A stretch of DNA of 61,864 bases, taken from assembly GCA_013002885.1 (NCBI GenBank), contig JABDLS010000095.1, positions 1 through 61,864 of the forward strand, in the 5' to 3' direction. A program made the position numbers and the translations under genes. Source of the DNA: Gemmatimonadota bacterium. Its GTDB lineage: Bacteria > Gemmatimonadota > Gemmatimonadetes > Longimicrobiales > Gaopeijiaceae. The notes under the pieces were generated by a model, which was given only the letters and a program-made list of their open reading frames with translations, made no database searches and was not told the DNA's origin. Positions within the stretch are counted from its first letter, which is position 1; the number at the start of each line of letters is the position of its first letter. This document shows, piece after piece, positions 1 through 61,864 of the stretch.

Positions 1-282
1 CGCCACGACCATGGTGAAGCGGCGCACCGGCGTAAGGTCGCCTACGCTGAGCAGCCTCTGCGCCGCGACCTGCTGGACGACGAGGAGGGGAGCGTAGATG
101 ACGCCGATGAGGGCAAAGGCCACACCATAGCCGGCCAACGCCGTCGCCGGATCGGACGTCCGGGCCAAGGCAGCCGCCAAGAGCGGGTTCGTGGCGGTGA
201 GCAGATAGCTCGTCGCCACAAGAGGCAGGTAGAAGCGAGCGAAGCCCTTGGGCGTTATGGGCGTGCCGGGCTCGGGAATCAC
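1..282 (-). CDS. Partial MATE/ANKH-like multidrug or lipid flippase-type membrane protein
   Basis: This minus-strand gene runs off the left edge, so only its first 94 codons are visible. The peptide starts VIPEPGTPITPKGFARFYLP and continues with long hydrophobic stretches (for example TNPLLAAALARTSDP). This resembles the first two membrane helices of MATE/MurJ-fold exporters, especially the ANKH-like group. The start is taken as the GTG at 282; an in-frame GTG at 309 is an alternative, and neither has a clear ribosome binding site. The substrate cannot be read from this fragment. Another polytopic transporter of the same superfamily is possible. Confidence 0.55.
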   Translation of the reverse strand, partial: MIPEPGTPITPKGFARFYLPLVATSYLLTATNPLLAAALARTSDPATALAGYGVAFALIGVIYAPLLVVQQVAAQRLLSVGDLTPVRRFTMVVA

Positions 283-455
283 GTGGTCGGTGCCCTTGGC
301 TCCGGCCACGCGGCGTGCACTGGGGTGGTGTCGTCCAGAAGTCGCTCGCTGGCGATGGGATCGGGGAGGTCCATTCGTGACCCTATATGTCCGTCGGCGC
401 AAGTAGACTTCCCGTACCCGCATGCCGAGCGCTTCGAATCCGACTACCGTCCGCC

Positions 456-1031
456 ATGACCGACTTCGACGAACTGCTGCTCAGGGTGCGCGCCTGCACA
501 CTCTGCGCTCCCCACCTCCCGAACGGCCCGCGCCCGGTGGTGCAGCTCCACCCGGAGGCCCGGATCCTCGTAGCTGGTCAGGCGCCCGGCCGGCGAGTCC
601 ACGAATCGGGCGTCCCTTTCGACGACCCGAGTGGCGACCGCCTCCGGGACTGGCTCGGTCTCGGCCGTGAGCAGTTCTACGACCCCACCGTCCTCGCCAT
701 CCTCCCCATGGGGTTCTGCTATCCCGGGACCGGGACGTCAGGAGACCTGCCCCCGCGACCGGAGTGCGCCCCGGCCTGGCGTGAGGAGCTCCTCCAGCAC
801 CTGTCCGCCGTGCAGCTCACCCTCGTCATCGGGCGCTACGCCCTGGACTGGCACCTGGGAGCGGGATCACGGACGGTGACCGACGTGGTTCGAAGCTGGC
901 GGGACCAATGGCCGGACGTCCTGCCCCTGCCACATCCGAGTCCACGGAACCAGAGGTGGATGAAGAAGAACCCCTGGTTCGAAGAGGAAGTGCTACCGGC
1001 GTTGAGAGAGCGGGTAGCCGAGCTGCTCTGA
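456..1031 (+). CDS. Uracil-DNA glycosylase family protein
   Basis: A 191-residue protein of the UDG superfamily (Pfam UDG fold), which removes uracil or related damaged bases from DNA. The first motif, GQAPGRRVHESG, is the water-activating loop near the N-terminus, followed by PFDDPSGDRLRDWLG. The second motif, HPSPRN, near the C-terminus is the DNA-intercalating loop. The pair CTLC near the N-terminus recalls one half of the iron-sulfur ligand set of family 4, but a full four-cysteine set is not evident. I chose the ATG at 456 because the fold begins there; an open frame reaches back to 387. The gene converges on the oxidase cluster with an 11-base gap. Confidence 0.85.
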   Translation: MTDFDELLLRVRACTLCAPHLPNGPRPVVQLHPEARILVAGQAPGRRVHESGVPFDDPSGDRLRDWLGLGREQFYDPTVLAILPMGFCYPGTGTSGDLPPRPECAPAWREELLQHLSAVQLTLVIGRYALDWHLGAGSRTVTDVVRSWRDQWPDVLPLPHPSPRNQRWMKKNPWFEEEVLPALRERVAELL

Positions 1032-1042
1032 GAAAGCGGCCT

Positions 1043-1309
1043 CTAGGGCTCGGGCCGGTTCGGATCGACGGGCTCGTCGCCCCGGTCCTTGACCTTCTTG
1101 CGGAGCCAGAGACCCGCCCCCGCCACCATGCCCAGCGGCATGAGGCTCAGAAACGCCGTGGTGGCGATGAACGCCATCCGGTTCTCGTCGGAGGAGTCGA
1201 AGCAGACGGGGCAGGCAGCGACGCCCTCGGGGAAGAGGGCGAGGACCAGCGCAGCCACACTCAGGGCCGCGAACACCCTCCCCGCGCCGGAGTTCGTGAG
1301 CGGGCCCAT
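1043..1309 (-). CDS. Small membrane protein with a CPVC motif, last gene of the oxidase cluster
   Basis: An 88-residue protein of unknown function. An N-terminal hydrophobic segment (about residues 10-28) leads into ACPVCFDSSDENR, and a second helix (about 40-65) precedes a charged tail (WLRKKVKDRGDEP). The CxxC pair would lie outside the cytoplasmic membrane if the first segment is a signal peptide, which fits a redox or copper-handling role. That role is inference from position only. Its ATG shares one base with the TGA of the upstream subunit III gene (TGATG), so translation is probably coupled. A longer open frame back to 1429 lies inside the upstream gene and is discarded. Confidence 0.7.
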   Translation of the reverse strand: MGPLTNSGAGRVFAALSVAALVLALFPEGVAACPVCFDSSDENRMAFIATTAFLSLMPLGMVAGAGLWLRKKVKDRGDEPVDPNRPEP

Positions 1310-1911
1310 CAGAGGTACACCGTCCAGTAGAGCACCGGCCACACCAGAACCACGAAGTACCAAAAGGCCGACACGGTGGCGAGTTGGGCCGAGGTGAGTT
1401 CTTCCCGGTCGAGCTTGTGGAAGGCCCACGCCAGCCCGCCCAGCGCCCCGATGGCGTGAACGCCGTGCGCCCCGACCATGAGGTAGAAGAAGGCACCGTA
1501 GGTGCTCGACTGGATGGTCAGCCCGTCAGCCAGGAGCGCCGCCCACTCCACACCCTGGAGCCCGACGAAGGCGATCCCCAGGAGCATGGCCATGAAGAGA
1601 GGAATCCGGGCAGCCGGCTTCTCACGCTTGAAGGCGAACCATGCGAGTACGAGGACGACTCCGCTCACCAGCAGGGCAAGCGAGTTGAGGGCCGTCTCCT
1701 CCACCGGCAGGCGAGGCTGACCGTAGGGAGGCCACATCTGTCCCGCCGCCTGCGACTTCACGATGGCGTGGGCGGAGATGAGCCCCGAGAAGAACATCAC
1801 CTCCGTGAAGATGAAGATGAGCATCCCAAGGACGCCGTTGGGGATCAACGGCTCCCGGCGCTCCGGAATGGAGCGGCCTTCCATCGGGTACGTCGCTGAA
1901 GATGAACTCAT
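1309..1911 (-). CDS. Cytochrome c oxidase subunit III (second copy)
   Basis: A 200-residue heme-copper oxidase subunit III of the short, five-helix type. It has the typical start LIPNGVLGMLIFIFTEVMFF, with a conserved glutamate in helix 1, followed by GVEWAALL, GAHGVHAIGALGGL and the end helix FWYFVVLVWPVLYW. The subunit binds subunit I in the inner membrane and stabilises proton uptake. It is clearly different in sequence from the other subunit III encoded at 2679-3257, so this is not a recent tandem duplication. It sits between the subunit IV-cytochrome c fusion and the CPVC protein and overlaps the latter by one base. Confidence 0.92.
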   Translation of the reverse strand: MSSSSATYPMEGRSIPERREPLIPNGVLGMLIFIFTEVMFFSGLISAHAIVKSQAAGQMWPPYGQPRLPVEETALNSLALLVSGVVLVLAWFAFKREKPAARIPLFMAMLLGIAFVGLQGVEWAALLADGLTIQSSTYGAFFYLMVGAHGVHAIGALGGLAWAFHKLDREELTSAQLATVSAFWYFVVLVWPVLYWTVYL

Positions 1912-1935
1912 GGGTACCTCTGGTCTTCCAAGCTT

Positions 1936-2664
1936 CTATTCGCCGCCCGGCGCGGCTCCGTCGGGTGCGAACGAGATAACGTAGTCCGCCAGTTCCGAGA
2001 CCTGTTCGTCGGTATACAGCGCGCCGAAAGGAGCCATGAGCGACGACCCGCCCACGGCGGCCGCGCCGTCCTGGATGACGGTCATGATCCGCTGTTTGTC
2101 CCGGTCGGCCCAGAACGCGGCATCGGTGAAGTTCGCCGGCGGCGGATCCAAAGCGGCTCCCGCCGGTCCGTTGCCGTCGCCGGCCGTGCCGTGACACGTG
2201 GCGCAGACGGTCTGGAACGCGCCCTGCGGAGTAAAGCCCACCGGTGCAGCCACCACCATGGTCTCCTCCTCGGCCTCACCGTCGACACCACGCTCGACTG
2301 CAGCCTTGGCCGCGACGTTCTCCCAGTTGTTGCCCTCGTGGTTCATGACGTCTGGCGAGATGCCGGCGACCATGAGGAACATGAGAATCAGCGAAGTGGC
2401 GAGCACCCACTTCATGAGATTCTTTTCCCACCTCAGGTGCATGAAGTTCTGGATCACCAGATTGGCCTTCACCACGGCGATGCCGAACGCCGTGATGAGG
2501 GTGATCCACCTCAGCCCCGTCATCTCGCCGACTTCCGGACCCGCCACGGAGATCAGGAAGAGGACGACCAGGACGACGTAGATCTTGAAGTAGTTGACGT
2601 GATGGCCGCCGTCGTGGCCGTGACCGTCGTCGTTGGAGTGCTCGTGCTCGTTGTTCTCGGACAT
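1936..2664 (-). CDS. Cytochrome c oxidase subunit IV fused to a cytochrome c domain
   Basis: A 242-residue protein in two parts. Residues 1-25 are His-rich. About 28-110 form three membrane helices of the prokaryotic COX4 family (GLRWITLITAFGIAVVKANL, then NFMHLRW). About 150-242 form a monoheme cytochrome c with CATCHGTAGDGNG as heme site and a Met in SLMAPFG as likely sixth ligand. The heme domain would face the periplasm and could pass electrons to CuA of subunit II, which here lacks its own cytochrome c tail. The start is the ATG at 2664; an upstream in-frame extension overlaps the preceding gene and lacks family similarity. Confidence 0.88.
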   Translation of the reverse strand: MSENNEHEHSNDDGHGHDGGHHVNYFKIYVVLVVLFLISVAGPEVGEMTGLRWITLITAFGIAVVKANLVIQNFMHLRWEKNLMKWVLATSLILMFLMVAGISPDVMNHEGNNWENVAAKAAVERGVDGEAEEETMVVAAPVGFTPQGAFQTVCATCHGTAGDGNGPAGAALDPPPANFTDAAFWADRDKQRIMTVIQDGAAAVGGSSLMAPFGALYTDEQVSELADYVISFAPDGAAPGGE

Positions 2665-2678
2665 AGCGCCTATCGCCT

Positions 2679-3257
2679 CTACTTCGCGATGTAGAGCAGC
2701 GGGAAGAGGAAGATCCAGACCACGTCGACGAAGTGCCAATAGATGCCGATGAGCTCGACGCGGTGGAGCTCACGGCCGCGGAAGGCATCGAAGGCCACGA
2801 CGCCCATGATGATGGCCCCTGCGATGACGTGGAGGGCGTGGAGCCCGGCCGCCGTGTAGTAGAAGGACCAGAAGGTGTTGGCGGTGATGGTATAGCCGTG
2901 GGAGATCTCGTTGTACCACTCGAAGCTCTTCACCACGAGAAAGGTCATCGCCCCCAGGATGGTGAAGCACAGGAACTTGGCCGCTTCCTTGCCATTGCCC
3001 TTTTCGGCGGCCTGGTGAGCCAGAACCGCCGTGAAGCTCGATGTGAGCAGGACGAAGGTGTTCAGCGCACCGATCCACGTCTGCGTGTGCGCCGCGGCGT
3101 CGGCCCACTCGGGGTGTCCGATACGGTGCATGAGGTAGACGCCCAGAAGACCACCGAAGATCACCACCTCGGAGGCGAGCACCCACCACACGGCCAGACG
3201 GCCGGTGGGAATCCCGGTCGCGCTGCGGAGCGTTGCTAGCGGTTTTGCGTGTGCCAT
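2679..3257 (-). CDS. ctaE: Cytochrome c oxidase subunit III
   Basis: A 192-residue subunit III directly downstream of subunit I. It opens with GRLAVWWVLASEVVIFGGLLGVY, which carries the conserved helix-1 glutamate. It continues with FVLLTSSFTAVLA, KSFEWYNEI, the GLHALHVIAGAI helix and the terminal VDVVWIFLFPLLY. These are the hallmarks of the COX3 family in its short five-helix form. Its ATG shares one base with the stop of ctaD at 3257, so the two are translationally coupled. A second, divergent subunit III lies three genes downstream. Both could assemble alternatively, or one may replace the missing helices of the long form; the sequence does not decide. Confidence 0.93.
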   Translation of the reverse strand: MAHAKPLATLRSATGIPTGRLAVWWVLASEVVIFGGLLGVYLMHRIGHPEWADAAAHTQTWIGALNTFVLLTSSFTAVLAHQAAEKGNGKEAAKFLCFTILGAMTFLVVKSFEWYNEISHGYTITANTFWSFYYTAAGLHALHVIAGAIIMGVVAFDAFRGRELHRVELIGIYWHFVDVVWIFLFPLLYIAK

Positions 3258-4975
3258 CAGGACGGTAGGTGTTGGGGCCAGTAGTCTTCTTCACGGTCCG
3301 GATGGCCGTACTCGTACGGTCCCCGGTACACGACGGGCATCTGATCCGGCGGCCAGTTGCCATGGCCCGGAGGCGACTCGGTGGTCCACTCCAGGGTGTT
3401 GGCCTTCCACGGGTTCTTCCCGGCCTTCTCACCCTTGAACCAGCTCCAGAACATGTTGAAGAAGAACACGGCCTGGAACGCCAGCATGATCAGGAGTGAG
3501 ATCGTCGCGATCTGGCGGAGAGAGTACATCTCCGGGCCCGCGAGCTCGGGGAAGTGCTGGAAGTTGTAGATACGTCGGTGCTGACCACCCATCCCGAGCA
3601 CGAAGAGCGGGATGAAGATGAAGTTGAATGGGATGATGGTGCCCCAGAAGTGGATCTTGCCCAGGGTGTCGTTCATCATCCGCCCGAACATCTTCGGGAA
3701 CCAGTACGTGAAGCCGCAGAAGGTCCCGATGATGGCTATGGGGAAGAACGTGTAGTGGAAGTGGGCGAGGACGAAGTACGTGTCGTGGAAGTAGATGTCC
3801 GCGCCACTCGCCCCCAGGAAGATCCCCGTCACACCACCGATGAGGAACTCGGCGATGAAGGCCAGAGCCCACAACATGGGCGTGGTCAGGCGTATGGACC
3901 CTCCGTACAACGTCGCGATCATCACGAACAACAGCTCGGCGATGGGCACCGAGATGAGGAGCGTGGTGATGGTGAAGACGTTGGCCATCCGCGGATCGAT
4001 ACCCGCGATGAACTGGTGGTGGGCCCAGACGAAGAAGCTCAGCACACCCGTCGCCACGGCCGTGTACAGGACGAGCTTGTACCCGAAGATCTTCTTTCGA
4101 GCGAAGGTCGCGATGACGTCCACCGTGATCCCGATGGCCGGCAACAGGACGACGTAGACCTCGGGGTGGCCGAAGAACCAGAAGAGGTGCTGCCACAGAA
4201 TCGGGTCACCACCACGCGTCGGGTCGTAGAAGCCGGTGTTGATCGTCTGATCGAAGAAGAGCATCACCGCGCCGGCGATGAGCGGACCCACCGACAGCAT
4301 GAAGAGGATGCTGGCGATGACGATCATCCACAGGACCATGGGGATGTCGTACGCCTTCATCCCCGGTGCCCGGGAATTCATCAACGTCGTGATGAAGTTG
4401 ATACCACCCAACAAGAAGGCGACGAATTCCAGCGCCACGGCAAGGAGCCACAATGACGACCCTAGATTCGTCTGGTTGTAGTCGCCCTCCGCCGACAAGG
4501 GCGGATACGACGTCCAGGCACCTCCGAAGCCGCCTCCCTCCACGAAGAGCGACGCCAGGAGGATGATGGCGCTGACCAGGAAGATCTGGTACGAGAGGCG
4601 GTTGATGCGCGGGAAGACCATGTCGTCCGCGCCGATCATGAGCGGAATCAGGTAGTTCCCGAAGGCGGCGATGAGGACGGGCATCGCCACCCAGAAGATC
4701 ATGATCGAGCCGTGGTTCGTGATGAGCGAATTGTACTCGCCCGGCGAAACCTGCCCGAAGCCCGGTACCGAGATCCCGGGGAAGGCCAACTGCATGCGGA
4801 AAACGTACGCCATGTAGGCGCCGATTATCCCCATGAACATCCCCGTGAAGAGATACTGCATGGCGATGATCTTGTGATCCGTCGACCACAGGTATTTCAC
4901 GATCCAGTGCGGATCGTGATGGCCGTCATGGCCAGCGTGTTCGTGCTGGTGGACGTCGACTACGGTATCTGCCAT
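3257..4975 (-). CDS. ctaD: Cytochrome c oxidase subunit I
   Basis: A 572-residue catalytic subunit of an aa3-type oxidase, which reduces oxygen to water at the heme a3-CuB centre and pumps protons. The N-terminus is His-rich (VDVHQHEHAGHDGHHDPHW). Visible motifs are TNHGSIMIFW, GHPEVYVVLLP (CuB His, cross-linked Tyr and the D-channel Glu of A1-type enzymes), VWAHHQF (two CuB His) and YFVLAHFHYTF (heme a and a3 His). The length is typical of the family. It lies 12 bases after ctaC and overlaps the next gene by one base. Confidence 0.97.
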   Translation of the reverse strand: MADTVVDVHQHEHAGHDGHHDPHWIVKYLWSTDHKIIAMQYLFTGMFMGIIGAYMAYVFRMQLAFPGISVPGFGQVSPGEYNSLITNHGSIMIFWVAMPVLIAAFGNYLIPLMIGADDMVFPRINRLSYQIFLVSAIILLASLFVEGGGFGGAWTSYPPLSAEGDYNQTNLGSSLWLLAVALEFVAFLLGGINFITTLMNSRAPGMKAYDIPMVLWMIVIASILFMLSVGPLIAGAVMLFFDQTINTGFYDPTRGGDPILWQHLFWFFGHPEVYVVLLPAIGITVDVIATFARKKIFGYKLVLYTAVATGVLSFFVWAHHQFIAGIDPRMANVFTITTLLISVPIAELLFVMIATLYGGSIRLTTPMLWALAFIAEFLIGGVTGIFLGASGADIYFHDTYFVLAHFHYTFFPIAIIGTFCGFTYWFPKMFGRMMNDTLGKIHFWGTIIPFNFIFIPLFVLGMGGQHRRIYNFQHFPELAGPEMYSLRQIATISLLIMLAFQAVFFFNMFWSWFKGEKAGKNPWKANTLEWTTESPPGHGNWPPDQMPVVYRGPYEYGHPDREEDYWPQHLPS

Positions 4976-4987
4976 CGGTCTATGTCC

Positions 4988-5662
4988 CTACGGGGTGGTC
5001 GCAGCGGACGCGTCGGCGATCCACTGAGCGTGCGTTTGAGCGTCTTCGATATGGATCCGAGCCGCCATGATGCCATGCCCGATTCCGCAGATCTCGGCGC
5101 ACTGGACGTCGTGATCGCCGGTTTCGGTGGCCTGGAACCAACCCGTGATGGACCGTCCCGGGATAGCGTCCTGCTTGAGTCGGAATACGGGAACGGAGAA
5201 GGAGTGGAGGACGTCACGGGACTGGAGCTGGAAGTGGTAGGTCTTCTCCACTTCCACATGTAGGTCGCCAACCGTGTAGATGTCGTCGTCGGTGTCCAAC
5301 TCGTTGTCGATGCCGGGATGCTGGAAGGTCCAGGCCCACTGCTGGCCGATGACGCGGATGGTCGAGTCGGCTTCGGGCAGCTGCTGCTTCACGTCGTACC
5401 AGACGCGGACCGACGCGATGATGATGAAGACGTCGCAGAGAAGGACCAGGGCATGGGGAATCGTGATCCAGCGTTTGACGTGCTTCTCCTTGCCCGTCAG
5501 GTACTGGGACTTCTCACCGGGCCGGGCTCTGAACTTCCAGATGAGCCAGAAGAAGATCCCCTCCGCGAGAAGGAACCAGAAGCCGACCAGGAGAGCGATC
5601 AGCATGATCACGCCGTCGATGCTCCCGGCGTACGTCGAGGCCTGGATGAGGAATCGTTCCAT
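4988..5662 (-). CDS. ctaC: Cytochrome c oxidase subunit II
   Basis: A 224-residue CuA-carrying subunit that accepts electrons from cytochrome c. Two N-terminal membrane helices (about residues 15-40 and 65-88) anchor a periplasmic cupredoxin domain. The CuA ligands are all visible: His in DVLHSFSVP, then C-A-E-I-C-G-I-G-H-G-I-M with both Cys, the bridging Glu, His and Met. The QWAWTF aromatic patch expected for electron entry is present. There is no C-terminal cytochrome c domain; that role may be taken by the fused subunit IV or the diheme cytochrome c of this cluster. Confidence 0.95.
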   Translation of the reverse strand: MERFLIQASTYAGSIDGVIMLIALLVGFWFLLAEGIFFWLIWKFRARPGEKSQYLTGKEKHVKRWITIPHALVLLCDVFIIIASVRVWYDVKQQLPEADSTIRVIGQQWAWTFQHPGIDNELDTDDDIYTVGDLHVEVEKTYHFQLQSRDVLHSFSVPVFRLKQDAIPGRSITGWFQATETGDHDVQCAEICGIGHGIMAARIHIEDAQTHAQWIADASAATTP

Positions 5663-5666
5663 CTCT

Positions 5667-5840
5667 CTAACCCATCCGGGTGCGGAGAATGATGAAGAGT
5701 GCCGCGAGGCAGAAGAGCACGGCGCCGATCACCGTGATCAGGAAGGTCTTGGAGGCGTCCATGATCGCCTCGTTCTCACTGTCCGCGATCTCGGGAACCG
5801 CCCCGGCCGCCTTCTCGTCGATGGTCTCTTTTTCAAGCAT
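5667..5840 (-). CDS. Small single-span membrane protein of the oxidase cluster
   Basis: A 57-residue open frame starting MLEKETIDEKAAGAVPEI. An acidic soluble stretch of about 30 residues is followed by one hydrophobic helix (FLITVIGAVLFCLAALFII) and a short basic tail (LRTRMG). It fills the space between the diheme cytochrome c and ctaC with gaps of 8 and 4 bases, so it is almost surely part of the operon. Small one-helix proteins in this position are common accessory subunits or assembly factors of bacterial oxidases. No specific family is recognised. Confidence 0.75.
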   Translation of the reverse strand: MLEKETIDEKAAGAVPEIADSENEAIMDASKTFLITVIGAVLFCLAALFIILRTRMG

Positions 5841-5848
5841 GCGTCCGC

Positions 5849-6490
5849 CTATCGAAGCGTCTGGACGTAGGCGATGACGTCTTGCATCACTTCGTCCGAG
5901 AGAGCGAGAGAATTGGCGCGCATCGTCAGACCCCAGGTGTCACCCGGCGCGGCGCCTCGGGCGCCGGAACGGAAGTTCTGAAGCTCCTGGTAGAGATACC
6001 AGTCGTTGAGCTGGACGATGGGCGGAGCGTGGAGTTCGGGCATCCCGAGGCCATCGACCCCGTGGCATGCGACGCAGATCTGGGTGTACGTCGTGGCTCC
6101 CGCGCCGGCATTGCCATGCAGCGTGCTTTCCGGGTAGACCGGATCGAGGCCCGCAACGTACTCGGCGACGGACTCGATGTCGCCTTCACGAGTCAACGAC
6201 AGGGCCATGGGCCGCATCCGTAGCCCCGCCAGATCGGTGTAGTGATCGCCCCGGTACCCCTCCTGATAGCCACGAAGTTGATCTTCGATGTACCACTGGG
6301 GGAGGCCAGCGATAGCCGGCGCAGCGATGTCGGGATTGCCGGCGGCGTTGGCTCCGTGACAGGGGGCACACGTCTCGAACAGCTCGGTGCCCCGCTCCAT
6401 CCCCAAGGGCAGCGGGGTGGCGTCACAGGCGGCCAACCCGGCGGTAAGCAGGGCGAGCGCCGCGATCCTAGGAGTGCGAAGTCGTCGCAT
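5849..6490 (-). CDS. Diheme cytochrome c lipoprotein
   Basis: A 213-residue exported cytochrome with two class-I-like heme domains. The signal peptide ends in a lipobox (LLTAGLAAC), so the protein is probably anchored to a membrane by lipid. Heme sites are CAPCHGANAAG (about residue 41) and CVACHGVDGLG (about residue 138). Methionine-containing segments (RMRPMAL, TMRANSL) give plausible axial ligands. It resembles the c4-type or two-domain cytochromes that feed electrons to oxidases. Its start lies inside the 3' end of the Trm112-like gene (23-base overlap), which ties the two genes together. Confidence 0.9.
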   Translation of the reverse strand: MRRLRTPRIAALALLTAGLAACDATPLPLGMERGTELFETCAPCHGANAAGNPDIAAPAIAGLPQWYIEDQLRGYQEGYRGDHYTDLAGLRMRPMALSLTREGDIESVAEYVAGLDPVYPESTLHGNAGAGATTYTQICVACHGVDGLGMPELHAPPIVQLNDWYLYQELQNFRSGARGAAPGDTWGLTMRANSLALSDEVMQDVIAYVQTLR

Positions 6491-6746
6491 CTTGTTTCGT
6501 TGGGAGTGGTATCGACTCGTCGATCAGCATGATCGGGATGTCGTCTCTCACCGGGTAGAGGGCGGTCCCGTCTTCGCGGACCAGGGCCTCGACGAGGGGC
6601 GTGCTCAACGTCTCTCCGCCACGGTTCGTAACAGCGCCGGCCTCGATGGAGGCGTTCAGTTCGGAGAGCACACCCGCGTCCACGACACGAAGCGGCTGCT
6701 TCGTCTCGGGGCACACGAGGATGTCGAGAAGATTCTGTTCGATCAT
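6468..6746 (-). CDS. Trm112 family protein
   Basis: A 92-residue member of the Trm112/UPF0434 family. It starts MIEQNLLDILVCPETKQPLR and has the conserved YPVRDDIPIMLIDES segment near residue 70. Members of the family act as small activating partners of methyltransferases or, in bacteria such as E. coli YcaR, have poorly defined roles. Only one cysteine of the zinc-binding set is obvious here, so metal binding is doubtful. Presence at the head of the oxidase cluster, with its 3' end overlapping the diheme cytochrome c gene by 23 bases, may be only transcriptional coupling. The C-terminal tail is about 30 residues longer than in YcaR. Confidence 0.85.
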   Translation of the reverse strand: MIEQNLLDILVCPETKQPLRVVDAGVLSELNASIEAGAVTNRGGETLSTPLVEALVREDGTALYPVRDDIPIMLIDESIPLPTKQDATTSHS

Positions 6747-6800
6747 GTGGCGCGCTCTTTCGAGACTGGAACAAGTCGCCGAAGCTACTCTACCAGTCTC

Positions 6801-6841
6801 CTACGGTTCGTGCGATTCCGGTGGGTGGTGGGGAACCGTAG
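6801..6841. promoter_or_regulatory. Perfect 9-bp inverted repeat between divergent genes
   Basis: CTACGGTTC at 6801-6809 is mirrored exactly by GAACCGTAG at 6833-6841, with a 23-base spacer. The element lies in the 143-base divergent region between the Trm112/oxidase cluster and the DUF192 gene. Spacing of the two half-sites by about three helical turns suits a dimeric regulator or a pair of dimers. No regulator gene is adjacent. A transcript hairpin is a weaker alternative because the loop is long. Confidence 0.4.
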
Positions 6842-6889
6842 TCGGGCCGCGTAACTTACATACGTCTGGGGTCGAATGGGAGCCTTGAG

Positions 6890-7453
6890 ATGAGCATTCG
6901 TGCATTTTTTCACAAACCGATCGCCCGCCGCCAGCGGGGCGTCGTCGGGCTTCTGGGGGTACTGCTCGTCGCCGGGGGATGCGCCGACGGTGGAAACGCC
7001 ACGGCAGAGGCGCGAAACCCGGGCCCCGGGGGGTCCTCCGTCGCAGAGCCGTCGGACGCGAATCGCGCCCCTACGCCGCTACCCGGACACGCCTGGGTCA
7101 TCTTCGGACCGGACACCGTAGTGGCGGAAGTCGCCGCCACTCCCGAAGAGCGCGCGGAAGGGCTCATGTACCGCGACGACGTTCCCGACGGAACCGGCAT
7201 GCTCTTCGTGTTCGAAGACAGTCAGCCGCGCGCCTTCTGGATGGCCAACACCTACGTGCCCCTCGACGTCGCCTACATGGATCCGTCGTACCGGATCGTG
7301 GACATCATCGCGATGGAACCGCTCGTCACCGACTCCTATCCCAGCGAAGCCTCGGCCATGTTCGCGCTGGAAGTGAGGCAGGGATGGTTCGAGGAGCAGG
7401 AGATCGGCGTTGGGGCCCAAGCCAGCATCGTTTTCGGCGTCCAGGGTCGCTGA
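6890..7453 (+). CDS. DUF192 family lipoprotein
   Basis: A 187-residue exported protein. The signal peptide ends in a lipobox (LLVAGGCADG), followed by a low-complexity Pro/Gly/Ser linker to about residue 65. The DUF192 domain follows: VAATPEERAEGLMYRDDVPDGTGMLFVF, then RAFWMANTYVPLDVAYMD and VLEVRQGWFEE-type end (here ALEVRQGWFEEQEIGVG). DUF192 proteins are small beta-rich domains of unknown biochemical role found across prokaryotes. The gene is alone on its strand and converges with the aminotransferase gene, leaving a 4-base gap. Confidence 0.9.
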   Translation: MSIRAFFHKPIARRQRGVVGLLGVLLVAGGCADGGNATAEARNPGPGGSSVAEPSDANRAPTPLPGHAWVIFGPDTVVAEVAATPEERAEGLMYRDDVPDGTGMLFVFEDSQPRAFWMANTYVPLDVAYMDPSYRIVDIIAMEPLVTDSYPSEASAMFALEVRQGWFEEQEIGVGAQASIVFGVQGR

Positions 7454-7457
7454 CCTC

Positions 7458-8630
7458 CTAGCGAACGGCTCCCTTCAGAACGTCCAGGAGCACGCCCATG
7501 TCGGTCTCGTCGTTGTAGACGTTGGGGCTGAGGCGGAGGGCGGTGCCCCTCAGTGACGCTGAGACGTTTCGGGCGGTCAGGGCGTCGCGGAGGGCCGTGA
7601 GGTCGACGCTCGCGGGCATGCGGAGGCCGAAGAGGTGCGCGCCCCTCCACGCTTCGTCCTCCACGGTGTACCCGAGCTCGCCAGCCTCGTCGAGGAACTC
7701 CCGGGTCAATCTCCGGCAGTACTCCTGTATTCGATGCGGCCCCCATTCGTTGAGGAGCTCCAGACTCGCGGCGGCTATGGGAGCGAGGAAGAAGTTCGAT
7801 CGCTCGGCCACGTCGTATCGGATCGCTCCGCCGACATACTCATCCTGGTAGTCCACCAGATTCTGGAAGTCACTGCTCTTCTCCCGGGCGATCCACGTCT
7901 CCTCCAGAGGATCTCCATCGTCGAAGCGCGGACCGTAATAGGCCAGCGAAAGCGAGTACGGTCCGAGAAGCCACTTGTAGGCGGCGACGATGAGGGCGTC
8001 CGGCCGGACTTTCGCGACGTCGAACGCCAGGGCGCCTACCGATTGGGTCGCATCGACGACGAGGGCGGCACCGACATCACGGCACCGGGCGGCCAGCGCA
8101 TCGAGGTCGAACCAGGTTCCGTCCGTCCAGTGGACGACCGGCACGGCGACGATGGCGGTACGGGCATCCACCGCTTCTAGAAGGCGCTCGTTCCATCGGC
8201 GGCCGCGCCCGCCTCCGACGTCGGAGCCATCCCCTGGACCGACTGCGCGAAGCTCGGCCCCGGCGTCGCCGGCCATCCGCCGCCACGAGTAGACGTTGCC
8301 CGGGAACTGTTCGTGGGTGATGACGACGTTGTCCCCCGCCCCGACGGACAGGTTGCGAGCCGCGGTAGCCACGCCGTAGGAGACGCCCGGCTGGATGGCG
8401 ATCCGGGTCGGATCGTCGACCCCGACCAGGCGGGCGAAGAGCTCGCGCAGCCTGTCCGTCTCCCAGAAGGCATCCGGGGGCACGATCCGGGTCGGGACGC
8501 TCTTGCGCCGAATGGCGGCGATCCCGGCCTCCTCGGCGACTCGAGGCAAGGGCCCCATATAGGCGCAGTTGAGGTAATGCTCGTCCCGGGGAAGAGCGAA
8601 GTCGGCGCGCCGGCACGTCAGTTGGGACAC
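7458..8630 (-). CDS. Class V aminotransferase-fold PLP-dependent enzyme
   Basis: A 390-residue PLP enzyme of the class V/NifS-CsdA fold. The PLP-anchoring aspartate is in VVDATQSVGAL and the Schiff-base lysine in IVAAYKWLLGPYSLSLAYY. The start CAYMGPLPRVAEEAG is the usual first strand of these enzymes. There is no conserved active-site cysteine loop of the cysteine desulfurase type, so kynureninase-like, isopenicillin-epimerase-like or an unspecified aminotransferase activity is more likely. A 33-residue membrane peptide gene precedes it by 38 bases. The true substrate is unknown. Confidence 0.88.
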   Translation of the reverse strand: MSQLTCRRADFALPRDEHYLNCAYMGPLPRVAEEAGIAAIRRKSVPTRIVPPDAFWETDRLRELFARLVGVDDPTRIAIQPGVSYGVATAARNLSVGAGDNVVITHEQFPGNVYSWRRMAGDAGAELRAVGPGDGSDVGGGRGRRWNERLLEAVDARTAIVAVPVVHWTDGTWFDLDALAARCRDVGAALVVDATQSVGALAFDVAKVRPDALIVAAYKWLLGPYSLSLAYYGPRFDDGDPLEETWIAREKSSDFQNLVDYQDEYVGGAIRYDVAERSNFFLAPIAAASLELLNEWGPHRIQEYCRRLTREFLDEAGELGYTVEDEAWRGAHLFGLRMPASVDLTALRDALTARNVSASLRGTALRLSPNVYNDETDMGVLLDVLKGAVR

Positions 8631-8668
8631 TCAGGGCACCCGGATCGGGGGGCGGTGCGCCACGCGCA

Positions 8669-8770
8669 TCAGCCTTCGTCCTTCGAGCGGGCGTAGTTCG
8701 CGGCATACATGATGAGCCAGAAGAAGCCGACAAGAATCACCACCAGAATCAAGATCTCCCAAAGCTCCAT
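8669..8770 (-). CDS. 33-residue single-span membrane peptide
   Basis: A very short open frame, MELWEILILVVILVGFFWLI followed by MYAANYARSKDEG. It is one hydrophobic helix with a short charged cytoplasmic-type tail, typical of small membrane proteins that gene finders miss. It is placed between the lipoprotein gene upstream (31-base gap) and the aminotransferase gene downstream. No family is recognised. The hydrophobic pattern and clean fit in the gap support it; the length keeps confidence moderate. Confidence 0.55.
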   Translation of the reverse strand: MELWEILILVVILVGFFWLIMYAANYARSKDEG

Positions 8771-8801
8771 CGTCAGTCCTCGGTGTAGTGCGGGGTCGGA
8801 G

Positions 8802-9221
8802 TCAGCCTTCGGGGCAGGGCGGGTACACGCCCAGGCTCTCGATCTCGTCCACCAACTCCTGATAGATGCTTTGGTTCCGTACCGAGTCGGCGTTCTCTGT
8901 CCACGGCCCGCAGCGTGAGCCCTCGTGGAAGCTACCCATGTAGCGGATGGCGCCGTTTCGATGGTAGACCAGCATCTCGCCGTCCCAGGTGCCCTCGGAG
9001 AGGCGCCCCGCGAGCTGGATCTCCCCCGGAGCGTCAGCGAAGTCGCGATAGACCGGACCGTTGTAGAGCGACTCGGTCTCGGGTTCGACGTAGAGGCTGT
9101 CGCGGACCGCGAGGGTGTCCAGATCACGCGGCGGGGGATCGCCGCCGCAACCGAGGGAAAAGAGGAGGACGAGGGAGAAGACCGCCCGGCGACCACCGAT
9201 GGAAGGAGCCGCCGGGATCAA
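8802..9221 (-). CDS. MORN-like lipoprotein
   Basis: A 139-residue protein if the TTG at 9221 is the start; this codon overlaps the TGA of the amidase gene (TTGA). No ATG or GTG lies between it and the lipobox LLFSLGCGG, so an uncommon start is needed unless the gene begins inside the amidase. The mature part contains GRLSEGTWDGEMLVYHRNGAIRYMGSF, which resembles MORN/YwqK-type repeats (strand pairs of the form G.W.G....Y..NG). The likely place is the periplasm or outer membrane. Function unknown. Confidence 0.65.
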   Translation of the reverse strand: MIPAAPSIGGRRAVFSLVLLFSLGCGGDPPPRDLDTLAVRDSLYVEPETESLYNGPVYRDFADAPGEIQLAGRLSEGTWDGEMLVYHRNGAIRYMGSFHEGSRCGPWTENADSVRNQSIYQELVDEIESLGVYPPCPEG

Positions 9222-11260
9222 CGGGGAAGACCGAGGACGGCCCGGGCAGCGCCGAGGGGATGCTGGCGAGTGAATACCTCCAGCCGCACGTCCCCCCGCT
9301 CCAGCGCCTCCACGAGGTCCTGTTCGGCCCTCAGCTCGCCCTGATGGCTCGCCACGCCGGGTCCTGAAAGCCGCGCCTCGACCAGCCATGCTACCTCGGA
9401 CGGAGCACCCTCCGGACTGGCGGCGCCCTCCTCATCGTCTGCGACCTCTCCGTCGGCTCGCTCACCATCGGAATCGGAGCCTCCCGCCCCGGCCAGATCC
9501 GGTCGGCGCAGCACCACCGCGAAGATGTCGGCCGGATCGACCCCATCCACCGAGTATTCGTACGAGAGCCGTCGGGTCGTGGGGTCGAACCGCACCCGAC
9601 CTCTCACCTCGACGCCGGACGCCACCGGGGGTTCGAAGGCCAAGCCGTCAGCGCGCACCCCGACCGTGACCTGAGGGGGTGCCTGGCCATCGACCAGGGA
9701 GGGTGCGCTCCAAGGCTCTCTTCTGTGGTCCGTCGCCGACTCGAGGGCGTACCCGATAGCTACAAGCCGCCAATCGTCGAGGGTCCTTCCGATCATCTCC
9801 ATACCGATGGGGAGACGATCGTCGGCAAAACCGACAGGGATGCTCAGAGATGGCAGCCCGGTGTTGGCGCTGAGACTGCAGCTCGAGCCGCGCTGAGGAT
9901 CACCGATGACGGCCGGCACCGTCCGCACGGTCGGAAAGACTAGGGCGTCGGCACCTGCATCGTCCATGGCCGCCTCTACCGCCAGGCGAAGGGGCTCCCG
10001 TTTCGCGTACGCAGTGAGATACTCCTCTGAATCGCGGCTCTCCGACTCCATCCGCGCCCGCATTCTGGGTACCAACGCCTCGTGGATGAGGCCCAGCTCG
10101 AGCATCTCGGCGAGAGACGAGACCGGTGCGTCGGGGTTCGCCGCGAGGTAGTCCTGGAGATCCCAGCGGAACTCGTGGCCAATCAGGCCCGACCCCTCCA
10201 TGAGGTCGCCCAGGTCCGGGATCTCCACCGTGACGGTGTCCGCGCCCAGCTCCACCATTCGCGCGATGGCGTCCCGGACGATCCGACCCGCCGCTCGCTC
10301 CTCGGGTGCATCGCCGAAGTAGGCCGCGAGAATCCCGATCCGCGCGCCTTCCAGGGCATCGGCATCAAGGGCGTCGACGAAAGAAGACGGCTGCCGGCCT
10401 CCGAGAATCGCTGTGGCCGGGTCCGCCGGATCCGGCCCGACAGTGGCGTCGAGTGCGATGGCCAGATCTTCCATGGTTCGGGCCAGGGGACCGCCCACGT
10501 CTTGCGTATGCGAGAGGGGAATGATCCCGTCGATGCTCGAGAGCCCCTTGGTGGGCCGAAGTCCCACCAGGTTGTTCTGAGCCGCAGGAATCCGGATGGA
10601 GCCGCACGTGTCGCTCCCCCAACCCACGGCAGCGAAGCTCGCCGCGATGGCCGCGCCCGTCCCACCGCTCGAGCCGCCGGGGTTACGCGTGAGGTCGTAG
10701 GGGTTCAACGTCTGGCCACCGATGGAGCCTATGGTGGTGATGCCGCTGGCCAGCTCGTGCATGTTCGTCTTCCCTAGGACGACGGCGCCGGCCTCCCGAA
10801 GCCGAGCCACCTGGAAGGCGTCGTCGGGGGCGATGTTGGACGCCAGCGCCAAAGATCCTGCGCTGGTGGGCAGGTCGAACGTGTCGTAGTTGTCCTTGAG
10901 GATGACAGGCACACCGTGGAGGGGCCCACGCGGCCCCCGACTCGCCCGCTCTCGGTCCAGGGCCTCCGCCTCGGACACGGCATCGGGGTTCAGCCAGACC
11001 ATGGCGGTGAGGGTCGGCCCCTGCCGGTCGTACGCCTCGATGCGCGCGAGGTAGGCTCGGGTGATGTCGGCGGACGTCGCCGCCCCGGACGACATCGCCT
11101 GCTGAAGGGTCGTGATGGTCGCGCCCCTGACTTCCACCTGGGCGCCGGCGTGCTCGGCCGGGCCGAACACCCAGCCCAGTAGCAGGGCAGCGGCAAGGAG
11201 TCGAGAACTCGAGGCAGTCGGGGCGGCCGGCGCCCCTCGGAGGGGGGATGAGGCGATCAT
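9218..11260 (-). CDS. Secreted amidase-signature hydrolase with CHRD-like C-terminal domain
   Basis: A 680-residue protein. An N-terminal signal peptide ends near AGAQ (about residue 41). The amidase-signature domain (about 45-510) shows the catalytic triad: Lys in VILKDNYDT, the cis-Ser and nucleophile Ser in NPGGSSGGTGAAIAA, plus GSDTCGSIRIPA. The last 130 residues (VRGRVRFDPTTRRLSYEYSV to the QHPLGAARAVLGLP end) resemble a CHRD domain interrupted by an acidic insert. Such enzymes hydrolyse amides in the periplasm; the substrate is open. The fusion to CHRD is unusual for the family, which normally ends near residue 500. Confidence 0.88.
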   Translation of the reverse strand: MIASSPLRGAPAAPTASSSRLLAAALLLGWVFGPAEHAGAQVEVRGATITTLQQAMSSGAATSADITRAYLARIEAYDRQGPTLTAMVWLNPDAVSEAEALDRERASRGPRGPLHGVPVILKDNYDTFDLPTSAGSLALASNIAPDDAFQVARLREAGAVVLGKTNMHELASGITTIGSIGGQTLNPYDLTRNPGGSSGGTGAAIAASFAAVGWGSDTCGSIRIPAAQNNLVGLRPTKGLSSIDGIIPLSHTQDVGGPLARTMEDLAIALDATVGPDPADPATAILGGRQPSSFVDALDADALEGARIGILAAYFGDAPEERAAGRIVRDAIARMVELGADTVTVEIPDLGDLMEGSGLIGHEFRWDLQDYLAANPDAPVSSLAEMLELGLIHEALVPRMRARMESESRDSEEYLTAYAKREPLRLAVEAAMDDAGADALVFPTVRTVPAVIGDPQRGSSCSLSANTGLPSLSIPVGFADDRLPIGMEMIGRTLDDWRLVAIGYALESATDHRREPWSAPSLVDGQAPPQVTVGVRADGLAFEPPVASGVEVRGRVRFDPTTRRLSYEYSVDGVDPADIFAVVLRRPDLAGAGGSDSDGERADGEVADDEEGAASPEGAPSEVAWLVEARLSGPGVASHQGELRAEQDLVEALERGDVRLEVFTRQHPLGAARAVLGLPR

Positions 11261-11316
11261 TCCCGCGAAGTTGGGGGCCGGTACGCCTCAGGTCCAGCGG
11301 GTTGGCCCCGCCGCGC

Positions 11317-14103
11317 CTAAAGACCCAACCAGTAGTTCACCTTGACGATGAAGCGGTTCTCCGCCGGCGCGCCCCAAAGGGCGCCGAGATCGCGGCCGAA
11401 GTCGAAGTCGCCGTAGCTCGTCCGACCCGCCTGCTGGCGCTGCCAGACGAAAAATATCGTAGAGCCCGGGCGGTACTCCCACCGGACGACGGCATTGCCG
11501 ACCAAGGAGCGCACGTTGAAGTCCCGGTCACTGAAGGACGAATCGGTGGTGCCGTCTCCATCGAAGTCCACGTACTGCTGGCCGTCGACCTCGCAGATGT
11601 CACTCGAGCACTGTACCTCGCTCCCCACCTCGTTCCCGGTACCGGACTGGAATGCGTCGAAGTCGAAGGACTCGGACGAGGCCAACTGCTTGTACTGCAG
11701 GTACTGACCAGACGAGAGGAGGGGTTGAGCGAAGAGCTGGAGGGAGAGCTTCGGGGAGAAGGTCCAGTCCAGTCGTGTTTCCATGGAGAACGACGTGCGG
11801 TCCAGGTCGGCGAAGAGGTAGCGGGTACCGTAGGTAGGCGAGTAGGGCAGCACGTTCGTGGCGGTGACGTACTGGTCGCCCGACCGGGCCGTCTCCCACC
11901 CCGGGTTCACGGAGACCGAGACGTTGTCCGACGGCCGCACGCTGAGACGACCTCCAACCCTGAAGCTCCCTCCGCGGCCAAGCCGGTCGTCGGAGACACT
12001 CACGTTCAGGGCGCCGCTGAACCTCTTTCGCCAATCGCTGTTCACGTTGGCGTCGTAATTGACGTTGGCCGGACCAACCATCATCGGCCCGCCCCGAGTG
12101 TTCCGCCGGTCCATCTTCTGCGGGCTGTAGCGAACGCTGGTACGGAATCCCCAGTTGTTGAGGAAGGTCCCGTTGAAGCGGAGGCTGTAGTTGCCGTTCG
12201 TCCGGGCGTTGTGCCACGAATCCACCGACCACATGTCGTCGAGGGCCTCGTGGCTCCAGTTGTGGAAGGAGCTCAGGGTGAAGTTGTAGTCGCGGAAGAC
12301 GCTCCCCGGCTGGATCTCGCGGTACCCGACACGGAAGCCGCCGTCGAGGCGTTCAGCGTTGGTGGAGAAGCCGACGTCGTTGACCTCGAAGAGCTTCGAT
12401 ACCTCGGCCGCCCAGATCGACGCCGTCCAATGCTCGCCGCCTCGCTTCTCTACCTGGAGGCGCCAATCGCGGCCACCCAACGCCGTTTTCGTGGGGTCAA
12501 CGGCGAAGCGTGTGGCGTCGGGTCGCTGCAGATAGTGGGTCGGGGAGCGCTGGATGCGCTCCATCGACTCGGCGCTTCCGGTCACATAGCTGCCGGAAAG
12601 GAAGCCCCATACGGCGTAGTTCCTATCGTCCCACTGGTGCTCGAACCGAACGCCCCCGTTGAACGCGTTCGATGGAAGCCAGTCGAAAGCGCCGTCATCC
12701 GGAAGGGTCCGATTCATGGCCGTGACCATACCCCGAACCTGCGTCTGCCCGTCGTTGACGTCCTGGCCGACGCTCACGACACCGAACTGGGTCCTCGGCT
12801 CGACGAGGAAATTCTGGCGGGCGTTGCCGGCGAAGGCACCCTGACCGAACTCGTTCCCGGTCACGGCGGCCAGGGCCCCGAGGGAGAGACCGCTCTGGGT
12901 CCGGCCCGCCAGCTTGGCGGCTCCGAGGATCGTGGCGTTGCTCGGGACGTCTGAATAGAGGGCCTCTCCTGGGGCACCGCCGTGAGGGGAGCGCCCGATA
13001 CGGCGGCTGTAGAAGAGGGTGTTCCGGCCCCCGGAGAGCCCGAAGTCGAAGACACGGGCGTCCTCGACGAAGAAGGGCCGCTGCTCCGGGAAGAAGGTCT
13101 CGAAGGCGGTGAGGTTGATGACCGCGGGATCCGCCTCGACCTGGCCGAAGTCCGGGTTGATGGTGGCGTCCAGGGTGAACGACGAACCCAACCCATAGCT
13201 CAGATCCACCCCGACCCGGGCACCCTGGTCCGACCCGTCGAAAAACGGGTCGCCGGCGTCGGCCGGACCGTTGTCGTACGAGGTGACGAGGTACGGGAGG
13301 AGCTCGAGTCTGCGTGACGGACGGCTGACGCGCACCTCGTCCAGGCGGCCCATCTGGCTCACGATCCCCTTCCGGAGGCGCGAAACGAGGTTGTAGTAGC
13401 TCCGCTCGTTGTTCGCGACGCGGAAGCGGTGGAAGTTGATCCCCCACGTCTGCAGGTCGTCGGACGCCTCGTAGCGGATCTGCGACAGGGGAATCCGGAT
13501 CTCCGCACTCCACCCGTCGGCATCGACGCTGACCGCGGAGCTCCAAACCGCGTCCCAAGCCCCGTCCATCTTGTCGTCACTGTAGAAGTAGGTGTCGCCC
13601 TGCACGTTGGCCGCGCTCACCCGGAAGCTGTAGCCGGTCAGCCCATCGAGGTTGGGGTCGAGGTGGACGCTGAACTGGTCGTAGGTGCCGTGGTTGTCCC
13701 GACGGGTCAGCCGCCGATCGATGGATCCAGGATCGTTGTCCCACATCCGCGCCGCGATCCAGATGGCCTCGTCCCCGAAGAGGACGCGCACCTCGGTGTC
13801 GTGCTCGGCGGGCACCCCTTCCACGGGCTCACGCTGCGTGAAGCCGGCAAACACCCGAGCGTCGGCCCAGTCGGGCTCGTCGGCAACGCCATCGATCCGG
13901 ATGTCGGCTATATCGGTGAAAGGGTCGAGAGCCGCGACTCGCGGTGCCCGCTCACGCGCCGCCTCTGCCGGCGCCGGCAGAGAGGACGCCTCCGCGATCG
14001 AACCCGCTTCATCGGGATCGACTTGAGCGGCTATGGGCGCCGCCAGCAAGGTAGGGGCGAGGGCGAGGGCGCCCGCGAAAACCGGAAGTTGTCGTCTGAT
14101 CAC
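11317..14103 (-). CDS. DUF5916 outer-membrane protein with N-terminal CBM9-like domain
   Basis: A 928-residue exported protein with GTG start. The signal peptide covers about the first 26 residues (LLAAPIAAQ). A family 9 carbohydrate-binding-like domain follows at about 60-240 (ADIRIDGVADEPDWADA, RVLFGDEAIWIAARM). The remainder is a DUF5916 beta barrel with many alternating aromatic strands and a C-terminus ending in aromatic WLGL, as expected of outer-membrane barrels. These proteins are abundant in Gemmatimonadota and Bacteroidota and are often linked to peptide or sugar use, without a defined activity. The gene follows the TAXI-TRAP genes, separated by a hairpin. Confidence 0.9.
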   Translation of the reverse strand: MIRRQLPVFAGALALAPTLLAAPIAAQVDPDEAGSIAEASSLPAPAEAARERAPRVAALDPFTDIADIRIDGVADEPDWADARVFAGFTQREPVEGVPAEHDTEVRVLFGDEAIWIAARMWDNDPGSIDRRLTRRDNHGTYDQFSVHLDPNLDGLTGYSFRVSAANVQGDTYFYSDDKMDGAWDAVWSSAVSVDADGWSAEIRIPLSQIRYEASDDLQTWGINFHRFRVANNERSYYNLVSRLRKGIVSQMGRLDEVRVSRPSRRLELLPYLVTSYDNGPADAGDPFFDGSDQGARVGVDLSYGLGSSFTLDATINPDFGQVEADPAVINLTAFETFFPEQRPFFVEDARVFDFGLSGGRNTLFYSRRIGRSPHGGAPGEALYSDVPSNATILGAAKLAGRTQSGLSLGALAAVTGNEFGQGAFAGNARQNFLVEPRTQFGVVSVGQDVNDGQTQVRGMVTAMNRTLPDDGAFDWLPSNAFNGGVRFEHQWDDRNYAVWGFLSGSYVTGSAESMERIQRSPTHYLQRPDATRFAVDPTKTALGGRDWRLQVEKRGGEHWTASIWAAEVSKLFEVNDVGFSTNAERLDGGFRVGYREIQPGSVFRDYNFTLSSFHNWSHEALDDMWSVDSWHNARTNGNYSLRFNGTFLNNWGFRTSVRYSPQKMDRRNTRGGPMMVGPANVNYDANVNSDWRKRFSGALNVSVSDDRLGRGGSFRVGGRLSVRPSDNVSVSVNPGWETARSGDQYVTATNVLPYSPTYGTRYLFADLDRTSFSMETRLDWTFSPKLSLQLFAQPLLSSGQYLQYKQLASSESFDFDAFQSGTGNEVGSEVQCSSDICEVDGQQYVDFDGDGTTDSSFSDRDFNVRSLVGNAVVRWEYRPGSTIFFVWQRQQAGRTSYGDFDFGRDLGALWGAPAENRFIVKVNYWLGL

Positions 14104-14122
14104 GGATAAAACATTTGTTTAC

Positions 14123-14152
14123 CCGAGAGACGACACCTACCTCATCTCTCGG
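14123..14152 (-). terminator. Hairpin at the 3' end of the TAXI gene
   Basis: CCGAGAGA at 14123-14130 pairs exactly with TCTCTCGG at 14145-14152 across a 14-base loop. On the minus strand the stem spans the stop codon of the TAXI gene (14142-14144) and is followed by an A/T-rich stretch (AAACAAATGTTTTATCC). It could partly terminate or stabilise the transporter message before the DUF5916 gene. The tract is not a pure U run, so it is a weak terminator at best. Confidence 0.35.
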
Positions 14153-15080
14153 TAAGCCATTGTTCTGCTGCGGAATGGAGCGGAATCGGCGCACTGGAGA
14201 GACGGCCGAGATCGATCTGTTTGGCCATGTCGTGCACCTGCTCTAACGAGACACGATCGTTTTCGAAAATGTTGAGAGCCGCCCGGACGACATCGCCGTC
14301 GAGGCTCTCCAACGAGAAGACCCAGTTCATGACCGCCAGCGTCGGCACGGCTTCTTCGACGCCCGGATAGGCACCCGCCGGGATCTCGCCGTCGTTGTAG
14401 TAGGGGTGGTCCTCGAGCATGCCCTGGAGGACCTCACCCTCCACGGCGAGTAGACGGATGTCGCCGGTGGTGGACGCTTCGAGAACCGCTGCCGCGGGAT
14501 ACCCAACCGAGATGATGGCCCCGTCGATGGCCCCGTCTCGCAAGGCCGCAGAAGACTCGGCGAAGGAAAGGTACTGGGGGTCGATGTCATCGTAGGTGAG
14601 GCCATAGGCTTCCAGGACGTGTCGGGCCAACTGCTCCGTCCCGCTTCCCGCAGCACCCACCGACACTCGCTGGCCCGCGAAGTCGGCCACGGTCAGGATG
14701 TCCGACGACGCCGGCACCAGGATGTGGGTGAGGTTGGGATAGAGGGGTGCGATGGCGCGCAGCCCCGTCACCGGCTGCTGGAAGTCGCCCTCTCCGTTGT
14801 ACGCCTGGTACATGGTGACGGCGATGGCCATGGCCAGATCCATCTGGCCCGATGCCACCCGATTGACGTTTTCCACCGAGCCGCCGCTGACCTCCGCCGT
14901 GTACTGGCGGGCAGAGTCGGCCACCGAGAGGCGGCTGGCGATGGCACCCCCGAGAGGGTAGTAGATCCCGCCCGTCCCTGCCGTACCCAGAGAAAGGAAC
15001 TCGGTCCGACCTTCGCTTCCGCACGCACCTGTCGCCAACAGCGCGGCGACGGCGAACGCTCTTCTGATCTGCATCGTCAT
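14142..15080 (-). CDS. TAXI family TRAP transporter solute-binding lipoprotein
   Basis: A 312-residue periplasmic binding protein of the TAXI type. The signal peptide ends in a lipobox (LLATGACGSEG). The family signature GTAGTGGIYYPLGGAIA opens the mature domain, followed by TAEVSGGSVENVNRVASGQMD and GTEQLARHVLEAYGL. It hands substrate (often glutamate, other carboxylates or unknown acids) to the fused TRAP permease encoded 29 bases upstream. The ATG at 15080 has a purine-rich AGGAAGAAG before it. An open frame extends upstream to 16088, but that part is out of frame with the permease and is not coding. Confidence 0.92.
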   Translation of the reverse strand: MTMQIRRAFAVAALLATGACGSEGRTEFLSLGTAGTGGIYYPLGGAIASRLSVADSARQYTAEVSGGSVENVNRVASGQMDLAMAIAVTMYQAYNGEGDFQQPVTGLRAIAPLYPNLTHILVPASSDILTVADFAGQRVSVGAAGSGTEQLARHVLEAYGLTYDDIDPQYLSFAESSAALRDGAIDGAIISVGYPAAAVLEASTTGDIRLLAVEGEVLQGMLEDHPYYNDGEIPAGAYPGVEEAVPTLAVMNWVFSLESLDGDVVRAALNIFENDRVSLEQVHDMAKQIDLGRLSSAPIPLHSAAEQWLTER

Positions 15081-15109
15081 CTGCTTCTTCCTGTGACCTT
15101 CCGTGGGGA

Positions 15110-17053
15110 TTACTCCGCCCTGGAAAAAACAACCATCACGGCCACCAGCCCAGCCCCGTCGGTGACGAGGCCCGGATAGACGAGCAGGATGGCGCCCACC
15201 AGAGCCAGCGCCCGTTCCCATCCGCCGAGCTTCTTCCGGGCGAATCCGACGCCCGAGGCCGCCAGTGCGATTACGCCGATGAGAGCCGTCGTGGTCGCCA
15301 CGACGATGGCCGATGCGGACCCCACCATGAGGAGCTCGGGGCCGTAGACGAACATGAAGGGGACGATGAAACCGGCCCCGGCCAGGACGGCAGCCGTCGT
15401 TGCCGTTCGGATGGGCGGAGAGCCCGCGATGCCGGCAGCGGCGAAGGCCGCGAGGGAGACCGGCGGGGTGACGTTGGAGATGCACCCGAAGTAGAAGATG
15501 AAGAGGTGGGCCGCCAGGAGGGGCACCCCGAGTTGGACGAGCGCCGGTGCCCCGAGGGCCGCCAGCACGACGTACGCCGCCGTTGTAGGCAGGCCCATGC
15601 CGAGGACCACGGAGCCCAACGCGGTCAGGAGAAGGGCCGGAAGGAGCTGACCTCCAGAGAGGGTGATGATGAGCTCCGACATCCGAAGCCCGATCCCTGT
15701 AAGCGACGCCACCCCCACGACGATCCCCGCCGCCGCGCACGCGGCCGCGACCTGGACGGCGCCTCTGCCCGCCCGCTCCATGATGTCGCCCATCTCCGAG
15801 GCCGAGGGCCGTGTCGCTGGCCGGAGCAGAGCCATGATGAACGCGGTGGCCACGCCCCAGAAGGCTGCTCGCATGGGAGAGCGACCCATGCCCAGGAGCA
15901 CGACGATGATGGCCAGAGGCAGAAGCAGATGGAGCCTCTCGACGATGGGCTCGGCGTCGTCGATGCCCTCGGGCTCGATGCCCATCCGCGCTGCTCGGAA
16001 GTGGATGGCCGACAGGAGAGCTGCGTAGTACAGCACCGCCGGAATGATGGCCGCTACCGCAACGTCCAAATAGGGGATGTTCGTCCACGTAGCCAGGATG
16101 AACGCCCCGGCCCCCATCACCGGGGGCATGAGCTGACCGCCAGTGCTCGCCGCCGCCTCGATGGCCCCGGCGAAGAAGGGCTTGAAGCCCGCCCGCTTCA
16201 TGAGGGGAATGGTGAACGTCCCCGTGGTCACGACGTTGGCCACCGCACTCCCCGAGAGGGAGCCCATGAAGGCGCTGGCGACGGCCGCCGTCTTCGCCGG
16301 GCCGCCACGGGTGTTGCCTGCGATGCGGTTCGCCATGGCGATGAGGAGAGCACCTCCCCCCGCCACTTCAAGCACGGCCCCGAAGAGGACGAAGAGGTAT
16401 ACGAAGTCGGCCGACACGCCGAGAGGAATGCCCCAGATGCCCTCGGTCGAGAGATAGAGGTGCTCTATGAGCCGGGTCGTGCCGTATCCACGATGGGCGA
16501 GGATGCCGGGCAAGTAGGGACCAGCGAAGGCATACGCCAACGCCAGGACGCAGACGGTGATGAGCCCGTAGCCTGTAGCGCGCCTCGCCAGCTCGATGAC
16601 GAGAAGGACGGCGATGGCTCCCATGACCAGGTCCATGGAGGTCGGGCTCCCCGACCGAGCGACGAGTTCCTGGTTCTCCATGGCCAGGTAGGCGCAGACG
16701 ACCACCGAGAGGCCGGCAAGGAACCACCCGACAGCCCCGGAGAAGCGCTCCTTCCAGCCGCCGCCCTCCTCCCTGGCCCGGAGGGTCTGCTGCACCCCGA
16801 CGCCGAGGAAGCCCAGGATACCCATGAGGGCCAGGTGCACCGGTCGCTGGACCAGCGCAGTGAAGGGCTGCACCCCCGCCGCATACATGTGGAACAGGGC
16901 CGCCGTCGCGGACACGGCGAGAATGACCAGGCCGGTGACGCGCCCCCGGCTCGGGCCGTCGTCGGCACCTCGCTCCTCGTCCGACTCGTCCACCTCTGAC
17001 TCATCCAGCTCCGGGCGCGGCAATCCGGCGCCCTTCCCGTGCTCGGGACTCAA
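15110..17053 (-). CDS. TRAP transporter permease, fused DctQ-DctM type
   Basis: A 647-residue inner-membrane permease combining the small 4-helix and the large 12-helix TRAP subunits, the form that always goes with TAXI binding proteins. A charged N-terminal tail of about 40 residues precedes the helices. Family segments visible include ATGYGLITVCVLALAYAFAGP, FMGSLSGSAVANVVTTGTFT, GGQLMPPVMGAGAFI and GMGLPTTAAYVVLAALGAPAL. Energy comes from sodium or proton gradients. The Yip1-like gene is 10 bases upstream, the TAXI gene 29 bases downstream, so one operon is likely. Confidence 0.95.
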   Translation of the reverse strand: MSPEHGKGAGLPRPELDESEVDESDEERGADDGPSRGRVTGLVILAVSATAALFHMYAAGVQPFTALVQRPVHLALMGILGFLGVGVQQTLRAREEGGGWKERFSGAVGWFLAGLSVVVCAYLAMENQELVARSGSPTSMDLVMGAIAVLLVIELARRATGYGLITVCVLALAYAFAGPYLPGILAHRGYGTTRLIEHLYLSTEGIWGIPLGVSADFVYLFVLFGAVLEVAGGGALLIAMANRIAGNTRGGPAKTAAVASAFMGSLSGSAVANVVTTGTFTIPLMKRAGFKPFFAGAIEAAASTGGQLMPPVMGAGAFILATWTNIPYLDVAVAAIIPAVLYYAALLSAIHFRAARMGIEPEGIDDAEPIVERLHLLLPLAIIVVLLGMGRSPMRAAFWGVATAFIMALLRPATRPSASEMGDIMERAGRGAVQVAAACAAAGIVVGVASLTGIGLRMSELIITLSGGQLLPALLLTALGSVVLGMGLPTTAAYVVLAALGAPALVQLGVPLLAAHLFIFYFGCISNVTPPVSLAAFAAAGIAGSPPIRTATTAAVLAGAGFIVPFMFVYGPELLMVGSASAIVVATTTALIGVIALAASGVGFARKKLGGWERALALVGAILLVYPGLVTDGAGLVAVMVVFSRAE

Positions 17054-17063
17054 AGGCCCCTCG

Positions 17064-17765
17064 CTACATGAAGCGCGCGACCACGAGAACGACGGCGAAG
17101 AGCATCGATAGCAGGATCACCGCAGCACTCTTGAAGCTGCGACGCCTGTCGATGGCGTGAACACCCTGTGCGATGACCAGCGTCGACCATATCTGCGTCA
17201 GATCCAGCGCCCTGAAGACGTTGTAGAGGTATCCGTCCGGCAGGAAGAAGAAGAAGCTGGCGAGGTTCAGCGTGTACTGCGGATCTCCGGTCGCGATACG
17301 CAGAGGCGTCACCAGCAGCCCGAACAGAGCGGCAATGAACCATGCGTGGGTGACTGCCGCAAGGTATTGGGTGTACCTCCCCTCGTCTCCGAGGATGAAG
17401 GCGAAGATGACCATGTAGAGTGCGGCGAAGACGAAGGAGAAGACGATCGTCGAAAGGGTGCTGGCCACCGGGATGACGACTCGCATGGCGTTGACCGCGC
17501 TCTCACCCATCTCGGGGAACTCGGTGCCGCGCTCGATGGCGGCCTGACGCTGGACCTCGAGCATGAGCTCAGGCGGAACGAGCGCCATGGAGACTCCGAC
17601 CACGGCTGCCGAAACCAACATCGCCGCGAGCCATCGCGGCGTCTCCGCCAGGCGCTCCATGAGCTTACCCGGGCTGACGAATACCCAGAGGAGGCGGGTG
17701 TGGAGAGGGGGAAGAGGCACCTCGACCCCCTCCATGGACTCGTGGCCCGAGTCGACCTCGTCCAC
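17064..17765 (-). CDS. Yip1 family membrane protein
   Basis: A 233-residue protein with about five membrane helices. A soluble N-terminal part includes LWVFVSPGKLMERLAETPRW, the usual opening of the YIP1 domain (a Pro-rich turn and tryptophan before helix 1). Helices follow at roughly residues 45-65, 105-130, 145-165, 175-195 and 210-232. Bacterial Yip1 proteins have no settled function; membrane organisation or transport assistance has been suggested. It lies 3 bases after the upstream lipoprotein gene and 10 bases before the TRAP permease. Confidence 0.82.
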   Translation of the reverse strand: MDEVDSGHESMEGVEVPLPPLHTRLLWVFVSPGKLMERLAETPRWLAAMLVSAAVVGVSMALVPPELMLEVQRQAAIERGTEFPEMGESAVNAMRVVIPVASTLSTIVFSFVFAALYMVIFAFILGDEGRYTQYLAAVTHAWFIAALFGLLVTPLRIATGDPQYTLNLASFFFFLPDGYLYNVFRALDLTQIWSTLVIAQGVHAIDRRRSFKSAAVILLSMLFAVVLVVARFM

Positions 17766-17768
17766 CGG

Positions 17769-18590
17769 TCACATCCCCGCGAGCCGGACCACCTGGGTAG
17801 ACCGGACCTGAATGGGAATGGGTCCCGGCGCAACCGGGACCGACGCCGTTCCGCTGCCCGAGGACACCGACCGTCGCTCCACCATCAGACCCGCCTGGGC
17901 GTCCCAGAGGACCCAGCCTTCGACCTCCACCTCCGAGCGCTGACTGACCGACATTCCCTGAACGTCGAGGGTGGCACTGAGCTCGTTATTGCCGGCAACG
18001 TCGATCTTGAGGAGGCTGCGGCCGGAGACGACGGTGTCGCCGACTACCGTGTAGCGGTAGACAGCCGTCTCCGATCGGTCTCCAGCGCCCTCCGAGCCCT
18101 GGTAGCTCACCGTATCCACCCACATATCGCCCACCGCGACAGACCTTCCCGGCAGGCCCGGGAAGAAGGTGTGGGAGAGGGCCAGCCCCGACACCATCTG
18201 GCTCGCTTCCATGGACACGGTGAGCTGCTCAGCAATGACCGCGTTGCCTTCGCGGTCCAGCGCAAAGACGAGGGCGCCCTGAACGTCGTCCGTGTTGATC
18301 CGGACGGGAGCGCCCATGGGCTGGCTGAGAACGCCTTCGAGCTCCGACACAGTCATGGAGACGTTCACGCCGGCAGGTGCGGCGGAAAAGGCCACGGCGT
18401 AGTCAACCACACCGCGCTGGGCCATCTCCAGGTTCTGTCCCATGATGGACACCGTCACGGTCGTGGTGTCACCATAGGTGTATCGCACGGCATCGGGAGT
18501 CGGGACCCCGTACTCCAGAGCCGGTGAACCTCCGGCACACGCCGAGAGAAGAGCGGAGAGCGCGGCGACGAAGATCGATCGTTGGGACAT
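17769..18590 (-). CDS. Hypothetical lipoprotein, DUF6263-like
   Basis: A 273-residue exported protein with a lipobox at residue 18 (LSALLSACAGG). The mature part is rich in beta strands. Segments such as YTYGDTTTVTVSIMGQNLEMAQRG, then GLALSHTFFPGLPGRSVAVGDMWVDT and GRSLLKIDVAGNNELSATL match the general plan of DUF6263 and similar surface proteins in which a conserved VGD.W..T turn follows two repeated sheets. No enzymatic residues are seen. It heads the Yip1-TRAP-TAXI transcription unit, so it may act at the envelope with that transporter. Confidence 0.75.
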   Translation of the reverse strand: MSQRSIFVAALSALLSACAGGSPALEYGVPTPDAVRYTYGDTTTVTVSIMGQNLEMAQRGVVDYAVAFSAAPAGVNVSMTVSELEGVLSQPMGAPVRINTDDVQGALVFALDREGNAVIAEQLTVSMEASQMVSGLALSHTFFPGLPGRSVAVGDMWVDTVSYQGSEGAGDRSETAVYRYTVVGDTVVSGRSLLKIDVAGNNELSATLDVQGMSVSQRSEVEVEGWVLWDAQAGLMVERRSVSSGSGTASVPVAPGPIPIQVRSTQVVRLAGM

Positions 18591-18700
18591 GTCCGCTCCT
18601 GGCGGCTACGGGTGGTGTCGGCCTTCCGGGATGGTCGCCGATGCGGCTGCGCACGCCGACATACCACCTCTACGACGCCCGAAGGGCACTTCTTTACCCC

Positions 18701-18729
18701 TTGGCCGCCTCTGGGTGACCTGATATGCT
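18701..18729 (+). promoter_or_regulatory. Possible sigma-70 promoter
   Basis: TTGGCC at 18701-18706 and TATGCT at 18724-18729 are separated by 17 bases, a normal spacing for the housekeeping sigma factor. The pair reads toward the plus-strand gene starting at 18806, with a leader of about 70 bases. It lies in the 215-base divergent region whose other side serves the lipoprotein gene ending at 17769. Only the match to consensus supports it. Confidence 0.4.
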
Positions 18730-18805
18730 GTTGATCTGCCCTCGAACCTGTTGAAGGCTTCGGGCGTAGCAACCAGAAAGTCTAACGACCTCGCTATCTG
18801 TCGCC

Positions 18806-19366
18806 ATGAGCTTCCGTACCAATCCAGACCGAATCCTCGACAACATCGACCGCGCCCGCAATCGGGCCGCGGAGAGCGCGGGGCTCTACGTCGAGCGCCA
18901 AGCGATGGGACGGGAGCTGGAGACCGAGATGCCTGATGTCGACGCGACCACGACGGAGCGGGTCAAGAGGGTCTTCGCGACGCTCGAGCGCGCCTACATG
19001 AAGGCCGCTCAGCGCTCCGAGCTCGGACGGTTGGCGTCTCGCTTCCAGGCCGTCGGTGACATCCACCATCACCACGCCCGTGGCGACGTCAGCATCTCCA
19101 TCCAGTATCTGGATCACGAGCGCTACGATGACGTCGGTGTCTCGCCCTTCGAGATCAAGCCGTACCACGTCGCCGACGCGAAGAAGGAAACCAAGACGAG
19201 CCGGGCCGACGTGAACGCCCTCAAGGTCCTCCGCAAGGAGCTCCGCGAAGGCATTCTCTCTGCGTATCAGAAGCTCGAGCCGCGGGTGAAGGACGCGCTT
19301 CGCGATCGGGCAGACATGGGACACGTCCAGGTCCAGGTCACCGTCGATCTACGGCCCGCCGAGTAA
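18806..19366 (+). CDS. Conserved-looking hypothetical protein
   Basis: A 186-residue soluble protein with no recognised domain. The first half is strongly helical and charged (RILDNIDRARNRAAESAGLYVERQ, then VKRVFATLERAYMKAAQRSELG). A central strand-rich part contains a His run in GDIHHHHARGDVSISIQYLD, and a further helix holds RADVNALKVLRKELREGI. The end, VQVQVTVDLRPAE, is a typical edge strand. No signal peptide or membrane helix is present. It is followed at once by the phosphomutase-like gene, whose frame opens immediately after this stop codon, suggesting coupled translation. Confidence 0.7.
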   Translation: MSFRTNPDRILDNIDRARNRAAESAGLYVERQAMGRELETEMPDVDATTTERVKRVFATLERAYMKAAQRSELGRLASRFQAVGDIHHHHARGDVSISIQYLDHERYDDVGVSPFEIKPYHVADAKKETKTSRADVNALKVLRKELREGILSAYQKLEPRVKDALRDRADMGHVQVQVTVDLRPAE

Positions 19367-19367
19367 G

Positions 19368-20312
19368 GTCCCGCGCGTCCTCTTCGTCTTCCTGGACGGA
19401 GTCGGGGTCGGCACCCGGGACCCCGAGGTCAATCCGCTCTTCGCGGCACGGCTGACCGCACTACGCACGCTGGCAGGCGGAACGCTTCCCCACCTCGGTG
19501 GCGGGGCGTCGGGGGGCTCTGACCCGAGTTCGTCGGCAGGGAGTGCGGGATGTGGCTTCTCCCTGAACGCGCGCCTCGACGTCGATGGAACGCCCAGGAG
19601 TGGTACGGGCCAGGTCGCTCTCCTCACGGGGGCCGACGCTGCACGCATGCATGGAGCACACTTCGGGCCTTGGACGCCCGTGAAGCTCCGTCCCCTCGTC
19701 GAGGAGATGAGCGTGCTCCGTCGGGCCCGGGACCATGGCCTCGACGTGACGTTCGCCAACGCCTACCCCAAGGGTTGGCCCGGGCCTGGCGGGAGCCGTC
19801 GCATTGCCGCGCCACCCCTCGCCGCCCGTGGCGCCGGAGTGCTGACACGTCATGAAGAAGCTCTCGGTCGAGGGGAGGCCGTTTCGAGCGAGATCGTCAA
19901 CGACGGATGGAGGCGACACCTGGGTCACGAATGGCTCCCCGAGGTCACACCCGAGGATGCCGGCGTAAACCTGGCGAGGATCGCCGCAGGTCACCATCTG
20001 ACGCTCTACGCCCACTACGCCACGGACACCGCCGGGCACAAGAAGTCGATGAAAGAAGCGGTCGCGGCTCTCGAGCGGGTCGACCGTTTCTTCGGCGGGC
20101 TCCTCACCGCACTGCCCGATGACACGCTGGTCTTCGTCGCCAGCGACCACGGCAACATCGAGGACATCGGGGCGGGTCACACTACCAATCCGGCCTTGGG
20201 GATCGCCCACGGTCCGGGCGCGAAGGAGGCGGCCGGCCTGACGGACATCAGGGAGGCGGCGGGGTTCGTCCTCGGTCGATTGGGCGTCACGGGGTCGAGC
20301 GTCGGGCTCTGA
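19368..20312 (+). CDS. Alkaline-phosphatase-superfamily metalloenzyme (phosphomutase-like)
   Basis: About 314 residues. The frame opens with VPRVLFVFLDGVGVGTRDPE, the classical first metal-binding strand (Asp) of the phosphopentomutase/iPGM/alkaline phosphatase fold. Further ligands are in FVASDHGNIEDIGAGHTTNP (Asp, His and later His) near the C-terminus, and a cap region lies between. No ATG, GTG or TTG is in frame upstream of the domain: the first ATG is at 19647, which would delete the catalytic aspartate strand. I therefore place the start at GTC 19368; ATC 19347 is an alternative. A sequencing error or a non-standard start is possible. The conserved Ser/Thr nucleophile is not certain. 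Confidence 0.75.
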   Translation, partial: VPRVLFVFLDGVGVGTRDPEVNPLFAARLTALRTLAGGTLPHLGGGASGGSDPSSSAGSAGCGFSLNARLDVDGTPRSGTGQVALLTGADAARMHGAHFGPWTPVKLRPLVEEMSVLRRARDHGLDVTFANAYPKGWPGPGGSRRIAAPPLAARGAGVLTRHEEALGRGEAVSSEIVNDGWRRHLGHEWLPEVTPEDAGVNLARIAAGHHLTLYAHYATDTAGHKKSMKEAVAALERVDRFFGGLLTALPDDTLVFVASDHGNIEDIGAGHTTNPALGIAHGPGAKEAAGLTDIREAAGFVLGRLGVTGSSVGL

Positions 20313-20379
20313 GCACGCCGTGGCCTACGACGTCCCCGACGTCCATGCCACCGCCCGGCCCGGGGCACCATGATGCCGC

Positions 20380-22344
20380 ATGCCCATCACCGGACCGCGC
20401 ATCCTCGGCAAGCTCCTCGTGGAGAACGAAGGCGTATGCCCTGAAGCACTCGCTGCGGCGTTGGGCGAGGCTCGCCGCGGTCGGGAGCGAATCGGTGAGA
20501 CCCTGGTTCGCCTCGGAGCAGCGACGCCAGCGGCCGTGGCTCGGTCTCTCGGGCTTCAGCTCGGGCTCGAAGTCGCCACCCCGCCGCTAGACCCTGATCC
20601 CGACGCTCTGTCTGCCATCAGTCCGGATCTTCTTCGGGCCCACCACCTCGTACCGTTGGCCATCAGGGCGAGGAGCATTCGCATCGCCATGAGCGACCCG
20701 CTGCGGCTGACCGCCGTCGATGACGTCCAGTTCCAGACGGGGCGTCGGGTGGAGCCGATGGTCACCACTCCCGAGGCAGTAGCAGAGGCGCTGGAGCGAC
20801 TCCTCGGACCCGGCGCCGGAGAGGGGAAGGAACGGGCGGCGACCTCTGGCGGTCGAGATCCGGGCGAGGGCACCGAGTCAGGCACCGACTCTGCAACGCA
20901 CCCGGGCCGCGCTTCGGACTGGGAGGGTGGAGCTCGGCTGGACGACGGGACGGCAGAGCGAAGGGCCGCGAGAAGCGTGGTGGCCAGCGGCTCTCCAACG
21001 GACTTCGCCGCCCTCGTCGAGGCACTCCCCGATGCGCTCCGTCAGACGTCCGCCCAACAGGGCCGGGAGGAGGTGGACACGGAGCTTGAAGCAGCCACCC
21101 GGCGGGCGCCGGTGGTGCGCCTTGTCGATCGCATCCTGAGGAGCGCCATCGAAGAGGGCGCCAGCGACATCCACGTGGAGGAGACAGGAGCCGACGTACG
21201 TGTCCGCTTTCGCATCGACGGGCGCCTCCAGAAGACGCTGGACCTACCGGCGGGTGCGCGGCGGGCGGTGCTCTCCCGCATCAAAGTGGTCGCGGGCATG
21301 GACATCTCGGTCCGGCGACGGGCACAGGACGGCCGCGCGGCGCTTCGCCATCAGGGGCGTCGATTGACGCTGAGAGTGAGCACCCTTCCGGTGAACGGCG
21401 GCGAGAAGGCCGTGGTTCGGATCCTCGACCCCGACTCCGCGCCCCGCGACCTGGACGGTCTGGGCATGGCAGCGTCGGATCTCGCCCAGCTCCGAGCCCT
21501 CCTCACCCGCGGCGAGGGTGTCCTCCTCTCTGCCGGCCCGACTGGAAGCGGAAAGAGCACGACCCTCTTCGCGGCTCTTTCAGAGATGGACCGGGCCAGT
21601 CGTAACGTCGTCACCGTCGAGGACCCGGTGGAATACCGGATGCCCGGCGCCAGCCAGGTGCAGGTCGAGCGCAGGGCGGGGCTCGGCTTTGCCGAAGCGC
21701 TACGGGCCATCCTCCGTCAGGACCCCGACGTAGTCATGGTCGGCGAGATTCGCGACCGGGAGACCGCCGAGATCGCCATGGCGGCCGCCGTCACCGGCCA
21801 CCTGGTCCTCTCCACCATTCATACCACCGACGCGCCCGGCGCCATGACGCGACTCCTGCACATGGGGGTGCCGCCCTTCCTCGTGGCCGGAGGTCTGGCC
21901 GGGATCGTCGCCCAACGGTTGGTCCGACGCAGCTGCACGGTGTGCCGAGGCCGCGGGTGCGACCTGTGCCGCGACGGGCTGAGCGGAAGAACCGGGATCT
22001 ACCAGGTTCTCACCGTCTCCGACGCCATGCGGGACGAGATCTCCGGTGGCGGCTCCTCGGCCCGCCTGCGACGCCTCGCCATGGAGAGTGGGATGTCCAC
22101 CTTGGCGTCCGACGCCCGTCGGGCCGTGGCCGCTGGCCTCACGACACTACATGAGGTTGGCAGATACCTGGACGCCGCCGCTCGGGCCGGGGTGCCGTGT
22201 CCATCGTGCTCCTACGCGGTGCCCTTCGGCGCGGCCGCTTGCCCTCGATGTGGTCATCGGCGGGGACGGAACTGCAGCTGTGGCCAGCGGCTGGAGAGAG
22301 GATGGCGCTTCTGTCCGGCGTGTGTCCGACCCGCGACTACGTGA
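20380..22344 (+). CDS. GspE/PilB-type secretion ATPase with extra C-terminal zinc ribbons
   Basis: A 654-residue traffic ATPase that would drive a type II secretion or type IV pilus machine. An N-terminal MshEN-like domain (about 1-150) and a linker rich in Gly/Glu precede the ATPase core. Motifs are Walker A GPTGSGKST (about 386), Asp box VEDPVEYR, Walker B DPDVVMVGEIRDRE (about 447), His box HLVLSTIHTTDA, and the usual tetracysteine CTVCRGRGCDLC (about 519). Beyond the normal end sits a double zinc ribbon: CPSC, CPRCG, CSCG, CPAC (about 606-650), not usual for the family. No pilus or secretion partner gene is nearby. Confidence 0.92.
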   Translation: MPITGPRILGKLLVENEGVCPEALAAALGEARRGRERIGETLVRLGAATPAAVARSLGLQLGLEVATPPLDPDPDALSAISPDLLRAHHLVPLAIRARSIRIAMSDPLRLTAVDDVQFQTGRRVEPMVTTPEAVAEALERLLGPGAGEGKERAATSGGRDPGEGTESGTDSATHPGRASDWEGGARLDDGTAERRAARSVVASGSPTDFAALVEALPDALRQTSAQQGREEVDTELEAATRRAPVVRLVDRILRSAIEEGASDIHVEETGADVRVRFRIDGRLQKTLDLPAGARRAVLSRIKVVAGMDISVRRRAQDGRAALRHQGRRLTLRVSTLPVNGGEKAVVRILDPDSAPRDLDGLGMAASDLAQLRALLTRGEGVLLSAGPTGSGKSTTLFAALSEMDRASRNVVTVEDPVEYRMPGASQVQVERRAGLGFAEALRAILRQDPDVVMVGEIRDRETAEIAMAAAVTGHLVLSTIHTTDAPGAMTRLLHMGVPPFLVAGGLAGIVAQRLVRRSCTVCRGRGCDLCRDGLSGRTGIYQVLTVSDAMRDEISGGGSSARLRRLAMESGMSTLASDARRAVAAGLTTLHEVGRYLDAAARAGVPCPSCSYAVPFGAAACPRCGHRRGRNCSCGQRLERGWRFCPACVRPATT

Positions 22345-23440
22345 ACGTCGCCACCCTCGTCGTCAGCGCTTCCACCCGCTCCACATCCACGTCGACCCCG
22401 ATGCCTGGCCCGACCGGTACAGCCATCTTCCCTTCGGAGACCGTGAACTCCGGCGACACGATGTCACGCTCCCAATAGCGAGTGCTCGCCGAGATGTCAC
22501 CGGGGAGCGTGAAACCGGGGAGCGACGCGAGCGCCACGTTATGGGCGCGGCCCACACCCGACTCGAGCATCCCACCGCACCACACAGCAAGCCCCTCGGC
22601 GCGCATCATGTCGTGGATCCGGCGGCTCTCGCCCAACCCACCCACCCGACCGGGCTTGATGTTGATGATCCGGCAGCTCCCCAACTCCAGGGCCAGCTCG
22701 GTGTCGGCTGCCGATTTGATGGATTCGTCGAGACAGACGGCCGTGTCGATGCGTTCCTGCAGCCGCGCGTGGTGAAGGAAGTCGTCGTAGCGCAGGGGCT
22801 GCTCGATCATCATGAGATCGAGGGCGTCGAACTCCTTGAGCCGCTCGACGTCATCGAGGGTGTACGCCGAGTTGGCGTCGGCCATGAAATCCACGTCGGG
22901 AAAGCGCTCGCGGAGGCCAGCGAGCATCTCGAGGTCCCGCCCGGGCTTGATCTTGATCTTCACCCTGGCGTAGCCGTCCTCCAGGAAGCCTGCCACCTGC
23001 TCGTGGAGGGCGTCATCGTCGGGTTTGAGCCCTACGCTCACCCCGACGGGGACGGCGGCGCGTGTGCCGCCGAGCTTGGCCGAGAGCGACACGCCGTCTG
23101 CCCGAGCGGCCATGTCCCACACCCCCATCTCCACCGCCGCCTTCGCCATCCCGTGTCCTCGGATCCAAGAGACCGGCTCCAGCACGTCGTCCGGCCCGGA
23201 AAAGTCCCGACCCACGACATGGGGCAAGATGAAGTCCGTGAGCACGTGCCATGCCGTATCGGTGGTCTCGTAGGCGTAGGAAGGATCGGCTGAGGCGACG
23301 CACTCGCTCCACCCCTCGAGACCGTCGCCTTCCAGCGTCAGGAGGACGACCCGGCGGTCCTGGCTGCCGCCGCTGGAGATCTCGAAGAACTCCTTGAGGC
23401 GGAGTGGGATCTCCCGAAGGGTGGCGCGTTCGATCTTCAT
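22337..23440 (-). CDS. menC: OSBS/N-succinylamino-acid racemase, enolase superfamily
   Basis: A 367-residue muconate-lactonizing-type enolase family enzyme. The catalytic KxK is in VKIKIKPG (K161, K163). Metal ligands are D188 (ADANSAY), E213 (MIEQPL) and D238 (CLDES). The second catalytic lysine K262 is in INIKPGRVGG. The Arg at 265 matches, within one residue of numbering, the second-shell Arg (R266) tied to racemase specificity in the Amycolatopsis enzyme. I favour N-succinylamino acid racemase because the neighbours are the matching GNAT and M20 genes and no other menaquinone gene is here. It is last in a ten-gene operon and overlaps the previous gene by 4 bases. Its end overlaps the convergent ATPase gene by 8 bases. 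Confidence 0.88.
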   Translation of the reverse strand: MKIERATLREIPLRLKEFFEISSGGSQDRRVVLLTLEGDGLEGWSECVASADPSYAYETTDTAWHVLTDFILPHVVGRDFSGPDDVLEPVSWIRGHGMAKAAVEMGVWDMAARADGVSLSAKLGGTRAAVPVGVSVGLKPDDDALHEQVAGFLEDGYARVKIKIKPGRDLEMLAGLRERFPDVDFMADANSAYTLDDVERLKEFDALDLMMIEQPLRYDDFLHHARLQERIDTAVCLDESIKSAADTELALELGSCRIINIKPGRVGGLGESRRIHDMMRAEGLAVWCGGMLESGVGRAHNVALASLPGFTLPGDISASTRYWERDIVSPEFTVSEGKMAVPVGPGIGVDVDVERVEALTTRVATFT

Positions 23441-24666
23441 GTGACCTGTTCGGCGAAGGTCGTGGGCTCGATGAGAGAGAACACCTCGTCGACCTGCTCC
23501 CAGCCCACGCGAAGCAGAAAGGTGTTGTTCCTTCCGTACGACTTGCTCCCGAGAATGTAGAAGTCGGGCTCGGGATTCTTCAGGGTCTCGGCCCCATGGC
23601 TCTCCTGGGTCAGGCAGTCACCGGCGGCTGAGCCGAGGAGGGCAGCGGCGAGCTTCATGGGTCCGGAGGTTGCGTAGCACTCGTGCACCTGAAGCTGACG
23701 ATAGAGCCGGGCATCCCCAACAGAGCCGGTGAGTGAGACGATCCAGTCGACGGTCACGGTCTCCGCCTTGCCATCGCCGCTCGCGAGGGTCACGACGATA
23801 CCGTCGTCCGTGGCATCCAGCCTCTCCACCGTACGACCCAGGCGAACGTCGAAAGGAGATCCGTCCGAAGTCAGATCCAGGGCGGTTCGGACCAGACCCG
23901 CCCGGGCCGGAAGCGGATCGTCCTCAACCGCGCCGAAGGTGGGCTCCGGGTTTCGAACGGCCCAGGTGACCTCGGTGTCGGGAGCCTTCTCGACGACCCG
24001 ACGAAGGTCGCGTGCGGCGGTCTGGGCGGAGTGCCCGCCGCCAACGAGGAGAATGCGCCGCCCTCTCCACCCAGACGCGTCGTTCTCCAGATTCGCCGCG
24101 TCGAACGTCGGGATCTGTCGGATGATCCACTCCTCGGCATGCCCCTCGCCAGGGGCTCGAATACCCCCGGACCCCAGAGCGTTGGGATGGTGGTAGGTGC
24201 CCGTGCAGTCGAGAACCACGTCGGCATGCTCCACCCGCTCGCCGTCGCCGTCCCGGACCATCATGCGGAAGGGCTGGCGAGACCGCCCACCCGTTCCGAT
24301 CTCGTCGCTCTTGAGGAGCCTCTCCCGACCGACCTCGACGACCTCCGTCCCCAGGCGAAGTCGTGCCTCTATGGCGGGCTGTCGCGCCAGGGGCTCGAAG
24401 ACCGACTCTACCAGCTCATGTCCGGAGGGACACCCGTCACCGTTCGGAGGCTCCGAGCCACCCTCCGCCAGAAGGCGCCGTACGCGGGAAGAGACGTTCA
24501 TGGACCAGGGAGTGAAGAGCTGGACGTGCCCCCAGGCGCGGACGTTGCCGGCGACGCTCTCCGCCATCTCGTAGACCGTGAAGTCGAGGCCCGCCTCGGC
24601 CGCTGCGGCTGCCGCCTCCAGACCGATGGGACCGGCTCCCAGTATCGCGATGACGGGACCGCTCAT
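23437..24666 (-). CDS. FAD-dependent oxidoreductase, two-Rossmann (FMO/thioredoxin-reductase-like)
   Basis: A 409-residue flavoprotein. The FAD site is at the N-terminus (ILGAGPIGLEAAAAAAEAG) and a second dinucleotide (NADPH) site is at about 200 (ILLVGGGHSAQTAARDL). The middle has VVLDCTGTYHHPN, the usual ATG-type hinge of two-domain flavin monooxygenases. The WGHVQLFTPW segment follows the first site. No redox CxxC pair is visible, so thioredoxin reductase activity is unlikely; a monooxygenase or amino-acid/acyl-amino-acid oxidation is possible. It is embedded between the GNAT and racemase genes with 4-base overlaps on both sides. The substrate is unknown. Confidence 0.85.
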   Translation of the reverse strand: MSGPVIAILGAGPIGLEAAAAAAEAGLDFTVYEMAESVAGNVRAWGHVQLFTPWSMNVSSRVRRLLAEGGSEPPNGDGCPSGHELVESVFEPLARQPAIEARLRLGTEVVEVGRERLLKSDEIGTGGRSRQPFRMMVRDGDGERVEHADVVLDCTGTYHHPNALGSGGIRAPGEGHAEEWIIRQIPTFDAANLENDASGWRGRRILLVGGGHSAQTAARDLRRVVEKAPDTEVTWAVRNPEPTFGAVEDDPLPARAGLVRTALDLTSDGSPFDVRLGRTVERLDATDDGIVVTLASGDGKAETVTVDWIVSLTGSVGDARLYRQLQVHECYATSGPMKLAAALLGSAAGDCLTQESHGAETLKNPEPDFYILGSKSYGRNNTFLLRVGWEQVDEVFSLIEPTTFAEQVT

Positions 24667-25508
24667 GATCGTGCTTCTGCTCCCCGGGTCAGTAGGTAGG
24701 CCGAAACGCGTCCGCCTCGCTGGAAGTCGGTGACCTCGAAGCCCTCGTCCAGGTAGCGGACGAACACGGCCCGTGTGGCGTCACGCCAGGCGACGGCCAG
24801 GGACATGTCATCGGCCATGAGCTTCCCTATGTCCGATGGAATCGCCACGCGGATCGCGTCGTTCCCCAGGAGATCCAGGTCCGGGAGGCCCGGCTCGGGG
24901 TGTCGCAGAGTCGTGTCGCCGCGCGCGGCGAGCGCGGAGGGAGCATCGCCCACTGGGGACGCCTCGTCCCGGTCCAGCCGGCGTCGAACACGTTCCGAGT
25001 CCATGAGCCACACCGGCACGAAGCGATCGGTGCCGATGCCCCGATGAAGCGGGGAGTCGCTCTCCCCGTACATGTTCGTCCGATATTCCCGAATCAAGAC
25101 GCCCAGCTTCGCCAGATTGAGGTAGGCGTTTCTCGACTGCAGCGGATCGAACGTCCAGTACATGGTGGTGATGCCACGGCTCAGGAGTTCGTCTCGCTGA
25201 TACATCTTCAGCCGGCGACCCAAGCCCCCATCCCTCACCTCTGGACGGACGGCGAGCATATCGGACCAGTGGACCGTCTCGCCGTCCCGAACGCCGGTGA
25301 GACCGAAGACGAAGCCGACGAGCGCTCCGGTCTCGTCGTAGGCTCCCGCAGCGACGCCCCCGAGGATCTGACTGACCTTGAGGATCGCCGGCGAGACCCG
25401 CTCGGAGAAACCAGCACCCCACGTCGCCTCCTGAAGATCCACGCACGCCCGGTAGTCCTCCACGGAGGAGAAGGGGCGGATGGTGACGGACTGTGACACC
25501 CGAGTCAT
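24663..25508 (-). CDS. COG3375 GNAT-superfamily N-acyltransferase (candidate D-amino-acid succinyltransferase)
   Basis: A 281-residue GNAT protein. The acyl-CoA binding strand-loop is LAVRPEVRDGGLGRRLK (about 90-105). The COG3375 signature follows: MYWTFDPLQSRNAYLNLAKLG, then REYRTNMYGE and a GIGTDRFVP box. In Geobacillus kaustophilus a GNAT encoded next to the racemase and an M20 hydrolase was shown to be a succinyl-CoA:D-amino acid N-succinyltransferase. The same three families co-occur here, so I infer that role. The C-terminal third (about 190-281) is a second, partly related region ending in an AYLLT strand. Overlaps of 4 bases exist on both sides. Confidence 0.85.
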   Translation of the reverse strand: MTRVSQSVTIRPFSSVEDYRACVDLQEATWGAGFSERVSPAILKVSQILGGVAAGAYDETGALVGFVFGLTGVRDGETVHWSDMLAVRPEVRDGGLGRRLKMYQRDELLSRGITTMYWTFDPLQSRNAYLNLAKLGVLIREYRTNMYGESDSPLHRGIGTDRFVPVWLMDSERVRRRLDRDEASPVGDAPSALAARGDTTLRHPEPGLPDLDLLGNDAIRVAIPSDIGKLMADDMSLAVAWRDATRAVFVRYLDEGFEVTDFQRGGRVSAYLLTRGAEARS

Positions 25509-26521
25509 CCCCGAGCGCCGACGGCGGCCTCTAGCATCTGCCGCAGGCGTACGTGCGTATCGCCGTTGAGCAAGTCCATGCCGGGCAAGCCGGTCAGTTC
25601 GTGCACCAGGGCGATGCCCGCCTTCGTGTTGGCGGTGGGGCCCGTGACGAGATCGATGGGCCGTTTCCAGGCTTCCTCGATTCCCACCACGGCATACGGG
25701 TCGGAGGCCGCGACGATGGTGAACGCCACCTGATCACCGATCATGTCGACGAGAGTTCCCCCGTTGTACGGCTCGAGGGGAGACGCGCCAGCCTCGATTA
25801 CCGCGACCGTCGCATCCGTACTCGCCATCTGCCGAAGCAGTCCCGAAATCGCAGCGCGATACTCGTCCTCCGGGACGACCGTCGTGGGCAGCCCTGCGTC
25901 GACGAAGTCGAAGGTGTGATCGGCGCCGGCATCTTGGAAGCTGAGGGTGTCGCGCCAGCGACCCGCCCCCGTCAGTTTGGCTCCCAAGACCCGGTGCCCG
26001 AGCTTCTTGAGCTGCCGAATCGCCATCCGCCCGGACAGCGTCTTTCCCGAAGACATGGAGGTGCCTGCCAGGAGCACGACGGGAAGGCCGAAGGAGGTCT
26101 CCGGCGGCGACGGCACGAAGTCCGTCATGACGACCTTTCGACCCCCTCGCACCACATGCCCTCGGTAGACGAGGGTCACGGGGGCAGAGGAGAACCTCGA
26201 CAAGGACGTCAGGGCCCCGAAGCAACCTGCACCGGTCATCAAGCTCATCCGATTGTCAGGGCCCATGTCCTCGAAGGAACCGGTCGCTTCCAGGGTGGCG
26301 AATCGACGGGCGAAGGCGCCCACGAGGAGGTCTCCGGCGAGCGGTCTGGTCGATCGACCGTTGACCAACTCGAAGGTCTCCATCGGGGACGACCTCGGCA
26401 GGACCTCGGCGACGACGTAGTCGCCCGACGCCCAATCCTCCCGGTCCAATGCCTTATAAGGAAAGGGCCAAGAGGGGAGATCTGCGATCCTTGTGAGAGA
26501 TCCGAACAGGACGGCACTCAC
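25505..26521 (-). CDS. DUF1611-like P-loop protein, candidate D-amino-acid N-acyltransferase
   Basis: A 338-residue protein with GTG start overlapping the M20 stop (GTGA). The P-loop GTSMSSGKT is at about 153-161, inside a C-terminal domain (about 145-330) that follows the DUF1611 plan. It has an AKLTGAG turn, DFVDAGLPTTV, and IEAGASPLEPYNG in the place of the EGQGS segment of DUF1611. The N-terminal part differs from standard DUF1611 proteins. In Pseudoalteromonas a DUF1611 protein (DgcN) N-acetylates D-glutamate and hands it to an enolase-superfamily epimerase, the same pairing of families seen here. Assignment to DUF1611 is by pattern and moderately sure. Confidence 0.68.
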   Translation of the reverse strand: MSAVLFGSLTRIADLPSWPFPYKALDREDWASGDYVVAEVLPRSSPMETFELVNGRSTRPLAGDLLVGAFARRFATLEATGSFEDMGPDNRMSLMTGAGCFGALTSLSRFSSAPVTLVYRGHVVRGGRKVVMTDFVPSPPETSFGLPVVLLAGTSMSSGKTLSGRMAIRQLKKLGHRVLGAKLTGAGRWRDTLSFQDAGADHTFDFVDAGLPTTVVPEDEYRAAISGLLRQMASTDATVAVIEAGASPLEPYNGGTLVDMIGDQVAFTIVAASDPYAVVGIEEAWKRPIDLVTGPTANTKAGIALVHELTGLPGMDLLNGDTHVRLRQMLEAAVGARG

Positions 26522-27771
26522 GGATCCCTTCTCCGCTGATCGGTACGCTCACCCGTGACCACACCCTCACCCATGGGAGGAGCCAGAAGAAGGCGGGCGA
26601 GGAAGGCGCACCGGTCTACGGACGGATCGATCACGATGTGCTCGTGATCCGCGTGGGCGCCGTCGCCGATGCAGCCGAGTCCATCGAGGGTAGCGGTGTA
26701 GAGGCTGGTGGTATTCCCGTCAGAGCCGCCTCCGGCCATCGTGTCTTCCAGGCTCAACCCCAACTCGCCGCCGAGAGCCTGGGCCGTGCGCCACAACTGC
26801 TGATTCCGAGGGGTCCGCTCCAGGGGCGCGACCCTGATTCCGCCCTCGATGCTCAGCTCGATCCCGTCTCTCGTCGGCTTGATCGCCTGGACCCGGGCCT
26901 CCAACTCCTCTCCCGCTTGGACGCTCGCGACCCTCACGTCGACGCTGGCGCTGGCTTCGGCAGCCACCACGTTCGGCCTGGTCCCGCCGTCGATCCGGCC
27001 CACGTTCACCGTCGTACCCGCCTCGGGATCGTTCAGCCGGTTCAATTCCTGGATCACGTTGGAAAGCTCGAGGATGGCACTCACGCCGGCGTCCGGGTCC
27101 AAGCCGGCGTGTGCTGCTCTGCCCCTTACCGTGACCTCGAAGCGGCCAACTCCCTTCCTGGCCGTCTTGATGAGCCCGCGAGGCCCGAGGGAGGGCTCCA
27201 GGATCAGGGCACGCTGAGCCCTCCGAGCCAAACGGCGCACGTGGCGCTTCGAATCGGGGCTCCCGACCTCCTCGTCGGAGTTCACGAAGACCACCGGGAT
27301 CACGTCAGGATCTCGATCGAGGGCTCTGAGCGCCTCGAGAGCGAAAACGATCTGGGTCAGGCCGCCCTTCATGTCGAGGGTCCCCGGACCATGAAGACGG
27401 CCTTCCTCCACCCGCACCGGCATGGTCTCCAGCGTCTGAAGCGGCCATACCGTATCGCTGTGACCAACGAGGAGTTGACGAGGCGCCGAAGCGCGTCGCC
27501 GCTTGGGGAAGGCGAGAAGATGGTTCCCGCTTTTCTTGCCGGTCACGACACGGACGTCGAACCCGAGATCCTCGAAGGCCGGCCCGAGAATGGCGTGGAC
27601 CGCGGATTGGGTATCGGGGTGATCCGTCGGAGACTCGACGGTGCAAAGGCGAGCGAGAAAGTCGACGAACTCGTCCCGCCGAGAGCGAACGTGCTCGAGG
27701 AGCTCGTGGGCCTCCTCGGTTCTGGGCTCCGGAGACGACACGTCAGTGCCTGGCGAGGCGTCCGGCTTCAT
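26518..27771 (-). CDS. M20 family metallopeptidase / N-acyl-L-amino-acid deacylase
   Basis: A 417-residue M20 enzyme of the glutamate-carboxypeptidase (CPG2)-like branch. Zinc ligands and catalytic residues are visible: H104 and D106 in VGHSDTVWP, D133 in GTLDMKGG, the catalytic Glu at 167-168 in NSDEEVGS, Glu 192 in ILEPSLG, and a C-terminal His in GAHADHEHI. The lid/dimer domain holds GRAAHAGLDPDAGVSA. In the Geobacillus N-succinyl pathway an M20 enzyme removes the succinyl group from the L-product, so I infer that step here. The start is the ATG at 27771 (ATGA overlap with the flavin reductase); a frame open upstream to 28086 lies inside that gene. Confidence 0.88.
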   Translation of the reverse strand: MKPDASPGTDVSSPEPRTEEAHELLEHVRSRRDEFVDFLARLCTVESPTDHPDTQSAVHAILGPAFEDLGFDVRVVTGKKSGNHLLAFPKRRRASAPRQLLVGHSDTVWPLQTLETMPVRVEEGRLHGPGTLDMKGGLTQIVFALEALRALDRDPDVIPVVFVNSDEEVGSPDSKRHVRRLARRAQRALILEPSLGPRGLIKTARKGVGRFEVTVRGRAAHAGLDPDAGVSAILELSNVIQELNRLNDPEAGTTVNVGRIDGGTRPNVVAAEASASVDVRVASVQAGEELEARVQAIKPTRDGIELSIEGGIRVAPLERTPRNQQLWRTAQALGGELGLSLEDTMAGGGSDGNTTSLYTATLDGLGCIGDGAHADHEHIVIDPSVDRCAFLARLLLAPPMGEGVVTGERTDQRRRDP

Positions 27772-28388
27772 CGCGACGACCCTTCGTGGAACGGGAAAGC
27801 CATGGTCTGATTTACTTCCGAATACCGACCCGGCGCGATGTAGGCGAGGAGCGGTGCCTCCATCAAAAGCTCCTGGTCGTCGCGATCCGACCTCCGGATG
27901 GCGTCCTCCTCGACGAGGGCCTCGACGATGCGACCGGCGATGAGGCTGTTCCGACCGAATCCGTCCACGATCTTTTCCGTCCGACACTCGAAGTGCAGGT
28001 AGGCATCCTTCAGGAGGACCCCCTCCACGACCGTCGCCGGCCGGGTCGCCAGCAGAGCCAGCGAGGGTTTCTCGTCCTCGCCGCATCGCGGGGCGGCGGC
28101 CAGGCTAGCCGAGAGCACCTGGCTCGGTCGTGGAAAGCTCACCGTAAACGCGCCCTCACGTCGGGCGTTCACATAGGTCCCGTGGGCGGGCGTGCACACG
28201 AACCCGAAGAAGTTGTCCCACCCGAGTGGCGTCACCATGTGCTTGGGAGCGAGATCGAAGCTTCCGTCCAGCTCCTTCGTGCCCACCACCACGAGGGGGC
28301 TCACCTGAAAGAAGCGATCCCATACACGGTGGTCGACACCGAGGCGAATCAGCTCTGCCGCCGCCCCGTCCTCTCTTTGATCATTCAC
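27768..28388 (-). CDS. Flavin reductase family protein (FMN-binding split barrel)
   Basis: A 206-residue protein of the flavin reductase-like fold. The FMN-binding segment reads PLVVVGTKELDGSFDLAPKHMVTPLGWDNFFGFVC, followed by TYVNARREGAFTVSFPRP and a conserved hydrophobic VEGVLLKDAYLHFECR strand. Such proteins supply reduced FMN to monooxygenases or act as pyridoxamine-oxidase-like flavoproteins. It begins with GTG overlapping the glcF stop (GTGA) and ends overlapping the M20 gene by 4 bases. It may serve a flavin-dependent step of this operon, although the FAD oxidoreductase downstream carries its own NADPH site. Confidence 0.85.
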   Translation of the reverse strand: MNDQREDGAAAELIRLGVDHRVWDRFFQVSPLVVVGTKELDGSFDLAPKHMVTPLGWDNFFGFVCTPAHGTYVNARREGAFTVSFPRPSQVLSASLAAAPRCGEDEKPSLALLATRPATVVEGVLLKDAYLHFECRTEKIVDGFGRNSLIAGRIVEALVEEDAIRRSDRDDQELLMEAPLLAYIAPGRYSEVNQTMAFPFHEGSSR

Positions 28389-29737
28389 TTGTAGATACCC
28401 GCTCTCTTGTAGCTCTCGTCGAGCAATTCAACTGGATGGATGATCGGCTGAGAGGCGCCGTCGAGTCTGAGTCCTGCTCCAATCTGCATCATGCAGCCGG
28501 GATTGGCAGAGCACGCCACGGTGGCGCCGGCTCGCGTGACCGCCGCGACCTTGTCCCGTCCTATGCTACCCCCGAGCTCGGGATGCGTCAGTCCATAGAT
28601 GCCGGCCCCGCCACAACACTCCTCCGCTCCCTCCACGACCCGCACCTCCACGCCTGGCACCGCCTCGAGGACCTGGATGGGAGGTCGGGCGACACCCTGG
28701 GCATGCAGAAGATGACAGGGGTGATCGTACGCCACCGCACACTTGACCTCGGCCCCCGGCAGGGGACCTGCTTCAGCGAGTAGCTCGGTGACGTCGCGGA
28801 CCCGCTCAGAGAAGGCTGCGGCAGCAGGGGCACGCGAGGCGTCGGTTTCGAAGAGGACGTGGTAGTCCTTCATCGCCGCCCCGCAACCTGCGGCGTTGGA
28901 GACCACGAAGTCCACGCCAGCCGACTCGAAGGCATCCATGTTGGAGCGCGCGAGGTCCCGGGCTCCCTGCAGGCTGCCGGCATGGGCATGGAGGGCGCCA
29001 CAGCAGCCCTGGCCCCGGACCTCCACGACACGATATCCGTTGGCCTCCAGTGTGCGGGCCGTCGCCTTGTTGACCCGGTCGTACAGACCTTGCTGCACAC
29101 AGCCCAGGAGGATGCCCACCGTGCCACGGTGACCGGGATGGTCGGAATCTTCGCCGGGGCCCGCAGCGGAATCGCTCGCGACCGGCGGTATCCAACTCTT
29201 CGTCGCCGCCAACATGGCCATGGCCATTCGGCCACTCCCCATTAGGCCGCGCGACGGGAGCAGCCGAACGGCCAGATCTGCCAGCCCGGTCGCCCGCAGA
29301 ACCCGACCCCCGAAGAAGAAGGGCCCCCTGAGGGCAGGTGACGCCATGATCGTCAGGAGCAGACGGCTGAGGATGCCTGGCTTCCGAGCCTCGACGGCAG
29401 TCTCGCGAGCGGCCTCCAAAAGCACACCGTATTCGACGCCGGAAGGACACACGGGCTCGCAGGCCCGGCACCCCAAGCACCGGTCGATATGTGTCTGGAA
29501 GGCGTCGGACGCGGGATCCAGGCGCCCCTCCACCACGGCACCCATGAGGTGGAGACGGCCTCGGGGAGAATCGGCCTCGTCGCCCAGCCGATTGTAGGTA
29601 GGACAGGCGGGCAGGCAAAAGCCGCAGTGTACACACGGCAGGAGGCGGTCCTTCTGAGACTCGAGCGCCTCGGCCAACCGCAGTCGTGCGGGGGGCACCC
29701 TCACCGTGTCCGCGTCCACTCGAATGGCGTCCTTCAT
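28385..29737 (-). CDS. glcF: Glycolate oxidase iron-sulfur subunit
   Basis: A 450-residue protein. Two [4Fe-4S] clusters are ligated by CVHCGFCLPACP (about 35-46) and CLGCRACEPVCP (about 88-99). Two C-terminal CCG domains follow, with GCCGALHAH and ECCGGAGIYG. It passes electrons from the GlcD/GlcE flavoproteins to the quinone pool during oxidation of glycolate or D-lactate. The ATG at 29737 overlaps the aldehyde dehydrogenase stop (ATGA); a longer frame to 30070 lies inside that gene. Unusually, the aldehyde dehydrogenase separates it from glcE. Confidence 0.93.
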   Translation of the reverse strand: MKDAIRVDADTVRVPPARLRLAEALESQKDRLLPCVHCGFCLPACPTYNRLGDEADSPRGRLHLMGAVVEGRLDPASDAFQTHIDRCLGCRACEPVCPSGVEYGVLLEAARETAVEARKPGILSRLLLTIMASPALRGPFFFGGRVLRATGLADLAVRLLPSRGLMGSGRMAMAMLAATKSWIPPVASDSAAGPGEDSDHPGHRGTVGILLGCVQQGLYDRVNKATARTLEANGYRVVEVRGQGCCGALHAHAGSLQGARDLARSNMDAFESAGVDFVVSNAAGCGAAMKDYHVLFETDASRAPAAAAFSERVRDVTELLAEAGPLPGAEVKCAVAYDHPCHLLHAQGVARPPIQVLEAVPGVEVRVVEGAEECCGGAGIYGLTHPELGGSIGRDKVAAVTRAGATVACSANPGCMMQIGAGLRLDGASQPIIHPVELLDESYKRAGIYK

Positions 29738-31269
29738 CGCCCCAGCAGCCTCCGCGCAGCGACAACGAGGCCGCTCAGCCCTCCTCGAGCCCTGAGCGCC
29801 AGGACCGACCGGGTGAGGCGCTCGACACGCTCGTCGTACGGAAACCACCAGGGCTCTCTGCTCAGTCCGGCTCTGTCGGCGAGGAAGGCGCGGGGCCGCG
29901 TCATCTCGGTAAGGCCCTCCAGGCCCCTCCGGCTTCCGAAGCCACTGTCGCCCACACCACCCAGGGGAAGCCCACCGATCCCGGCGTGGGCAAGGCTTTC
30001 GTTGACGCAGACGCCGCCGGTACGAAGCCGCCGTCCCACGTCGACACCGCGCCGTCGGTTCTCGGTCCACACGCTGGCGAAGAGGCCGTAGGCGGAGGCG
30101 CTCGCCCAGCGGATCGCTTCCTCTTCGTCCCGGACGGCCGTCACCGCCAGAACAGGTCCGAAGGTCTCCTCGTGAAAGATCTCCATGGTCTCGTCGACGC
30201 GGGTGACGATCGTCGGAGCGAGGGCGCGATCTCCTTCCCCAGGCGGGCTATCCGCCTCAGGCACTCCTCCCGCAACCACCTCGGCACCCTTTGCAACAGC
30301 ATCCCGCAGATGGGCGGAGACCCTCTCGAATTGGACCGCGCTGATCATCGGCCCGACATCGACGTCGTCAGCCACACCATACCGCAACGCGGAGGCCTCC
30401 TCCGCGAGCCGTCTCGTGAACTCGGCGGCCACCGCATCGACGACGTACACCCGTTCGATGGAGATGCAGGTCTGTCCGGCATTGAAGAAGCCTCCGAAGG
30501 CGATTCCCTTCACCGCCCGTGCAAGATCCGCGTCCTCGAGGACGATGGCGACGTCCTTGCCCCCCAGTTCGAGGCTTACCGGCGTGAGCGTCTCGGCTGC
30601 CACGGCCATGACCTTGCGCCCTACCGCCGTGCTCCCCGTGAAAGAGACCTTGTCGACATCGCTCCGCACGAGTGCCTCACCCGTGGAGCCGTCACCTGTC
30701 ACGACCTGGACGAGACCTTGCGGCAGACCCGCCCGTGCGCACAGGTCAGGTAGCAGAGACGCCGTGACCGGAGTCAGCTCCGAAGGCTTCACCACCACCC
30801 CGTTCCCGCCGGCGAGGGCTGCCGCAACGGCATCCATCCCGATGATCAGCGGATAGTTCCACGGCGTGATGACGCCCACCACACCCAGTGGGACCCGCTC
30901 CACCCACGCCTTCTTCCAGAACATCCAACCGGTTCCCACGCGGCGAGGGCTCAGGTGCCGCGGAGCGTAGCGGTGGTAGTACCGAAGCAGCTCGACAGAC
31001 ACCGCGACCTCCGCCAGGGCCTCGGCTCTGGGCTTGCCCGTCTCCGAGATGATGGCGTCGGCGACTTCGTCCGCCTCGACCTCGAGCACCCGCGCCAGCC
31101 GGATCAGTGCCTCCACACGGCGGAGGACCGAACGGGACGCCCACACGGCCGCCGCCGCTCGCGCAGTCGCAACCGCAGTCGCGACCTCGGAAGATCCACT
31201 GAGCGGAAAGGTCGCAACCACCCGACCGTCCCGCGGGCTGCGGACTTCGATGGTCCGCCCCTCGCGCAT
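29734..31269 (-). CDS. Aldehyde dehydrogenase
   Basis: About 511 residues of the NAD(P)-dependent ALDH family. Motifs are VGVITPWNYPLI, the SFTGSTAVGRKV cofactor loop, the general base Glu in LELGGKD and the nucleophile Cys in FFNAGQTCISIERVYV. The ATG at 31269 shares one base with the stop of glcE (TGATG) and is preferred to the GTG at 31287. Placed between glcE and glcF, it suggests an aldehyde (for instance glycolaldehyde or lactaldehyde) oxidised to the 2-hydroxy acid used by GlcDEF. It could instead oxidise a semialdehyde formed by the amino-acid branch. A C-terminal tail of about 40 residues extends past the usual family end. Confidence 0.93.
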   Translation of the reverse strand: MREGRTIEVRSPRDGRVVATFPLSGSSEVATAVATARAAAAVWASRSVLRRVEALIRLARVLEVEADEVADAIISETGKPRAEALAEVAVSVELLRYYHRYAPRHLSPRRVGTGWMFWKKAWVERVPLGVVGVITPWNYPLIIGMDAVAAALAGGNGVVVKPSELTPVTASLLPDLCARAGLPQGLVQVVTGDGSTGEALVRSDVDKVSFTGSTAVGRKVMAVAAETLTPVSLELGGKDVAIVLEDADLARAVKGIAFGGFFNAGQTCISIERVYVVDAVAAEFTRRLAEEASALRYGVADDVDVGPMISAVQFERVSAHLRDAVAKGAEVVAGGVPEADSPPGEGDRALAPTIVTRVDETMEIFHEETFGPVLAVTAVRDEEEAIRWASASAYGLFASVWTENRRRGVDVGRRLRTGGVCVNESLAHAGIGGLPLGGVGDSGFGSRRGLEGLTEMTRPRAFLADRAGLSREPWWFPYDERVERLTRSVLALRARGGLSGLVVAARRLLGR

Positions 31270-32495
31270 CAGAACCGGGCTGGCCACAACACGCCGCCTG
31301 GATCGAAGGCCGAGCGAAGTCCTTCGACGAGCGCCTGCTCGCCAGGCCTCGGCCGAGTGCTCAGTTCGGCTGCGCGGCCGTCCATGGACGGCGCAAAGAG
31401 CCGGAGTGCTCCGCCGACGTCCTCGATCCGGCTGCGCACCGAGTCAATGACCTCTCCCGTGGGGACCGCCGAGGCCGCGCGTACGCGTCCGCCGTAGCTA
31501 TCGACGCTCAGCGCAGTCGGAGTCAGGGCGTCGAGGGCATCCAGTACGGCGCCCAGGCGGGAAGGGCGAGCGGACGCCGCGAGCAACACGTCGCCAAGGC
31601 TGGCGTGGTCCCGGACGCCGGCGTGGTCGACACCGGAGTCGACGCGGAAGGTGAGGCCCACATGCTCCTCCAAACGCCGCTGGTCGGCGGCCACGGTAGC
31701 CTCGGCACCGTGCAACCGGACGACGAGCGCCGGGCGACCGCCCGCGGCAGCCAGGGCGTCGACGATGACCGACGACGCCGGAAGAACGGGAGCTGTGCCC
31801 ACTTCGAGAGCGTGCTTCAGCAGCTCCCCCACCGTCGCTCCTTCGACATAGAGGGTTCGGTCCACCGGCGGCACCGGAAACGCCCTCAAGACCACCGAAG
31901 TGATGATGGCCAGCGAGCCCCGACTCCCCACAACCGCCTTGAGTAGGTCGAAGCCGGCGACGTTCTTCACGACCCTCCCACCCAGACGCAGAGTACGCCC
32001 ATCGCCGGTCACGACCGTGAGACCAAGGACGTGGTTCCGGAGCTCGCCATACCCCATATGGAGTGGCCCCGAAAGGCCGTTCGCGACAAGGCCACCCAAG
32101 GAACGCTGGTCGATGCGAGGTGGGTCGAAAGGGGCCCACTGGGCATTTTCCGCCAATGCGGCGGCCACCGTTCCGAACGGCGTCCCGGCGCCAGCGGACA
32201 ACGTCAGGTCGGCGGCTTCGTAGGTCTCGAGCCCGGCGAGGCCGTCGGTTCGCAGCACGACGAAACGACCGTCTCCCCGCACTGGATGGGCACGCCGTCC
32301 GCTACCGATCGGAAGAACGCCCACGCCCTCCCGTGTCGCCCACTCCATGAGAGCAGCCACGTCCTCCGTGGCCCCGGGCCGCACCACCGCATCTGGACGA
32401 CGGCTGCCGGGAAGATCGGCGTCCGGCATGTCCTTCGGTTCCTCGGCCATGGCCGAGGCCGGCAAGATCGTCGCCAACGACTCCATCACGGTCAC
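31269..32495 (-). CDS. glcE: FAD-binding subunit of glycolate oxidase
   Basis: A 408-residue flavoprotein with a PCMH-type FAD domain. The N-terminal region has GVGVLPIGSGRRAHPV, then LTLSAGAGTPFGTVAAAL, RSLGGLVANGLSGP and GRVVKNVAGFDLLKAVVGSRG, which are typical of GlcE. It pairs with GlcD and GlcF to oxidise glycolate or D-2-hydroxy acids. Translation starts at the GTG overlapping the glcD stop (GTGA at 32492-32495), so the two subunits are made together. Confidence 0.9.
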   Translation of the reverse strand: MTVMESLATILPASAMAEEPKDMPDADLPGSRRPDAVVRPGATEDVAALMEWATREGVGVLPIGSGRRAHPVRGDGRFVVLRTDGLAGLETYEAADLTLSAGAGTPFGTVAAALAENAQWAPFDPPRIDQRSLGGLVANGLSGPLHMGYGELRNHVLGLTVVTGDGRTLRLGGRVVKNVAGFDLLKAVVGSRGSLAIITSVVLRAFPVPPVDRTLYVEGATVGELLKHALEVGTAPVLPASSVIVDALAAAGGRPALVVRLHGAEATVAADQRRLEEHVGLTFRVDSGVDHAGVRDHASLGDVLLAASARPSRLGAVLDALDALTPTALSVDSYGGRVRAASAVPTGEVIDSVRSRIEDVGGALRLFAPSMDGRAAELSTRPRPGEQALVEGLRSAFDPGGVLWPARF

Positions 32496-33922
32496 GAGGC
32501 ACCCACCCCTGCAACGGCATCGATCTCTTCATCGGGGATGACCTTGCCGGGATTGAAGAGACCTTCCGCGTCGAAGACCCGGCGGACACGGCGAAGCATG
32601 TCGAGCTCGACCTCGTTGTGTACCAACGTCATGTAGCCGCGCTTGTCCACCCCGACCCCGTGCTCACCCGTGATGGTCCCACCCACGTCGACGCACAGCG
32701 ACATGATCTCGTGGGACGCGGCTTCGACCCGCGCCATCTGGTCCGGGTCGGCTCTATCGAAGAGGAGGTTGGGGTGGAGGTTGCCGTCTCCGGCATGGAA
32801 GACGTTGGCGATTTGCAGATCGTATCGGACCCCGATCTCGGTGATCTTCGCCAGCACCTCGGGAAGACGGGTTCGGGGTACCGTAGCATCCTGCACAAGC
32901 AGGTCCGGTGCGATGCGGCCCATGGCGCCGAAGGCCTTCTTGCGACCCTTCCACAGCCCCAGCCGCTCCTCCTCGGACCGCGCTCGGCGGACCTCTCTGG
33001 CGCCTGCGGCGAGACAGCATGCCTCGGCGCGATCGGCGTCGGCGTCGAGGCCTTCCTCGGTGCCGTCGAACTCGATGACCAGAGCGGCGCCGGCGTCCGT
33101 CGGGTATCCGGCGGCGAATACGCTCGCCTCCACCGCGCGGATCGTGGCCTTGTCGACGATCTCCACCGCTGCAGGCATGAGACCCGACGCGATGATGGAC
33201 GTCACCGCATGGCCGGCCGCCTCCATCGTGTCGAAGATGCCCAGGAGGGTGCGCACACCCTCGGCCAGAGGCAGCAGGCGCACTTCGATCTCGGTGGCGA
33301 TGCCGAAACACCCCTCCGAGCCCACGAAGAGCCCGACGAGGTCCAGACCGTCCGCGACTTCTCTCCCGGCGCCCCCGAGCCTGACCACCTCACCGCCGGC
33401 GAGAACTACCGTGAGCCCGGTGACGTACCTGGTGGTCACCCCGTACTTGAGGCAATGGGGACCACCCGAGTTCTCGGCCACGTTGCCCCCGAGAGTGCAG
33501 GTGCTCTGAGACGACGGATCGGGAGCGTAGTAGAGGCCGTGGGGGCGGGTCGCGTCCGTGAGGCGAGCGTTCACCACCCCGGGCTGGACGCGGGCGATGC
33601 GGTCCCGGGCATCGATCTCCAGCACCCGGTTCATCCGTGCCGTTCCGACGACGACACCGTCCGGAGTCGGTAGCGCCCCGCCCGAAAGTCCCGTGCCCGC
33701 ACCTCGTGGGACGATCTCGATCTCGGCCGCGTGGAGCACGCGCACCACCTCGGCCACCTCTTCGGTCGAGGCCGGCAGAACCACGGCCCTCGGCCGCACC
33801 CGATACGCTGACAGGCCATCGGACTCATAGACGAGGAGCCGGTTGGGATCCGTGATGACGTGATCGTCCCCGACGGTGGATCGAAGCTGGCGCACGAGGG
33901 CGGCAGGCAGCGGCTCAGTCAT
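32492..33922 (-). CDS. glcD: FAD-linked glycolate/D-lactate oxidase subunit
   Basis: A 476-residue flavoprotein, first gene of the ten-gene operon. The FAD-binding part shows PRGAGTGLSGGALP and STCTLGGNVAENSGGPHCLKYG. The substrate domain has NVFHAGDGNLHPN with the metal His, and the C-terminal TGEHGVGVDKRGYM. It oxidises glycolate or a D-2-hydroxy acid to the 2-oxo acid. A promoter-like pair lies directly upstream with only 5 bases between the -10 box and the ATG, predicting a leaderless message. No ribosome binding site is seen. Confidence 0.95.
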   Translation of the reverse strand: MTEPLPAALVRQLRSTVGDDHVITDPNRLLVYESDGLSAYRVRPRAVVLPASTEEVAEVVRVLHAAEIEIVPRGAGTGLSGGALPTPDGVVVGTARMNRVLEIDARDRIARVQPGVVNARLTDATRPHGLYYAPDPSSQSTCTLGGNVAENSGGPHCLKYGVTTRYVTGLTVVLAGGEVVRLGGAGREVADGLDLVGLFVGSEGCFGIATEIEVRLLPLAEGVRTLLGIFDTMEAAGHAVTSIIASGLMPAAVEIVDKATIRAVEASVFAAGYPTDAGAALVIEFDGTEEGLDADADRAEACCLAAGAREVRRARSEEERLGLWKGRKKAFGAMGRIAPDLLVQDATVPRTRLPEVLAKITEIGVRYDLQIANVFHAGDGNLHPNLLFDRADPDQMARVEAASHEIMSLCVDVGGTITGEHGVGVDKRGYMTLVHNEVELDMLRRVRRVFDAEGLFNPGKVIPDEEIDAVAGVGAS

Positions 33923-33927
33923 GGGAG

Positions 33928-33957
33928 AGGATACCCCGGCCCAGAGCGGGGGTGCAA
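33928..33957 (-). promoter_or_regulatory. Candidate promoter of the ten-gene operon, leaderless
   Basis: On the minus strand TTGCAC (33957-33952) and TATCCT (33933-33928) are separated by 18 bases. The -10 box ends 5 bases before the glcD ATG at 33922, so transcription would start at or next to the start codon. No purine-rich ribosome site lies between. The match is partial (3/6 and 4/6), so it is a prediction. The spacer is very GC-rich. Confidence 0.45.
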
Positions 33958-34021
33958 CACGGAGCGCGGGCCGCCTCGTCCCCTCGCCAGGCGTTACCCA
34001 ACGGTCGGCATTGCTGGCCGC

Positions 34022-34768
34022 TCAGCCGTGGGCATCGAGATGGTCGAGCACCGCCTCCAGCGACTTCCGAGCCGCCCCGTGCATGGACGCCGGCACCGTG
34101 CCGCCGTAAACGATGTCCACCAATCGCTCGGAGTCAGCTTCCGGATGCGAGGCTCTGGCCCGTCGAACCTGGTCGATGCGCTCCAGGCGGTGATGACGAA
34201 AGCGCGCGACGGCCTCCCTCGGGTCCTCCAGAGGCGGCCCGTGGGCCGGGTAAAGGACGTCGACATCCAACGAATCGAGTCGCGCCAGGGAGTCGAGGTA
34301 GTCCTGGACACAGCCCGGGTACTCCGCCACCCACGTCGTGTCACCCCGTCCGAGGAGGTGGTCTCCGACGAAGGCGGCCCGCCGCTCCAGCCAGTGGAAA
34401 GCGAGGTGCTCACGGGTGTGCCCTGGCGTGTGCAGGGCGACGAGCACACCCGCGTCGGTCGCCACGGAGTCGCCCTCGTCGAGTGGGCTCGTGAGGCCCT
34501 CCAGGCCCTTCGGGCCGAAGACCTCGGCATCGAGCTCTGCCGCGAGACGCGGCGCTGCCGCCACGTGGTCGTCGTGTCCGTGAGTGAGAAGCAAGGTCAC
34601 CGAGTCGGCGCGTGCGCCCAAGGACGCCAAAGCCCGGACGTGGGAATCCACGTCCGGGCCAGGGTCGATGATGGCGATACGGCGGCGCCCCACCAGGTAA
34701 CTCCTCGTACCCTCCAGGGTGAACGGGCCGGGATTGTCCGCCGTGACGAACGCCGGGTGGTCTGTCAG
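34022..34768 (-). CDS. MBL-fold hydrolase, LACTB2/glyoxalase II-like
   Basis: About 248 residues if it starts at CTG 34768, which overlaps the TGA of the GAF gene (CTGA). A GTG at 34693 is the nearest usual start, but it would cut off VTADNPGPFTLEGTRSYLVG, the first two strands normal for this family. The metal motif LTHGHDDHVAA has both His, Asp and His; more ligands are in HTPGHT, VGDHLLGRGD and PAHGPPL. The C-terminal helical part (about 165-248, with RFRHHRLERI) fits LACTB2-type enzymes, which cleave RNA or thioesters. The substrate is unknown. Confidence 0.85.
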   Translation of the reverse strand: MTDHPAFVTADNPGPFTLEGTRSYLVGRRRIAIIDPGPDVDSHVRALASLGARADSVTLLLTHGHDDHVAAAPRLAAELDAEVFGPKGLEGLTSPLDEGDSVATDAGVLVALHTPGHTREHLAFHWLERRAAFVGDHLLGRGDTTWVAEYPGCVQDYLDSLARLDSLDVDVLYPAHGPPLEDPREAVARFRHHRLERIDQVRRARASHPEADSERLVDIVYGGTVPASMHGAARKSLEAVLDHLDAHG

Positions 34769-35241
34769 GAAGCGTCCCGGCGCTCCGCAGCCAACTGTTC
34801 GGCGAGCTTGTCTGCCACGCCGATGAGAGCGATCTGGTCGTCCTCGGTGAAGGCGGCCTTCTCGTCCGAGTCGATGTCGATCTGACCGAAGATGTCATCC
34901 CCCGCACGGATGAGGATCACCAACTCGGACTGCGTTTCCGGTGAGCACGCGAGGTAGTTCTCCTCCTCGCTCACGTCCGGGATGTTGAGGTTGGTCCGCT
35001 CGGCGACCGCGCGACCGCAGACGCCCTCCCCCACGGGGATCTTGGCATGGTCGGTAGCTTCGCCCACGTAGTTGTGAAGCCACAGCTCCTGGTCCGCCTC
35101 GTTGAGGAGGTAGACCCCCACCCAGTCGAAGCGACTCTCAGTGGAGACTTCCCGAACAGCTCTGCGTAGGAGCGCGTCGGAGAGGTGACCCTCGTCACGC
35201 ATCTCTTGCAGATCTTTGATGAGACTTCCTGCGTCCAGCAT
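34765..35241 (-). CDS. GAF-domain protein, free-methionine-(R)-sulfoxide-reductase-like
   Basis: A 158-residue single GAF domain. The sequence IPVGEGVCGRAVAERT and the later YLACSPETQSELVILI match the two cysteine-bearing loops of fRMsr, which reduces free methionine-R-sulfoxide. The final FGQIDIDSDEKAAFTEDDQ is the usual last strand of these enzymes. A third cysteine of the classic enzyme is not evident, so the resolving arrangement may differ. It is probably translated together with the MBL hydrolase downstream (4-base overlap). A plain ligand-binding GAF role is the alternative. Confidence 0.8.
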   Translation of the reverse strand: MLDAGSLIKDLQEMRDEGHLSDALLRRAVREVSTESRFDWVGVYLLNEADQELWLHNYVGEATDHAKIPVGEGVCGRAVAERTNLNIPDVSEEENYLACSPETQSELVILIRAGDDIFGQIDIDSDEKAAFTEDDQIALIGVADKLAEQLAAERRDAS

Positions 35242-35308
35242 CGGTTACGTCCAAATCGAAGTGTTCCACCCGCAACGGCGCGGTCCCGTGCGAGCTCACC
35301 ACAAGAGA

Positions 35309-35325
35309 GGCCGACGATGTCGGCC
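35309..35325. repeat. GC-rich hairpin in the GAF-M42 gap
   Basis: GGCCGAC at 35309-35315 and GTCGGCC at 35319-35325 form a perfect 7-bp stem with a 3-base loop, and flanking GAG/CTC bases extend it imperfectly. It lies in the 215-base gap after the M42 peptidase gene and before the GAF gene, both on the minus strand. No T-run follows on that strand, so it is not a classical terminator. It could act as a processing or pausing site. Nothing else is evident in the gap. Confidence 0.35.
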
Positions 35326-35456
35326 CTCGCACCACCCGGGTCGGCGTCCTCCGAACGAGGAATCCGCGGTCCCGTCCCGAGCGGGCACGAAGGGTAGAAT
35401 TACCGCCAGATCGCGTCAACGTGCCAACGCCACGACGTGGCTGGACACCGCAGGGG

Positions 35457-36530
35457 CTAGCGCGGCGTGAAGTCGGTGCTTCCGTCCAGGTCACGGATGA
35501 AGGCGGCAATGAGGCGGGCGGTGTTGAAAAGGTCTTCGACGCTCACGACCTCATTCGGAGAATGCATGTATCGGTTCGGCACCGAGATCAGCCCCGTGGG
35601 CACGCCCTGCCGGGTGAGGTGGATACCGTCGGCATCGGTCCGCGTCGCCTTGGGTGATGCCTGGATCGTGTAGGGGATTCCCTCGGAGTCGGCCACCGCC
35701 GCCAGACGCTCGAAGACTTCGGCGTGGGCGGCCGAGCCCCGACTCAGGACTGGACCGCCACCGAGTTCGTGCTCGCCCAACTCCTTCTTGTCGATGTCGG
35801 GCACGTCGGTACTGAACGTCACGTCTACGACGAGGGCGACGTCCGGCTCGAGCTGGTATGCGCTGGTCCGCGCACCACCTCCCTGGTAGCCGATCTCTTC
35901 CTGGACTGTGGCAACGGCCGTGGCCGAAGCCGTGAGCGCGCCCGGTTCCTCCGCCAGGAGCCGGATGGCCTCGAGCACGACGAACGCGCCAATACGGTCG
36001 TCGATGGCCCGGCTCGCAATGAGATCCCGAGCCAACCGCACCATCCCCTGAGCGATGACCATGGGGTCGCCTACCCGAAGCCCCAGCTCGGCAACGCCTT
36101 CCCGGTCGGCGGCGCCGACGTCCACCCAGAGCTGCTTGGTCTTCGAGGCCTTCGTCCGTTCTTCGGCTTCGAGCAGATGGATGGCCTTCTTGCCGACGAC
36201 GCCGGCCACGTCTCCGTCCCTGCCCAGGATGGTCACGCGCTGGCCGACGAGGACCTGTGGATCCCACCCGCCGATGCCATCGAAGTAGAGGAAACCGTCT
36301 TCGTCGACGTGGGTGATCTGGAGGCCGATCTCGTCGATGTGGCCCGCCAGCATGACACGTGGACTCCCGCCGGGATTCACCGACGCGAAGGAGTTCCCGC
36401 TTACGTCCACGCGGACGTCGGAGGCGAAGCCGTCGGCTTCCTCGCGCCAGACCCGCGCCGCGCGGGTCTCGAAGCCTGAGGGGCCGGGAGCATCGAGGAG
36501 ACGCTCCAGAAATGAGATGTCGTTGGTCAT
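35457..36530 (-). CDS. M42 family aminopeptidase/glutamyl aminopeptidase-like
   Basis: A 357-residue cytosolic metallo-aminopeptidase. Zinc ligands and the catalytic Glu are visible: AGHIDEIG (His), RAIDDRIGAF (bridging Asp), TVQEEIGYQGG (catalytic Glu and ligand Glu), VVDVTFSTD (Asp) and RYMHSPNEV (His). The N-terminal LLDAPGPSGFE is the family start. These enzymes form tetrahedral dodecamers that trim peptides. It follows fxsA by 25 bases on the same strand. Confidence 0.94.
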   Translation of the reverse strand: MTNDISFLERLLDAPGPSGFETRAARVWREEADGFASDVRVDVSGNSFASVNPGGSPRVMLAGHIDEIGLQITHVDEDGFLYFDGIGGWDPQVLVGQRVTILGRDGDVAGVVGKKAIHLLEAEERTKASKTKQLWVDVGAADREGVAELGLRVGDPMVIAQGMVRLARDLIASRAIDDRIGAFVVLEAIRLLAEEPGALTASATAVATVQEEIGYQGGGARTSAYQLEPDVALVVDVTFSTDVPDIDKKELGEHELGGGPVLSRGSAAHAEVFERLAAVADSEGIPYTIQASPKATRTDADGIHLTRQGVPTGLISVPNRYMHSPNEVVSVEDLFNTARLIAAFIRDLDGSTDFTPR

Positions 36531-36555
36531 GGAGAGAAGCTACTCGAGGAACGGG

Positions 36556-37164
36556 CTATCGAGGCAAGTCGTCGGAGTCGATATCGATTCCCTTGGTGGG
36601 GTCCAGGCGGCCTCGTCCGGCTCCGGCGTGTCCCGTCCGGCCTCGCCCCTCGGCTGCTGACGGTCGCCTCCCGATCTCCACGTCGGGTCGGGGACCCTCT
36701 CCCTCCGAGTGCTCGGGCCCGCCGGCCGCGCCGCCCCAAGCGCCGAAGCCGAATCCGCCAGTGCTCCCCATGCCGACCACCCGGATGGTCCCGTCTGCGA
36801 TGCGCCCCTCGAGACGCTTGCGAACACCTGCCTGAATCCATCGGCGGGTAAACGGCAGGAGCAGCGAGAAGCCCACCACGTCCGTGAGTACGCCGGGCGT
36901 CAGCAGAAAGGCACCGCCGATGAGAACCGAGATGCCATCCAGGAGCGACTGACCAGGGAGGCGGCCCGAGACCAATTCCCGTTGAAACTGGAAGAAGACC
37001 CTCACGCCCTCGGCCCTGGCCAACCAAGCACCCGTGACGCCGGTGAAGATCACCAGGGCAATGGTCGGCAGGAGCCCCACGAGCTGTCCGATCTCGATGA
37101 GAAGGATCAGCTCCACCACAGGGACGATGACGAAGAGGAGCGCGAGGCGTCCGAGGATGTTCAT
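36556..37164 (-). CDS. fxsA: FxsA family membrane protein
   Basis: A 202-residue protein. The first 130 residues match FxsA: helices at about 4-25 (LFVIVPVVELILLIEIG), 28-48 (TIALVIFTGVTGAWLAR) and 75-100 (LIGGAFLLTPGVLTDVVGFSLLLP), then RKRLEGRI. The E. coli protein affects F-plasmid exclusion of phage T7; its cellular role is not known. A Gly/Arg-rich soluble C-terminal tail of about 70 residues is longer than in the usual form (about 130-160 residues). Confidence 0.9.
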   Translation of the reverse strand: MNILGRLALLFVIVPVVELILLIEIGQLVGLLPTIALVIFTGVTGAWLARAEGVRVFFQFQRELVSGRLPGQSLLDGISVLIGGAFLLTPGVLTDVVGFSLLLPFTRRWIQAGVRKRLEGRIADGTIRVVGMGSTGGFGFGAWGGAAGGPEHSEGEGPRPDVEIGRRPSAAEGRGRTGHAGAGRGRLDPTKGIDIDSDDLPR

Positions 37165-37364
37165 GGAAATCCTTACCCGGGGTCGGGTCCCTGGGGTTCA
37201 CAGAGCCTCGAATCCCCGAGCGGGATGCCCGGTCTGGCCGTCAACACGGTTGAGGTAGGCGCCACCTACCGTGAAGTTGTCAGGACCGAGAGCGCCCCCC
37301 GGGTGTAGCTTCGGACAAAGGGTGATTACCCGCTCATCACATATATCGCACGACAGGCCAGCTC

Positions 37365-38600
37365 ATGGAGCAGACCTATTTCCGGAAGGGGTTCGGGCTC
37401 AAGAAGGAGCTTCGACCCCTCATCGACGCCGAGTACCAGTCGGCCCTTGTGGAGCGAATCCGCTCGCGGGGCTACACCGACCAATTCGGCGACGTCACCG
37501 TCCGTCTCGCACAGGAGTTCGGCTTCTGTTACGGAGTGGATCGAGCCGTCGACTACGCGTACGAGACGGTCCACAAATTCCCGGACAAGAAGATCTTCCT
37601 TGTGGGTGAGATCATCCACAATCCCCACGTGAACCATCGGATGACCGAGATGGGCATCTCGTTCATCTATCCCGAGAAAGACGGGTCTTTCGACTTCTCG
37701 ACGATCACTCCCGACGACGTGGTGATCCTTCCTGCCTTCGGCGTAACGCTCCAGGACTTCGAGGAGCTTCGCGAGGTTGGGTGCATCCTCGTGGACACCA
37801 CCTGCGGTTCCGTGCTCCACGTGTGGAAGCGGGTGGAGAATTACGCGAAGGACGGCTTCACCGCGGTCATCCACGGCAAGTACACCCACGAGGAGTCCCG
37901 GGCAACGGCATCGCAGGTCAACAAGTACGAAGGTGGCAAGTACATCATCGTCCGCGACATGAAGGAGGGCGAGCTGCTCTTCGACTACATCGCCAAGCGG
38001 CCAGGGCACCTGAGCCGAGAGGACTTCCTGGAGCACTTCGCCGAGAAGTCGTCACCCGGCTTCGACCCCGACGTGGATCTCGAGTATATCGGAGTAGCCA
38101 ACCAGACCACGATGTTGGCCAAGGAATCGCTGGCCATCGGATGGAAGGTCCACGAGGCCATGGTCGAGCGCTTCGGCGAGGAGCATGCCTCGACCCACTT
38201 CCGCTCCTTCGGGACCATCTGCTCCGCGACTCAGGAACGCCAGGACGCCGTAGCGGAGATGATGGAGGAGCCTCCGAAGCTCATGCTGGTCATCGGGGGC
38301 TACAACTCGTCGAACACCAACCACCTGGCACACCTCTGCCGTCAGCACACGACGACCTTCCACGTGGAAGACGCGACGTGCATCGACGTGGACGCCGGGA
38401 CCATTCGACACAAGCCCGAGCTCGACCCCACGGCCGACGAAGTGGTGGAAACCGAGTGGCTACCTCAGGACGCCTTCGATCTCGGCATCACGGCCGGCGC
38501 TTCGACGCCGAACAACAAGATCGGCGAGGCGCTCCTCAGAATCCTGGAAATACGGGGGATCGAGGTGAAGCTCGACCTGCCGGAGGGTCAGCCGGCCTAG
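37365..38600 (+). CDS. ispH: 4-hydroxy-3-methylbut-2-enyl diphosphate reductase, long type
   Basis: A 411-residue IspH, last step of the MEP isoprenoid pathway, making IPP and DMAPP. The [4Fe-4S] cysteines are in FGFCYGVDRAV, VDTTCGSVLHVW and FGTICSATQERQ. Other signatures are HNPHVNHRM and the GGYNSSNTNHLAHL substrate loop. The protein is about 95 residues longer than the E. coli enzyme. Its N-terminal extension and insert (YTHEESRATASQVNKYEGGKYI) match the cyanobacterial/plant-type form. It stands alone, with a 200-base divergent region to fxsA that holds a possible -10 (ATATAT at about 37341) near a 24-base leader. Confidence 0.95.
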   Translation: MEQTYFRKGFGLKKELRPLIDAEYQSALVERIRSRGYTDQFGDVTVRLAQEFGFCYGVDRAVDYAYETVHKFPDKKIFLVGEIIHNPHVNHRMTEMGISFIYPEKDGSFDFSTITPDDVVILPAFGVTLQDFEELREVGCILVDTTCGSVLHVWKRVENYAKDGFTAVIHGKYTHEESRATASQVNKYEGGKYIIVRDMKEGELLFDYIAKRPGHLSREDFLEHFAEKSSPGFDPDVDLEYIGVANQTTMLAKESLAIGWKVHEAMVERFGEEHASTHFRSFGTICSATQERQDAVAEMMEEPPKLMLVIGGYNSSNTNHLAHLCRQHTTTFHVEDATCIDVDAGTIRHKPELDPTADEVVETEWLPQDAFDLGITAGASTPNNKIGEALLRILEIRGIEVKLDLPEGQPA

Positions 38601-38609
38601 GAGGTTGTT

Positions 38610-39110
38610 CTAGAGGTCGCGTTCCTGGATTCCCGTTCCGAGCTTCTTCAGGAGGTCCGACAGGTACTCCTGCTCTTCCGAGCTCACGTGCCTCGAAAGA
38701 TGCTCGACGAAGGAGACGTGACCCGGGAAGACGTCCGCCACCAGCTCACGCCCCTCTGCTGTCAGTTTGGCCTGGATGACGCGCCGGTCCTCGGGGCGCC
38801 TGAACCGATACACGAGGCCCTGATCTTCCAGCCGGTCCATGACGTACGTCACGTTTCCGCCAGTTACGAGCAGCTTGTCCGCAAGCTCTCCGAGTGACAG
38901 CGGTCCGAGGTGGTAGAGCGCCTCCAGCGTGCCGAACTGCGGCGTGGTCAGGCCGTACTCCTGAACCTTCGCCGCGATGGCCTTGGCATACGTCGCGTGG
39001 CACCGAGCCAGGATCACCCAGAGCCGCAAAGCCGTATTTTGGTCGTCGGTCCATTCCCTGTCCGCGGGGCGATCGACGTTCGGCGTCGTCATGGCTGTAC
39101 TCGGGTTCAT
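38610..39110 (-). CDS. MarR family transcriptional regulator
   Basis: A 166-residue winged-helix regulator. The HTH region is LTTPQFGTLEALYHLGPLSLGELADKLLVTGGNVTYVMDRLEDQGL and the wing has RPEDRRVIQAKLTAEG, both typical of MarR. The ATG at 39110 gives a normal MarR length; an upstream open frame to 39287 lies in the lpdA end and is rejected. MarR proteins repress neighbouring genes and respond to phenolic or oxidised ligands. It follows lpdA by 13 bases on the same strand and may be co-transcribed with it. Confidence 0.92.
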   Translation of the reverse strand: MNPSTAMTTPNVDRPADREWTDDQNTALRLWVILARCHATYAKAIAAKVQEYGLTTPQFGTLEALYHLGPLSLGELADKLLVTGGNVTYVMDRLEDQGLVYRFRRPEDRRVIQAKLTAEGRELVADVFPGHVSFVEHLSRHVSSEEQEYLSDLLKKLGTGIQERDL

Positions 39111-39123
39111 TTGTCGGTCTCTC

Positions 39124-40530
39124 TCAGACGTGGATGGGTCGACCCAACGCGGCAAGGGCACCTTCCGCAACACCCTCCGAGAGGGTCGGGTGGGGGTGCA
39201 TTGCCTTCTCCATCTCCTCGACGGTCGATTCGAGGTGTCGGCCGACGACGAACTCTGCGATGAGCTCGGTTGCGTGGGGTCCGACAATGTGCGCTCCGAG
39301 GATCTCCGAGTACTTCGTGTCCCGGATGACCTTGATGAAGCCGTCGCTGTGGCCGGAAGCGACCGCCCGGCCGATGCCCACCCACGGAAACTTGCCGACC
39401 TCGATGTCGTGGCCGGCTTCCTTCGCCTCTTCCTCCGTCATGCCCACCGAAGCCACCTCGGGGTGGCAGTATGTGCAGTTGGGCACGTTGCCGTAATCGA
39501 CGGTGTGGTGACTCTCGCCGGCAATGTGCTCGACGCAGACGATGCCCTCGTGGGACGCCTTGTGCGCCAGGAGCTGCCTTCCAGCCACGTCGCCTATGGC
39601 GTAAACGCCGGCGACGTTGGTCCGGAGCTGGTCGTCCACCTCGATGAAGCCACGGTCGTCCGTCTTCACTCCCGCGGCGTCCAGCCCCAGATCCTCCGAA
39701 TTGGGCACGCGGCCCACGGCAGAGAGGACGTAATCCACATCCATGGTGTGGGACTCGCCCTTCTTGTCCGTGAAGGTCACCGTGACGCCGTCGTCCTTGA
39801 TCTCGGCCTTCTCGAAGCGGGCGCCAGCATGAATCTCCATCCCACGCTTCTTGTAGGTCCGCTCCATGAACTTGGAGACCTCGGCATCCTCCAGCGGGAG
39901 GATGCGATCCAGAGCCTCGACCACCGTGACCTTGGAGCCAAAAGCGTCGTAGACGTCGGCGAATTCCATCCCGATGGCGCCGGCACCCACGATAAAGAGA
40001 GACGATGGAGCCGACGTCTGCATGAGGGCGCCCGTAGACGACCAGATGCGGTCTTCGTCGATCTGAAGCGACGGCAGGTTCCGCGGCCGGGAGCCTGTGG
40101 CGATGACGACATGCTTGCCGTCGTAGCTCTTCTTCGAGCCGTCGGAAGATTCGACCTCGACCTTCCCTTGCCCAGCCAGTCGTCCGTAGCCCTCCAGGTG
40201 GGTCACCCCGTTCTTCTTGAAGAGGTGACCGATGCCGTTGGTCATCTGCTTTACGACCCTGCGGCTCCGTTCCTGAGCGGGGCCGAGATCGAAGGTGACG
40301 TCCTTGGCCATGATGCCGTGCTGCTCACCCTCTTTCATCTCATTTGCGAGGAGGGCGCTCGTCAGCATCGCCTTGGTCGGAATGCAACCGATGTTCAGGC
40401 AAACACCCCCGAGGTCCTCGGTCTCGACGCACGCGACGCTCATCCCGAGCTGGGCGGCGCGGATGGCTGCAACATACCCGCCAGGGCCGCTGCCGATGAT
40501 GATCAGATCGAAGGAAGTACTCTCAGCCAC
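39124..40530 (-). CDS. lpdA: Dihydrolipoyl dehydrogenase
   Basis: A 468-residue flavoprotein, E3 of the pyruvate and other 2-oxo acid dehydrogenase complexes. The FAD site is IIGSGPGGYVAAIRAAQLG, the redox-active disulfide is GGVCLNIGCIPTKAML, the NAD site is GAGAIGMEFADVY, and the catalytic C-terminal His-Glu is in CHPEVASVGMTE plus the terminal ...HAHPTLSE (here MHPHPTLSEGV). The start is GTG. Its partner genes pdhABC and lipA lie 12 kb away rather than adjacent, so this E3 may be shared by several complexes. Confidence 0.95.
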   Translation of the reverse strand: MAESTSFDLIIIGSGPGGYVAAIRAAQLGMSVACVETEDLGGVCLNIGCIPTKAMLTSALLANEMKEGEQHGIMAKDVTFDLGPAQERSRRVVKQMTNGIGHLFKKNGVTHLEGYGRLAGQGKVEVESSDGSKKSYDGKHVVIATGSRPRNLPSLQIDEDRIWSSTGALMQTSAPSSLFIVGAGAIGMEFADVYDAFGSKVTVVEALDRILPLEDAEVSKFMERTYKKRGMEIHAGARFEKAEIKDDGVTVTFTDKKGESHTMDVDYVLSAVGRVPNSEDLGLDAAGVKTDDRGFIEVDDQLRTNVAGVYAIGDVAGRQLLAHKASHEGIVCVEHIAGESHHTVDYGNVPNCTYCHPEVASVGMTEEEAKEAGHDIEVGKFPWVGIGRAVASGHSDGFIKVIRDTKYSEILGAHIVGPHATELIAEFVVGRHLESTVEEMEKAMHPHPTLSEGVAEGALAALGRPIHV

Positions 40531-40582
40531 GCGGGCCTCTCTCTATGGGACCGGGGATCCCCGAAGGGCGCCGGAACAGTCG

Positions 40583-40610
40583 TTGGATCTTCAGTTTTCG
40601 AAGGTAGAGT
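40583..40610 (+). promoter_or_regulatory. Possible promoter for the glycosyltransferase gene
   Basis: TTGGAT at 40583-40588 and TAGAGT at 40605-40610 are spaced by 16 bases in the 181-base divergent region between lpdA and the glycosyltransferase gene. The predicted leader is about 95 bases. A perfect palindrome, CGGGGATCCCCG, is at 40552-40563, closer to lpdA. Evidence is consensus-like matches only. Confidence 0.3.
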
Positions 40611-40711
40611 GGCCGTGGAAATCGGTAAAGGTGAAGGGGGTCTCGGATGCGCGACGACGGTCGCATCACCGCCGCGCTTGATGTCGGACCACACCCGAGG
40701 GACCTTGTGGC

Positions 40712-41830
40712 ATGCGTGCTCTGAACGTGGCGTTCGTCGTGCAGGGGGAAGGTCGCGGGCACATGACCCAGGCCCTCGCCCTGGCCTCCTTCCTGCGAGA
40801 CGCCGGCCACGAGGTGGTGGAGGTGTTGGTGGGTCGCAGCCCTCATCGTCCCATCCCGGGGTACTTCGTGGATGGTATCCACGCGCCGGTACGGCCCTTC
40901 GAGGCTCCCGTCCAGGTAGCTGGGCCGGGGGGCCAGGGGCTTTCTCTCAGCCGCACCGTGGCCGACGCCATGCGGCGAAGCCCAGCCTTCTTCCGGTCCA
41001 TGGTGTCCATCGCGGAACGGACCGCCGACGCCGACGTCGTAGTGAACTTCCTCGACTTCCTCGGGGGCCTGTCCCGCAGGATCTTTCCGACGGACGTGCC
41101 GGCGCTGGCGGTAGCCCACAACTTCGTCTTCCTGCACCCGGATCTTCACGACGCCCCCGGTCCGGCGAGCGTGCGACGGGCCGTCATGGCCTACGCCCGG
41201 GCCACCGCCACCGGCTCCGAGCGGAAGGTGGCGCTCTCGTTCGGGGAGCTGCCGCCGCGCCCCGATCTGGGCCTGGAGGTCGCACCGCCACTCCTCCGCC
41301 CGGGCCTCGATTCCCTCGCCACTACCCAGGGTGACTACCTCCTCGCCTACGCGCTGAACCCCGGATACGCGGACACTCTGGCGGTGTGGCAGGATGGGAG
41401 AGTGGACGTCCCCGTGCACTGCTACGTCGAAGGTGGAGAAGAAGCGCTGACCAACGATCCACCAGAGGGCTTCAACGCCCACGAACTCGGCGACCGAGCC
41501 TTCCTGCGCCACCTTGCCGGGTGTCGCGCCTACGTGGGCTCCGCCGGCTTCGAGTCCCTCTGTGAGGCACATTTCCTGGGTAAGCCGGCCCTGGCCGTCC
41601 CCACCGAAGGTCAGTTCGAGCAGGTTCTCAACGCCTGGGACGCCGAGCGCTGTGGCGCGGCGCGCTCCGGCTCCTACGAAGATCTCGACGCATTCTGGCG
41701 TGACCCGGAACCGCCCACGGCAGAGCGGACAGCCGACTTTCGAGGCTGGGTGGCCCGGGCTCCGGGGTTGTTCATCGACACGGTCGAGCGGACCGCTGCC
41801 ACCGGGTCTCCTCGACTCGAGGAGAGCTGA
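40712..41830 (+). CDS. GT-B-fold glycosyltransferase-like protein (MJ1255 type)
   Basis: A 372-residue protein. The opening VAFVVQGEGRGHMTQALALASFL is the nucleotide-sugar transferase start of the MJ1255/VC2487 family, with a glycine-rich loop like that of MurG. The C-terminal Rossmann half holds CRAYVGSAGFESLCEAHFLGKPALAVPTEGQFEQVLNA, the usual donor-binding loop (GGF-x-S plus E..Q). No signal peptide or membrane helix is visible. The acceptor is unknown. The GNAT-fold gene follows at once, starting 2 bases after this stop. Confidence 0.85.
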   Translation: MRALNVAFVVQGEGRGHMTQALALASFLRDAGHEVVEVLVGRSPHRPIPGYFVDGIHAPVRPFEAPVQVAGPGGQGLSLSRTVADAMRRSPAFFRSMVSIAERTADADVVVNFLDFLGGLSRRIFPTDVPALAVAHNFVFLHPDLHDAPGPASVRRAVMAYARATATGSERKVALSFGELPPRPDLGLEVAPPLLRPGLDSLATTQGDYLLAYALNPGYADTLAVWQDGRVDVPVHCYVEGGEEALTNDPPEGFNAHELGDRAFLRHLAGCRAYVGSAGFESLCEAHFLGKPALAVPTEGQFEQVLNAWDAERCGAARSGSYEDLDAFWRDPEPPTAERTADFRGWVARAPGLFIDTVERTAATGSPRLEES

Positions 41831-41831
41831 G

Positions 41832-42956
41832 GTGACCCTCGAGGTCTCCGAGGTCTCCGGACGCTTTGGCACCGACCGCTTCGTTGGCGTTCCTTGGGCG
41901 ATCCTTGCCGACCATGCGAGATGGGTGCCTCCACTGCGGGCGGTGGTGAAGGACGCCCTCGACGCGAAGCGAAATCCGTTCTATCGGAACGCGTCCCGAG
42001 CCCTCTTCATCGCCGAGCGCGACGGCCGACCCGTTGGGCGCATCGCCGCCATCGAGAACCGAAGCCACAACCGACACCACCACGACCGCGTGGGCTTCTT
42101 CGGCTTCTTCGACTCCATCGATGACCCCGAAGTGGCAGCCGCTCTCCTCGAGCGCGCAGAGAGCTGGCTGCGGGAGCGTGGCCTAGAGGCTGCAAGGGGG
42201 CCGGTCAGTCCCTCGCTCAACCACGAAGCCGGGCTCCTGGTGGAGGGCTTCGAGCGACAGCCGGTGATCATGACCCCCTGGAATCCGCCCTACTACGGGG
42301 CCCTGCTCGCCGGGGCCGGGTACGTGAAGGTGAGGGATCTACTCGGTTACGACGTCCCCGCCGAAGGCAAACTCGCGGTCCCTCCCCGCCTCAAGCGCAT
42401 GGCCGAGCGAGCGAAGAAGCGAAGCGGCGTGCACTTCAGGAAACTCGACGTCGACAACCTCGAGAACGAAGCTCGACACGCCCTCGACCTCTACTGCGAC
42501 GCTTGGTCCGACAACTGGGGGTTCGTCCCTCCTGACTGGGCTGAGTTCTGGCACACGGCCCGCGACCTCAAGCAGGTCATCGCGCGGGAGTTTTCGTTCG
42601 TGGCCGAGATCGACGGAGAGATGGTTGGCGTCATGATGGTGGCCCGGGACATCAACCGGGTTCTCCCCGACATCCCCTCCGGCCGCATATGGCCCTGGAA
42701 CATCGCCAAGATCCTGACCCGCCTCCCGAAGGTCCAATGGGGCCGGATTGTTCTACTCGGTCTGCGTAACGACTACCGCCACCGCGGGCTCTTTCCCCTG
42801 TTCGCGTACGAAGCCGCCCGTAGGGCCGAGGAGCTCGGCTTCGAAGGGGCAGAAGCGTCGTGGATCCTCGAGGAGAACGAAGCCCTGAGAGCCCCACTCG
42901 AGGCGATGGATCTCGAGCCGTACAAGAGGTGGCGCATCTACGAGAAGCCCATCTGA
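41832..42956 (+). CDS. GNAT-fold protein of unknown function
   Basis: A 374-residue protein with GTG start at 41832, directly after the glycosyltransferase stop. Two GNAT-like halves are suggested. The first has FYRNASRALFIAERDGRPVGRIAAIENR and SLNHEAGLLVEGFERQPVIMTPWNPPYY. The second has VAEIDGEMVGVMMVARDINRV and GLRNDYRHRGLFPLFAYEAARRA, which looks like the acetyl-CoA loop. It resembles a widespread, uncharacterised group of about 370 residues (YghO-like). Coupling with the glycosyltransferase suggests action on the same glycan or lipid. This role is inference. Confidence 0.78.
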   Translation: MTLEVSEVSGRFGTDRFVGVPWAILADHARWVPPLRAVVKDALDAKRNPFYRNASRALFIAERDGRPVGRIAAIENRSHNRHHHDRVGFFGFFDSIDDPEVAAALLERAESWLRERGLEAARGPVSPSLNHEAGLLVEGFERQPVIMTPWNPPYYGALLAGAGYVKVRDLLGYDVPAEGKLAVPPRLKRMAERAKKRSGVHFRKLDVDNLENEARHALDLYCDAWSDNWGFVPPDWAEFWHTARDLKQVIAREFSFVAEIDGEMVGVMMVARDINRVLPDIPSGRIWPWNIAKILTRLPKVQWGRIVLLGLRNDYRHRGLFPLFAYEAARRAEELGFEGAEASWILEENEALRAPLEAMDLEPYKRWRIYEKPI

Positions 42957-42967
42957 AACCAGGCGAC

Positions 42968-43007
42968 CATACATCCGTAGGTGACATATATCGACCACGG
43001 ATGTATG
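42968..43007. promoter_or_regulatory. Operator-like inverted repeat upstream of padR
   Basis: CATACATCCGT at 42968-42978 is mirrored perfectly by ACGGATGTATG at 42997-43007. The 18-base spacer contains the AT-rich CATATAT (42985-42991), a likely -10 element. PadR regulators bind dyads with TACAT/ATGTA half-sites, and this one lies 55 bases before the padR start, so autorepression of the padR-permease unit is the simplest reading. It also begins 12 bases after the upstream GNAT gene. Confidence 0.72.
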
Positions 43008-43061
43008 ACCCTGGCCGGCGACTGTCCGCTCCGGGAGTCATCCCGCACCGCTGGGTGCACG

Positions 43062-43403
43062 GTGCACGAAGACAAGCTCTCCGACCTCCTTCCGCTGACC
43101 CCCACCGTCTTCCACATGCTGGTGGCACTCTCAGCGGGTCCAACCCACGGATACGCCATCGCCCAGGAGGTCGAGGAGCTCACTCACGGCCAGCTCGTGC
43201 TCGGTCCGGGCACCCTGTACGGATCCCTCCAGCGCATGGTGGCCTCCGACCTCATCGAGGAAGCGGCAAACCCTGGTGACGATGGGCTTCATGCCGAACG
43301 CCGGCGCTACTACCGGATTACCGGGCTGGGCTCGGCGGCGCTGAGGGCAGAGGCCGAGCGGTTGGCGAGGGCGGTCGATGCCGTCCGGGAGCGACTGGGG
43401 TGA
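43062..43403 (+). CDS. PadR family transcriptional regulator
   Basis: About 113 residues when started at GTG 43062. An open frame runs back to 42981, but it would cross the operator-like repeat. The winged-helix reads LTPTVFHMLVALSAGPTHGYAIAQEVEEL, then GPGTLYGSLQRMVASDLIEEA and RRRYYRITGLGSAALRAEAERL, the PadR core. In Acidobacteria and Gemmatimonadota such small PadR proteins are routinely paired with ADOP permeases. Here the stop overlaps the permease start (GTGA at 43400-43403), so they are co-translated. Confidence 0.9.
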   Translation: MHEDKLSDLLPLTPTVFHMLVALSAGPTHGYAIAQEVEELTHGQLVLGPGTLYGSLQRMVASDLIEEAANPGDDGLHAERRRYYRITGLGSAALRAEAERLARAVDAVRERLG

Positions 43404-46147
43404 GCAGGACGCCCGGCACCGATCGGGGCTCTGGACCACCGGAGGTCGAGCGTCCGGACCGTGACCCGTCGCAAGTCCGAGACCGCTTGCGCACCCTCTA
43501 CCGTCGGCTCCTGGCCTTCTACCCGACGGACTTCCGAGACCGATTCGGAGCCGACCTACTGCAGGCGTTCGACGATCGGCGCGGCGAGCCTCGCTTCCAG
43601 GGCACCACAGGAGGCCTGCGCCTCATAGCCTTTCTCACGCGCGACTTCATGACATCGGTCCCATTGGCACGGCCGCGGACCCATCGACGGGGAATTGACC
43701 TGATGATCAACGACGTGTTCCGGGACCTGCGCTTCAGCCTCCACATGCTGGTGAAGAATCCCATGTTCACCGTGGCGGCCGTCGTGACGCTCGCCCTTGG
43801 AATCGGCTTGAACGCCGCCACCTTTTCCGCCGTCCACGGAATTCTCCTGCGGCCGCTTCCGGGTACCGAGAACCCCGACGAGCTGGTGCAGATCTACCGT
43901 GAGTGGGCGGGAATCGAGTATGGGTCCAACTCGGTGCCCCACTACCAGGACGTGCGGGACCGAACCGACGACGTCTTCGAGAACGTCGCGTCGTGGTTCT
44001 TCGAGCCCTTGTCCATAGCGGCTGACGGTCAGAACGAGCGGACCATGGGCCTGGTGGTGTCGGCCAACTTCTTTCAGACGTACGGCGTGGAACCCGTCGT
44101 GGGTCGTGCCTTCATTCCCGGCGTCGAGGATCAGGGCCCAGGCGCCCACCCGGTAGCCGTCATCAGCAACGGTTTCTGGCAAGCGCGCTTCGGCGGTGAC
44201 CCCGGCATCGTGGGACGGTCCATCACACTCAATGGACACCCGTTCCAGATCGTCGGAGTGACGCCAGCCGACTTCAACGGACCCCTGTCCATCGCCGAGC
44301 CACCCATCTTCATCCCCCTCATGATGACCAACGTCGTCCGGCCGGGATTCGATGTGCTGAGCGCGCGGGGCAGCAACAGCATGAACGCCATCGGCAGGAT
44401 GCGCGACGGTGTCACGCTCGAGCGTGTTACCGAGAGGATGGACGTGGTCCTCAACCAACTTCGGGAGGAATACCCGAGCTCCTATGACGATCAGTTGGGA
44501 ACGACGCTGGTGCTCCAGAACGAGGCGGGCATCCACCCGTCCTTCGGGGCTGCCCAGATGGGGATGAGCACGGTCATGATGGCCGTGGTCGGACTTCTCC
44601 TGCTTCTAGCCTGCGTCAATGTGGCCAATCTCTTCCTGGCCCGGGCGCGCGACCGGCGACGCGAGATGGGTATTCGCCTGAGTCTCGGGGCGAGTCGGGG
44701 CCGGATCATCCAGCAGCTCCTCACCGAGAGCCTCACGTTCAGCTTCGTGGCAGGCGTGGCGGGGCTGGGCATAGCGAACGTCTCCGTCGGCCTGCTCGCC
44801 GCGTTCCGTCCACCCATCGACGGCCCATGGGCAGTGGGCATCGAGATGGACACGACCGTACTGCTCTTCACCGCAACGGTCTCCCTGGCAGCCGGGTTCG
44901 CCTTCGGGATGGCCCCGGCGCTACAGGCCGCGAAGACAGACACTGCGGCGTCCGTGAAGGGAGTGGGCGGCAAGGTGGGGCGCTCGCGCATGAGTAGCGG
45001 TCTCGTGGTGGCGCAGATCGCCTTGTCTCTCATCCTGTTGACCAGCGCCGGGCTCTTTCTGCGGAGTCTTCAGTCCGCGACCCGGATCGATCCCGGGTTC
45101 GACGATCCGGCCAACCTCGTCATGGCTTCCGTCGACCCCCAGCTCCAGGGCTACGACGAGGCCCAGGCTCGCGACTTCTGGGATCGGATCCTAGAAGAAG
45201 TCGTTCGGATGCCGGAGGTCGCCTCCGTTGCACTCACCAGCACGCCGCCCTTGGGACTCAACTCCAGCGACCGAGGCGTGGTGATCCCCGGCTACGAGTT
45301 TGCCGAGAACGAGCGCTCGAGCCTTCGCTACGGCTACGTCAGCGAAGGGTACGTGGAGACCATGGGCATCGATCTTCTCGAGGGGCGATCCTTCACCGAG
45401 GCCGACGCCGCCGATGCTCCACCCGTGATGGTGATCAACCGTCGCTTCGCCGACCGCTTCTGGCCCGACGAGTCCGCGTTGGGCAAGACCGTGGAAACCG
45501 CGGGGTCGGCGTGGACCGTCGTGGGAGTGGTGGAGACCGGGAAGTACGGGAGTCTCGGAGAAGACCCGACCGAGTTCATGTACATGCCCCACAGGCAGCG
45601 CTTCCAGTCGGACCTCACCTTGGTGGCCCGAACTCCGGCCGATCCTCAGCCGGTGATGCAGAACGTCCGCACACTCGTGCGGAGTATGGACCCCGACATG
45701 CCGGTCTACGACGTCCGCACCATGGAGGACCACATGGGCATCGCCCTCCTCCCGGCGCGTCTCGGCGGTACCGTGCTCGGCATCTTCGGGCTGTTGGGCC
45801 TCGTCCTGGCAGCGGTGGGCATCTACGGCGTCATGGCGTATTCGGTCTCTCAGCGAAGGCGCGAGCTGAGCATCCGCGTGGCCATGGGAGCCGATAGCGG
45901 GTCTGTGGTGCGGCTGGTGCTCGGGGAGGGTCTCAAGCTCGCCGTCATCGGAACCGTGGTCGGCCTCGTAGCGGCACTGGGTGCCGCCCGCCTCGTCCAG
46001 GGTCTTCTCTACGACGTGAGCGCCGTGGACCCGGTTGCGTTCAGCCTTGTGCCGGCGACGCTGCTGGCCGTGGCGCTACTGGCCGTCTATGTACCGGCGC
46101 GAAGAGCGGCGTCGGTGGATCCGATCGGGGCGTTGAAGGCGGAATGA
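43400..46147 (+). CDS. ADOP-type (MacB/FtsX-fold) ABC transporter permease
   Basis: A 915-residue permease of the acidobacterial duplicated orphan type. A cytosolic N-terminal segment (about 25-95, LRTLYRRLLAFYPTDFRDRFG) precedes the first MacB-like half. The helix-plus-periplasmic domain starts with LHMLVKNPMFTVAAVVTLALGIGLNAATF. Two FtsX modules follow (VVGLLLLLACVNVANLFLARA at about 400 and IFGLLGLVLAAVGIYGVMAYS at about 795). No ATPase gene is adjacent, as usual for this family. The substrate is unknown; export of lipophilic or antimicrobial compounds is the common guess. Controlled with padR. Confidence 0.93.
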   Translation: MSRTPGTDRGSGPPEVERPDRDPSQVRDRLRTLYRRLLAFYPTDFRDRFGADLLQAFDDRRGEPRFQGTTGGLRLIAFLTRDFMTSVPLARPRTHRRGIDLMINDVFRDLRFSLHMLVKNPMFTVAAVVTLALGIGLNAATFSAVHGILLRPLPGTENPDELVQIYREWAGIEYGSNSVPHYQDVRDRTDDVFENVASWFFEPLSIAADGQNERTMGLVVSANFFQTYGVEPVVGRAFIPGVEDQGPGAHPVAVISNGFWQARFGGDPGIVGRSITLNGHPFQIVGVTPADFNGPLSIAEPPIFIPLMMTNVVRPGFDVLSARGSNSMNAIGRMRDGVTLERVTERMDVVLNQLREEYPSSYDDQLGTTLVLQNEAGIHPSFGAAQMGMSTVMMAVVGLLLLLACVNVANLFLARARDRRREMGIRLSLGASRGRIIQQLLTESLTFSFVAGVAGLGIANVSVGLLAAFRPPIDGPWAVGIEMDTTVLLFTATVSLAAGFAFGMAPALQAAKTDTAASVKGVGGKVGRSRMSSGLVVAQIALSLILLTSAGLFLRSLQSATRIDPGFDDPANLVMASVDPQLQGYDEAQARDFWDRILEEVVRMPEVASVALTSTPPLGLNSSDRGVVIPGYEFAENERSSLRYGYVSEGYVETMGIDLLEGRSFTEADAADAPPVMVINRRFADRFWPDESALGKTVETAGSAWTVVGVVETGKYGSLGEDPTEFMYMPHRQRFQSDLTLVARTPADPQPVMQNVRTLVRSMDPDMPVYDVRTMEDHMGIALLPARLGGTVLGIFGLLGLVLAAVGIYGVMAYSVSQRRRELSIRVAMGADSGSVVRLVLGEGLKLAVIGTVVGLVAALGAARLVQGLLYDVSAVDPVAFSLVPATLLAVALLAVYVPARRAASVDPIGALKAE

Positions 46148-46164
46148 GGGGGGACGTGGCCTTC

Positions 46165-46956
46165 TCACTCCTGTTGCCTATAGCCCCCCATCTCTCCCAG
46201 CAAGTCGAAGAACGCTACGATGCCGAGTCCCAGGACAACCACGAAGATGAGCAGGGAGAGCGTCACGGCCGCGTGGTCGAGCCAACTCCCATCCGTGGCC
46301 GATGAGCCTTGATAGCCGCGACCCGCTTGCTTGAGGTCGTGGGGCCGCCACCCCATCTGCGCCAACACTTCCACCACCGCGGGCGGCAGTCGATCAACGT
46401 CTCTCGCCCGCGACGGAAGGACTCGCACCAACTCGCCGGCATCTCTCCCCCGGAATCGATTCAGAAAGATCGCGATCGGAGCCTCGTAGGCGGCGTCGCG
46501 GCTTCCGGACAGGAAGAGGTACTTCCCCGCACTCAAGAGATCACCCATTTCGAGTAGCACCCGGCCGTACCGTTCATACAGCTCGGGGTGGTACTGCTGC
46601 GAGGCCAATGTGCCCTGAAGGATCTCTTTGGCACGCCAGAGCTCACCCCGGTTCAGAGCCGACTCAGCCTTGGCGAACGTCCTGGACGGGACCCAACTGC
46701 CGTGCGACCTCGAATCGTCGGCGCCTGGCGCGGTGTCCTCCTCCGAGTCCCTCCCACGCCGGCGGTCTCCTCTCCAGCGATTGACGATCGCCATCAGCAG
46801 GCAGAGGGGGATGATGATGACGGCCAGCAGCGTCAACGACGCTACTGCCGCCACGCCCACCGGTCGACCCCGGAACATCATCCAGAGCGTCGCAACAACG
46901 AAGGCGGTGCCCGTCGCCAGGGCCGCCATCTCGGGCCGCCGTAGTCTCTGCGTCAT
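46165..46956 (-). CDS. DUF6584-like protein with membrane helices
   Basis: A 263-residue protein. Two N-terminal helices (about 12-30 and 33-58) flank the membrane, a polar region follows, then a helical repeat part LNRGELWRAKEILQGTLASQQYHPELYERYGRVLLEMGDLLSAGKYLFLSG, which has the TPR-like pattern of DUF6584. One more C-terminal helix (about 230-252) ends the protein. No catalytic motif is visible. It converges with the permease gene with a 17-base gap. Confidence 0.75.
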   Translation of the reverse strand: MTQRLRRPEMAALATGTAFVVATLWMMFRGRPVGVAAVASLTLLAVIIIPLCLLMAIVNRWRGDRRRGRDSEEDTAPGADDSRSHGSWVPSRTFAKAESALNRGELWRAKEILQGTLASQQYHPELYERYGRVLLEMGDLLSAGKYLFLSGSRDAAYEAPIAIFLNRFRGRDAGELVRVLPSRARDVDRLPPAVVEVLAQMGWRPHDLKQAGRGYQGSSATDGSWLDHAAVTLSLLIFVVVLGLGIVAFFDLLGEMGGYRQQE

Positions 46957-47149
46957 GATCGGGGCCCGACGATCGGTTATCCGGCGGGGCGTGTCGCGAA
47001 GGCGAACAGCTCACCCAGTGTAATTTCCGGATGCCACCTCGACAGCCACGGTTGCGGTACGGCCCCGGGCCGCTCATTAGCCAGTACGTTATGCATCGGT
47101 CTGCCCACCTCCGAAGGCTCACGCCGAAGTCCTGCAGCTGCCCGCGCCC

Positions 47150-49186
47150 CTACCCGTCGGTCATCGGCCTCCCCCTCGAGTGCATCTCGAACCACTTCCG
47201 TAGGAAGAGCTGGGTGCGGAGGAAGTTCGACGGGTTGCTCGACGTTCCGTGCCACTCGTCCTGGAAACGGATCATGGCGGTAGGCACGCCCAGTACCTTG
47301 AGCGCCGCGTAGTATTCCTCGGTCTGAGGCATGGGCGTCCGGAGATCGTTCTCACCGGTCATGAGCATGGTGGGCGTCGCCACGTTGCCCACGTACATGA
47401 GCGGCGAACGGCGGAGGTGTTCGCTCGGGTCGTCCCAGGGGAAGTTCTCGAAGTTCCGGTACCAGCCGATTCCGTCGGTGGTGCCGACGAAGGACAGCCA
47501 GTTCGTCACGGGACAGTTCGCCGAGGCGGCGGCGAAGCGATCGGTGTGGCCGACCACCCACGAGGTCAGAACGCCACCACCGGAGCAGCCATAGACGAAC
47601 ATGTTGTCTTCGTCGATGTAGCCCTGATCGATGACGTGGTCGACACCGTTCATCAGGTCGTCGAAGTCCTTGCCGGGATACGCATTCTTGATGGCGTTGC
47701 CGAACGCGCTTCCGTAGCCGGAGCTACCTCGTGGATTGGTATACAGGATGACGTAGCCGTTCGCGGCATGCTCCTGCCATCCGAAGTTGAAGCCCACGTT
47801 GTACATCCCATGCGGACCGCCGTGGATGGAGAGCATGAGGGGGTACTGCCGATTCGGATCGAAGTCCGGCGGCTTCACGATCCATCCCTGGATCTGGTAG
47901 TCGTCCACCGACTCGTACCAGATCTCTTCCACCTCGCCGAGGGTCACCCCCACGAGGACGTCGTCGTTGACCCGCGTGAGCTGGTTGCGTGCTTCCGGAT
48001 CCGACAGGTCGAAGGCCACGATATCACTGGGGACCTGCGGGGCGCTGAACGTGCCCACGGCTCGACCGTTGTCGCTGAAGGAGCTGAGGGCGAACATATG
48101 CTCGCCGTCGGAGAGCTGCCGTACGCCGCCGTCCACCGACGCGAAGTGCAGGTTGCGCGTCCCTTCCGAGCTCACGGTGAGGTACAGTCCGCTTCCATCA
48201 TTGGCCCACTCCATGCCATTGATGGAGCGGTCGAAGTCGCCCGAGATGAGTCGGGGATTCGACCCGTCGCGGTTCATGAGGTAGATGCCCGAATTCCGAT
48301 ACGTGTCGTCGTGGAAGTCCGCGCCCCGGTACGCGATGAGGTCGCCAAGGGGCGACGGTAGTGGGCTCGAGTCCTGACCCCGTCGCGTCGTGAGCTGACG
48401 GATCTGCTCGGACGCCACATCGACGGAATAGACCTCGGACTCCCTCCAGGTCAGCTCCGCGTCCTCCGTTCGCAACGAGGAGAACACGAGCTCCCGGCCA
48501 TCGGGCGTCCATTCGCCTGTCGAGTGATTCCAGTCGCCGTCAGTCAGCTGCCGCGCCGTCCCGCCGATCGCTGGAACCACGAAGATGTGGCGCCAACCCT
48601 CGTCCACGTACCCTACACGATCCTGCCGGTAGTCGGCCCGGGTCACGACCTTGGGGGACGCCGTCCACTCGGCTCCGTCGGGTCGGCCTGGGGGTGAAAC
48701 GGTGAAGGCCGGCTCGCCGTCCACGTTCATGCTGAAGGAGAGCTGCTCACCGTCGGGAGACCAGCGGATCCCACTCGGGCTCTTGGTAAGGCGCGTCACC
48801 TGGCTCGTCGCGCCTTCGTCGTCCATCCAGCGGACGAAGATCTGACTCCCGCTCGGCTCTCCGCTCGCGGTGTACGCGATCCGGGTTCCGTCAGGCGACC
48901 AGATCGGTCCCGACCCGTCCACGAGGAAGCGGTTCTTCGACCCATCGGCATTCATGATCCAGACAGACGACTCCCTGCTGTCGTTCATCTTGTCGACCCA
49001 CCCACGGGTGTAGACGATCTCGGTGCCGTCCGGAGATATCTGTGGATTCGAGACGCTCTCGAGCTCGAGGTAAATCTCGAGATCGATGGTCTTGATATCG
49101 GCGGCCTGAGCTTCGGCGTGGACCGGCGCGAGTAACGCCAGGCCCAGGGAAGCAACAGTAGTCAGAAAAGATGCGCGCGTGATCAT
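47150..49186 (-). CDS. Secreted S9 family prolyl-oligopeptidase-like peptidase
   Basis: A 678-residue protein with a signal peptide (ALLAPVHAEAQA). The N-terminal beta-propeller is made of WD40-like/TolB repeats (ISPDGTEIVYTRG, WSPDGTRIAYTA, WTPDGRELVFSS). The C-terminal alpha/beta hydrolase has SIHGGPHGMYN, the nucleophile Ser in YGCSGGGVLTSW (a C instead of the more usual G before the Ser), Asp in TGENDLRTP and His in DEWHGTSSNPSN. It would cleave oligopeptides in the periplasm. The start at 49186 (ATG) fits the signal peptide; upstream frame is non-coding. Confidence 0.93.
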   Translation of the reverse strand: MITRASFLTTVASLGLALLAPVHAEAQAADIKTIDLEIYLELESVSNPQISPDGTEIVYTRGWVDKMNDSRESSVWIMNADGSKNRFLVDGSGPIWSPDGTRIAYTASGEPSGSQIFVRWMDDEGATSQVTRLTKSPSGIRWSPDGEQLSFSMNVDGEPAFTVSPPGRPDGAEWTASPKVVTRADYRQDRVGYVDEGWRHIFVVPAIGGTARQLTDGDWNHSTGEWTPDGRELVFSSLRTEDAELTWRESEVYSVDVASEQIRQLTTRRGQDSSPLPSPLGDLIAYRGADFHDDTYRNSGIYLMNRDGSNPRLISGDFDRSINGMEWANDGSGLYLTVSSEGTRNLHFASVDGGVRQLSDGEHMFALSSFSDNGRAVGTFSAPQVPSDIVAFDLSDPEARNQLTRVNDDVLVGVTLGEVEEIWYESVDDYQIQGWIVKPPDFDPNRQYPLMLSIHGGPHGMYNVGFNFGWQEHAANGYVILYTNPRGSSGYGSAFGNAIKNAYPGKDFDDLMNGVDHVIDQGYIDEDNMFVYGCSGGGVLTSWVVGHTDRFAAASANCPVTNWLSFVGTTDGIGWYRNFENFPWDDPSEHLRRSPLMYVGNVATPTMLMTGENDLRTPMPQTEEYYAALKVLGVPTAMIRFQDEWHGTSSNPSNFLRTQLFLRKWFEMHSRGRPMTDG

Positions 49187-49332
49187 GCCGAGCCTCGTTG
49201 CTGCGTGTGGACGGTCCCCTCTGGCCGGCGGCGCTTGTCGGCTGCGTCGTCTACCCGAGGCGGGACGCCAAGCTAGGGCCGGTTGCCGATCGTCGCGAGA
49301 GGTGAGGTCGCGTCTTCCACTGTGGAGGTCGC

Positions 49333-51018
49333 CTAACGCTCCCAGACGATCCGCCCGCCCACCACCGTCAGATCGACCTCCATCGTCTCGAGGCAGGGGT
49401 CCGGACACTCCAGGTACGGCTCCGACGTCACGATGAGATCTGCGAGCATCCCCGGTGCGAGTATTCCTCGTCGATCCTCGGCGAAGACGAGGTAGGCGTA
49501 GCCTTCGGTCGCTGCCCGGAGAGCATCGAGTCGACTCACCCCTTGAGCGTCGTCCAGCACGCCCGCGCTGATCGTGCCCCGCGTCGTGAAATGGTGGAGC
49601 ACCCACCAGGGGTCGTAGGGAACTACGGGCGAGTCGGTCCCCAACGAGACGGAGATGTCAGCCTCCATGTATGCCCGCAGCGGCGTCGTCCAGGCAGCTC
49701 GGTCAGGACCCCAATACTCCACCAGGCTGGGCGCCGCCAAGTACAGGTGGTCCTGGACGGACGCCACGACGCCCAACTCGCGCATGACCGGGAAGTGGTC
49801 GTCCCTGGGAATGAAGCCATGCTCCAGGACCCAGCGTTCCCCGTCCAACGGCGCGACGGCGTCCGCGGCCCGATACCCGTCCAGCACGAGATCGATGGCG
49901 GCGTCGCCCACCGCGTGCGTGGCAGCCCTCCTCCCGGCACGGCGAAGTTCTACTACCGACTCGATGAAGGGCTCCCGCGGCACGGTCTGGAGGCCGTGGA
50001 AGGTGCCTCCCTCCCCCCACGGCTCCTCGTACGGTTCGCGCATGAGGCCTCCCTCGAAGCCCCCATCGACACCGAGCTTCACCCCGCCGACCGCCAGCCA
50101 GTCGTCTCCTCCCTGGTCGGGCCACGTCGCCATCACGGCCCGAAGGTCCTCGGGAGAGCCCGAGCGCGGCGCTCGGAAGAGGTATTCGACGCGGACAGGC
50201 AAGCGTCCGTCGTCGCGCAGTTCACGGATCATCTCGTATTGCTCCAACGACCCACCGGGGTGCCGGACGGCGGTGAGTCCGCGGCGGGCGAGGGTCTGGT
50301 AGGCATCCACGAGATCCTCCTTCTCCGCGGCCCGGTCCCGCGCTGGGCGAGGAGGAAGCTCCACCAGATCCTTCGCCCGATCGACCAACTCACCATTGAG
50401 CCGACCATCTGCGTACCGCCCGATCCGGCCACCGGCCACCGGCTGCACCGATTCGTCGATGTCCCATCGCTCGAGGGCGGCGCTGTTGAGGATGTACTCG
50501 TGCCCACCGCGGACGACGACTACCGGGTGCGACGACGTGGCCTGGTCGAGGTCGGCCCGATAGGGAAGCCGTTGCTCGACGAGCTGCCCTTCGTGCCAAT
50601 CGCTGTTGGTGACGATGATCTCGCCGGCGGGTGTCTCGTCGGCTCGCGCGGCGATGGCGTTCAGGGCCTCCTCCAGGGAGCGGGCCCCGGAAAGGTCCAC
50701 GCCCGGGCCTCCCCCGATGGAGTGGAAGTGGTTGTCGGCGAGTCCCGGGAGCACGGAGCGGCCCTCCAGCTCGATGACCCGGGTCGCCTCCCCTACGTAC
50801 CGTCGCACGTCCGCCTCGTCGCCCACCGCCACAATGTGCTCGCCTCGGACGGCAATTCCCCCGGCGACCTCCACCTCGTCCAAGGTCACCACGGGCCCGC
50901 CGACCAGAACGAGGTCGGCCGGTTCGACACCTCCGCCGCACGCGGTGAGGGACAGTCCCACGTAGAGCGCGAGCCCCCCGCGCACCGCTCGGAGAAGTCC
51001 CGGAGTTGTCACTTCCAT
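49333..51018 (-). CDS. YtcJ-like amidohydrolase lipoprotein
   Basis: A 561-residue metal-dependent hydrolase. The signal peptide ends in a lipobox (LSLTACGGG). Metal-binding and family motifs are LPGLADNHFHSIGG (HxH), GVKLGVDGGFEG, ATHAVGDAAIDL, VLEHGFIPRDDHFP, SLGTDSPVVPYDP (Asp) and the C-terminal ADLIVTSEPY. This is the imidase/YtcJ branch, often acting on N-acyl or cyclic amides. Its periplasmic lipid anchor is unusual but seen in this phylum. It diverges from the DinB gene by 69 bases. Confidence 0.92.
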   Translation of the reverse strand: MEVTTPGLLRAVRGGLALYVGLSLTACGGGVEPADLVLVGGPVVTLDEVEVAGGIAVRGEHIVAVGDEADVRRYVGEATRVIELEGRSVLPGLADNHFHSIGGGPGVDLSGARSLEEALNAIAARADETPAGEIIVTNSDWHEGQLVEQRLPYRADLDQATSSHPVVVVRGGHEYILNSAALERWDIDESVQPVAGGRIGRYADGRLNGELVDRAKDLVELPPRPARDRAAEKEDLVDAYQTLARRGLTAVRHPGGSLEQYEMIRELRDDGRLPVRVEYLFRAPRSGSPEDLRAVMATWPDQGGDDWLAVGGVKLGVDGGFEGGLMREPYEEPWGEGGTFHGLQTVPREPFIESVVELRRAGRRAATHAVGDAAIDLVLDGYRAADAVAPLDGERWVLEHGFIPRDDHFPVMRELGVVASVQDHLYLAAPSLVEYWGPDRAAWTTPLRAYMEADISVSLGTDSPVVPYDPWWVLHHFTTRGTISAGVLDDAQGVSRLDALRAATEGYAYLVFAEDRRGILAPGMLADLIVTSEPYLECPDPCLETMEVDLTVVGGRIVWER

Positions 51019-51087
51019 GGTCGCACCTCGTAGGATGGGCCGAAGGCGTAGCCGTCGAGAACGGGATCTGATGCTAGGAGGGATGAG

Positions 51088-51648
51088 ATGCTGAGGAAAG
51101 CAGTGGGTGGGGTGGTAATGGCGATGATGGTGGGGTCCGTGGTCGGGACCGGGGCCGTGAACGCGCAGACGCCGACCTGGCAGGACGTGCAGGTCCGCGA
51201 CATAGAGGGAATGCACGAGAAGTTCAGGGCGCTGGCCGGGGCGTTCGACGAGAGCCAGTATGACTGGCAACCCATGGAAGGGGTACGATCGGTGCGTGAG
51301 GTCCTTGGTCTCGCCGTTGCAGAGGCACACCTCTTCCCCACTGGCTGGGGCTATGACGCGCCCGCCACGTCGGAGCCCGGCTTCTACGATGAGTTGGAAC
51401 GTGCCGCCGCGCTTCCGAAGGCGGAGATGATTCGAGAGCTCGACGCCTCCTTCGCGTTCCTCATCGGCGTCGTGGAAGGGATGTCGGAAGCCGAACGCAT
51501 GGCGGCGGGCGAGTACTTCGGCCAGCCCATGCCCGTCCACGCGAGCGTCGCGACGGCGATGAACGACATGCACGAGCACCTGGGCCAGCTCATCGCCTAC
51601 GCTCGGGCCAACCAGGTCGTGCCGCCGTGGAGTCGCGGTAACGACTGA
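51088..51648 (+). CDS. Secreted DinB-like protein
   Basis: A 186-residue protein with a signal peptide (MAMMVGSVVGTGAVNAQT) ahead of a DinB/YfiT four-helix bundle (FRALAGAFDESQYDWQPMEGVRSVREVLGLAVAEAH). The metal-binding His triad of the fold is represented by VAEAH, and HEHLGQL near the C-terminus. A strong ribosome binding site, AGGAGGGATGAG, precedes the ATG. DinB proteins are usually cytosolic thiol-transfer enzymes; export is common in Gemmatimonadota and Acidobacteria but the role is unknown. Confidence 0.88.
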   Translation: MLRKAVGGVVMAMMVGSVVGTGAVNAQTPTWQDVQVRDIEGMHEKFRALAGAFDESQYDWQPMEGVRSVREVLGLAVAEAHLFPTGWGYDAPATSEPGFYDELERAAALPKAEMIRELDASFAFLIGVVEGMSEAERMAAGEYFGQPMPVHASVATAMNDMHEHLGQLIAYARANQVVPPWSRGND

Positions 51649-51722
51649 GGCGTCGACGCGAGTGAGTCACGTGGCGGCGTGAACCGGGACGCCTCCTGCC
51701 CGGAATCCGCCATGACTGGCAG

Positions 51723-52625
51723 TCAGTGCGACGAAAACCGATCCAAGTAGGTGCGTTCGGCCCGGTCGATGAACGCCCGGTAACCCTCGGGATCGATGAA
51801 CGGTGCGATGGAGTCACCGCCCTCCTGTCTGGCTCGGTTCTTCCGATGCAAGTCGGCCCAGCTAGTGTGCGAGGCGAGAAAGATGTCTGCCGGTATACTG
51901 CGCAGCCTCTGGAAGCTCGCCTCGAAATCGGTCCCGACCTCCGGGTAGGCACCGGACGTGAGCGACACAAAAGGGAAGAGCGTGAGACTGCATATGCTCA
52001 CGGCGCGGAGCTCGAGGTCCCCTTCTTCCAGAGGGATCTCCCACGAGGTACAGCCCCGTGTGTGGCCGGGGGTCACGTGAGCTACGGCACGAGCCGAGCC
52101 TACCTGGATGGTGTCGCCGTCCTCGAGGATCCTGTCGATCCGTGGGGCGGGAAACCTGAGTCCACCGAGATACCAGGCGAATCGCGCGGGTCCCAGGGCT
52201 TTGTCGCCTCGCCCTCCGTCGGCCATGACTGCCGAGTCCCCCCGGCTGACCCAAAGCTCCGCGCCCGAGGCCTGCTGCAGATCGCGCAGGCTCCCGGCGT
52301 GATCCGAGTGCGCGTGGGAGTTGAGCAAGATCCGGACGTCGCCGATGTCGAAGCCCAGCTTCGAGATGCTCTCCATGATGAGAGGACCGTGCCTGGGATA
52401 GCCGCCGTCGATCAGGATGTGTCCTTCTGGACTGGTCAGAAGGAAGGCGGTGACTCCGGTATGCCCCACGTAGTAGAGGTTGCCCGCGATCCTGAAAGGC
52501 TCGTCCGGTATCGTCCGGTTCCGGGTGATCGCCGCTCGCCACTGTGTGAACGCGAAGCCGACGAGCACCATCAGGGCGAGGGATACCACCCGCCAGCGGG
52601 TCAGGAAGGATCGGCTCTGGGTCAT
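51723..52625 (-). CDS. Subclass B3-like metallo-beta-lactamase
   Basis: A 300-residue protein with an N-terminal hydrophobic segment (VVSLALMVLVGFAFTQW), probably a signal or anchor. The B3 metal ligands are complete: H104, H106, D108, H109 in NSHAHSDHAG; H188 in TPGHTRGCTSW; H253 in ASHTSWADL. The TYR-like NLYYVGHTGVTAFLLTSPEGHILIDGG opening is the usual B3 start. Many environmental B3 homologues hydrolyse beta-lactams, others hydrolyse lactones or unknown substrates. No mobile element or resistance gene is next to it, so it is more likely a resident gene than a recent acquisition. Confidence 0.88.
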   Translation of the reverse strand: MTQSRSFLTRWRVVSLALMVLVGFAFTQWRAAITRNRTIPDEPFRIAGNLYYVGHTGVTAFLLTSPEGHILIDGGYPRHGPLIMESISKLGFDIGDVRILLNSHAHSDHAGSLRDLQQASGAELWVSRGDSAVMADGGRGDKALGPARFAWYLGGLRFPAPRIDRILEDGDTIQVGSARAVAHVTPGHTRGCTSWEIPLEEGDLELRAVSICSLTLFPFVSLTSGAYPEVGTDFEASFQRLRSIPADIFLASHTSWADLHRKNRARQEGGDSIAPFIDPEGYRAFIDRAERTYLDRFSSH

Positions 52626-52777
52626 GGCTCATCGGCTCGGGGATAACTTTGTCGTGCAAAGTCATCCGTGTCGCGCGCTGGGGTCAAGGGATGAGCGGTG
52701 GTCCCGCCTCGCGAGAACTCAGCCGTGGAAGTCGAAGCCCTCGCCGCAGAGCTCCAGGTCTCGTGAGCCCATGGGTC

Positions 52778-54091
52778 CTAAAGCAGGATCGCCGCCGGCT
52801 CCTCGAGCATCGTCTTGAGCGTCTGAAGGAAACGAGACCCCTGAGCGCCATCGATGACCCGATGGTCGCAACTCATCGTGATCCGCATCCGCGGTCGGAC
52901 AACGACCTCACCGTCGATCACCACCGGCGTTTCTTCGATGCCACCCACCGCCAGTATCCCCGCCTCGGGCGGGTTGATGATGGCGGTGAACTCGTGGATA
53001 CCGAACATTCCCAGGTTGGAGACGGAGAAGGTCGCGCCGGTGTACTCCTCGGGCTTGAGCTTCTTCTCCCGGGCCCGCCCAGCCATCTCCTTCACCTCGG
53101 CACCGATCTGGACGAGGCCCTTCCTGTGAGCGTTCCGGACGATGGGTGTGATGAGCCCGTCCTCGATGGCCACCGCGACGCCGAGGTGGACGGCGTTGAA
53201 GCGGCGGATGTGGTCGTCCTGCCACTGGGCGTTGCAGTTGGGGTGCTGGCGAAGCGCGGCAGCCGTTGCCTTCAAGACGATGTCGTTGAAGGAGATCTTC
53301 ACGCCCTCGTCCTTCAACGAGGCGTTCATGCTGGCCCTGGCCTCCATGGCCCGACCCATGTCGACATCGATGGTGAGGTAGAAGGTCGGGACCGGCCCGA
53401 TGGACTGGACCAGGCGCTTGGCGATGGCCTTCCGCATCTGCGAGACGGGCACATCTTCGTACTCGGCCTCGTCGGGCGACCACGCTTCGGCGGTGCGGGT
53501 CGGCGCGGCGACACCTTCCTCCTTCGCCTTCTCGACGTCGCGCTTCACCACCCGGCCGCCAGGGCCTGACCCCGAGATTCGCGACAGCTCGATGCCGGCT
53601 TCCTCGGCAAGTCGCCGGGCGAGGGGTGATGCCTTCACCCGGCCGTCACTGGACCCGGCCGGGGCAGCGGTTTGGCTCGCCGCCTCGTCACTCCCAGCCG
53701 CACCATCGGAGGCCGGTGTCTCGGCAGGGGATGCCTTGGCCGCATCCTCGGACTTGCCGTCTCCCGATGCTTTCGCCTCCTCGCCACCATCATCGTCGCT
53801 GGCGGCCGCGCCCCCCCCTCCCGGGGTGCCTTCGACTTCCGAGATGTCTTCGTCGGCGGCTGCGATGACGCCGATGACGGCGCCCACCTCTGCGGTGCCA
53901 CCCTCAGGGAGGAAGATCTTGCGGAGAACGCCATCGCCACGGGCAATGAGCTCCATGGTGGCCTTGTCGGTCTCGATCTCGGCGAGCACGTCTCCGTTGG
54001 CGATCTCGTCACCTTCGGACTTGAGCCATTGGACGAGCTGTCCTTCCTCCATGGTGGGAGAAAGAGCCTCCATATGAACCTTGGTAATCAT
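52778..54091 (-). CDS. pdhC: Dihydrolipoamide acetyltransferase, E2 of pyruvate dehydrogenase
   Basis: A 437-residue E2. One lipoyl domain (about 1-75) has the lipoylation Lys 43 in ETDKATMEL. A long acidic Ala/Ser/Gly linker leads to the peripheral subunit-binding domain (ASPLARRLAEEAGIELSRISG, about 155-190). The catalytic core ends with MSCDHRVIDGAQGSRFL containing the DHR..DG His-Asp pair. It transfers acetyl groups from E1 to CoA. It stands 221 bases after pdhB. Confidence 0.94.
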   Translation of the reverse strand: MITKVHMEALSPTMEEGQLVQWLKSEGDEIANGDVLAEIETDKATMELIARGDGVLRKIFLPEGGTAEVGAVIGVIAAADEDISEVEGTPGGGGAAASDDDGGEEAKASGDGKSEDAAKASPAETPASDGAAGSDEAASQTAAPAGSSDGRVKASPLARRLAEEAGIELSRISGSGPGGRVVKRDVEKAKEEGVAAPTRTAEAWSPDEAEYEDVPVSQMRKAIAKRLVQSIGPVPTFYLTIDVDMGRAMEARASMNASLKDEGVKISFNDIVLKATAAALRQHPNCNAQWQDDHIRRFNAVHLGVAVAIEDGLITPIVRNAHRKGLVQIGAEVKEMAGRAREKKLKPEEYTGATFSVSNLGMFGIHEFTAIINPPEAGILAVGGIEETPVVIDGEVVVRPRMRITMSCDHRVIDGAQGSRFLQTLKTMLEEPAAILL

Positions 54092-54216
54092 GCCTTCTGA
54101 GGCCTTTGATCTTGGCGCGCGAAATGGCGGGCGCCTGACGTCGTCAGGACTCGTCGCGCCACCTGCGAAGTACCATCCAGGTACTCCTCGGTGTCGCTCC
54201 TCGCCTTCCTACTCAT
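54088..54216 (-). CDS. Possible 42-residue open frame before pdhC
   Basis: An ATG frame (MSRKARSDTEEYLDG...RPQKA) fills part of the 221-base gap between pdhB and pdhC, and its stop overlaps the pdhC start by 4 bases (ATGA). It is rich in Arg, Thr and Ser and has no hydrophobic segment. Third-position GC is only about 68 percent, lower than neighbouring genes, and a weak AAGGGCGGG precedes it. It could be a short leader translated into pdhC or simply a chance frame. I report it only because of the exact overlap. Confidence 0.25.
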   Translation of the reverse strand: MSRKARSDTEEYLDGTSQVARRVLTTSGARHFARQDQRPQKA

Positions 54217-54312
54217 GCATCCCGCCCTTTCGCGTTGCGTTTGTCTAAAGCGTTTCTTTGAGCGTCGGCTTGCGTGCTCGAAGGTCCTGGCGGCCCAGAG
54301 TCTCCGACCACG

Positions 54313-55293
54313 TCATCGATACAGCACCTTGTTCACCGCCTCCACGACGTGGTCGGCGGATGGCTTGGCCATCATCTCCAGATTCTTCGCGTACGGCATG
54401 GGGATGTCCGCCTGGGTCACACGGAGGATGGGGGCGTCGAGGTAGTCGAAAGCCTCTTCCTGGATCATGCTCACGATCTGGGCGCCAGTGCCGGCGTAGG
54501 GCCAACCCTCCTCGAGGTAGACGAGGCGGTTGGTCTTCTTCGCAGTCTCGAGAATCGCGTCCATGTCGAGGGGTCGGATGGTTCGCAGGTCCAGCACGTC
54601 GGCTTCGATGCCGTCTTTCTCGAGCTTCCCGGCCGCCTGCAGCGCCACGTGGATCATCTTCCCGTGGGTGACGATGGAGACGTCGGAGCCCTCGCGCTTC
54701 AGGTCGGCCACGCCCAACGGAATGACGAAGTCGTCATCCTCGGGCACCTCCCCCTTGAAGTTGTAGAGGAGCTCGCCCTCCATGAACGCAACCGGATCGT
54801 CGTCGCGGATGGCCGCCTTGAGGAGGCCCTTGGCGTCGGCGGGCGTGCCCGGCGTGACGACCTTGCAGCCTGGCGCATGGGAGTAGTAGGTCTCGCACGC
54901 CTGGGAATGCTGTGCCGACAGCTGGAGCGCCGCGCCAGTCGGCCCACGGAAGACGATGGGCATCGAGAACTGACCTTCCGACATGTAGTGCATCTTCGCC
55001 GCGTGGTTGATGACCTGATCGATGGCCAGGAAGGCGAAGTTGAAGGTCATGAACTCGATGACGGGTCGAAGCCCGGCCATGGCCGCGCCTACGCCGAGAC
55101 CGGTGAATCCAAGCTCGCTGATGGGTGAGTCGACGATCCGCTTCTCGCCGAACTCGTCCAGAAGTCCCTTGGACACCTTGTAGGCCCCATCGTATTCAGC
55201 GACTTCCTCGCCCATGAGGAAGACGTCGGGATCGCGCTCCATCTCTTCGCGGAGGGCCTCATTCAAGGCCTCTCGATATGTCATGACCGCCAT
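54313..55293 (-). CDS. pdhB: Pyruvate dehydrogenase E1 component, beta subunit
   Basis: A 326-residue E1 beta of the alpha2beta2 type. It opens MAVMTYREALNEALREEMER and has GEEVAEYDGAYKVSKGLLDEFG, ELGFTGLGVGAAMAGLRPVIEF and FRGPTGAAL. The C-terminal half shows the transketolase C-terminal domain (VLDLRTIRPLDMDAILETAKKT). It forms half of the active site with E1 alpha. The start directly abuts the pdhA stop (no gap), giving coupled synthesis. Confidence 0.96.
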   Translation of the reverse strand: MAVMTYREALNEALREEMERDPDVFLMGEEVAEYDGAYKVSKGLLDEFGEKRIVDSPISELGFTGLGVGAAMAGLRPVIEFMTFNFAFLAIDQVINHAAKMHYMSEGQFSMPIVFRGPTGAALQLSAQHSQACETYYSHAPGCKVVTPGTPADAKGLLKAAIRDDDPVAFMEGELLYNFKGEVPEDDDFVIPLGVADLKREGSDVSIVTHGKMIHVALQAAGKLEKDGIEADVLDLRTIRPLDMDAILETAKKTNRLVYLEEGWPYAGTGAQIVSMIQEEAFDYLDAPILRVTQADIPMPYAKNLEMMAKPSADHVVEAVNKVLYR

Positions 55294-56370
55294 CTAGCGG
55301 TCCCTCCCGTCGAAGAAGAGGCGACCGTGCTCATTCTCCTCGGCCCAGACGTTTCGGTACAGCGCCTCACGATCGGGCTTGGGCGATGCGTCAGCGAAGT
55401 CGGCGGCGTCCTGGGCCATCGTGCGGGCCTCGCCATCCATTTCGTCGAGTGCGTCGGAGTCGAGGAGATCCTCCTTCATGAGGATGTCGCGGAGCAGGGC
55501 GATGGGGTCCTGCTCCTTCTTCGCCCGATCCACCTCTTCGGTGGAGCGGTACGTGCCGGACACCGGATCCGACATGGAGTGGCCCCGAAACCGATACGTC
55601 TGGAGGTCCACGAACTGGGGTCCGGCGCCATTTCGAACTTCCTCGGCAAGATCCCGAAAAGAAGCGTACGTCTCCAGAACGTCCTGGCCGTTGACCACAT
55701 GGGCGGGGATCCCGTGGGCGCAGGACTTCTTCACCATCTCGGTGGTGGAGACCCTCGAGAAGGCCGTGCCCATGCCGTACTCGTTGTTCTCCACCACGTA
55801 GATGACCGGCAGGTTCCAGATCGCGGCCATGTTCAGCGACTCGTGGAACGCGCCCTGGTTGACGGCGGCATCGCCCATGAAGACGACACAGACCGTGTCC
55901 TCTTCCCTGTACTTGATCTTCCAGCCGATACCTGTGGCGAGCGGCACCTGGCCACCGACGATGCCGTGGCCACCCATGAATCGGTGCTCCGCATCGAAAA
56001 TGTGCATGGAGCCGCCCTTACCGCCCGACGACCCGTCTGCACGTCCGTACAACTCAGCCATCACGGCCCTGGGCGGCACGCCCTTGGCGATGGCCTGGGT
56101 ATGCTCGCGGTAGGCACTCATGACGTAGTCGTCACTGCGCAGGGGCTTGATGCACCCTGCGGCGCCCGCTTCCTGACCTATATGGAGGTGACAGAACCCG
56201 CCGATCTTCCCGATGGCGTAGGCCTCCTCCGCCTTCTCTTCGAATCGCCGGTAGAGCAGCATGTCACGCAGGAGGTCGAGGGCCAGCTCCTCGCTGATTC
56301 CGACCTCCTCCAACAGGCTGCCCGCCTTCTTCGAGTTCTTCTTGGCCTTCTTCTCTTTCGTCTGAGCCAC
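55294..56370 (-). CDS. pdhA: Pyruvate dehydrogenase E1 component, alpha subunit
   Basis: A 358-residue thiamine-diphosphate-dependent E1 alpha. The ThDP/Mg motif is the GDAAVNQGAFHESLNMA segment ending in ENNEYGMG (GDGx..NN type). The pyruvate/phosphorylation loop is RFRGHSMSDPVSGTYR. An N-terminal Lys-rich start (KEKKAKKNSKKAG) precedes the fold. It decarboxylates pyruvate and reductively acetylates the lipoyl group on E2. It starts one base after the lipA stop and abuts pdhB. Confidence 0.96.
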   Translation of the reverse strand: MAQTKEKKAKKNSKKAGSLLEEVGISEELALDLLRDMLLYRRFEEKAEEAYAIGKIGGFCHLHIGQEAGAAGCIKPLRSDDYVMSAYREHTQAIAKGVPPRAVMAELYGRADGSSGGKGGSMHIFDAEHRFMGGHGIVGGQVPLATGIGWKIKYREEDTVCVVFMGDAAVNQGAFHESLNMAAIWNLPVIYVVENNEYGMGTAFSRVSTTEMVKKSCAHGIPAHVVNGQDVLETYASFRDLAEEVRNGAGPQFVDLQTYRFRGHSMSDPVSGTYRSTEEVDRAKKEQDPIALLRDILMKEDLLDSDALDEMDGEARTMAQDAADFADASPKPDREALYRNVWAEENEHGRLFFDGRDR

Positions 56371-56371
56371 G

Positions 56372-57469
56372 TCAAGTTCCGTTTGCTGCCCGACCGGGAC
56401 GGCCGAGCTCGAGCTGTACGAGGTCCAAGCGAACCTCGGCGGGGGCGGGGATGTCCGCCTCCATCACGTTCTGAATGGCACCGGGACCCCCGGCTTCCAA
56501 TTCCCGGGCCTGCTCCTTCGCGTGGTAGCTGGACCGTACCAGCGGTCCCGACTCCACATGCCGAAAGCCATACTCCCTCTCACCGACTTCCTTCCACATG
56601 GCGAACTCGTCGGGGGTCACCCAACGAGCCACCGGAATGTGCATGGCGGAGGGGCGGAGATACTGCCCCAGCGTCAGGATGTCCACGGAAGCCTCCCGGA
56701 GGTCGATCATCGCCTGGCGTATCTCGTCTTCCTTCTCCCCCATTCCCAGGATGATACCTGTCTTGGTGAGCATCTCGGGGTCCAGGCGCTTCACCGCGCC
56801 CAGATAGGAGATGGAGCGCCAGTACCGACCGCCGGGCCGAACGTCGGGGTGCAGCCTGAGCACCGTCTCGAGGTTGTGTCCCAGGATGGCAGGCCTGGCG
56901 TTCACGACGGTCGCGAGGGCGTCTTCGTCACCCTTGAAGTCCGGAATCAGAACCTCCACCGAGCAGCCGGGCACCGCGTCGTGGATCCGACGGATGGTGT
57001 CCGCGTAGATGGCCGCGCCGCCGTCGGCGAGCTCGTCGCGGTTCACGCTGGTGATCACGACGTGCTCGAGGCCCATCTTGGCGACGGTCTCGGCGACCCG
57101 CCGAGGTTCGTCTTCGTCGAGCTCCGTGGGAAGTCCATGTGCAACGCCGCAGTACTTGCACGCTCGGGTACAGACGTCGCCGAGAATCATGAAGGTGGCC
57201 GTCCCGGCCTCCCAGCACTCGCCGATGTTCGGGCAACCTGCTTCCTCGCAGACGGTGTGGAGACCTTCCGACCGCATGAGCTTCTTGAGTCGGAGGTAGT
57301 TCTCCCCGCCCGGCGACCGCACCTTCAGCCACTTCGGCTTTCGAGAACGGATGTCGATGGTGTCCAGGTCCTCGTGGGCCCGGATCTTCGAGGTCCCCTT
57401 GGGCTTCACCACACCGGAGTCCTTACCGGTGGGGGCGTAACCTCGGGGTGCGTCAGTATCTATGCTCAC
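56372..57469 (-). CDS. lipA: Lipoyl synthase
   Basis: A 365-residue radical-SAM enzyme that inserts the two sulfurs of lipoate on the octanoylated lipoyl domain. The auxiliary cluster cysteines are in CEEAGCPNIGECW, the radical-SAM CxxxCxxC is in GDVCTRACKYCGVAHG, and the C-terminal RSSYHA box is present. An N-terminal Lys/Pro-rich tail of about 40 residues and a C-terminal extension beyond RSSYHA (about 40 residues) are additions to the usual 300-330. The position in front of pdhABC links lipoate synthesis with its main user. Confidence 0.95.
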   Translation of the reverse strand: MSIDTDAPRGYAPTGKDSGVVKPKGTSKIRAHEDLDTIDIRSRKPKWLKVRSPGGENYLRLKKLMRSEGLHTVCEEAGCPNIGECWEAGTATFMILGDVCTRACKYCGVAHGLPTELDEDEPRRVAETVAKMGLEHVVITSVNRDELADGGAAIYADTIRRIHDAVPGCSVEVLIPDFKGDEDALATVVNARPAILGHNLETVLRLHPDVRPGGRYWRSISYLGAVKRLDPEMLTKTGIILGMGEKEDEIRQAMIDLREASVDILTLGQYLRPSAMHIPVARWVTPDEFAMWKEVGEREYGFRHVESGPLVRSSYHAKEQARELEAGGPGAIQNVMEADIPAPAEVRLDLVQLELGRPGRAANGT

Positions 57470-57571
57470 GGCGTGTCCAGCGTTCGAGCGTTTGTAGCCT
57501 GCTTGGTTCCGGCAGAGCCTTAAAAGATGTCGGCTTCGTCGGGGCTCACAAGGTCGAGGGGGCTCTGAAGG

Positions 57572-58342
57572 TCAGTCCGATTTGCGTCTGCGTAAACGCC
57601 CACGGCCCTCTGCCACCATCGCCTCGTACCGCTTCTCGATGTGGTCGGCGACCTCGCCGGGGTCATCGGTGACCAACATGAGGTCCATGTCCACATCGGC
57701 GATCTTGCCCTCTTCGAGCATCCGGTCGCGGATCCAGTCCACCAGACCTCTCCAGTAGTCGGTACCCACGAGCACGACGGGGAAGTTTCGAACCTTGCTC
57801 GTCTGAATGAGGGTCAGCGCCTCGAACAGCTCGTCCATGGTCCCGAAGCCACCGGGGAAGATGACGAAGGCACAAGCGTACTTCACGAACATGGTTTTTC
57901 GGACGAAGAAGTAGCGGAAGTCGATGGAGTGATCGAGGTAGGGGTTGCTCTCCTGCTCGAACGGGAGCTCGATGTTGCAACCCACCGAAGGCACGCCTGC
58001 CGCCTGGGCACCCATGTTCGCCGCTTCCATCATTCCCGGTCCCCCTCCGGTGATGATGGAGAAGCCGGCCTCGCCGATTCTCCGAGCCGTCTCCGCGCAC
58101 TTCTGATACATGGGATCGTCGGGCGTGGTGCGGGCAGACCCGAAGATCGAAACACCTATTCCAATATGACTCATCTCCTCGAAGCCCTCGACGAACTCGC
58201 CCATGATCCGGAAGACCCGCCAGGAGTCGCGTCCGATGCTCTCCAACTCCTCGAAGCTCTGGAGGAGGCGTTCGTCCTCCGTCTCCCGTTCCCGCGGCAG
58301 AGGCTTTCGCGGGTGCTGCGACGGATCGTAGGCCTTTTTCAT
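57572..58342 (-). CDS. LOG family (TIGR00730) Rossmann-fold protein
   Basis: A 256-residue protein of the LOG/lysine-decarboxylase-like family. The nucleotide motif is TGGGPGMMEAANMGA and the catalytic FPGGFGTMDELFEALT (PGGxGTxxE) box is present. These enzymes cleave nucleoside 5'-monophosphates to base and ribose 5-phosphate (cytokinin-activating activity in plants and bacteria). The N-terminal 60 residues form a charged extension. It is upstream of lipA on the same strand, 102 bases away. Confidence 0.92.
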   Translation of the reverse strand: MKKAYDPSQHPRKPLPRERETEDERLLQSFEELESIGRDSWRVFRIMGEFVEGFEEMSHIGIGVSIFGSARTTPDDPMYQKCAETARRIGEAGFSIITGGGPGMMEAANMGAQAAGVPSVGCNIELPFEQESNPYLDHSIDFRYFFVRKTMFVKYACAFVIFPGGFGTMDELFEALTLIQTSKVRNFPVVLVGTDYWRGLVDWIRDRMLEEGKIADVDMDLMLVTDDPGEVADHIEKRYEAMVAEGRGRLRRRKSD

Positions 58343-58421
58343 TCGTCCTCCGGAAGGGTCAGTTGTGGCCGCCTGGACGGCGGCAGGACCAGCTCAGGTC
58401 GGGGGTCCAGGCGCCCCGGCG

Positions 58422-59414
58422 TCATGCGTGTCCCTGGGCCCGAAGCCAAGCACCGGTCCGCGGCAGGGCGTCCTCATGACGGTGCGATGGACTCCAGCCG
58501 AGCTCGGTCCTGATGCGTCGGGAGGGGTAAGGATTCTCACCCAGTGCCAGGCGCGCCACCCTTTCCAAAGGAAGGTGTTTCGCGCCAGGGGTCGCGACAC
58601 CCAGGCGGGAGAGGCTATCCGCGGTCCCCCGGACCAGCGCACCGGGGAGCTTGAAGAACCGGGGGCGGCGGCCGAGGCCCTCTGCCAGAAGGCTGAAGAG
58701 TTGCCTCTGGGTGAGGGCATGGTCGAGTCCCACGTCGAACGTCTCTTTCCCGCGCCCTGCCTCGAGCGCGAGCCTGATCGCCTGGGCCACGTTCCCGGCA
58801 TAGACCACCGGGAGCGTATTGTCGGCTGGACCGAACAGCGGCACGACGGGCAACCGCACGATGTCGCGCACGGCTGGTGTCATGAGGCGATCCCTCTCGC
58901 CGTAGACCGCCGACGGGCGGACGACGGTTACGGGTAGGCCCCTCCGCTCCTCGATTCCCCGAGCCACTTCTTCGGCCTCTCGTTTGGACCGGGCGTAGAG
59001 GTCGTCGGTGGGTATGGTCGAGTCGATGGCAGTGGCTTCGTCGACCGGGCCGGGCGCGGGGCCGTAGACGGCTACCGACGAAACGTGGACCGCATGGCCC
59101 ACTCCGGCCTCCGACGCCGCCCTCAAGACGTTGCGCGTACCGTCGACATTGACGGCCCTGACACGGGTCCACTCTCCGGCGGCGTAGACGAGGGCGGCGC
59201 CGTGGACCACATGCGTGCAGCCCGCCATGAGAGGAGCCAATCGCTGCACCTCGTCTCGGATGTCTCCTTCGGCGAGGATGCATCCGATGTCGCGAAGGAA
59301 GTCGGTGTCGGACGGTGCCCTCACCAGGGCGACGACACCGTGGCCCTTCGCTCGGAGCTCTGCAGCCAGGTGCGATCCGACCAGGCCGGTGGCCCCGGTG
59401 ATGAAGGCCTTCAC
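58422..59414 (-). CDS. NAD-dependent epimerase/dehydratase (extended SDR)
   Basis: A 330-residue extended SDR. The NAD site is FITGATGLVGSHLAAEL, the catalytic Tyr-Lys is in DDLYARSKREAEEV (YxxxK), and the Ser in VHVSSVAVYGPAPG completes the triad. The PSAVYGERD turn is typical of nucleotide-sugar epimerases, dehydratases and dihydroflavonol-type reductases. A C-terminal VARLALGENPYPSRR region shapes the substrate site. The product is not predictable from context. Confidence 0.88.
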   Translation of the reverse strand: MKAFITGATGLVGSHLAAELRAKGHGVVALVRAPSDTDFLRDIGCILAEGDIRDEVQRLAPLMAGCTHVVHGAALVYAAGEWTRVRAVNVDGTRNVLRAASEAGVGHAVHVSSVAVYGPAPGPVDEATAIDSTIPTDDLYARSKREAEEVARGIEERRGLPVTVVRPSAVYGERDRLMTPAVRDIVRLPVVPLFGPADNTLPVVYAGNVAQAIRLALEAGRGKETFDVGLDHALTQRQLFSLLAEGLGRRPRFFKLPGALVRGTADSLSRLGVATPGAKHLPLERVARLALGENPYPSRRIRTELGWSPSHRHEDALPRTGAWLRAQGHA

Positions 59415-59427
59415 CGCCCGGCGGGGC

Positions 59428-60249
59428 TCAGCGGCCTGCGAGAAAGCGCTCGGCGTCGTCCCGGACGGCCCCGACGATCAGCGAGTGGCTCGTGTACTCC
59501 TCCAGCTCCCGCTGGCTCTCCTCGTCGTAGATGTCGAGGACGTGGCGGTAGTGGGTCTCGGCTTCGTCGAGTTCACCGAGTTCGATAGCCGCCTCGGCCG
59601 CAGCCGCACGACCCAGGAGGTGGTTGGGGTCTTCCTCGATGATCTCGTAGGCCTGGGCCAGGGCGGCTTCGAGGTTGCCCGCGGTCCGATTGAGCATCGA
59701 GAGGTGGAAGAGGCCGTCGAGTGTGAGGGGGCGAGCCCTCTGATACGCTGCAATGGCCATGGGCATGAAGGCCTGGGCCTGGGCGGAATCGCCGGAAGAA
59801 ACGGATTCCATGACCCGGTTGAAGAGCCGATCGGCGGCCTCGATGGGTGTCATGTTGGAGATGTCCGGAGGCGTGCCTCCCGTCGACGGCGTGGCCGTCT
59901 GGGCTCCGCCGGTTGCTGCCGGAGTGGTGCCGCCGGGCGCCGGGCCCGGGCCGGGTCGGACCGTGGCGACGCCGACGACCACGATGAGGGCGAACATCAT
60001 CGCGCCGGCTACCCACCACGCGAGGTTGTGGCCCGTCAGAAACGACGCCGCGGCCTCCCGGTGTGCGCCGCGGCCCGCCCCTCCGGCCTTGGCCCCGCAC
60101 TGGTTACAGAACTGCGCACCCGCAGACACCTTGCCGCCGCACTGATTGCAGAAACGGCCACCGAGGTTCGCGCCACAGTGCTGGCAGAAGTTGCCCGTCG
60201 CCGGACGGTCGCAGTCAGGGCAGAAGGGGCCTTTGTTACTCGACGTCAT
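59428..60249 (-). CDS. Zinc-ribbon membrane protein with TPR-like tail
   Basis: A 273-residue protein. The N-terminal 55 residues hold three CxxC-type zinc ribbons in a row (CPDC, CQHCG, CNQCGGK, CNQCGAK). One membrane helix follows at about 78-100 (WWVAGAMMFALIVVVGVATV), then a Pro/Gly/Thr linker and a TPR-like repeat region (FHLSMLNRTAGNLEAALAQAYEIIEEDPNHLLGRAAAAEAAIELGELDEAETHYRHVL). Likely a membrane scaffold or stress sensor with cytoplasmic ribbons; exact function unknown. It overlaps the M14 gene by 4 bases. Confidence 0.82.
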   Translation of the reverse strand: MTSSNKGPFCPDCDRPATGNFCQHCGANLGGRFCNQCGGKVSAGAQFCNQCGAKAGGAGRGAHREAAASFLTGHNLAWWVAGAMMFALIVVVGVATVRPGPGPAPGGTTPAATGGAQTATPSTGGTPPDISNMTPIEAADRLFNRVMESVSSGDSAQAQAFMPMAIAAYQRARPLTLDGLFHLSMLNRTAGNLEAALAQAYEIIEEDPNHLLGRAAAAEAAIELGELDEAETHYRHVLDIYDEESQRELEEYTSHSLIVGAVRDDAERFLAGR

Positions 60250-61864
60250 TTGCGGATCGCGTTGAAGAGAAGGGGCCAGGTAGCCATGGTCTGCGCTCGA
60301 TAGTTCGGCTGGAATCCGAAGAGAACCACGGAGCCTTCACCGACGGTGGCCTCGAGGATGGCGGGCTGGCCTGCTACGTGCTCGCCTCCCAGTACCCACC
60401 CCGACAGCAAGGGGTCACCGGCGCCGTAGCGCGCCAGCACCCGAATCCGCTGGTCGGCCACTTCGTACGCCATGCTCGACCGCCAGTACCAGGCCGCCAC
60501 CTCGTCCTGCATGCCCTCCGCGATCAGGGACTCCTCGAGTTCAAGGCGAAGGATCGAACCGGGAATGTAGAAGTCGGTGTCCGGCAGCCTCTCGGTTACG
60601 TCGGTTATGTCCAGATCGAAAAGGTCCCGGACGAAGTCCGTCGCCTGCTCCACCGCGATGACCCGTCCACCTCCCTCGACGAAGGCCGCAACGGCAGCCG
60701 CCCCGGTCGTACCCAGTCCACCGGCGTACTGGGGGGGAACCTCTCCTTCGTCGAAGCCATCGAGGATGGAGGACGCCGACTGGGCCTGGAAGATCAGGAC
60801 GTCGTAGCGATCCAGCGCCCCGCCCTGGACGTCCTCGTCGTGCAGGGTGTCGTAGGGCATCGCGTGCTGGTCGAAGACCCAGCGCTGCCATCCCTCGGTC
60901 ATGGGCTCGTCCCACGACTTGTAGAGGGCCACCCGTGGGGCATCCTCGCCCTGGAGATGCGGCGGTAAGGCGAAGTCGAAGTCCGGCACATCCACCGGAT
61001 CGGAAAGCCCGGCGCTGATGGTACCGTCCACGGCGACGGCGTCGAAGTCCAGTAGATAGCCCAGGGTGTGGGCCGTGACGTCGTAGGGCCTCTGTGGCGG
61101 CCCCCCCGGGTATTCCCGGAGGTCGGGATAGTACTGAACCTCCAGCATGGTGTTGGCGAAGCTCGCGTACGGCTGTCGCATGGGGATCACGTAGGACCCC
61201 GCCCGGAAGGTCAGGGCCCCCACGGTGAAGTCCGCTTCGGCGCGATGGACTTCGACGTCCGCCATCGTGAGCACGCGCACGGCGTAGTCGACCCCCGGAG
61301 TGTTCTCCTGGCCCGCGGGAATGATCCACCAGTCGGGCCATTCGTCCCAGCCTTCAACAGCTCGACGGTTGATGCCGTAGAAGTTTTCGAGCCAGAAACG
61401 TCGGTTCTTGGCCGCGTTGGTGAGAAGGGCCAGCGCCCCGGCCTCCTGGTACTCCACGATGTCGGCGAGCGTCCACTCCCCACCCGTCCAGGGGGCGGGG
61501 AAGTTCCACGATCGGCGGCTCGCATCGAAGTTCCGGCCAGGCCCGAGTTCGGACGGATCGACTGAAATCGGCGTGGCCATCCGGGCCGACGCCGTCTCGG
61601 ACAGGATCCGAGCGGCCCCGTGGTAGTGCATGTAGGCCCGTGCGGGAGTGAATGCATCGTACTGGGCGTTCACCACGACACCCCGCTTGCCCTGAGCGGT
61701 GAGCTCCGCCGCCATGTACGCGCCCAACTGATTCACGGCCGTGGTGATGGCCGGATCGATATTCGGCTCCCAGGGCTCGATGTACGGGGGAAAAAAGATG
61801 CGCGCGCCTCGGCTCCCCATCTGGTGGACGTCGTGGACGATCTGCGGATGCCACGCGTTGTGGG
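60246..61864 (-). CDS. M14 family zinc carboxypeptidase, N-terminus outside the window
   Basis: The gene enters from the right edge; 540 codons are visible. The first part, HNAWHPQIVHDVHQMGSRGARIFFPPYIEP, matches the catalytic segment of large secreted M14 peptidases after the zinc-binding residues. The middle and end (SYVIPMRQPYASFANTMLEVQYYPDLREYPG, then a domain with FVEGGGRVIAVEQATDFV and QRIRVLARYGAGDPLLSGW) are the accessory parts seen in this subfamily. The Zn ligands themselves lie beyond the edge. It degrades peptides outside the cytoplasm. Confidence 0.85.
   Translation of the reverse strand, partial: HNAWHPQIVHDVHQMGSRGARIFFPPYIEPWEPNIDPAITTAVNQLGAYMAAELTAQGKRGVVVNAQYDAFTPARAYMHYHGAARILSETASARMATPISVDPSELGPGRNFDASRRSWNFPAPWTGGEWTLADIVEYQEAGALALLTNAAKNRRFWLENFYGINRRAVEGWDEWPDWWIIPAGQENTPGVDYAVRVLTMADVEVHRAEADFTVGALTFRAGSYVIPMRQPYASFANTMLEVQYYPDLREYPGGPPQRPYDVTAHTLGYLLDFDAVAVDGTISAGLSDPVDVPDFDFALPPHLQGEDAPRVALYKSWDEPMTEGWQRWVFDQHAMPYDTLHDEDVQGGALDRYDVLIFQAQSASSILDGFDEGEVPPQYAGGLGTTGAAAVAAFVEGGGRVIAVEQATDFVRDLFDLDITDVTERLPDTDFYIPGSILRLELEESLIAEGMQDEVAAWYWRSSMAYEVADQRIRVLARYGAGDPLLSGWVLGGEHVAGQPAILEATVGEGSVVLFGFQPNYRAQTMATWPLLFNAIRK

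Follow-up and report, generated by a model that had tools for sequence, protein, structure and literature searches.

In Geobacillus kaustophilus, the N-succinylamino acid racemase (NSAR) pathway comprises a GNAT succinyltransferase, NSAR itself and a hydrolase of the M20/carboxypeptidase G2 type. A second acylation pathway, that of DgcN and DgcA for D-glutamate, has in DgcN a member of DUF1611. Use of an NSAR/L-succinylase pair is described in a section of PMC7431475, and the relevant part of a review of the enolase superfamily states that some of its enzymes catalyse both the o-succinylbenzoate synthase (OSBS) and the NSAR reactions (PMC4215206). For proteins with GlcDEF-type domains, passages of PMC8491902 report action on D-lactate or D-2-hydroxyglutarate, and misannotation. 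The locus described here joins these themes. In the window, the whole stretch of 61,864 nucleotides that was analysed, ten open frames without internal stops lie on the minus strand at 22337-33922, in the order D-E-A-F-r-M-U-G-o-R:

D: 32492-33922, minus strand, GlcD-like FAD-linked 2-hydroxyacid dehydrogenase subunit (Pfam FAD_binding_4 and FAD-oxidase_C)
E: 31269-32495, minus strand, GlcE-like FAD subunit (PRK11282, 155 bits, cut-off 284)
A: 29734-31269, minus strand, aldehyde dehydrogenase (Pfam Aldedh, E 7e-142)
F: 28385-29737, minus strand, GlcF-like iron-sulphur subunit (CCG and Fer4; PRK11274, 279 bits, cut-off 333)
r: 27768-28388, minus strand, flavin-reductase-like protein (Pfam Flavin_Reduct, 54.7 bits, cut-off 27)
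M: 26518-27771, minus strand, M20 hydrolase of carboxypeptidase G2 type (Pfam M20)
U: 25505-26521, minus strand, P-loop protein, remotely DUF1611-like (PF07755, below cut-off)
G: 24663-25508, minus strand, GNAT acyltransferase (Pfam Acetyltransf_1, 21.5 bits, cut-off 20.7)
o: 23437-24666, minus strand, FAD/NAD(P) oxidoreductase, thioredoxin-reductase/FNR/monooxygenase-like (Pfam Pyr_redox_2)
R: 22337-23440, minus strand, N-succinylamino acid racemase / o-succinylbenzoate synthase (Pfam MR_MLE; TIGR01928 menC, 354 bits, cut-off 201)

Eight of the operon's nine junctions are overlaps of exactly 4 bases, and the ninth, E/A, is an overlap of 1 base that depends on the start chosen, the in-frame GTG at 31287 (the gene caller's choice) giving 19 bases. 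The frames and junction counts thus bear out the chain of overlaps described in an earlier note on this DNA. Overlaps of 4 bases occur at 8/9 operon junctions versus 1/36 other same-strand junctions in the whole window, and, across 40 same-family loci, at 68/148 operon-gene junctions versus 16/205 others, the counts coming from a home-made gene caller whose output lacks genes at several loci, such as L042, L049, L062 and L068. On these two comparisons, chance was rejected as the source of the overlaps. In a scan of 21800-37400, neither promoter-like sites (1 versus 0.9 in shuffles) nor terminator-like sites (3 versus 5.9) exceeded chance, and an Rfam scan of the window gave no match. We infer that the ten genes form one transcript.

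Starting from the observed gene order, coupling and conservation, and from the finding that most genomes of the family offer no MenC candidate besides R, we favour, with belief evenly balanced, a two-arm operon that would combine hydroxyacid oxidation with D-to-L amino acid conversion, R being bifunctional and serving also as OSBS for menaquinone. In the first arm, A and D-E-F would convert an aldehyde or a 2-hydroxy acid, of glycolate or D-lactate type, to an oxo acid, with electrons passing via F into the quinone pool. In the second, G would use acyl-CoA to acylate D-amino acids, the N-acyl amino acid would be racemised by R, and the L-amino acid would be released by M or another hydrolase. 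By doubling as o-succinylbenzoate synthase, R would also contribute to menaquinone, to which D-E-F probably pass their electrons. The substrates, both R activities and any functional reason for joining the halves are what we infer.

The survey of gene order covered 36 family genomes in which 9 kb or more of sequence lies upstream of the racemase; 16 of 52 R loci fell short of this length and were left out. D-E-F lie upstream of the racemase in 28 of the 36, and the series glcDEF-M20-GNAT-racemase is found in 17. The full ten genes occur in the same order in two further Gemmatimonadota genomes, so that the order reported for the window is conserved across genera of one family and complete in two more genomes. 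Four genes come and go among relatives, those for the aldehyde dehydrogenase, the flavin reductase, the DUF1611-like protein and the FAD enzyme: in association tables covering 56 of 58 loci (two convergent loci were left out), A is present in 5, o in 22, and r in 9, always together with U, which is likewise optional and always has r alongside. On the favoured reading the operon is old and belongs to one Gemmatimonadota family. That D-E-F-M and G-R were joined once in the family ancestor and kept vertically, with no metabolic link, is a rival reading that we consider doubtful though credible. The block ispH-fxsA-M42-GAF-MBL-operon-T2SE is syntenic as a whole, so inheritance may account for the linkage. 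Among class relatives a long distance separates D-E-F from G-R-m: D-E-F are located elsewhere in 5/5 genomes examined, and a different M20 follows G-R in 23/35 loci. Further, the presence of D-E is unassociated with that of G (33/42 and 11/14, p 1.0, 56 loci), and either half is found surviving alone, M-G-R or M-R without D-E-F occurring in G004 and G028. Purely historical linkage is, however, at odds with the recurrence of exact 4-base overlaps in many genera (the 68/148 above), and with three inverted segments (L114, L139 and L145) in which the two halves are still side by side.

The best PDB matches of R are the N-acylamino acid racemases of Thermus, Deinococcus and Amycolatopsis. Residues K161, K163, D188, E213, D238 and K262, which we take to be the catalytic Lys pair and the metal ligands, are intact in all 144 aligned R proteins. 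R is present in 57/58 family genomes and menD scores over its cut-off in 47/58; in 37/58, menD is over cut-off and R is the sole MR_MLE_C protein besides a weak enolase-like match. The other menC model, TIGR01927, has no passing protein in any of the 58. Given a score above the MenC cut-off, and no other candidate alongside menD in those 37 genomes, R is probably also OSBS (MenC). Of the menD loci, 20 were fetched, six gene-called and two annotated, and menC was not among the men genes at the two annotated ones. The pattern does not hold for the genome to which the window belongs (89.5% complete): a menD over cut-off was not found there, menB being the only men gene seen, and a second MR_MLE_C protein lies on contig C107. 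A MenC role for R is a point that the earlier note had left out. A menaquinone cluster adjoining G-R was considered and rejected, since searches with men protein queries near family or named G-R loci found no men gene save one weak MenH-like match, in L056.

Might R be simply MenC, with G no amino-acid acyltransferase and the racemase activity without a cellular role? The menC score and R's sole candidacy in most family genomes would fit, as would the persistence of R without G in 9 of the 57 R-bearing family genomes, six of those nine having menD over cut-off. Several observations make this reading unlikely. A G-type GNAT adjoins the racemase (titled 'menC') in 10/10 titled loci from other phyla, and on one Sulfitobacter and one Deinococcus plasmid the pair sits beside amino-acid ABC transporter genes; the scarcity of men genes near G-R loci, noted above, and the stricter hold on R sites where G is present point the same way. 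The adjacency and the transporter neighbours fit the predicted D-to-L conversion. G, which the earlier note assigned to COG3375, has no close solved relative in a PDB search; it is present in 48/58 family genomes, and in L060, L063, L065 and L214 it is not adjacent to R and sits elsewhere in the genome.

R is under looser constraint where G is absent. Among eight R proteins whose genomes have no detected G, seven depart from the other R at sites that are elsewhere invariant (0, 2, 2, 1, 6, 1, 9 and 1 breaks), and one has no break at all, versus a mean of 0.16 breaks in 136 other R (75% relatedness limit); the test covers eight genomes, with kinship handled by a similarity filter only. Identical sequences, six R of <44% identity (including L258 of G058, where G was not detected) and alignments spanning at most 300 residues (including G056) were left out. 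D and F from G-less genomes have no excess of breaks (p 0.55 and 0.57), and M has a small excess (p 0.03). R265 was rejected as a clean marker of G loss, being changed in 2/8 G-less genomes and kept in six.

M, whose best PDB match is carboxypeptidase G2 (E 2.8e-29), is kept in 7/7 family loci whose genomes lack G (L234 among them), while some loci that have G have lost it. Its retention in all seven suggests that M may not be a dedicated member of a GNAT-racemase-M20 trio. Of the D-to-L cassette proposed earlier, the GNAT and racemase genes are adjacent, and the M20 enzyme is present, though its occurrence is independent of G. M and G are unassociated (p 0.71, 56 loci), and M instead tracks D-E, being present in 40/42 loci with D-E and 2/14 without. 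One linear pathway on an N-(2-hydroxyacyl)-amino acid (D-lactoyl- or glycoloyl-), in which R would adjust the centre, M cleave the amide and D-E-F oxidise the hydroxy acid, would account for this pattern, for the position of M after F and for hydroxyacid oxidation sharing an operon with N-acyl amino acid enzymes, but it is most unlikely: the M/D-E association comes in good part from eight F-G-o-R loci resembling one clade (judged without a tree), the pathway and substrate are conjecture, and G has no place except in supplying N-acyl amino acids. There is likewise only a slim chance that such a pathway acts on, e.g., peptidoglycan-freed D-lactoyl-amino acids, D-E-F feeding a menaquinone pool whose synthesis needs R; if true, one gene, R, would serve substrate and electron acceptor alike.

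For the oxidation arm of the two-arm operon, glycolate was rejected as a settled substrate. The best PDB match of D is glycolate oxidase 9qgz, followed by LctD and by D-lactate and D-2-hydroxyglutarate dehydrogenases; against TIGR00387 D scores 496 bits (cut-off 568). Because D, E and F all fall below the NCBIfam glycolate oxidase cut-offs, 'glycolate' is not established. U, which the earlier note had called DUF1611-like, was rejected as a plain DUF1611/DgcN enzyme: it scores 18.6 bits against PF07755 (E=0.0013, cut-off 25), four relatives score 15.5-24 bits, and hhalign against true DUF1611 gives 18.7% probability (E 0.0013). A structure model of U (pLDDT 92.5) has dethiobiotin synthetase and SRP GTPases as its nearest Foldseek matches, and a PDB search for relatives gave nothing useful. 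The model of o is of low confidence (pLDDT 77) and matches FNR, YpdA and ornithine N-hydroxylase.

If the two-arm reading is right, the operon would place D-amino acid use in a conserved genetic setting, within a phylum that is widespread but poorly cultured, and would tie that use to menaquinone synthesis and the oxidation of hydroxy acids. Lineages seemingly without the acyltransferase yet with the racemase would offer a natural experiment on OSBS versus NSAR activity, the long-debated target of selection, and they point to R sites S22, P53, S135, N260 and R265, which are directly testable.

In sum, the locus has the three families of the G. kaustophilus NSAR pathway, with R in the NSAR/OSBS subfamily, M carboxypeptidase-G2-like and G adjacent to R; unlike that pathway, the set forms the tail of a glcDEF operon, keeps M without G and adds up to four genes (A, r, U and o). 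Compared with the Escherichia coli glcDEF glycolate oxidase, the subunit types and D-E-F order are alike, but here all three subunits are under the NCBIfam cut-offs. With the DgcN-DgcA D-glutamate pathway, as far as it is described in sections of PMC10845958 and PMC12363236, the operon shares N-acylation, an enolase-superfamily racemase and, in U, a remote likeness to DUF1611; however, U is under the DUF1611 cut-off, and R was rejected as DgcA (N-acetyl-D-glutamate racemase) at 105.5 bits against NF042940 (cut-off 400). Set beside the bifunctional OSBS/NSAR enzymes, as treated in part of the review PMC4215206, R resembles menC as well as the racemases and is the sole MenC candidate in most family genomes; in this operon family, the two roles can be told apart by setting genomes that have G against those that lack it.

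The ten-gene overlapping operon described in the earlier note, said to join D-amino-acid inversion with glycolate-type oxidation, was borne out as a chain. The order on the minus strand is D-E-A-F-r-M-U-G-o-R, with overlaps of 4 bases at eight junctions and of 1 base at one, the single-base value hinging on the start codon picked for A. The features are as follows.

14142-17053: TRAP-type DctM permease and NMT1-like (TAXI-type) binding protein genes
22337-33922, minus strand: operon of GlcD-, GlcE- and GlcF-like subunits (D, E, F), aldehyde dehydrogenase (A), flavin-reductase-like protein (r), M20 hydrolase (M), P-loop protein (U), GNAT acyltransferase (G), FAD/NAD(P) oxidoreductase (o) and NSAR/OSBS-type enzyme (R)
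25505-26521, minus strand: U
27768-28388, minus strand: r
34022-36530, minus strand: MBL-fold, GAF and M42 aminopeptidase genes, upstream of the operon and syntenic in relatives

In the window, by our own gene caller, 4-base overlaps link genes at 8/9 junctions inside the operon versus 1/36 of the remaining same-strand junctions; across 40 family loci the figures are 68/148 versus 16/205. Between the end of the MBL gene and the glcD start lie 99 bases, and the MBL gene may be part of the same unit. The nearby permease and binding protein are a possible organic-acid uptake system.

The operon is real and conserved. Of the 58 family genomes sampled, 57 had R, G044 being the one without it; 52 R loci were fetched from 51 of these genomes, and outside this count were the window's own and six more, one lacking R. 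Among the 36 R loci with at least 9 kb upstream, to which the upstream-order counts were restricted, 28 had D-E-F upstream of R in the same orientation, 26 had D-E-F-M and 17 had D-E-F-M-G; taken singly, the counts were 28 for M, 24 for G, 10 for o and 3 apiece for A, r and U. A named-genome search, covering the best 80 of 184 loci, gave the full set in identical order in L123 and L135. The gene order that the earlier note proposed to seek in Gemmatimonadota is kept in family loci and complete in those two. The linkage is old, since relatives share the flanking genes in one order: ispH, fxsA, M42 peptidase, GAF and MBL-fold, then the operon and T2SE. In L114, L139 and L145 the M-G-R or G-R part is convergent to F-E-D. 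In genome G040 the GNAT gene is in two pieces about 0.9 Mb apart: residues 4-132 (C1:3177546-3177932, L215) close a D-E-A-F-r-M-U unit and residues 122-275 (C1:4073695-4074177, L056) adjoin R, reflecting either a rearrangement breakpoint within the operon or an assembly fault.

Outside the family, G and R were together in 35/35 loci from other families of the phylum and D-E-F in none of these loci; D-E-F was located elsewhere in 5/5 such genomes examined. A different M20 (29% identity over 78 residues) directly followed R in 23/35. Named loci with other-phylum titles, some on contigs of just 4-6 kb, had G and R together in 10/10 and D-E-F in 0/10.

R is very likely the family's OSBS, since it scores 354 bits against menC model TIGR01928 (cut-off 201), since menD occurs with no rival MenC candidate in most family genomes, and since the other menC model, TIGR01927, was exceeded by a protein in 0/58 family genomes. 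menD was above cut-off in 47/58. In 42/58, R was the sole MR_MLE_C protein besides a weak match of about 430 codons, taken for a putative enolase, and 37 of these 42 had menD. An additional MR_MLE_C protein or fragment was found in 14/58, including the window's own genome; R-like second copies, outside the D-E-F operon, occur in G018 (C100) and G003 (C93, L035; among the fourteen). The menD cluster of G022 comprises isochorismate synthase, menD, menB, menA, a menE-like gene and then tyrS, and that of G005 isochorismate synthase, menD, one unassigned gene, menA and a menE-like gene, both menE-like genes being under cut-off. In the window's own genome (4.0 Mb, 89.5% complete, the window being contig C65) menB was above cut-off and menD was not found, and the putative OSBS role there leans on relatives. 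Among solved structures, R is most like the Thermus, Deinococcus and Amycolatopsis N-acylamino acid racemases. Certain members of the enolase superfamily carry out the OSBS as well as the NSAR reaction, according to PMC4215206.

R is probably also a racemase, because on one plasmid each of Sulfitobacter indolifex and Deinococcus radiodurans GNAT relatives lie next to 'menC' and genes for amino-acid ABC transporters, and because R is altered at otherwise invariant sites in most genomes where G was not detected. G was not found in 10/58 family genomes; R was kept in 9/10, with menD over cut-off in 6/9. From 150 distinct R, six below 44% identity were set aside, leaving 136 whose genomes or loci carry G and 8 whose genomes have no detected G (absence in draft genomes not being proof of loss). 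We counted sites changed in one R yet invariant in all others with G, omitting relatives above a similarity limit. The eight G-less R, among which two pairs share a genus, had 0, 2, 2, 1, 6, 1, 9 and 1 such sites (mean 2.75), versus 0.15-0.18 on average for the 136, of which 2-3 had at least two (p about 1e-8 to 1e-9 by a rank test that ignores relatedness). Controls, likewise ignoring relatedness, showed no excess for D (6 vs 47 sequences, p 0.55) or F (6 vs 62, p 0.57) and a slight excess for M (7 vs 69, p 0.03). Catalytic lysines and metal ligands were intact in 144/144 R. R265, which we take to be the position named R266 in the Amycolatopsis enzyme and tied to racemase activity, was altered solely in two of these eight, to L and A. 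Most simply read, the pattern means that selection would maintain a second activity of R only in the presence of G.

The co-occurrence of M fits poorly with its reading as a dedicated partner of G and R. M was kept in 7/7 family loci of genomes without G and absent from others with G. Across 56 family and named loci, the window left out, M tracked D-E (40/42 loci with D-E vs 2/14 without; p 1.4e-8, ignoring relatedness, eight F-G-o-R loci probably being one clade) and showed no association with G (p 0.71); D-E presence was independent of G (p 1.0). Genes r and U, which flank M in the window, were both present in 9/56 and both absent in 47/56 and are probably a functional pair; the exception, outside the 56, is short contig L156, with r and M and no U. 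F occurs with G, o and R and no D, E or M match in L057, L059, L116, L117, L118, L120, L122 and L127-L129; in loci lacking a D, E match, F by itself requires another partner.

Assignment of D, E and F as GlcD, GlcE and GlcF fell under the NCBIfam cut-offs throughout. Among solved structures D resembles, in order, glycolate oxidase (9qgz), LctD, and D-lactate and D-2-hydroxyglutarate dehydrogenases; proteins with such domains have been misannotated, as PMC8491902 records. The model of U is a confident P-loop fold (pLDDT 92.5), whose closest structural neighbours, at TM-scores of at most 0.57 among the matches listed, are dethiobiotin synthetase and SRP GTPases. As DUF1611, U scored under the cut-off; profile comparison aligned residues 144-329 (E 0.0013, probability 18.7%). 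True DUF1611 over cut-off was found in 35/61 phylum genomes versus 0/8 family genomes sampled. Gene o encodes a two-dinucleotide-binding flavoenzyme whose type is uncertain.

The GNAT, NSAR and M20 trio of Geobacillus reportedly forms a known D-to-L pathway. An NSAR/L-succinylase pair of a Geobacillus organism appears in PMC7431475. Our search of open-access literature, with subscription journals mostly outside it, found no account of such a combined unit. We hypothesize that hydroxyacid oxidation is linked here to amino-acid inversion. In sum, the operon places an already known D-to-L cassette in a novel gene context, in which the racemase would very probably double as MenC.
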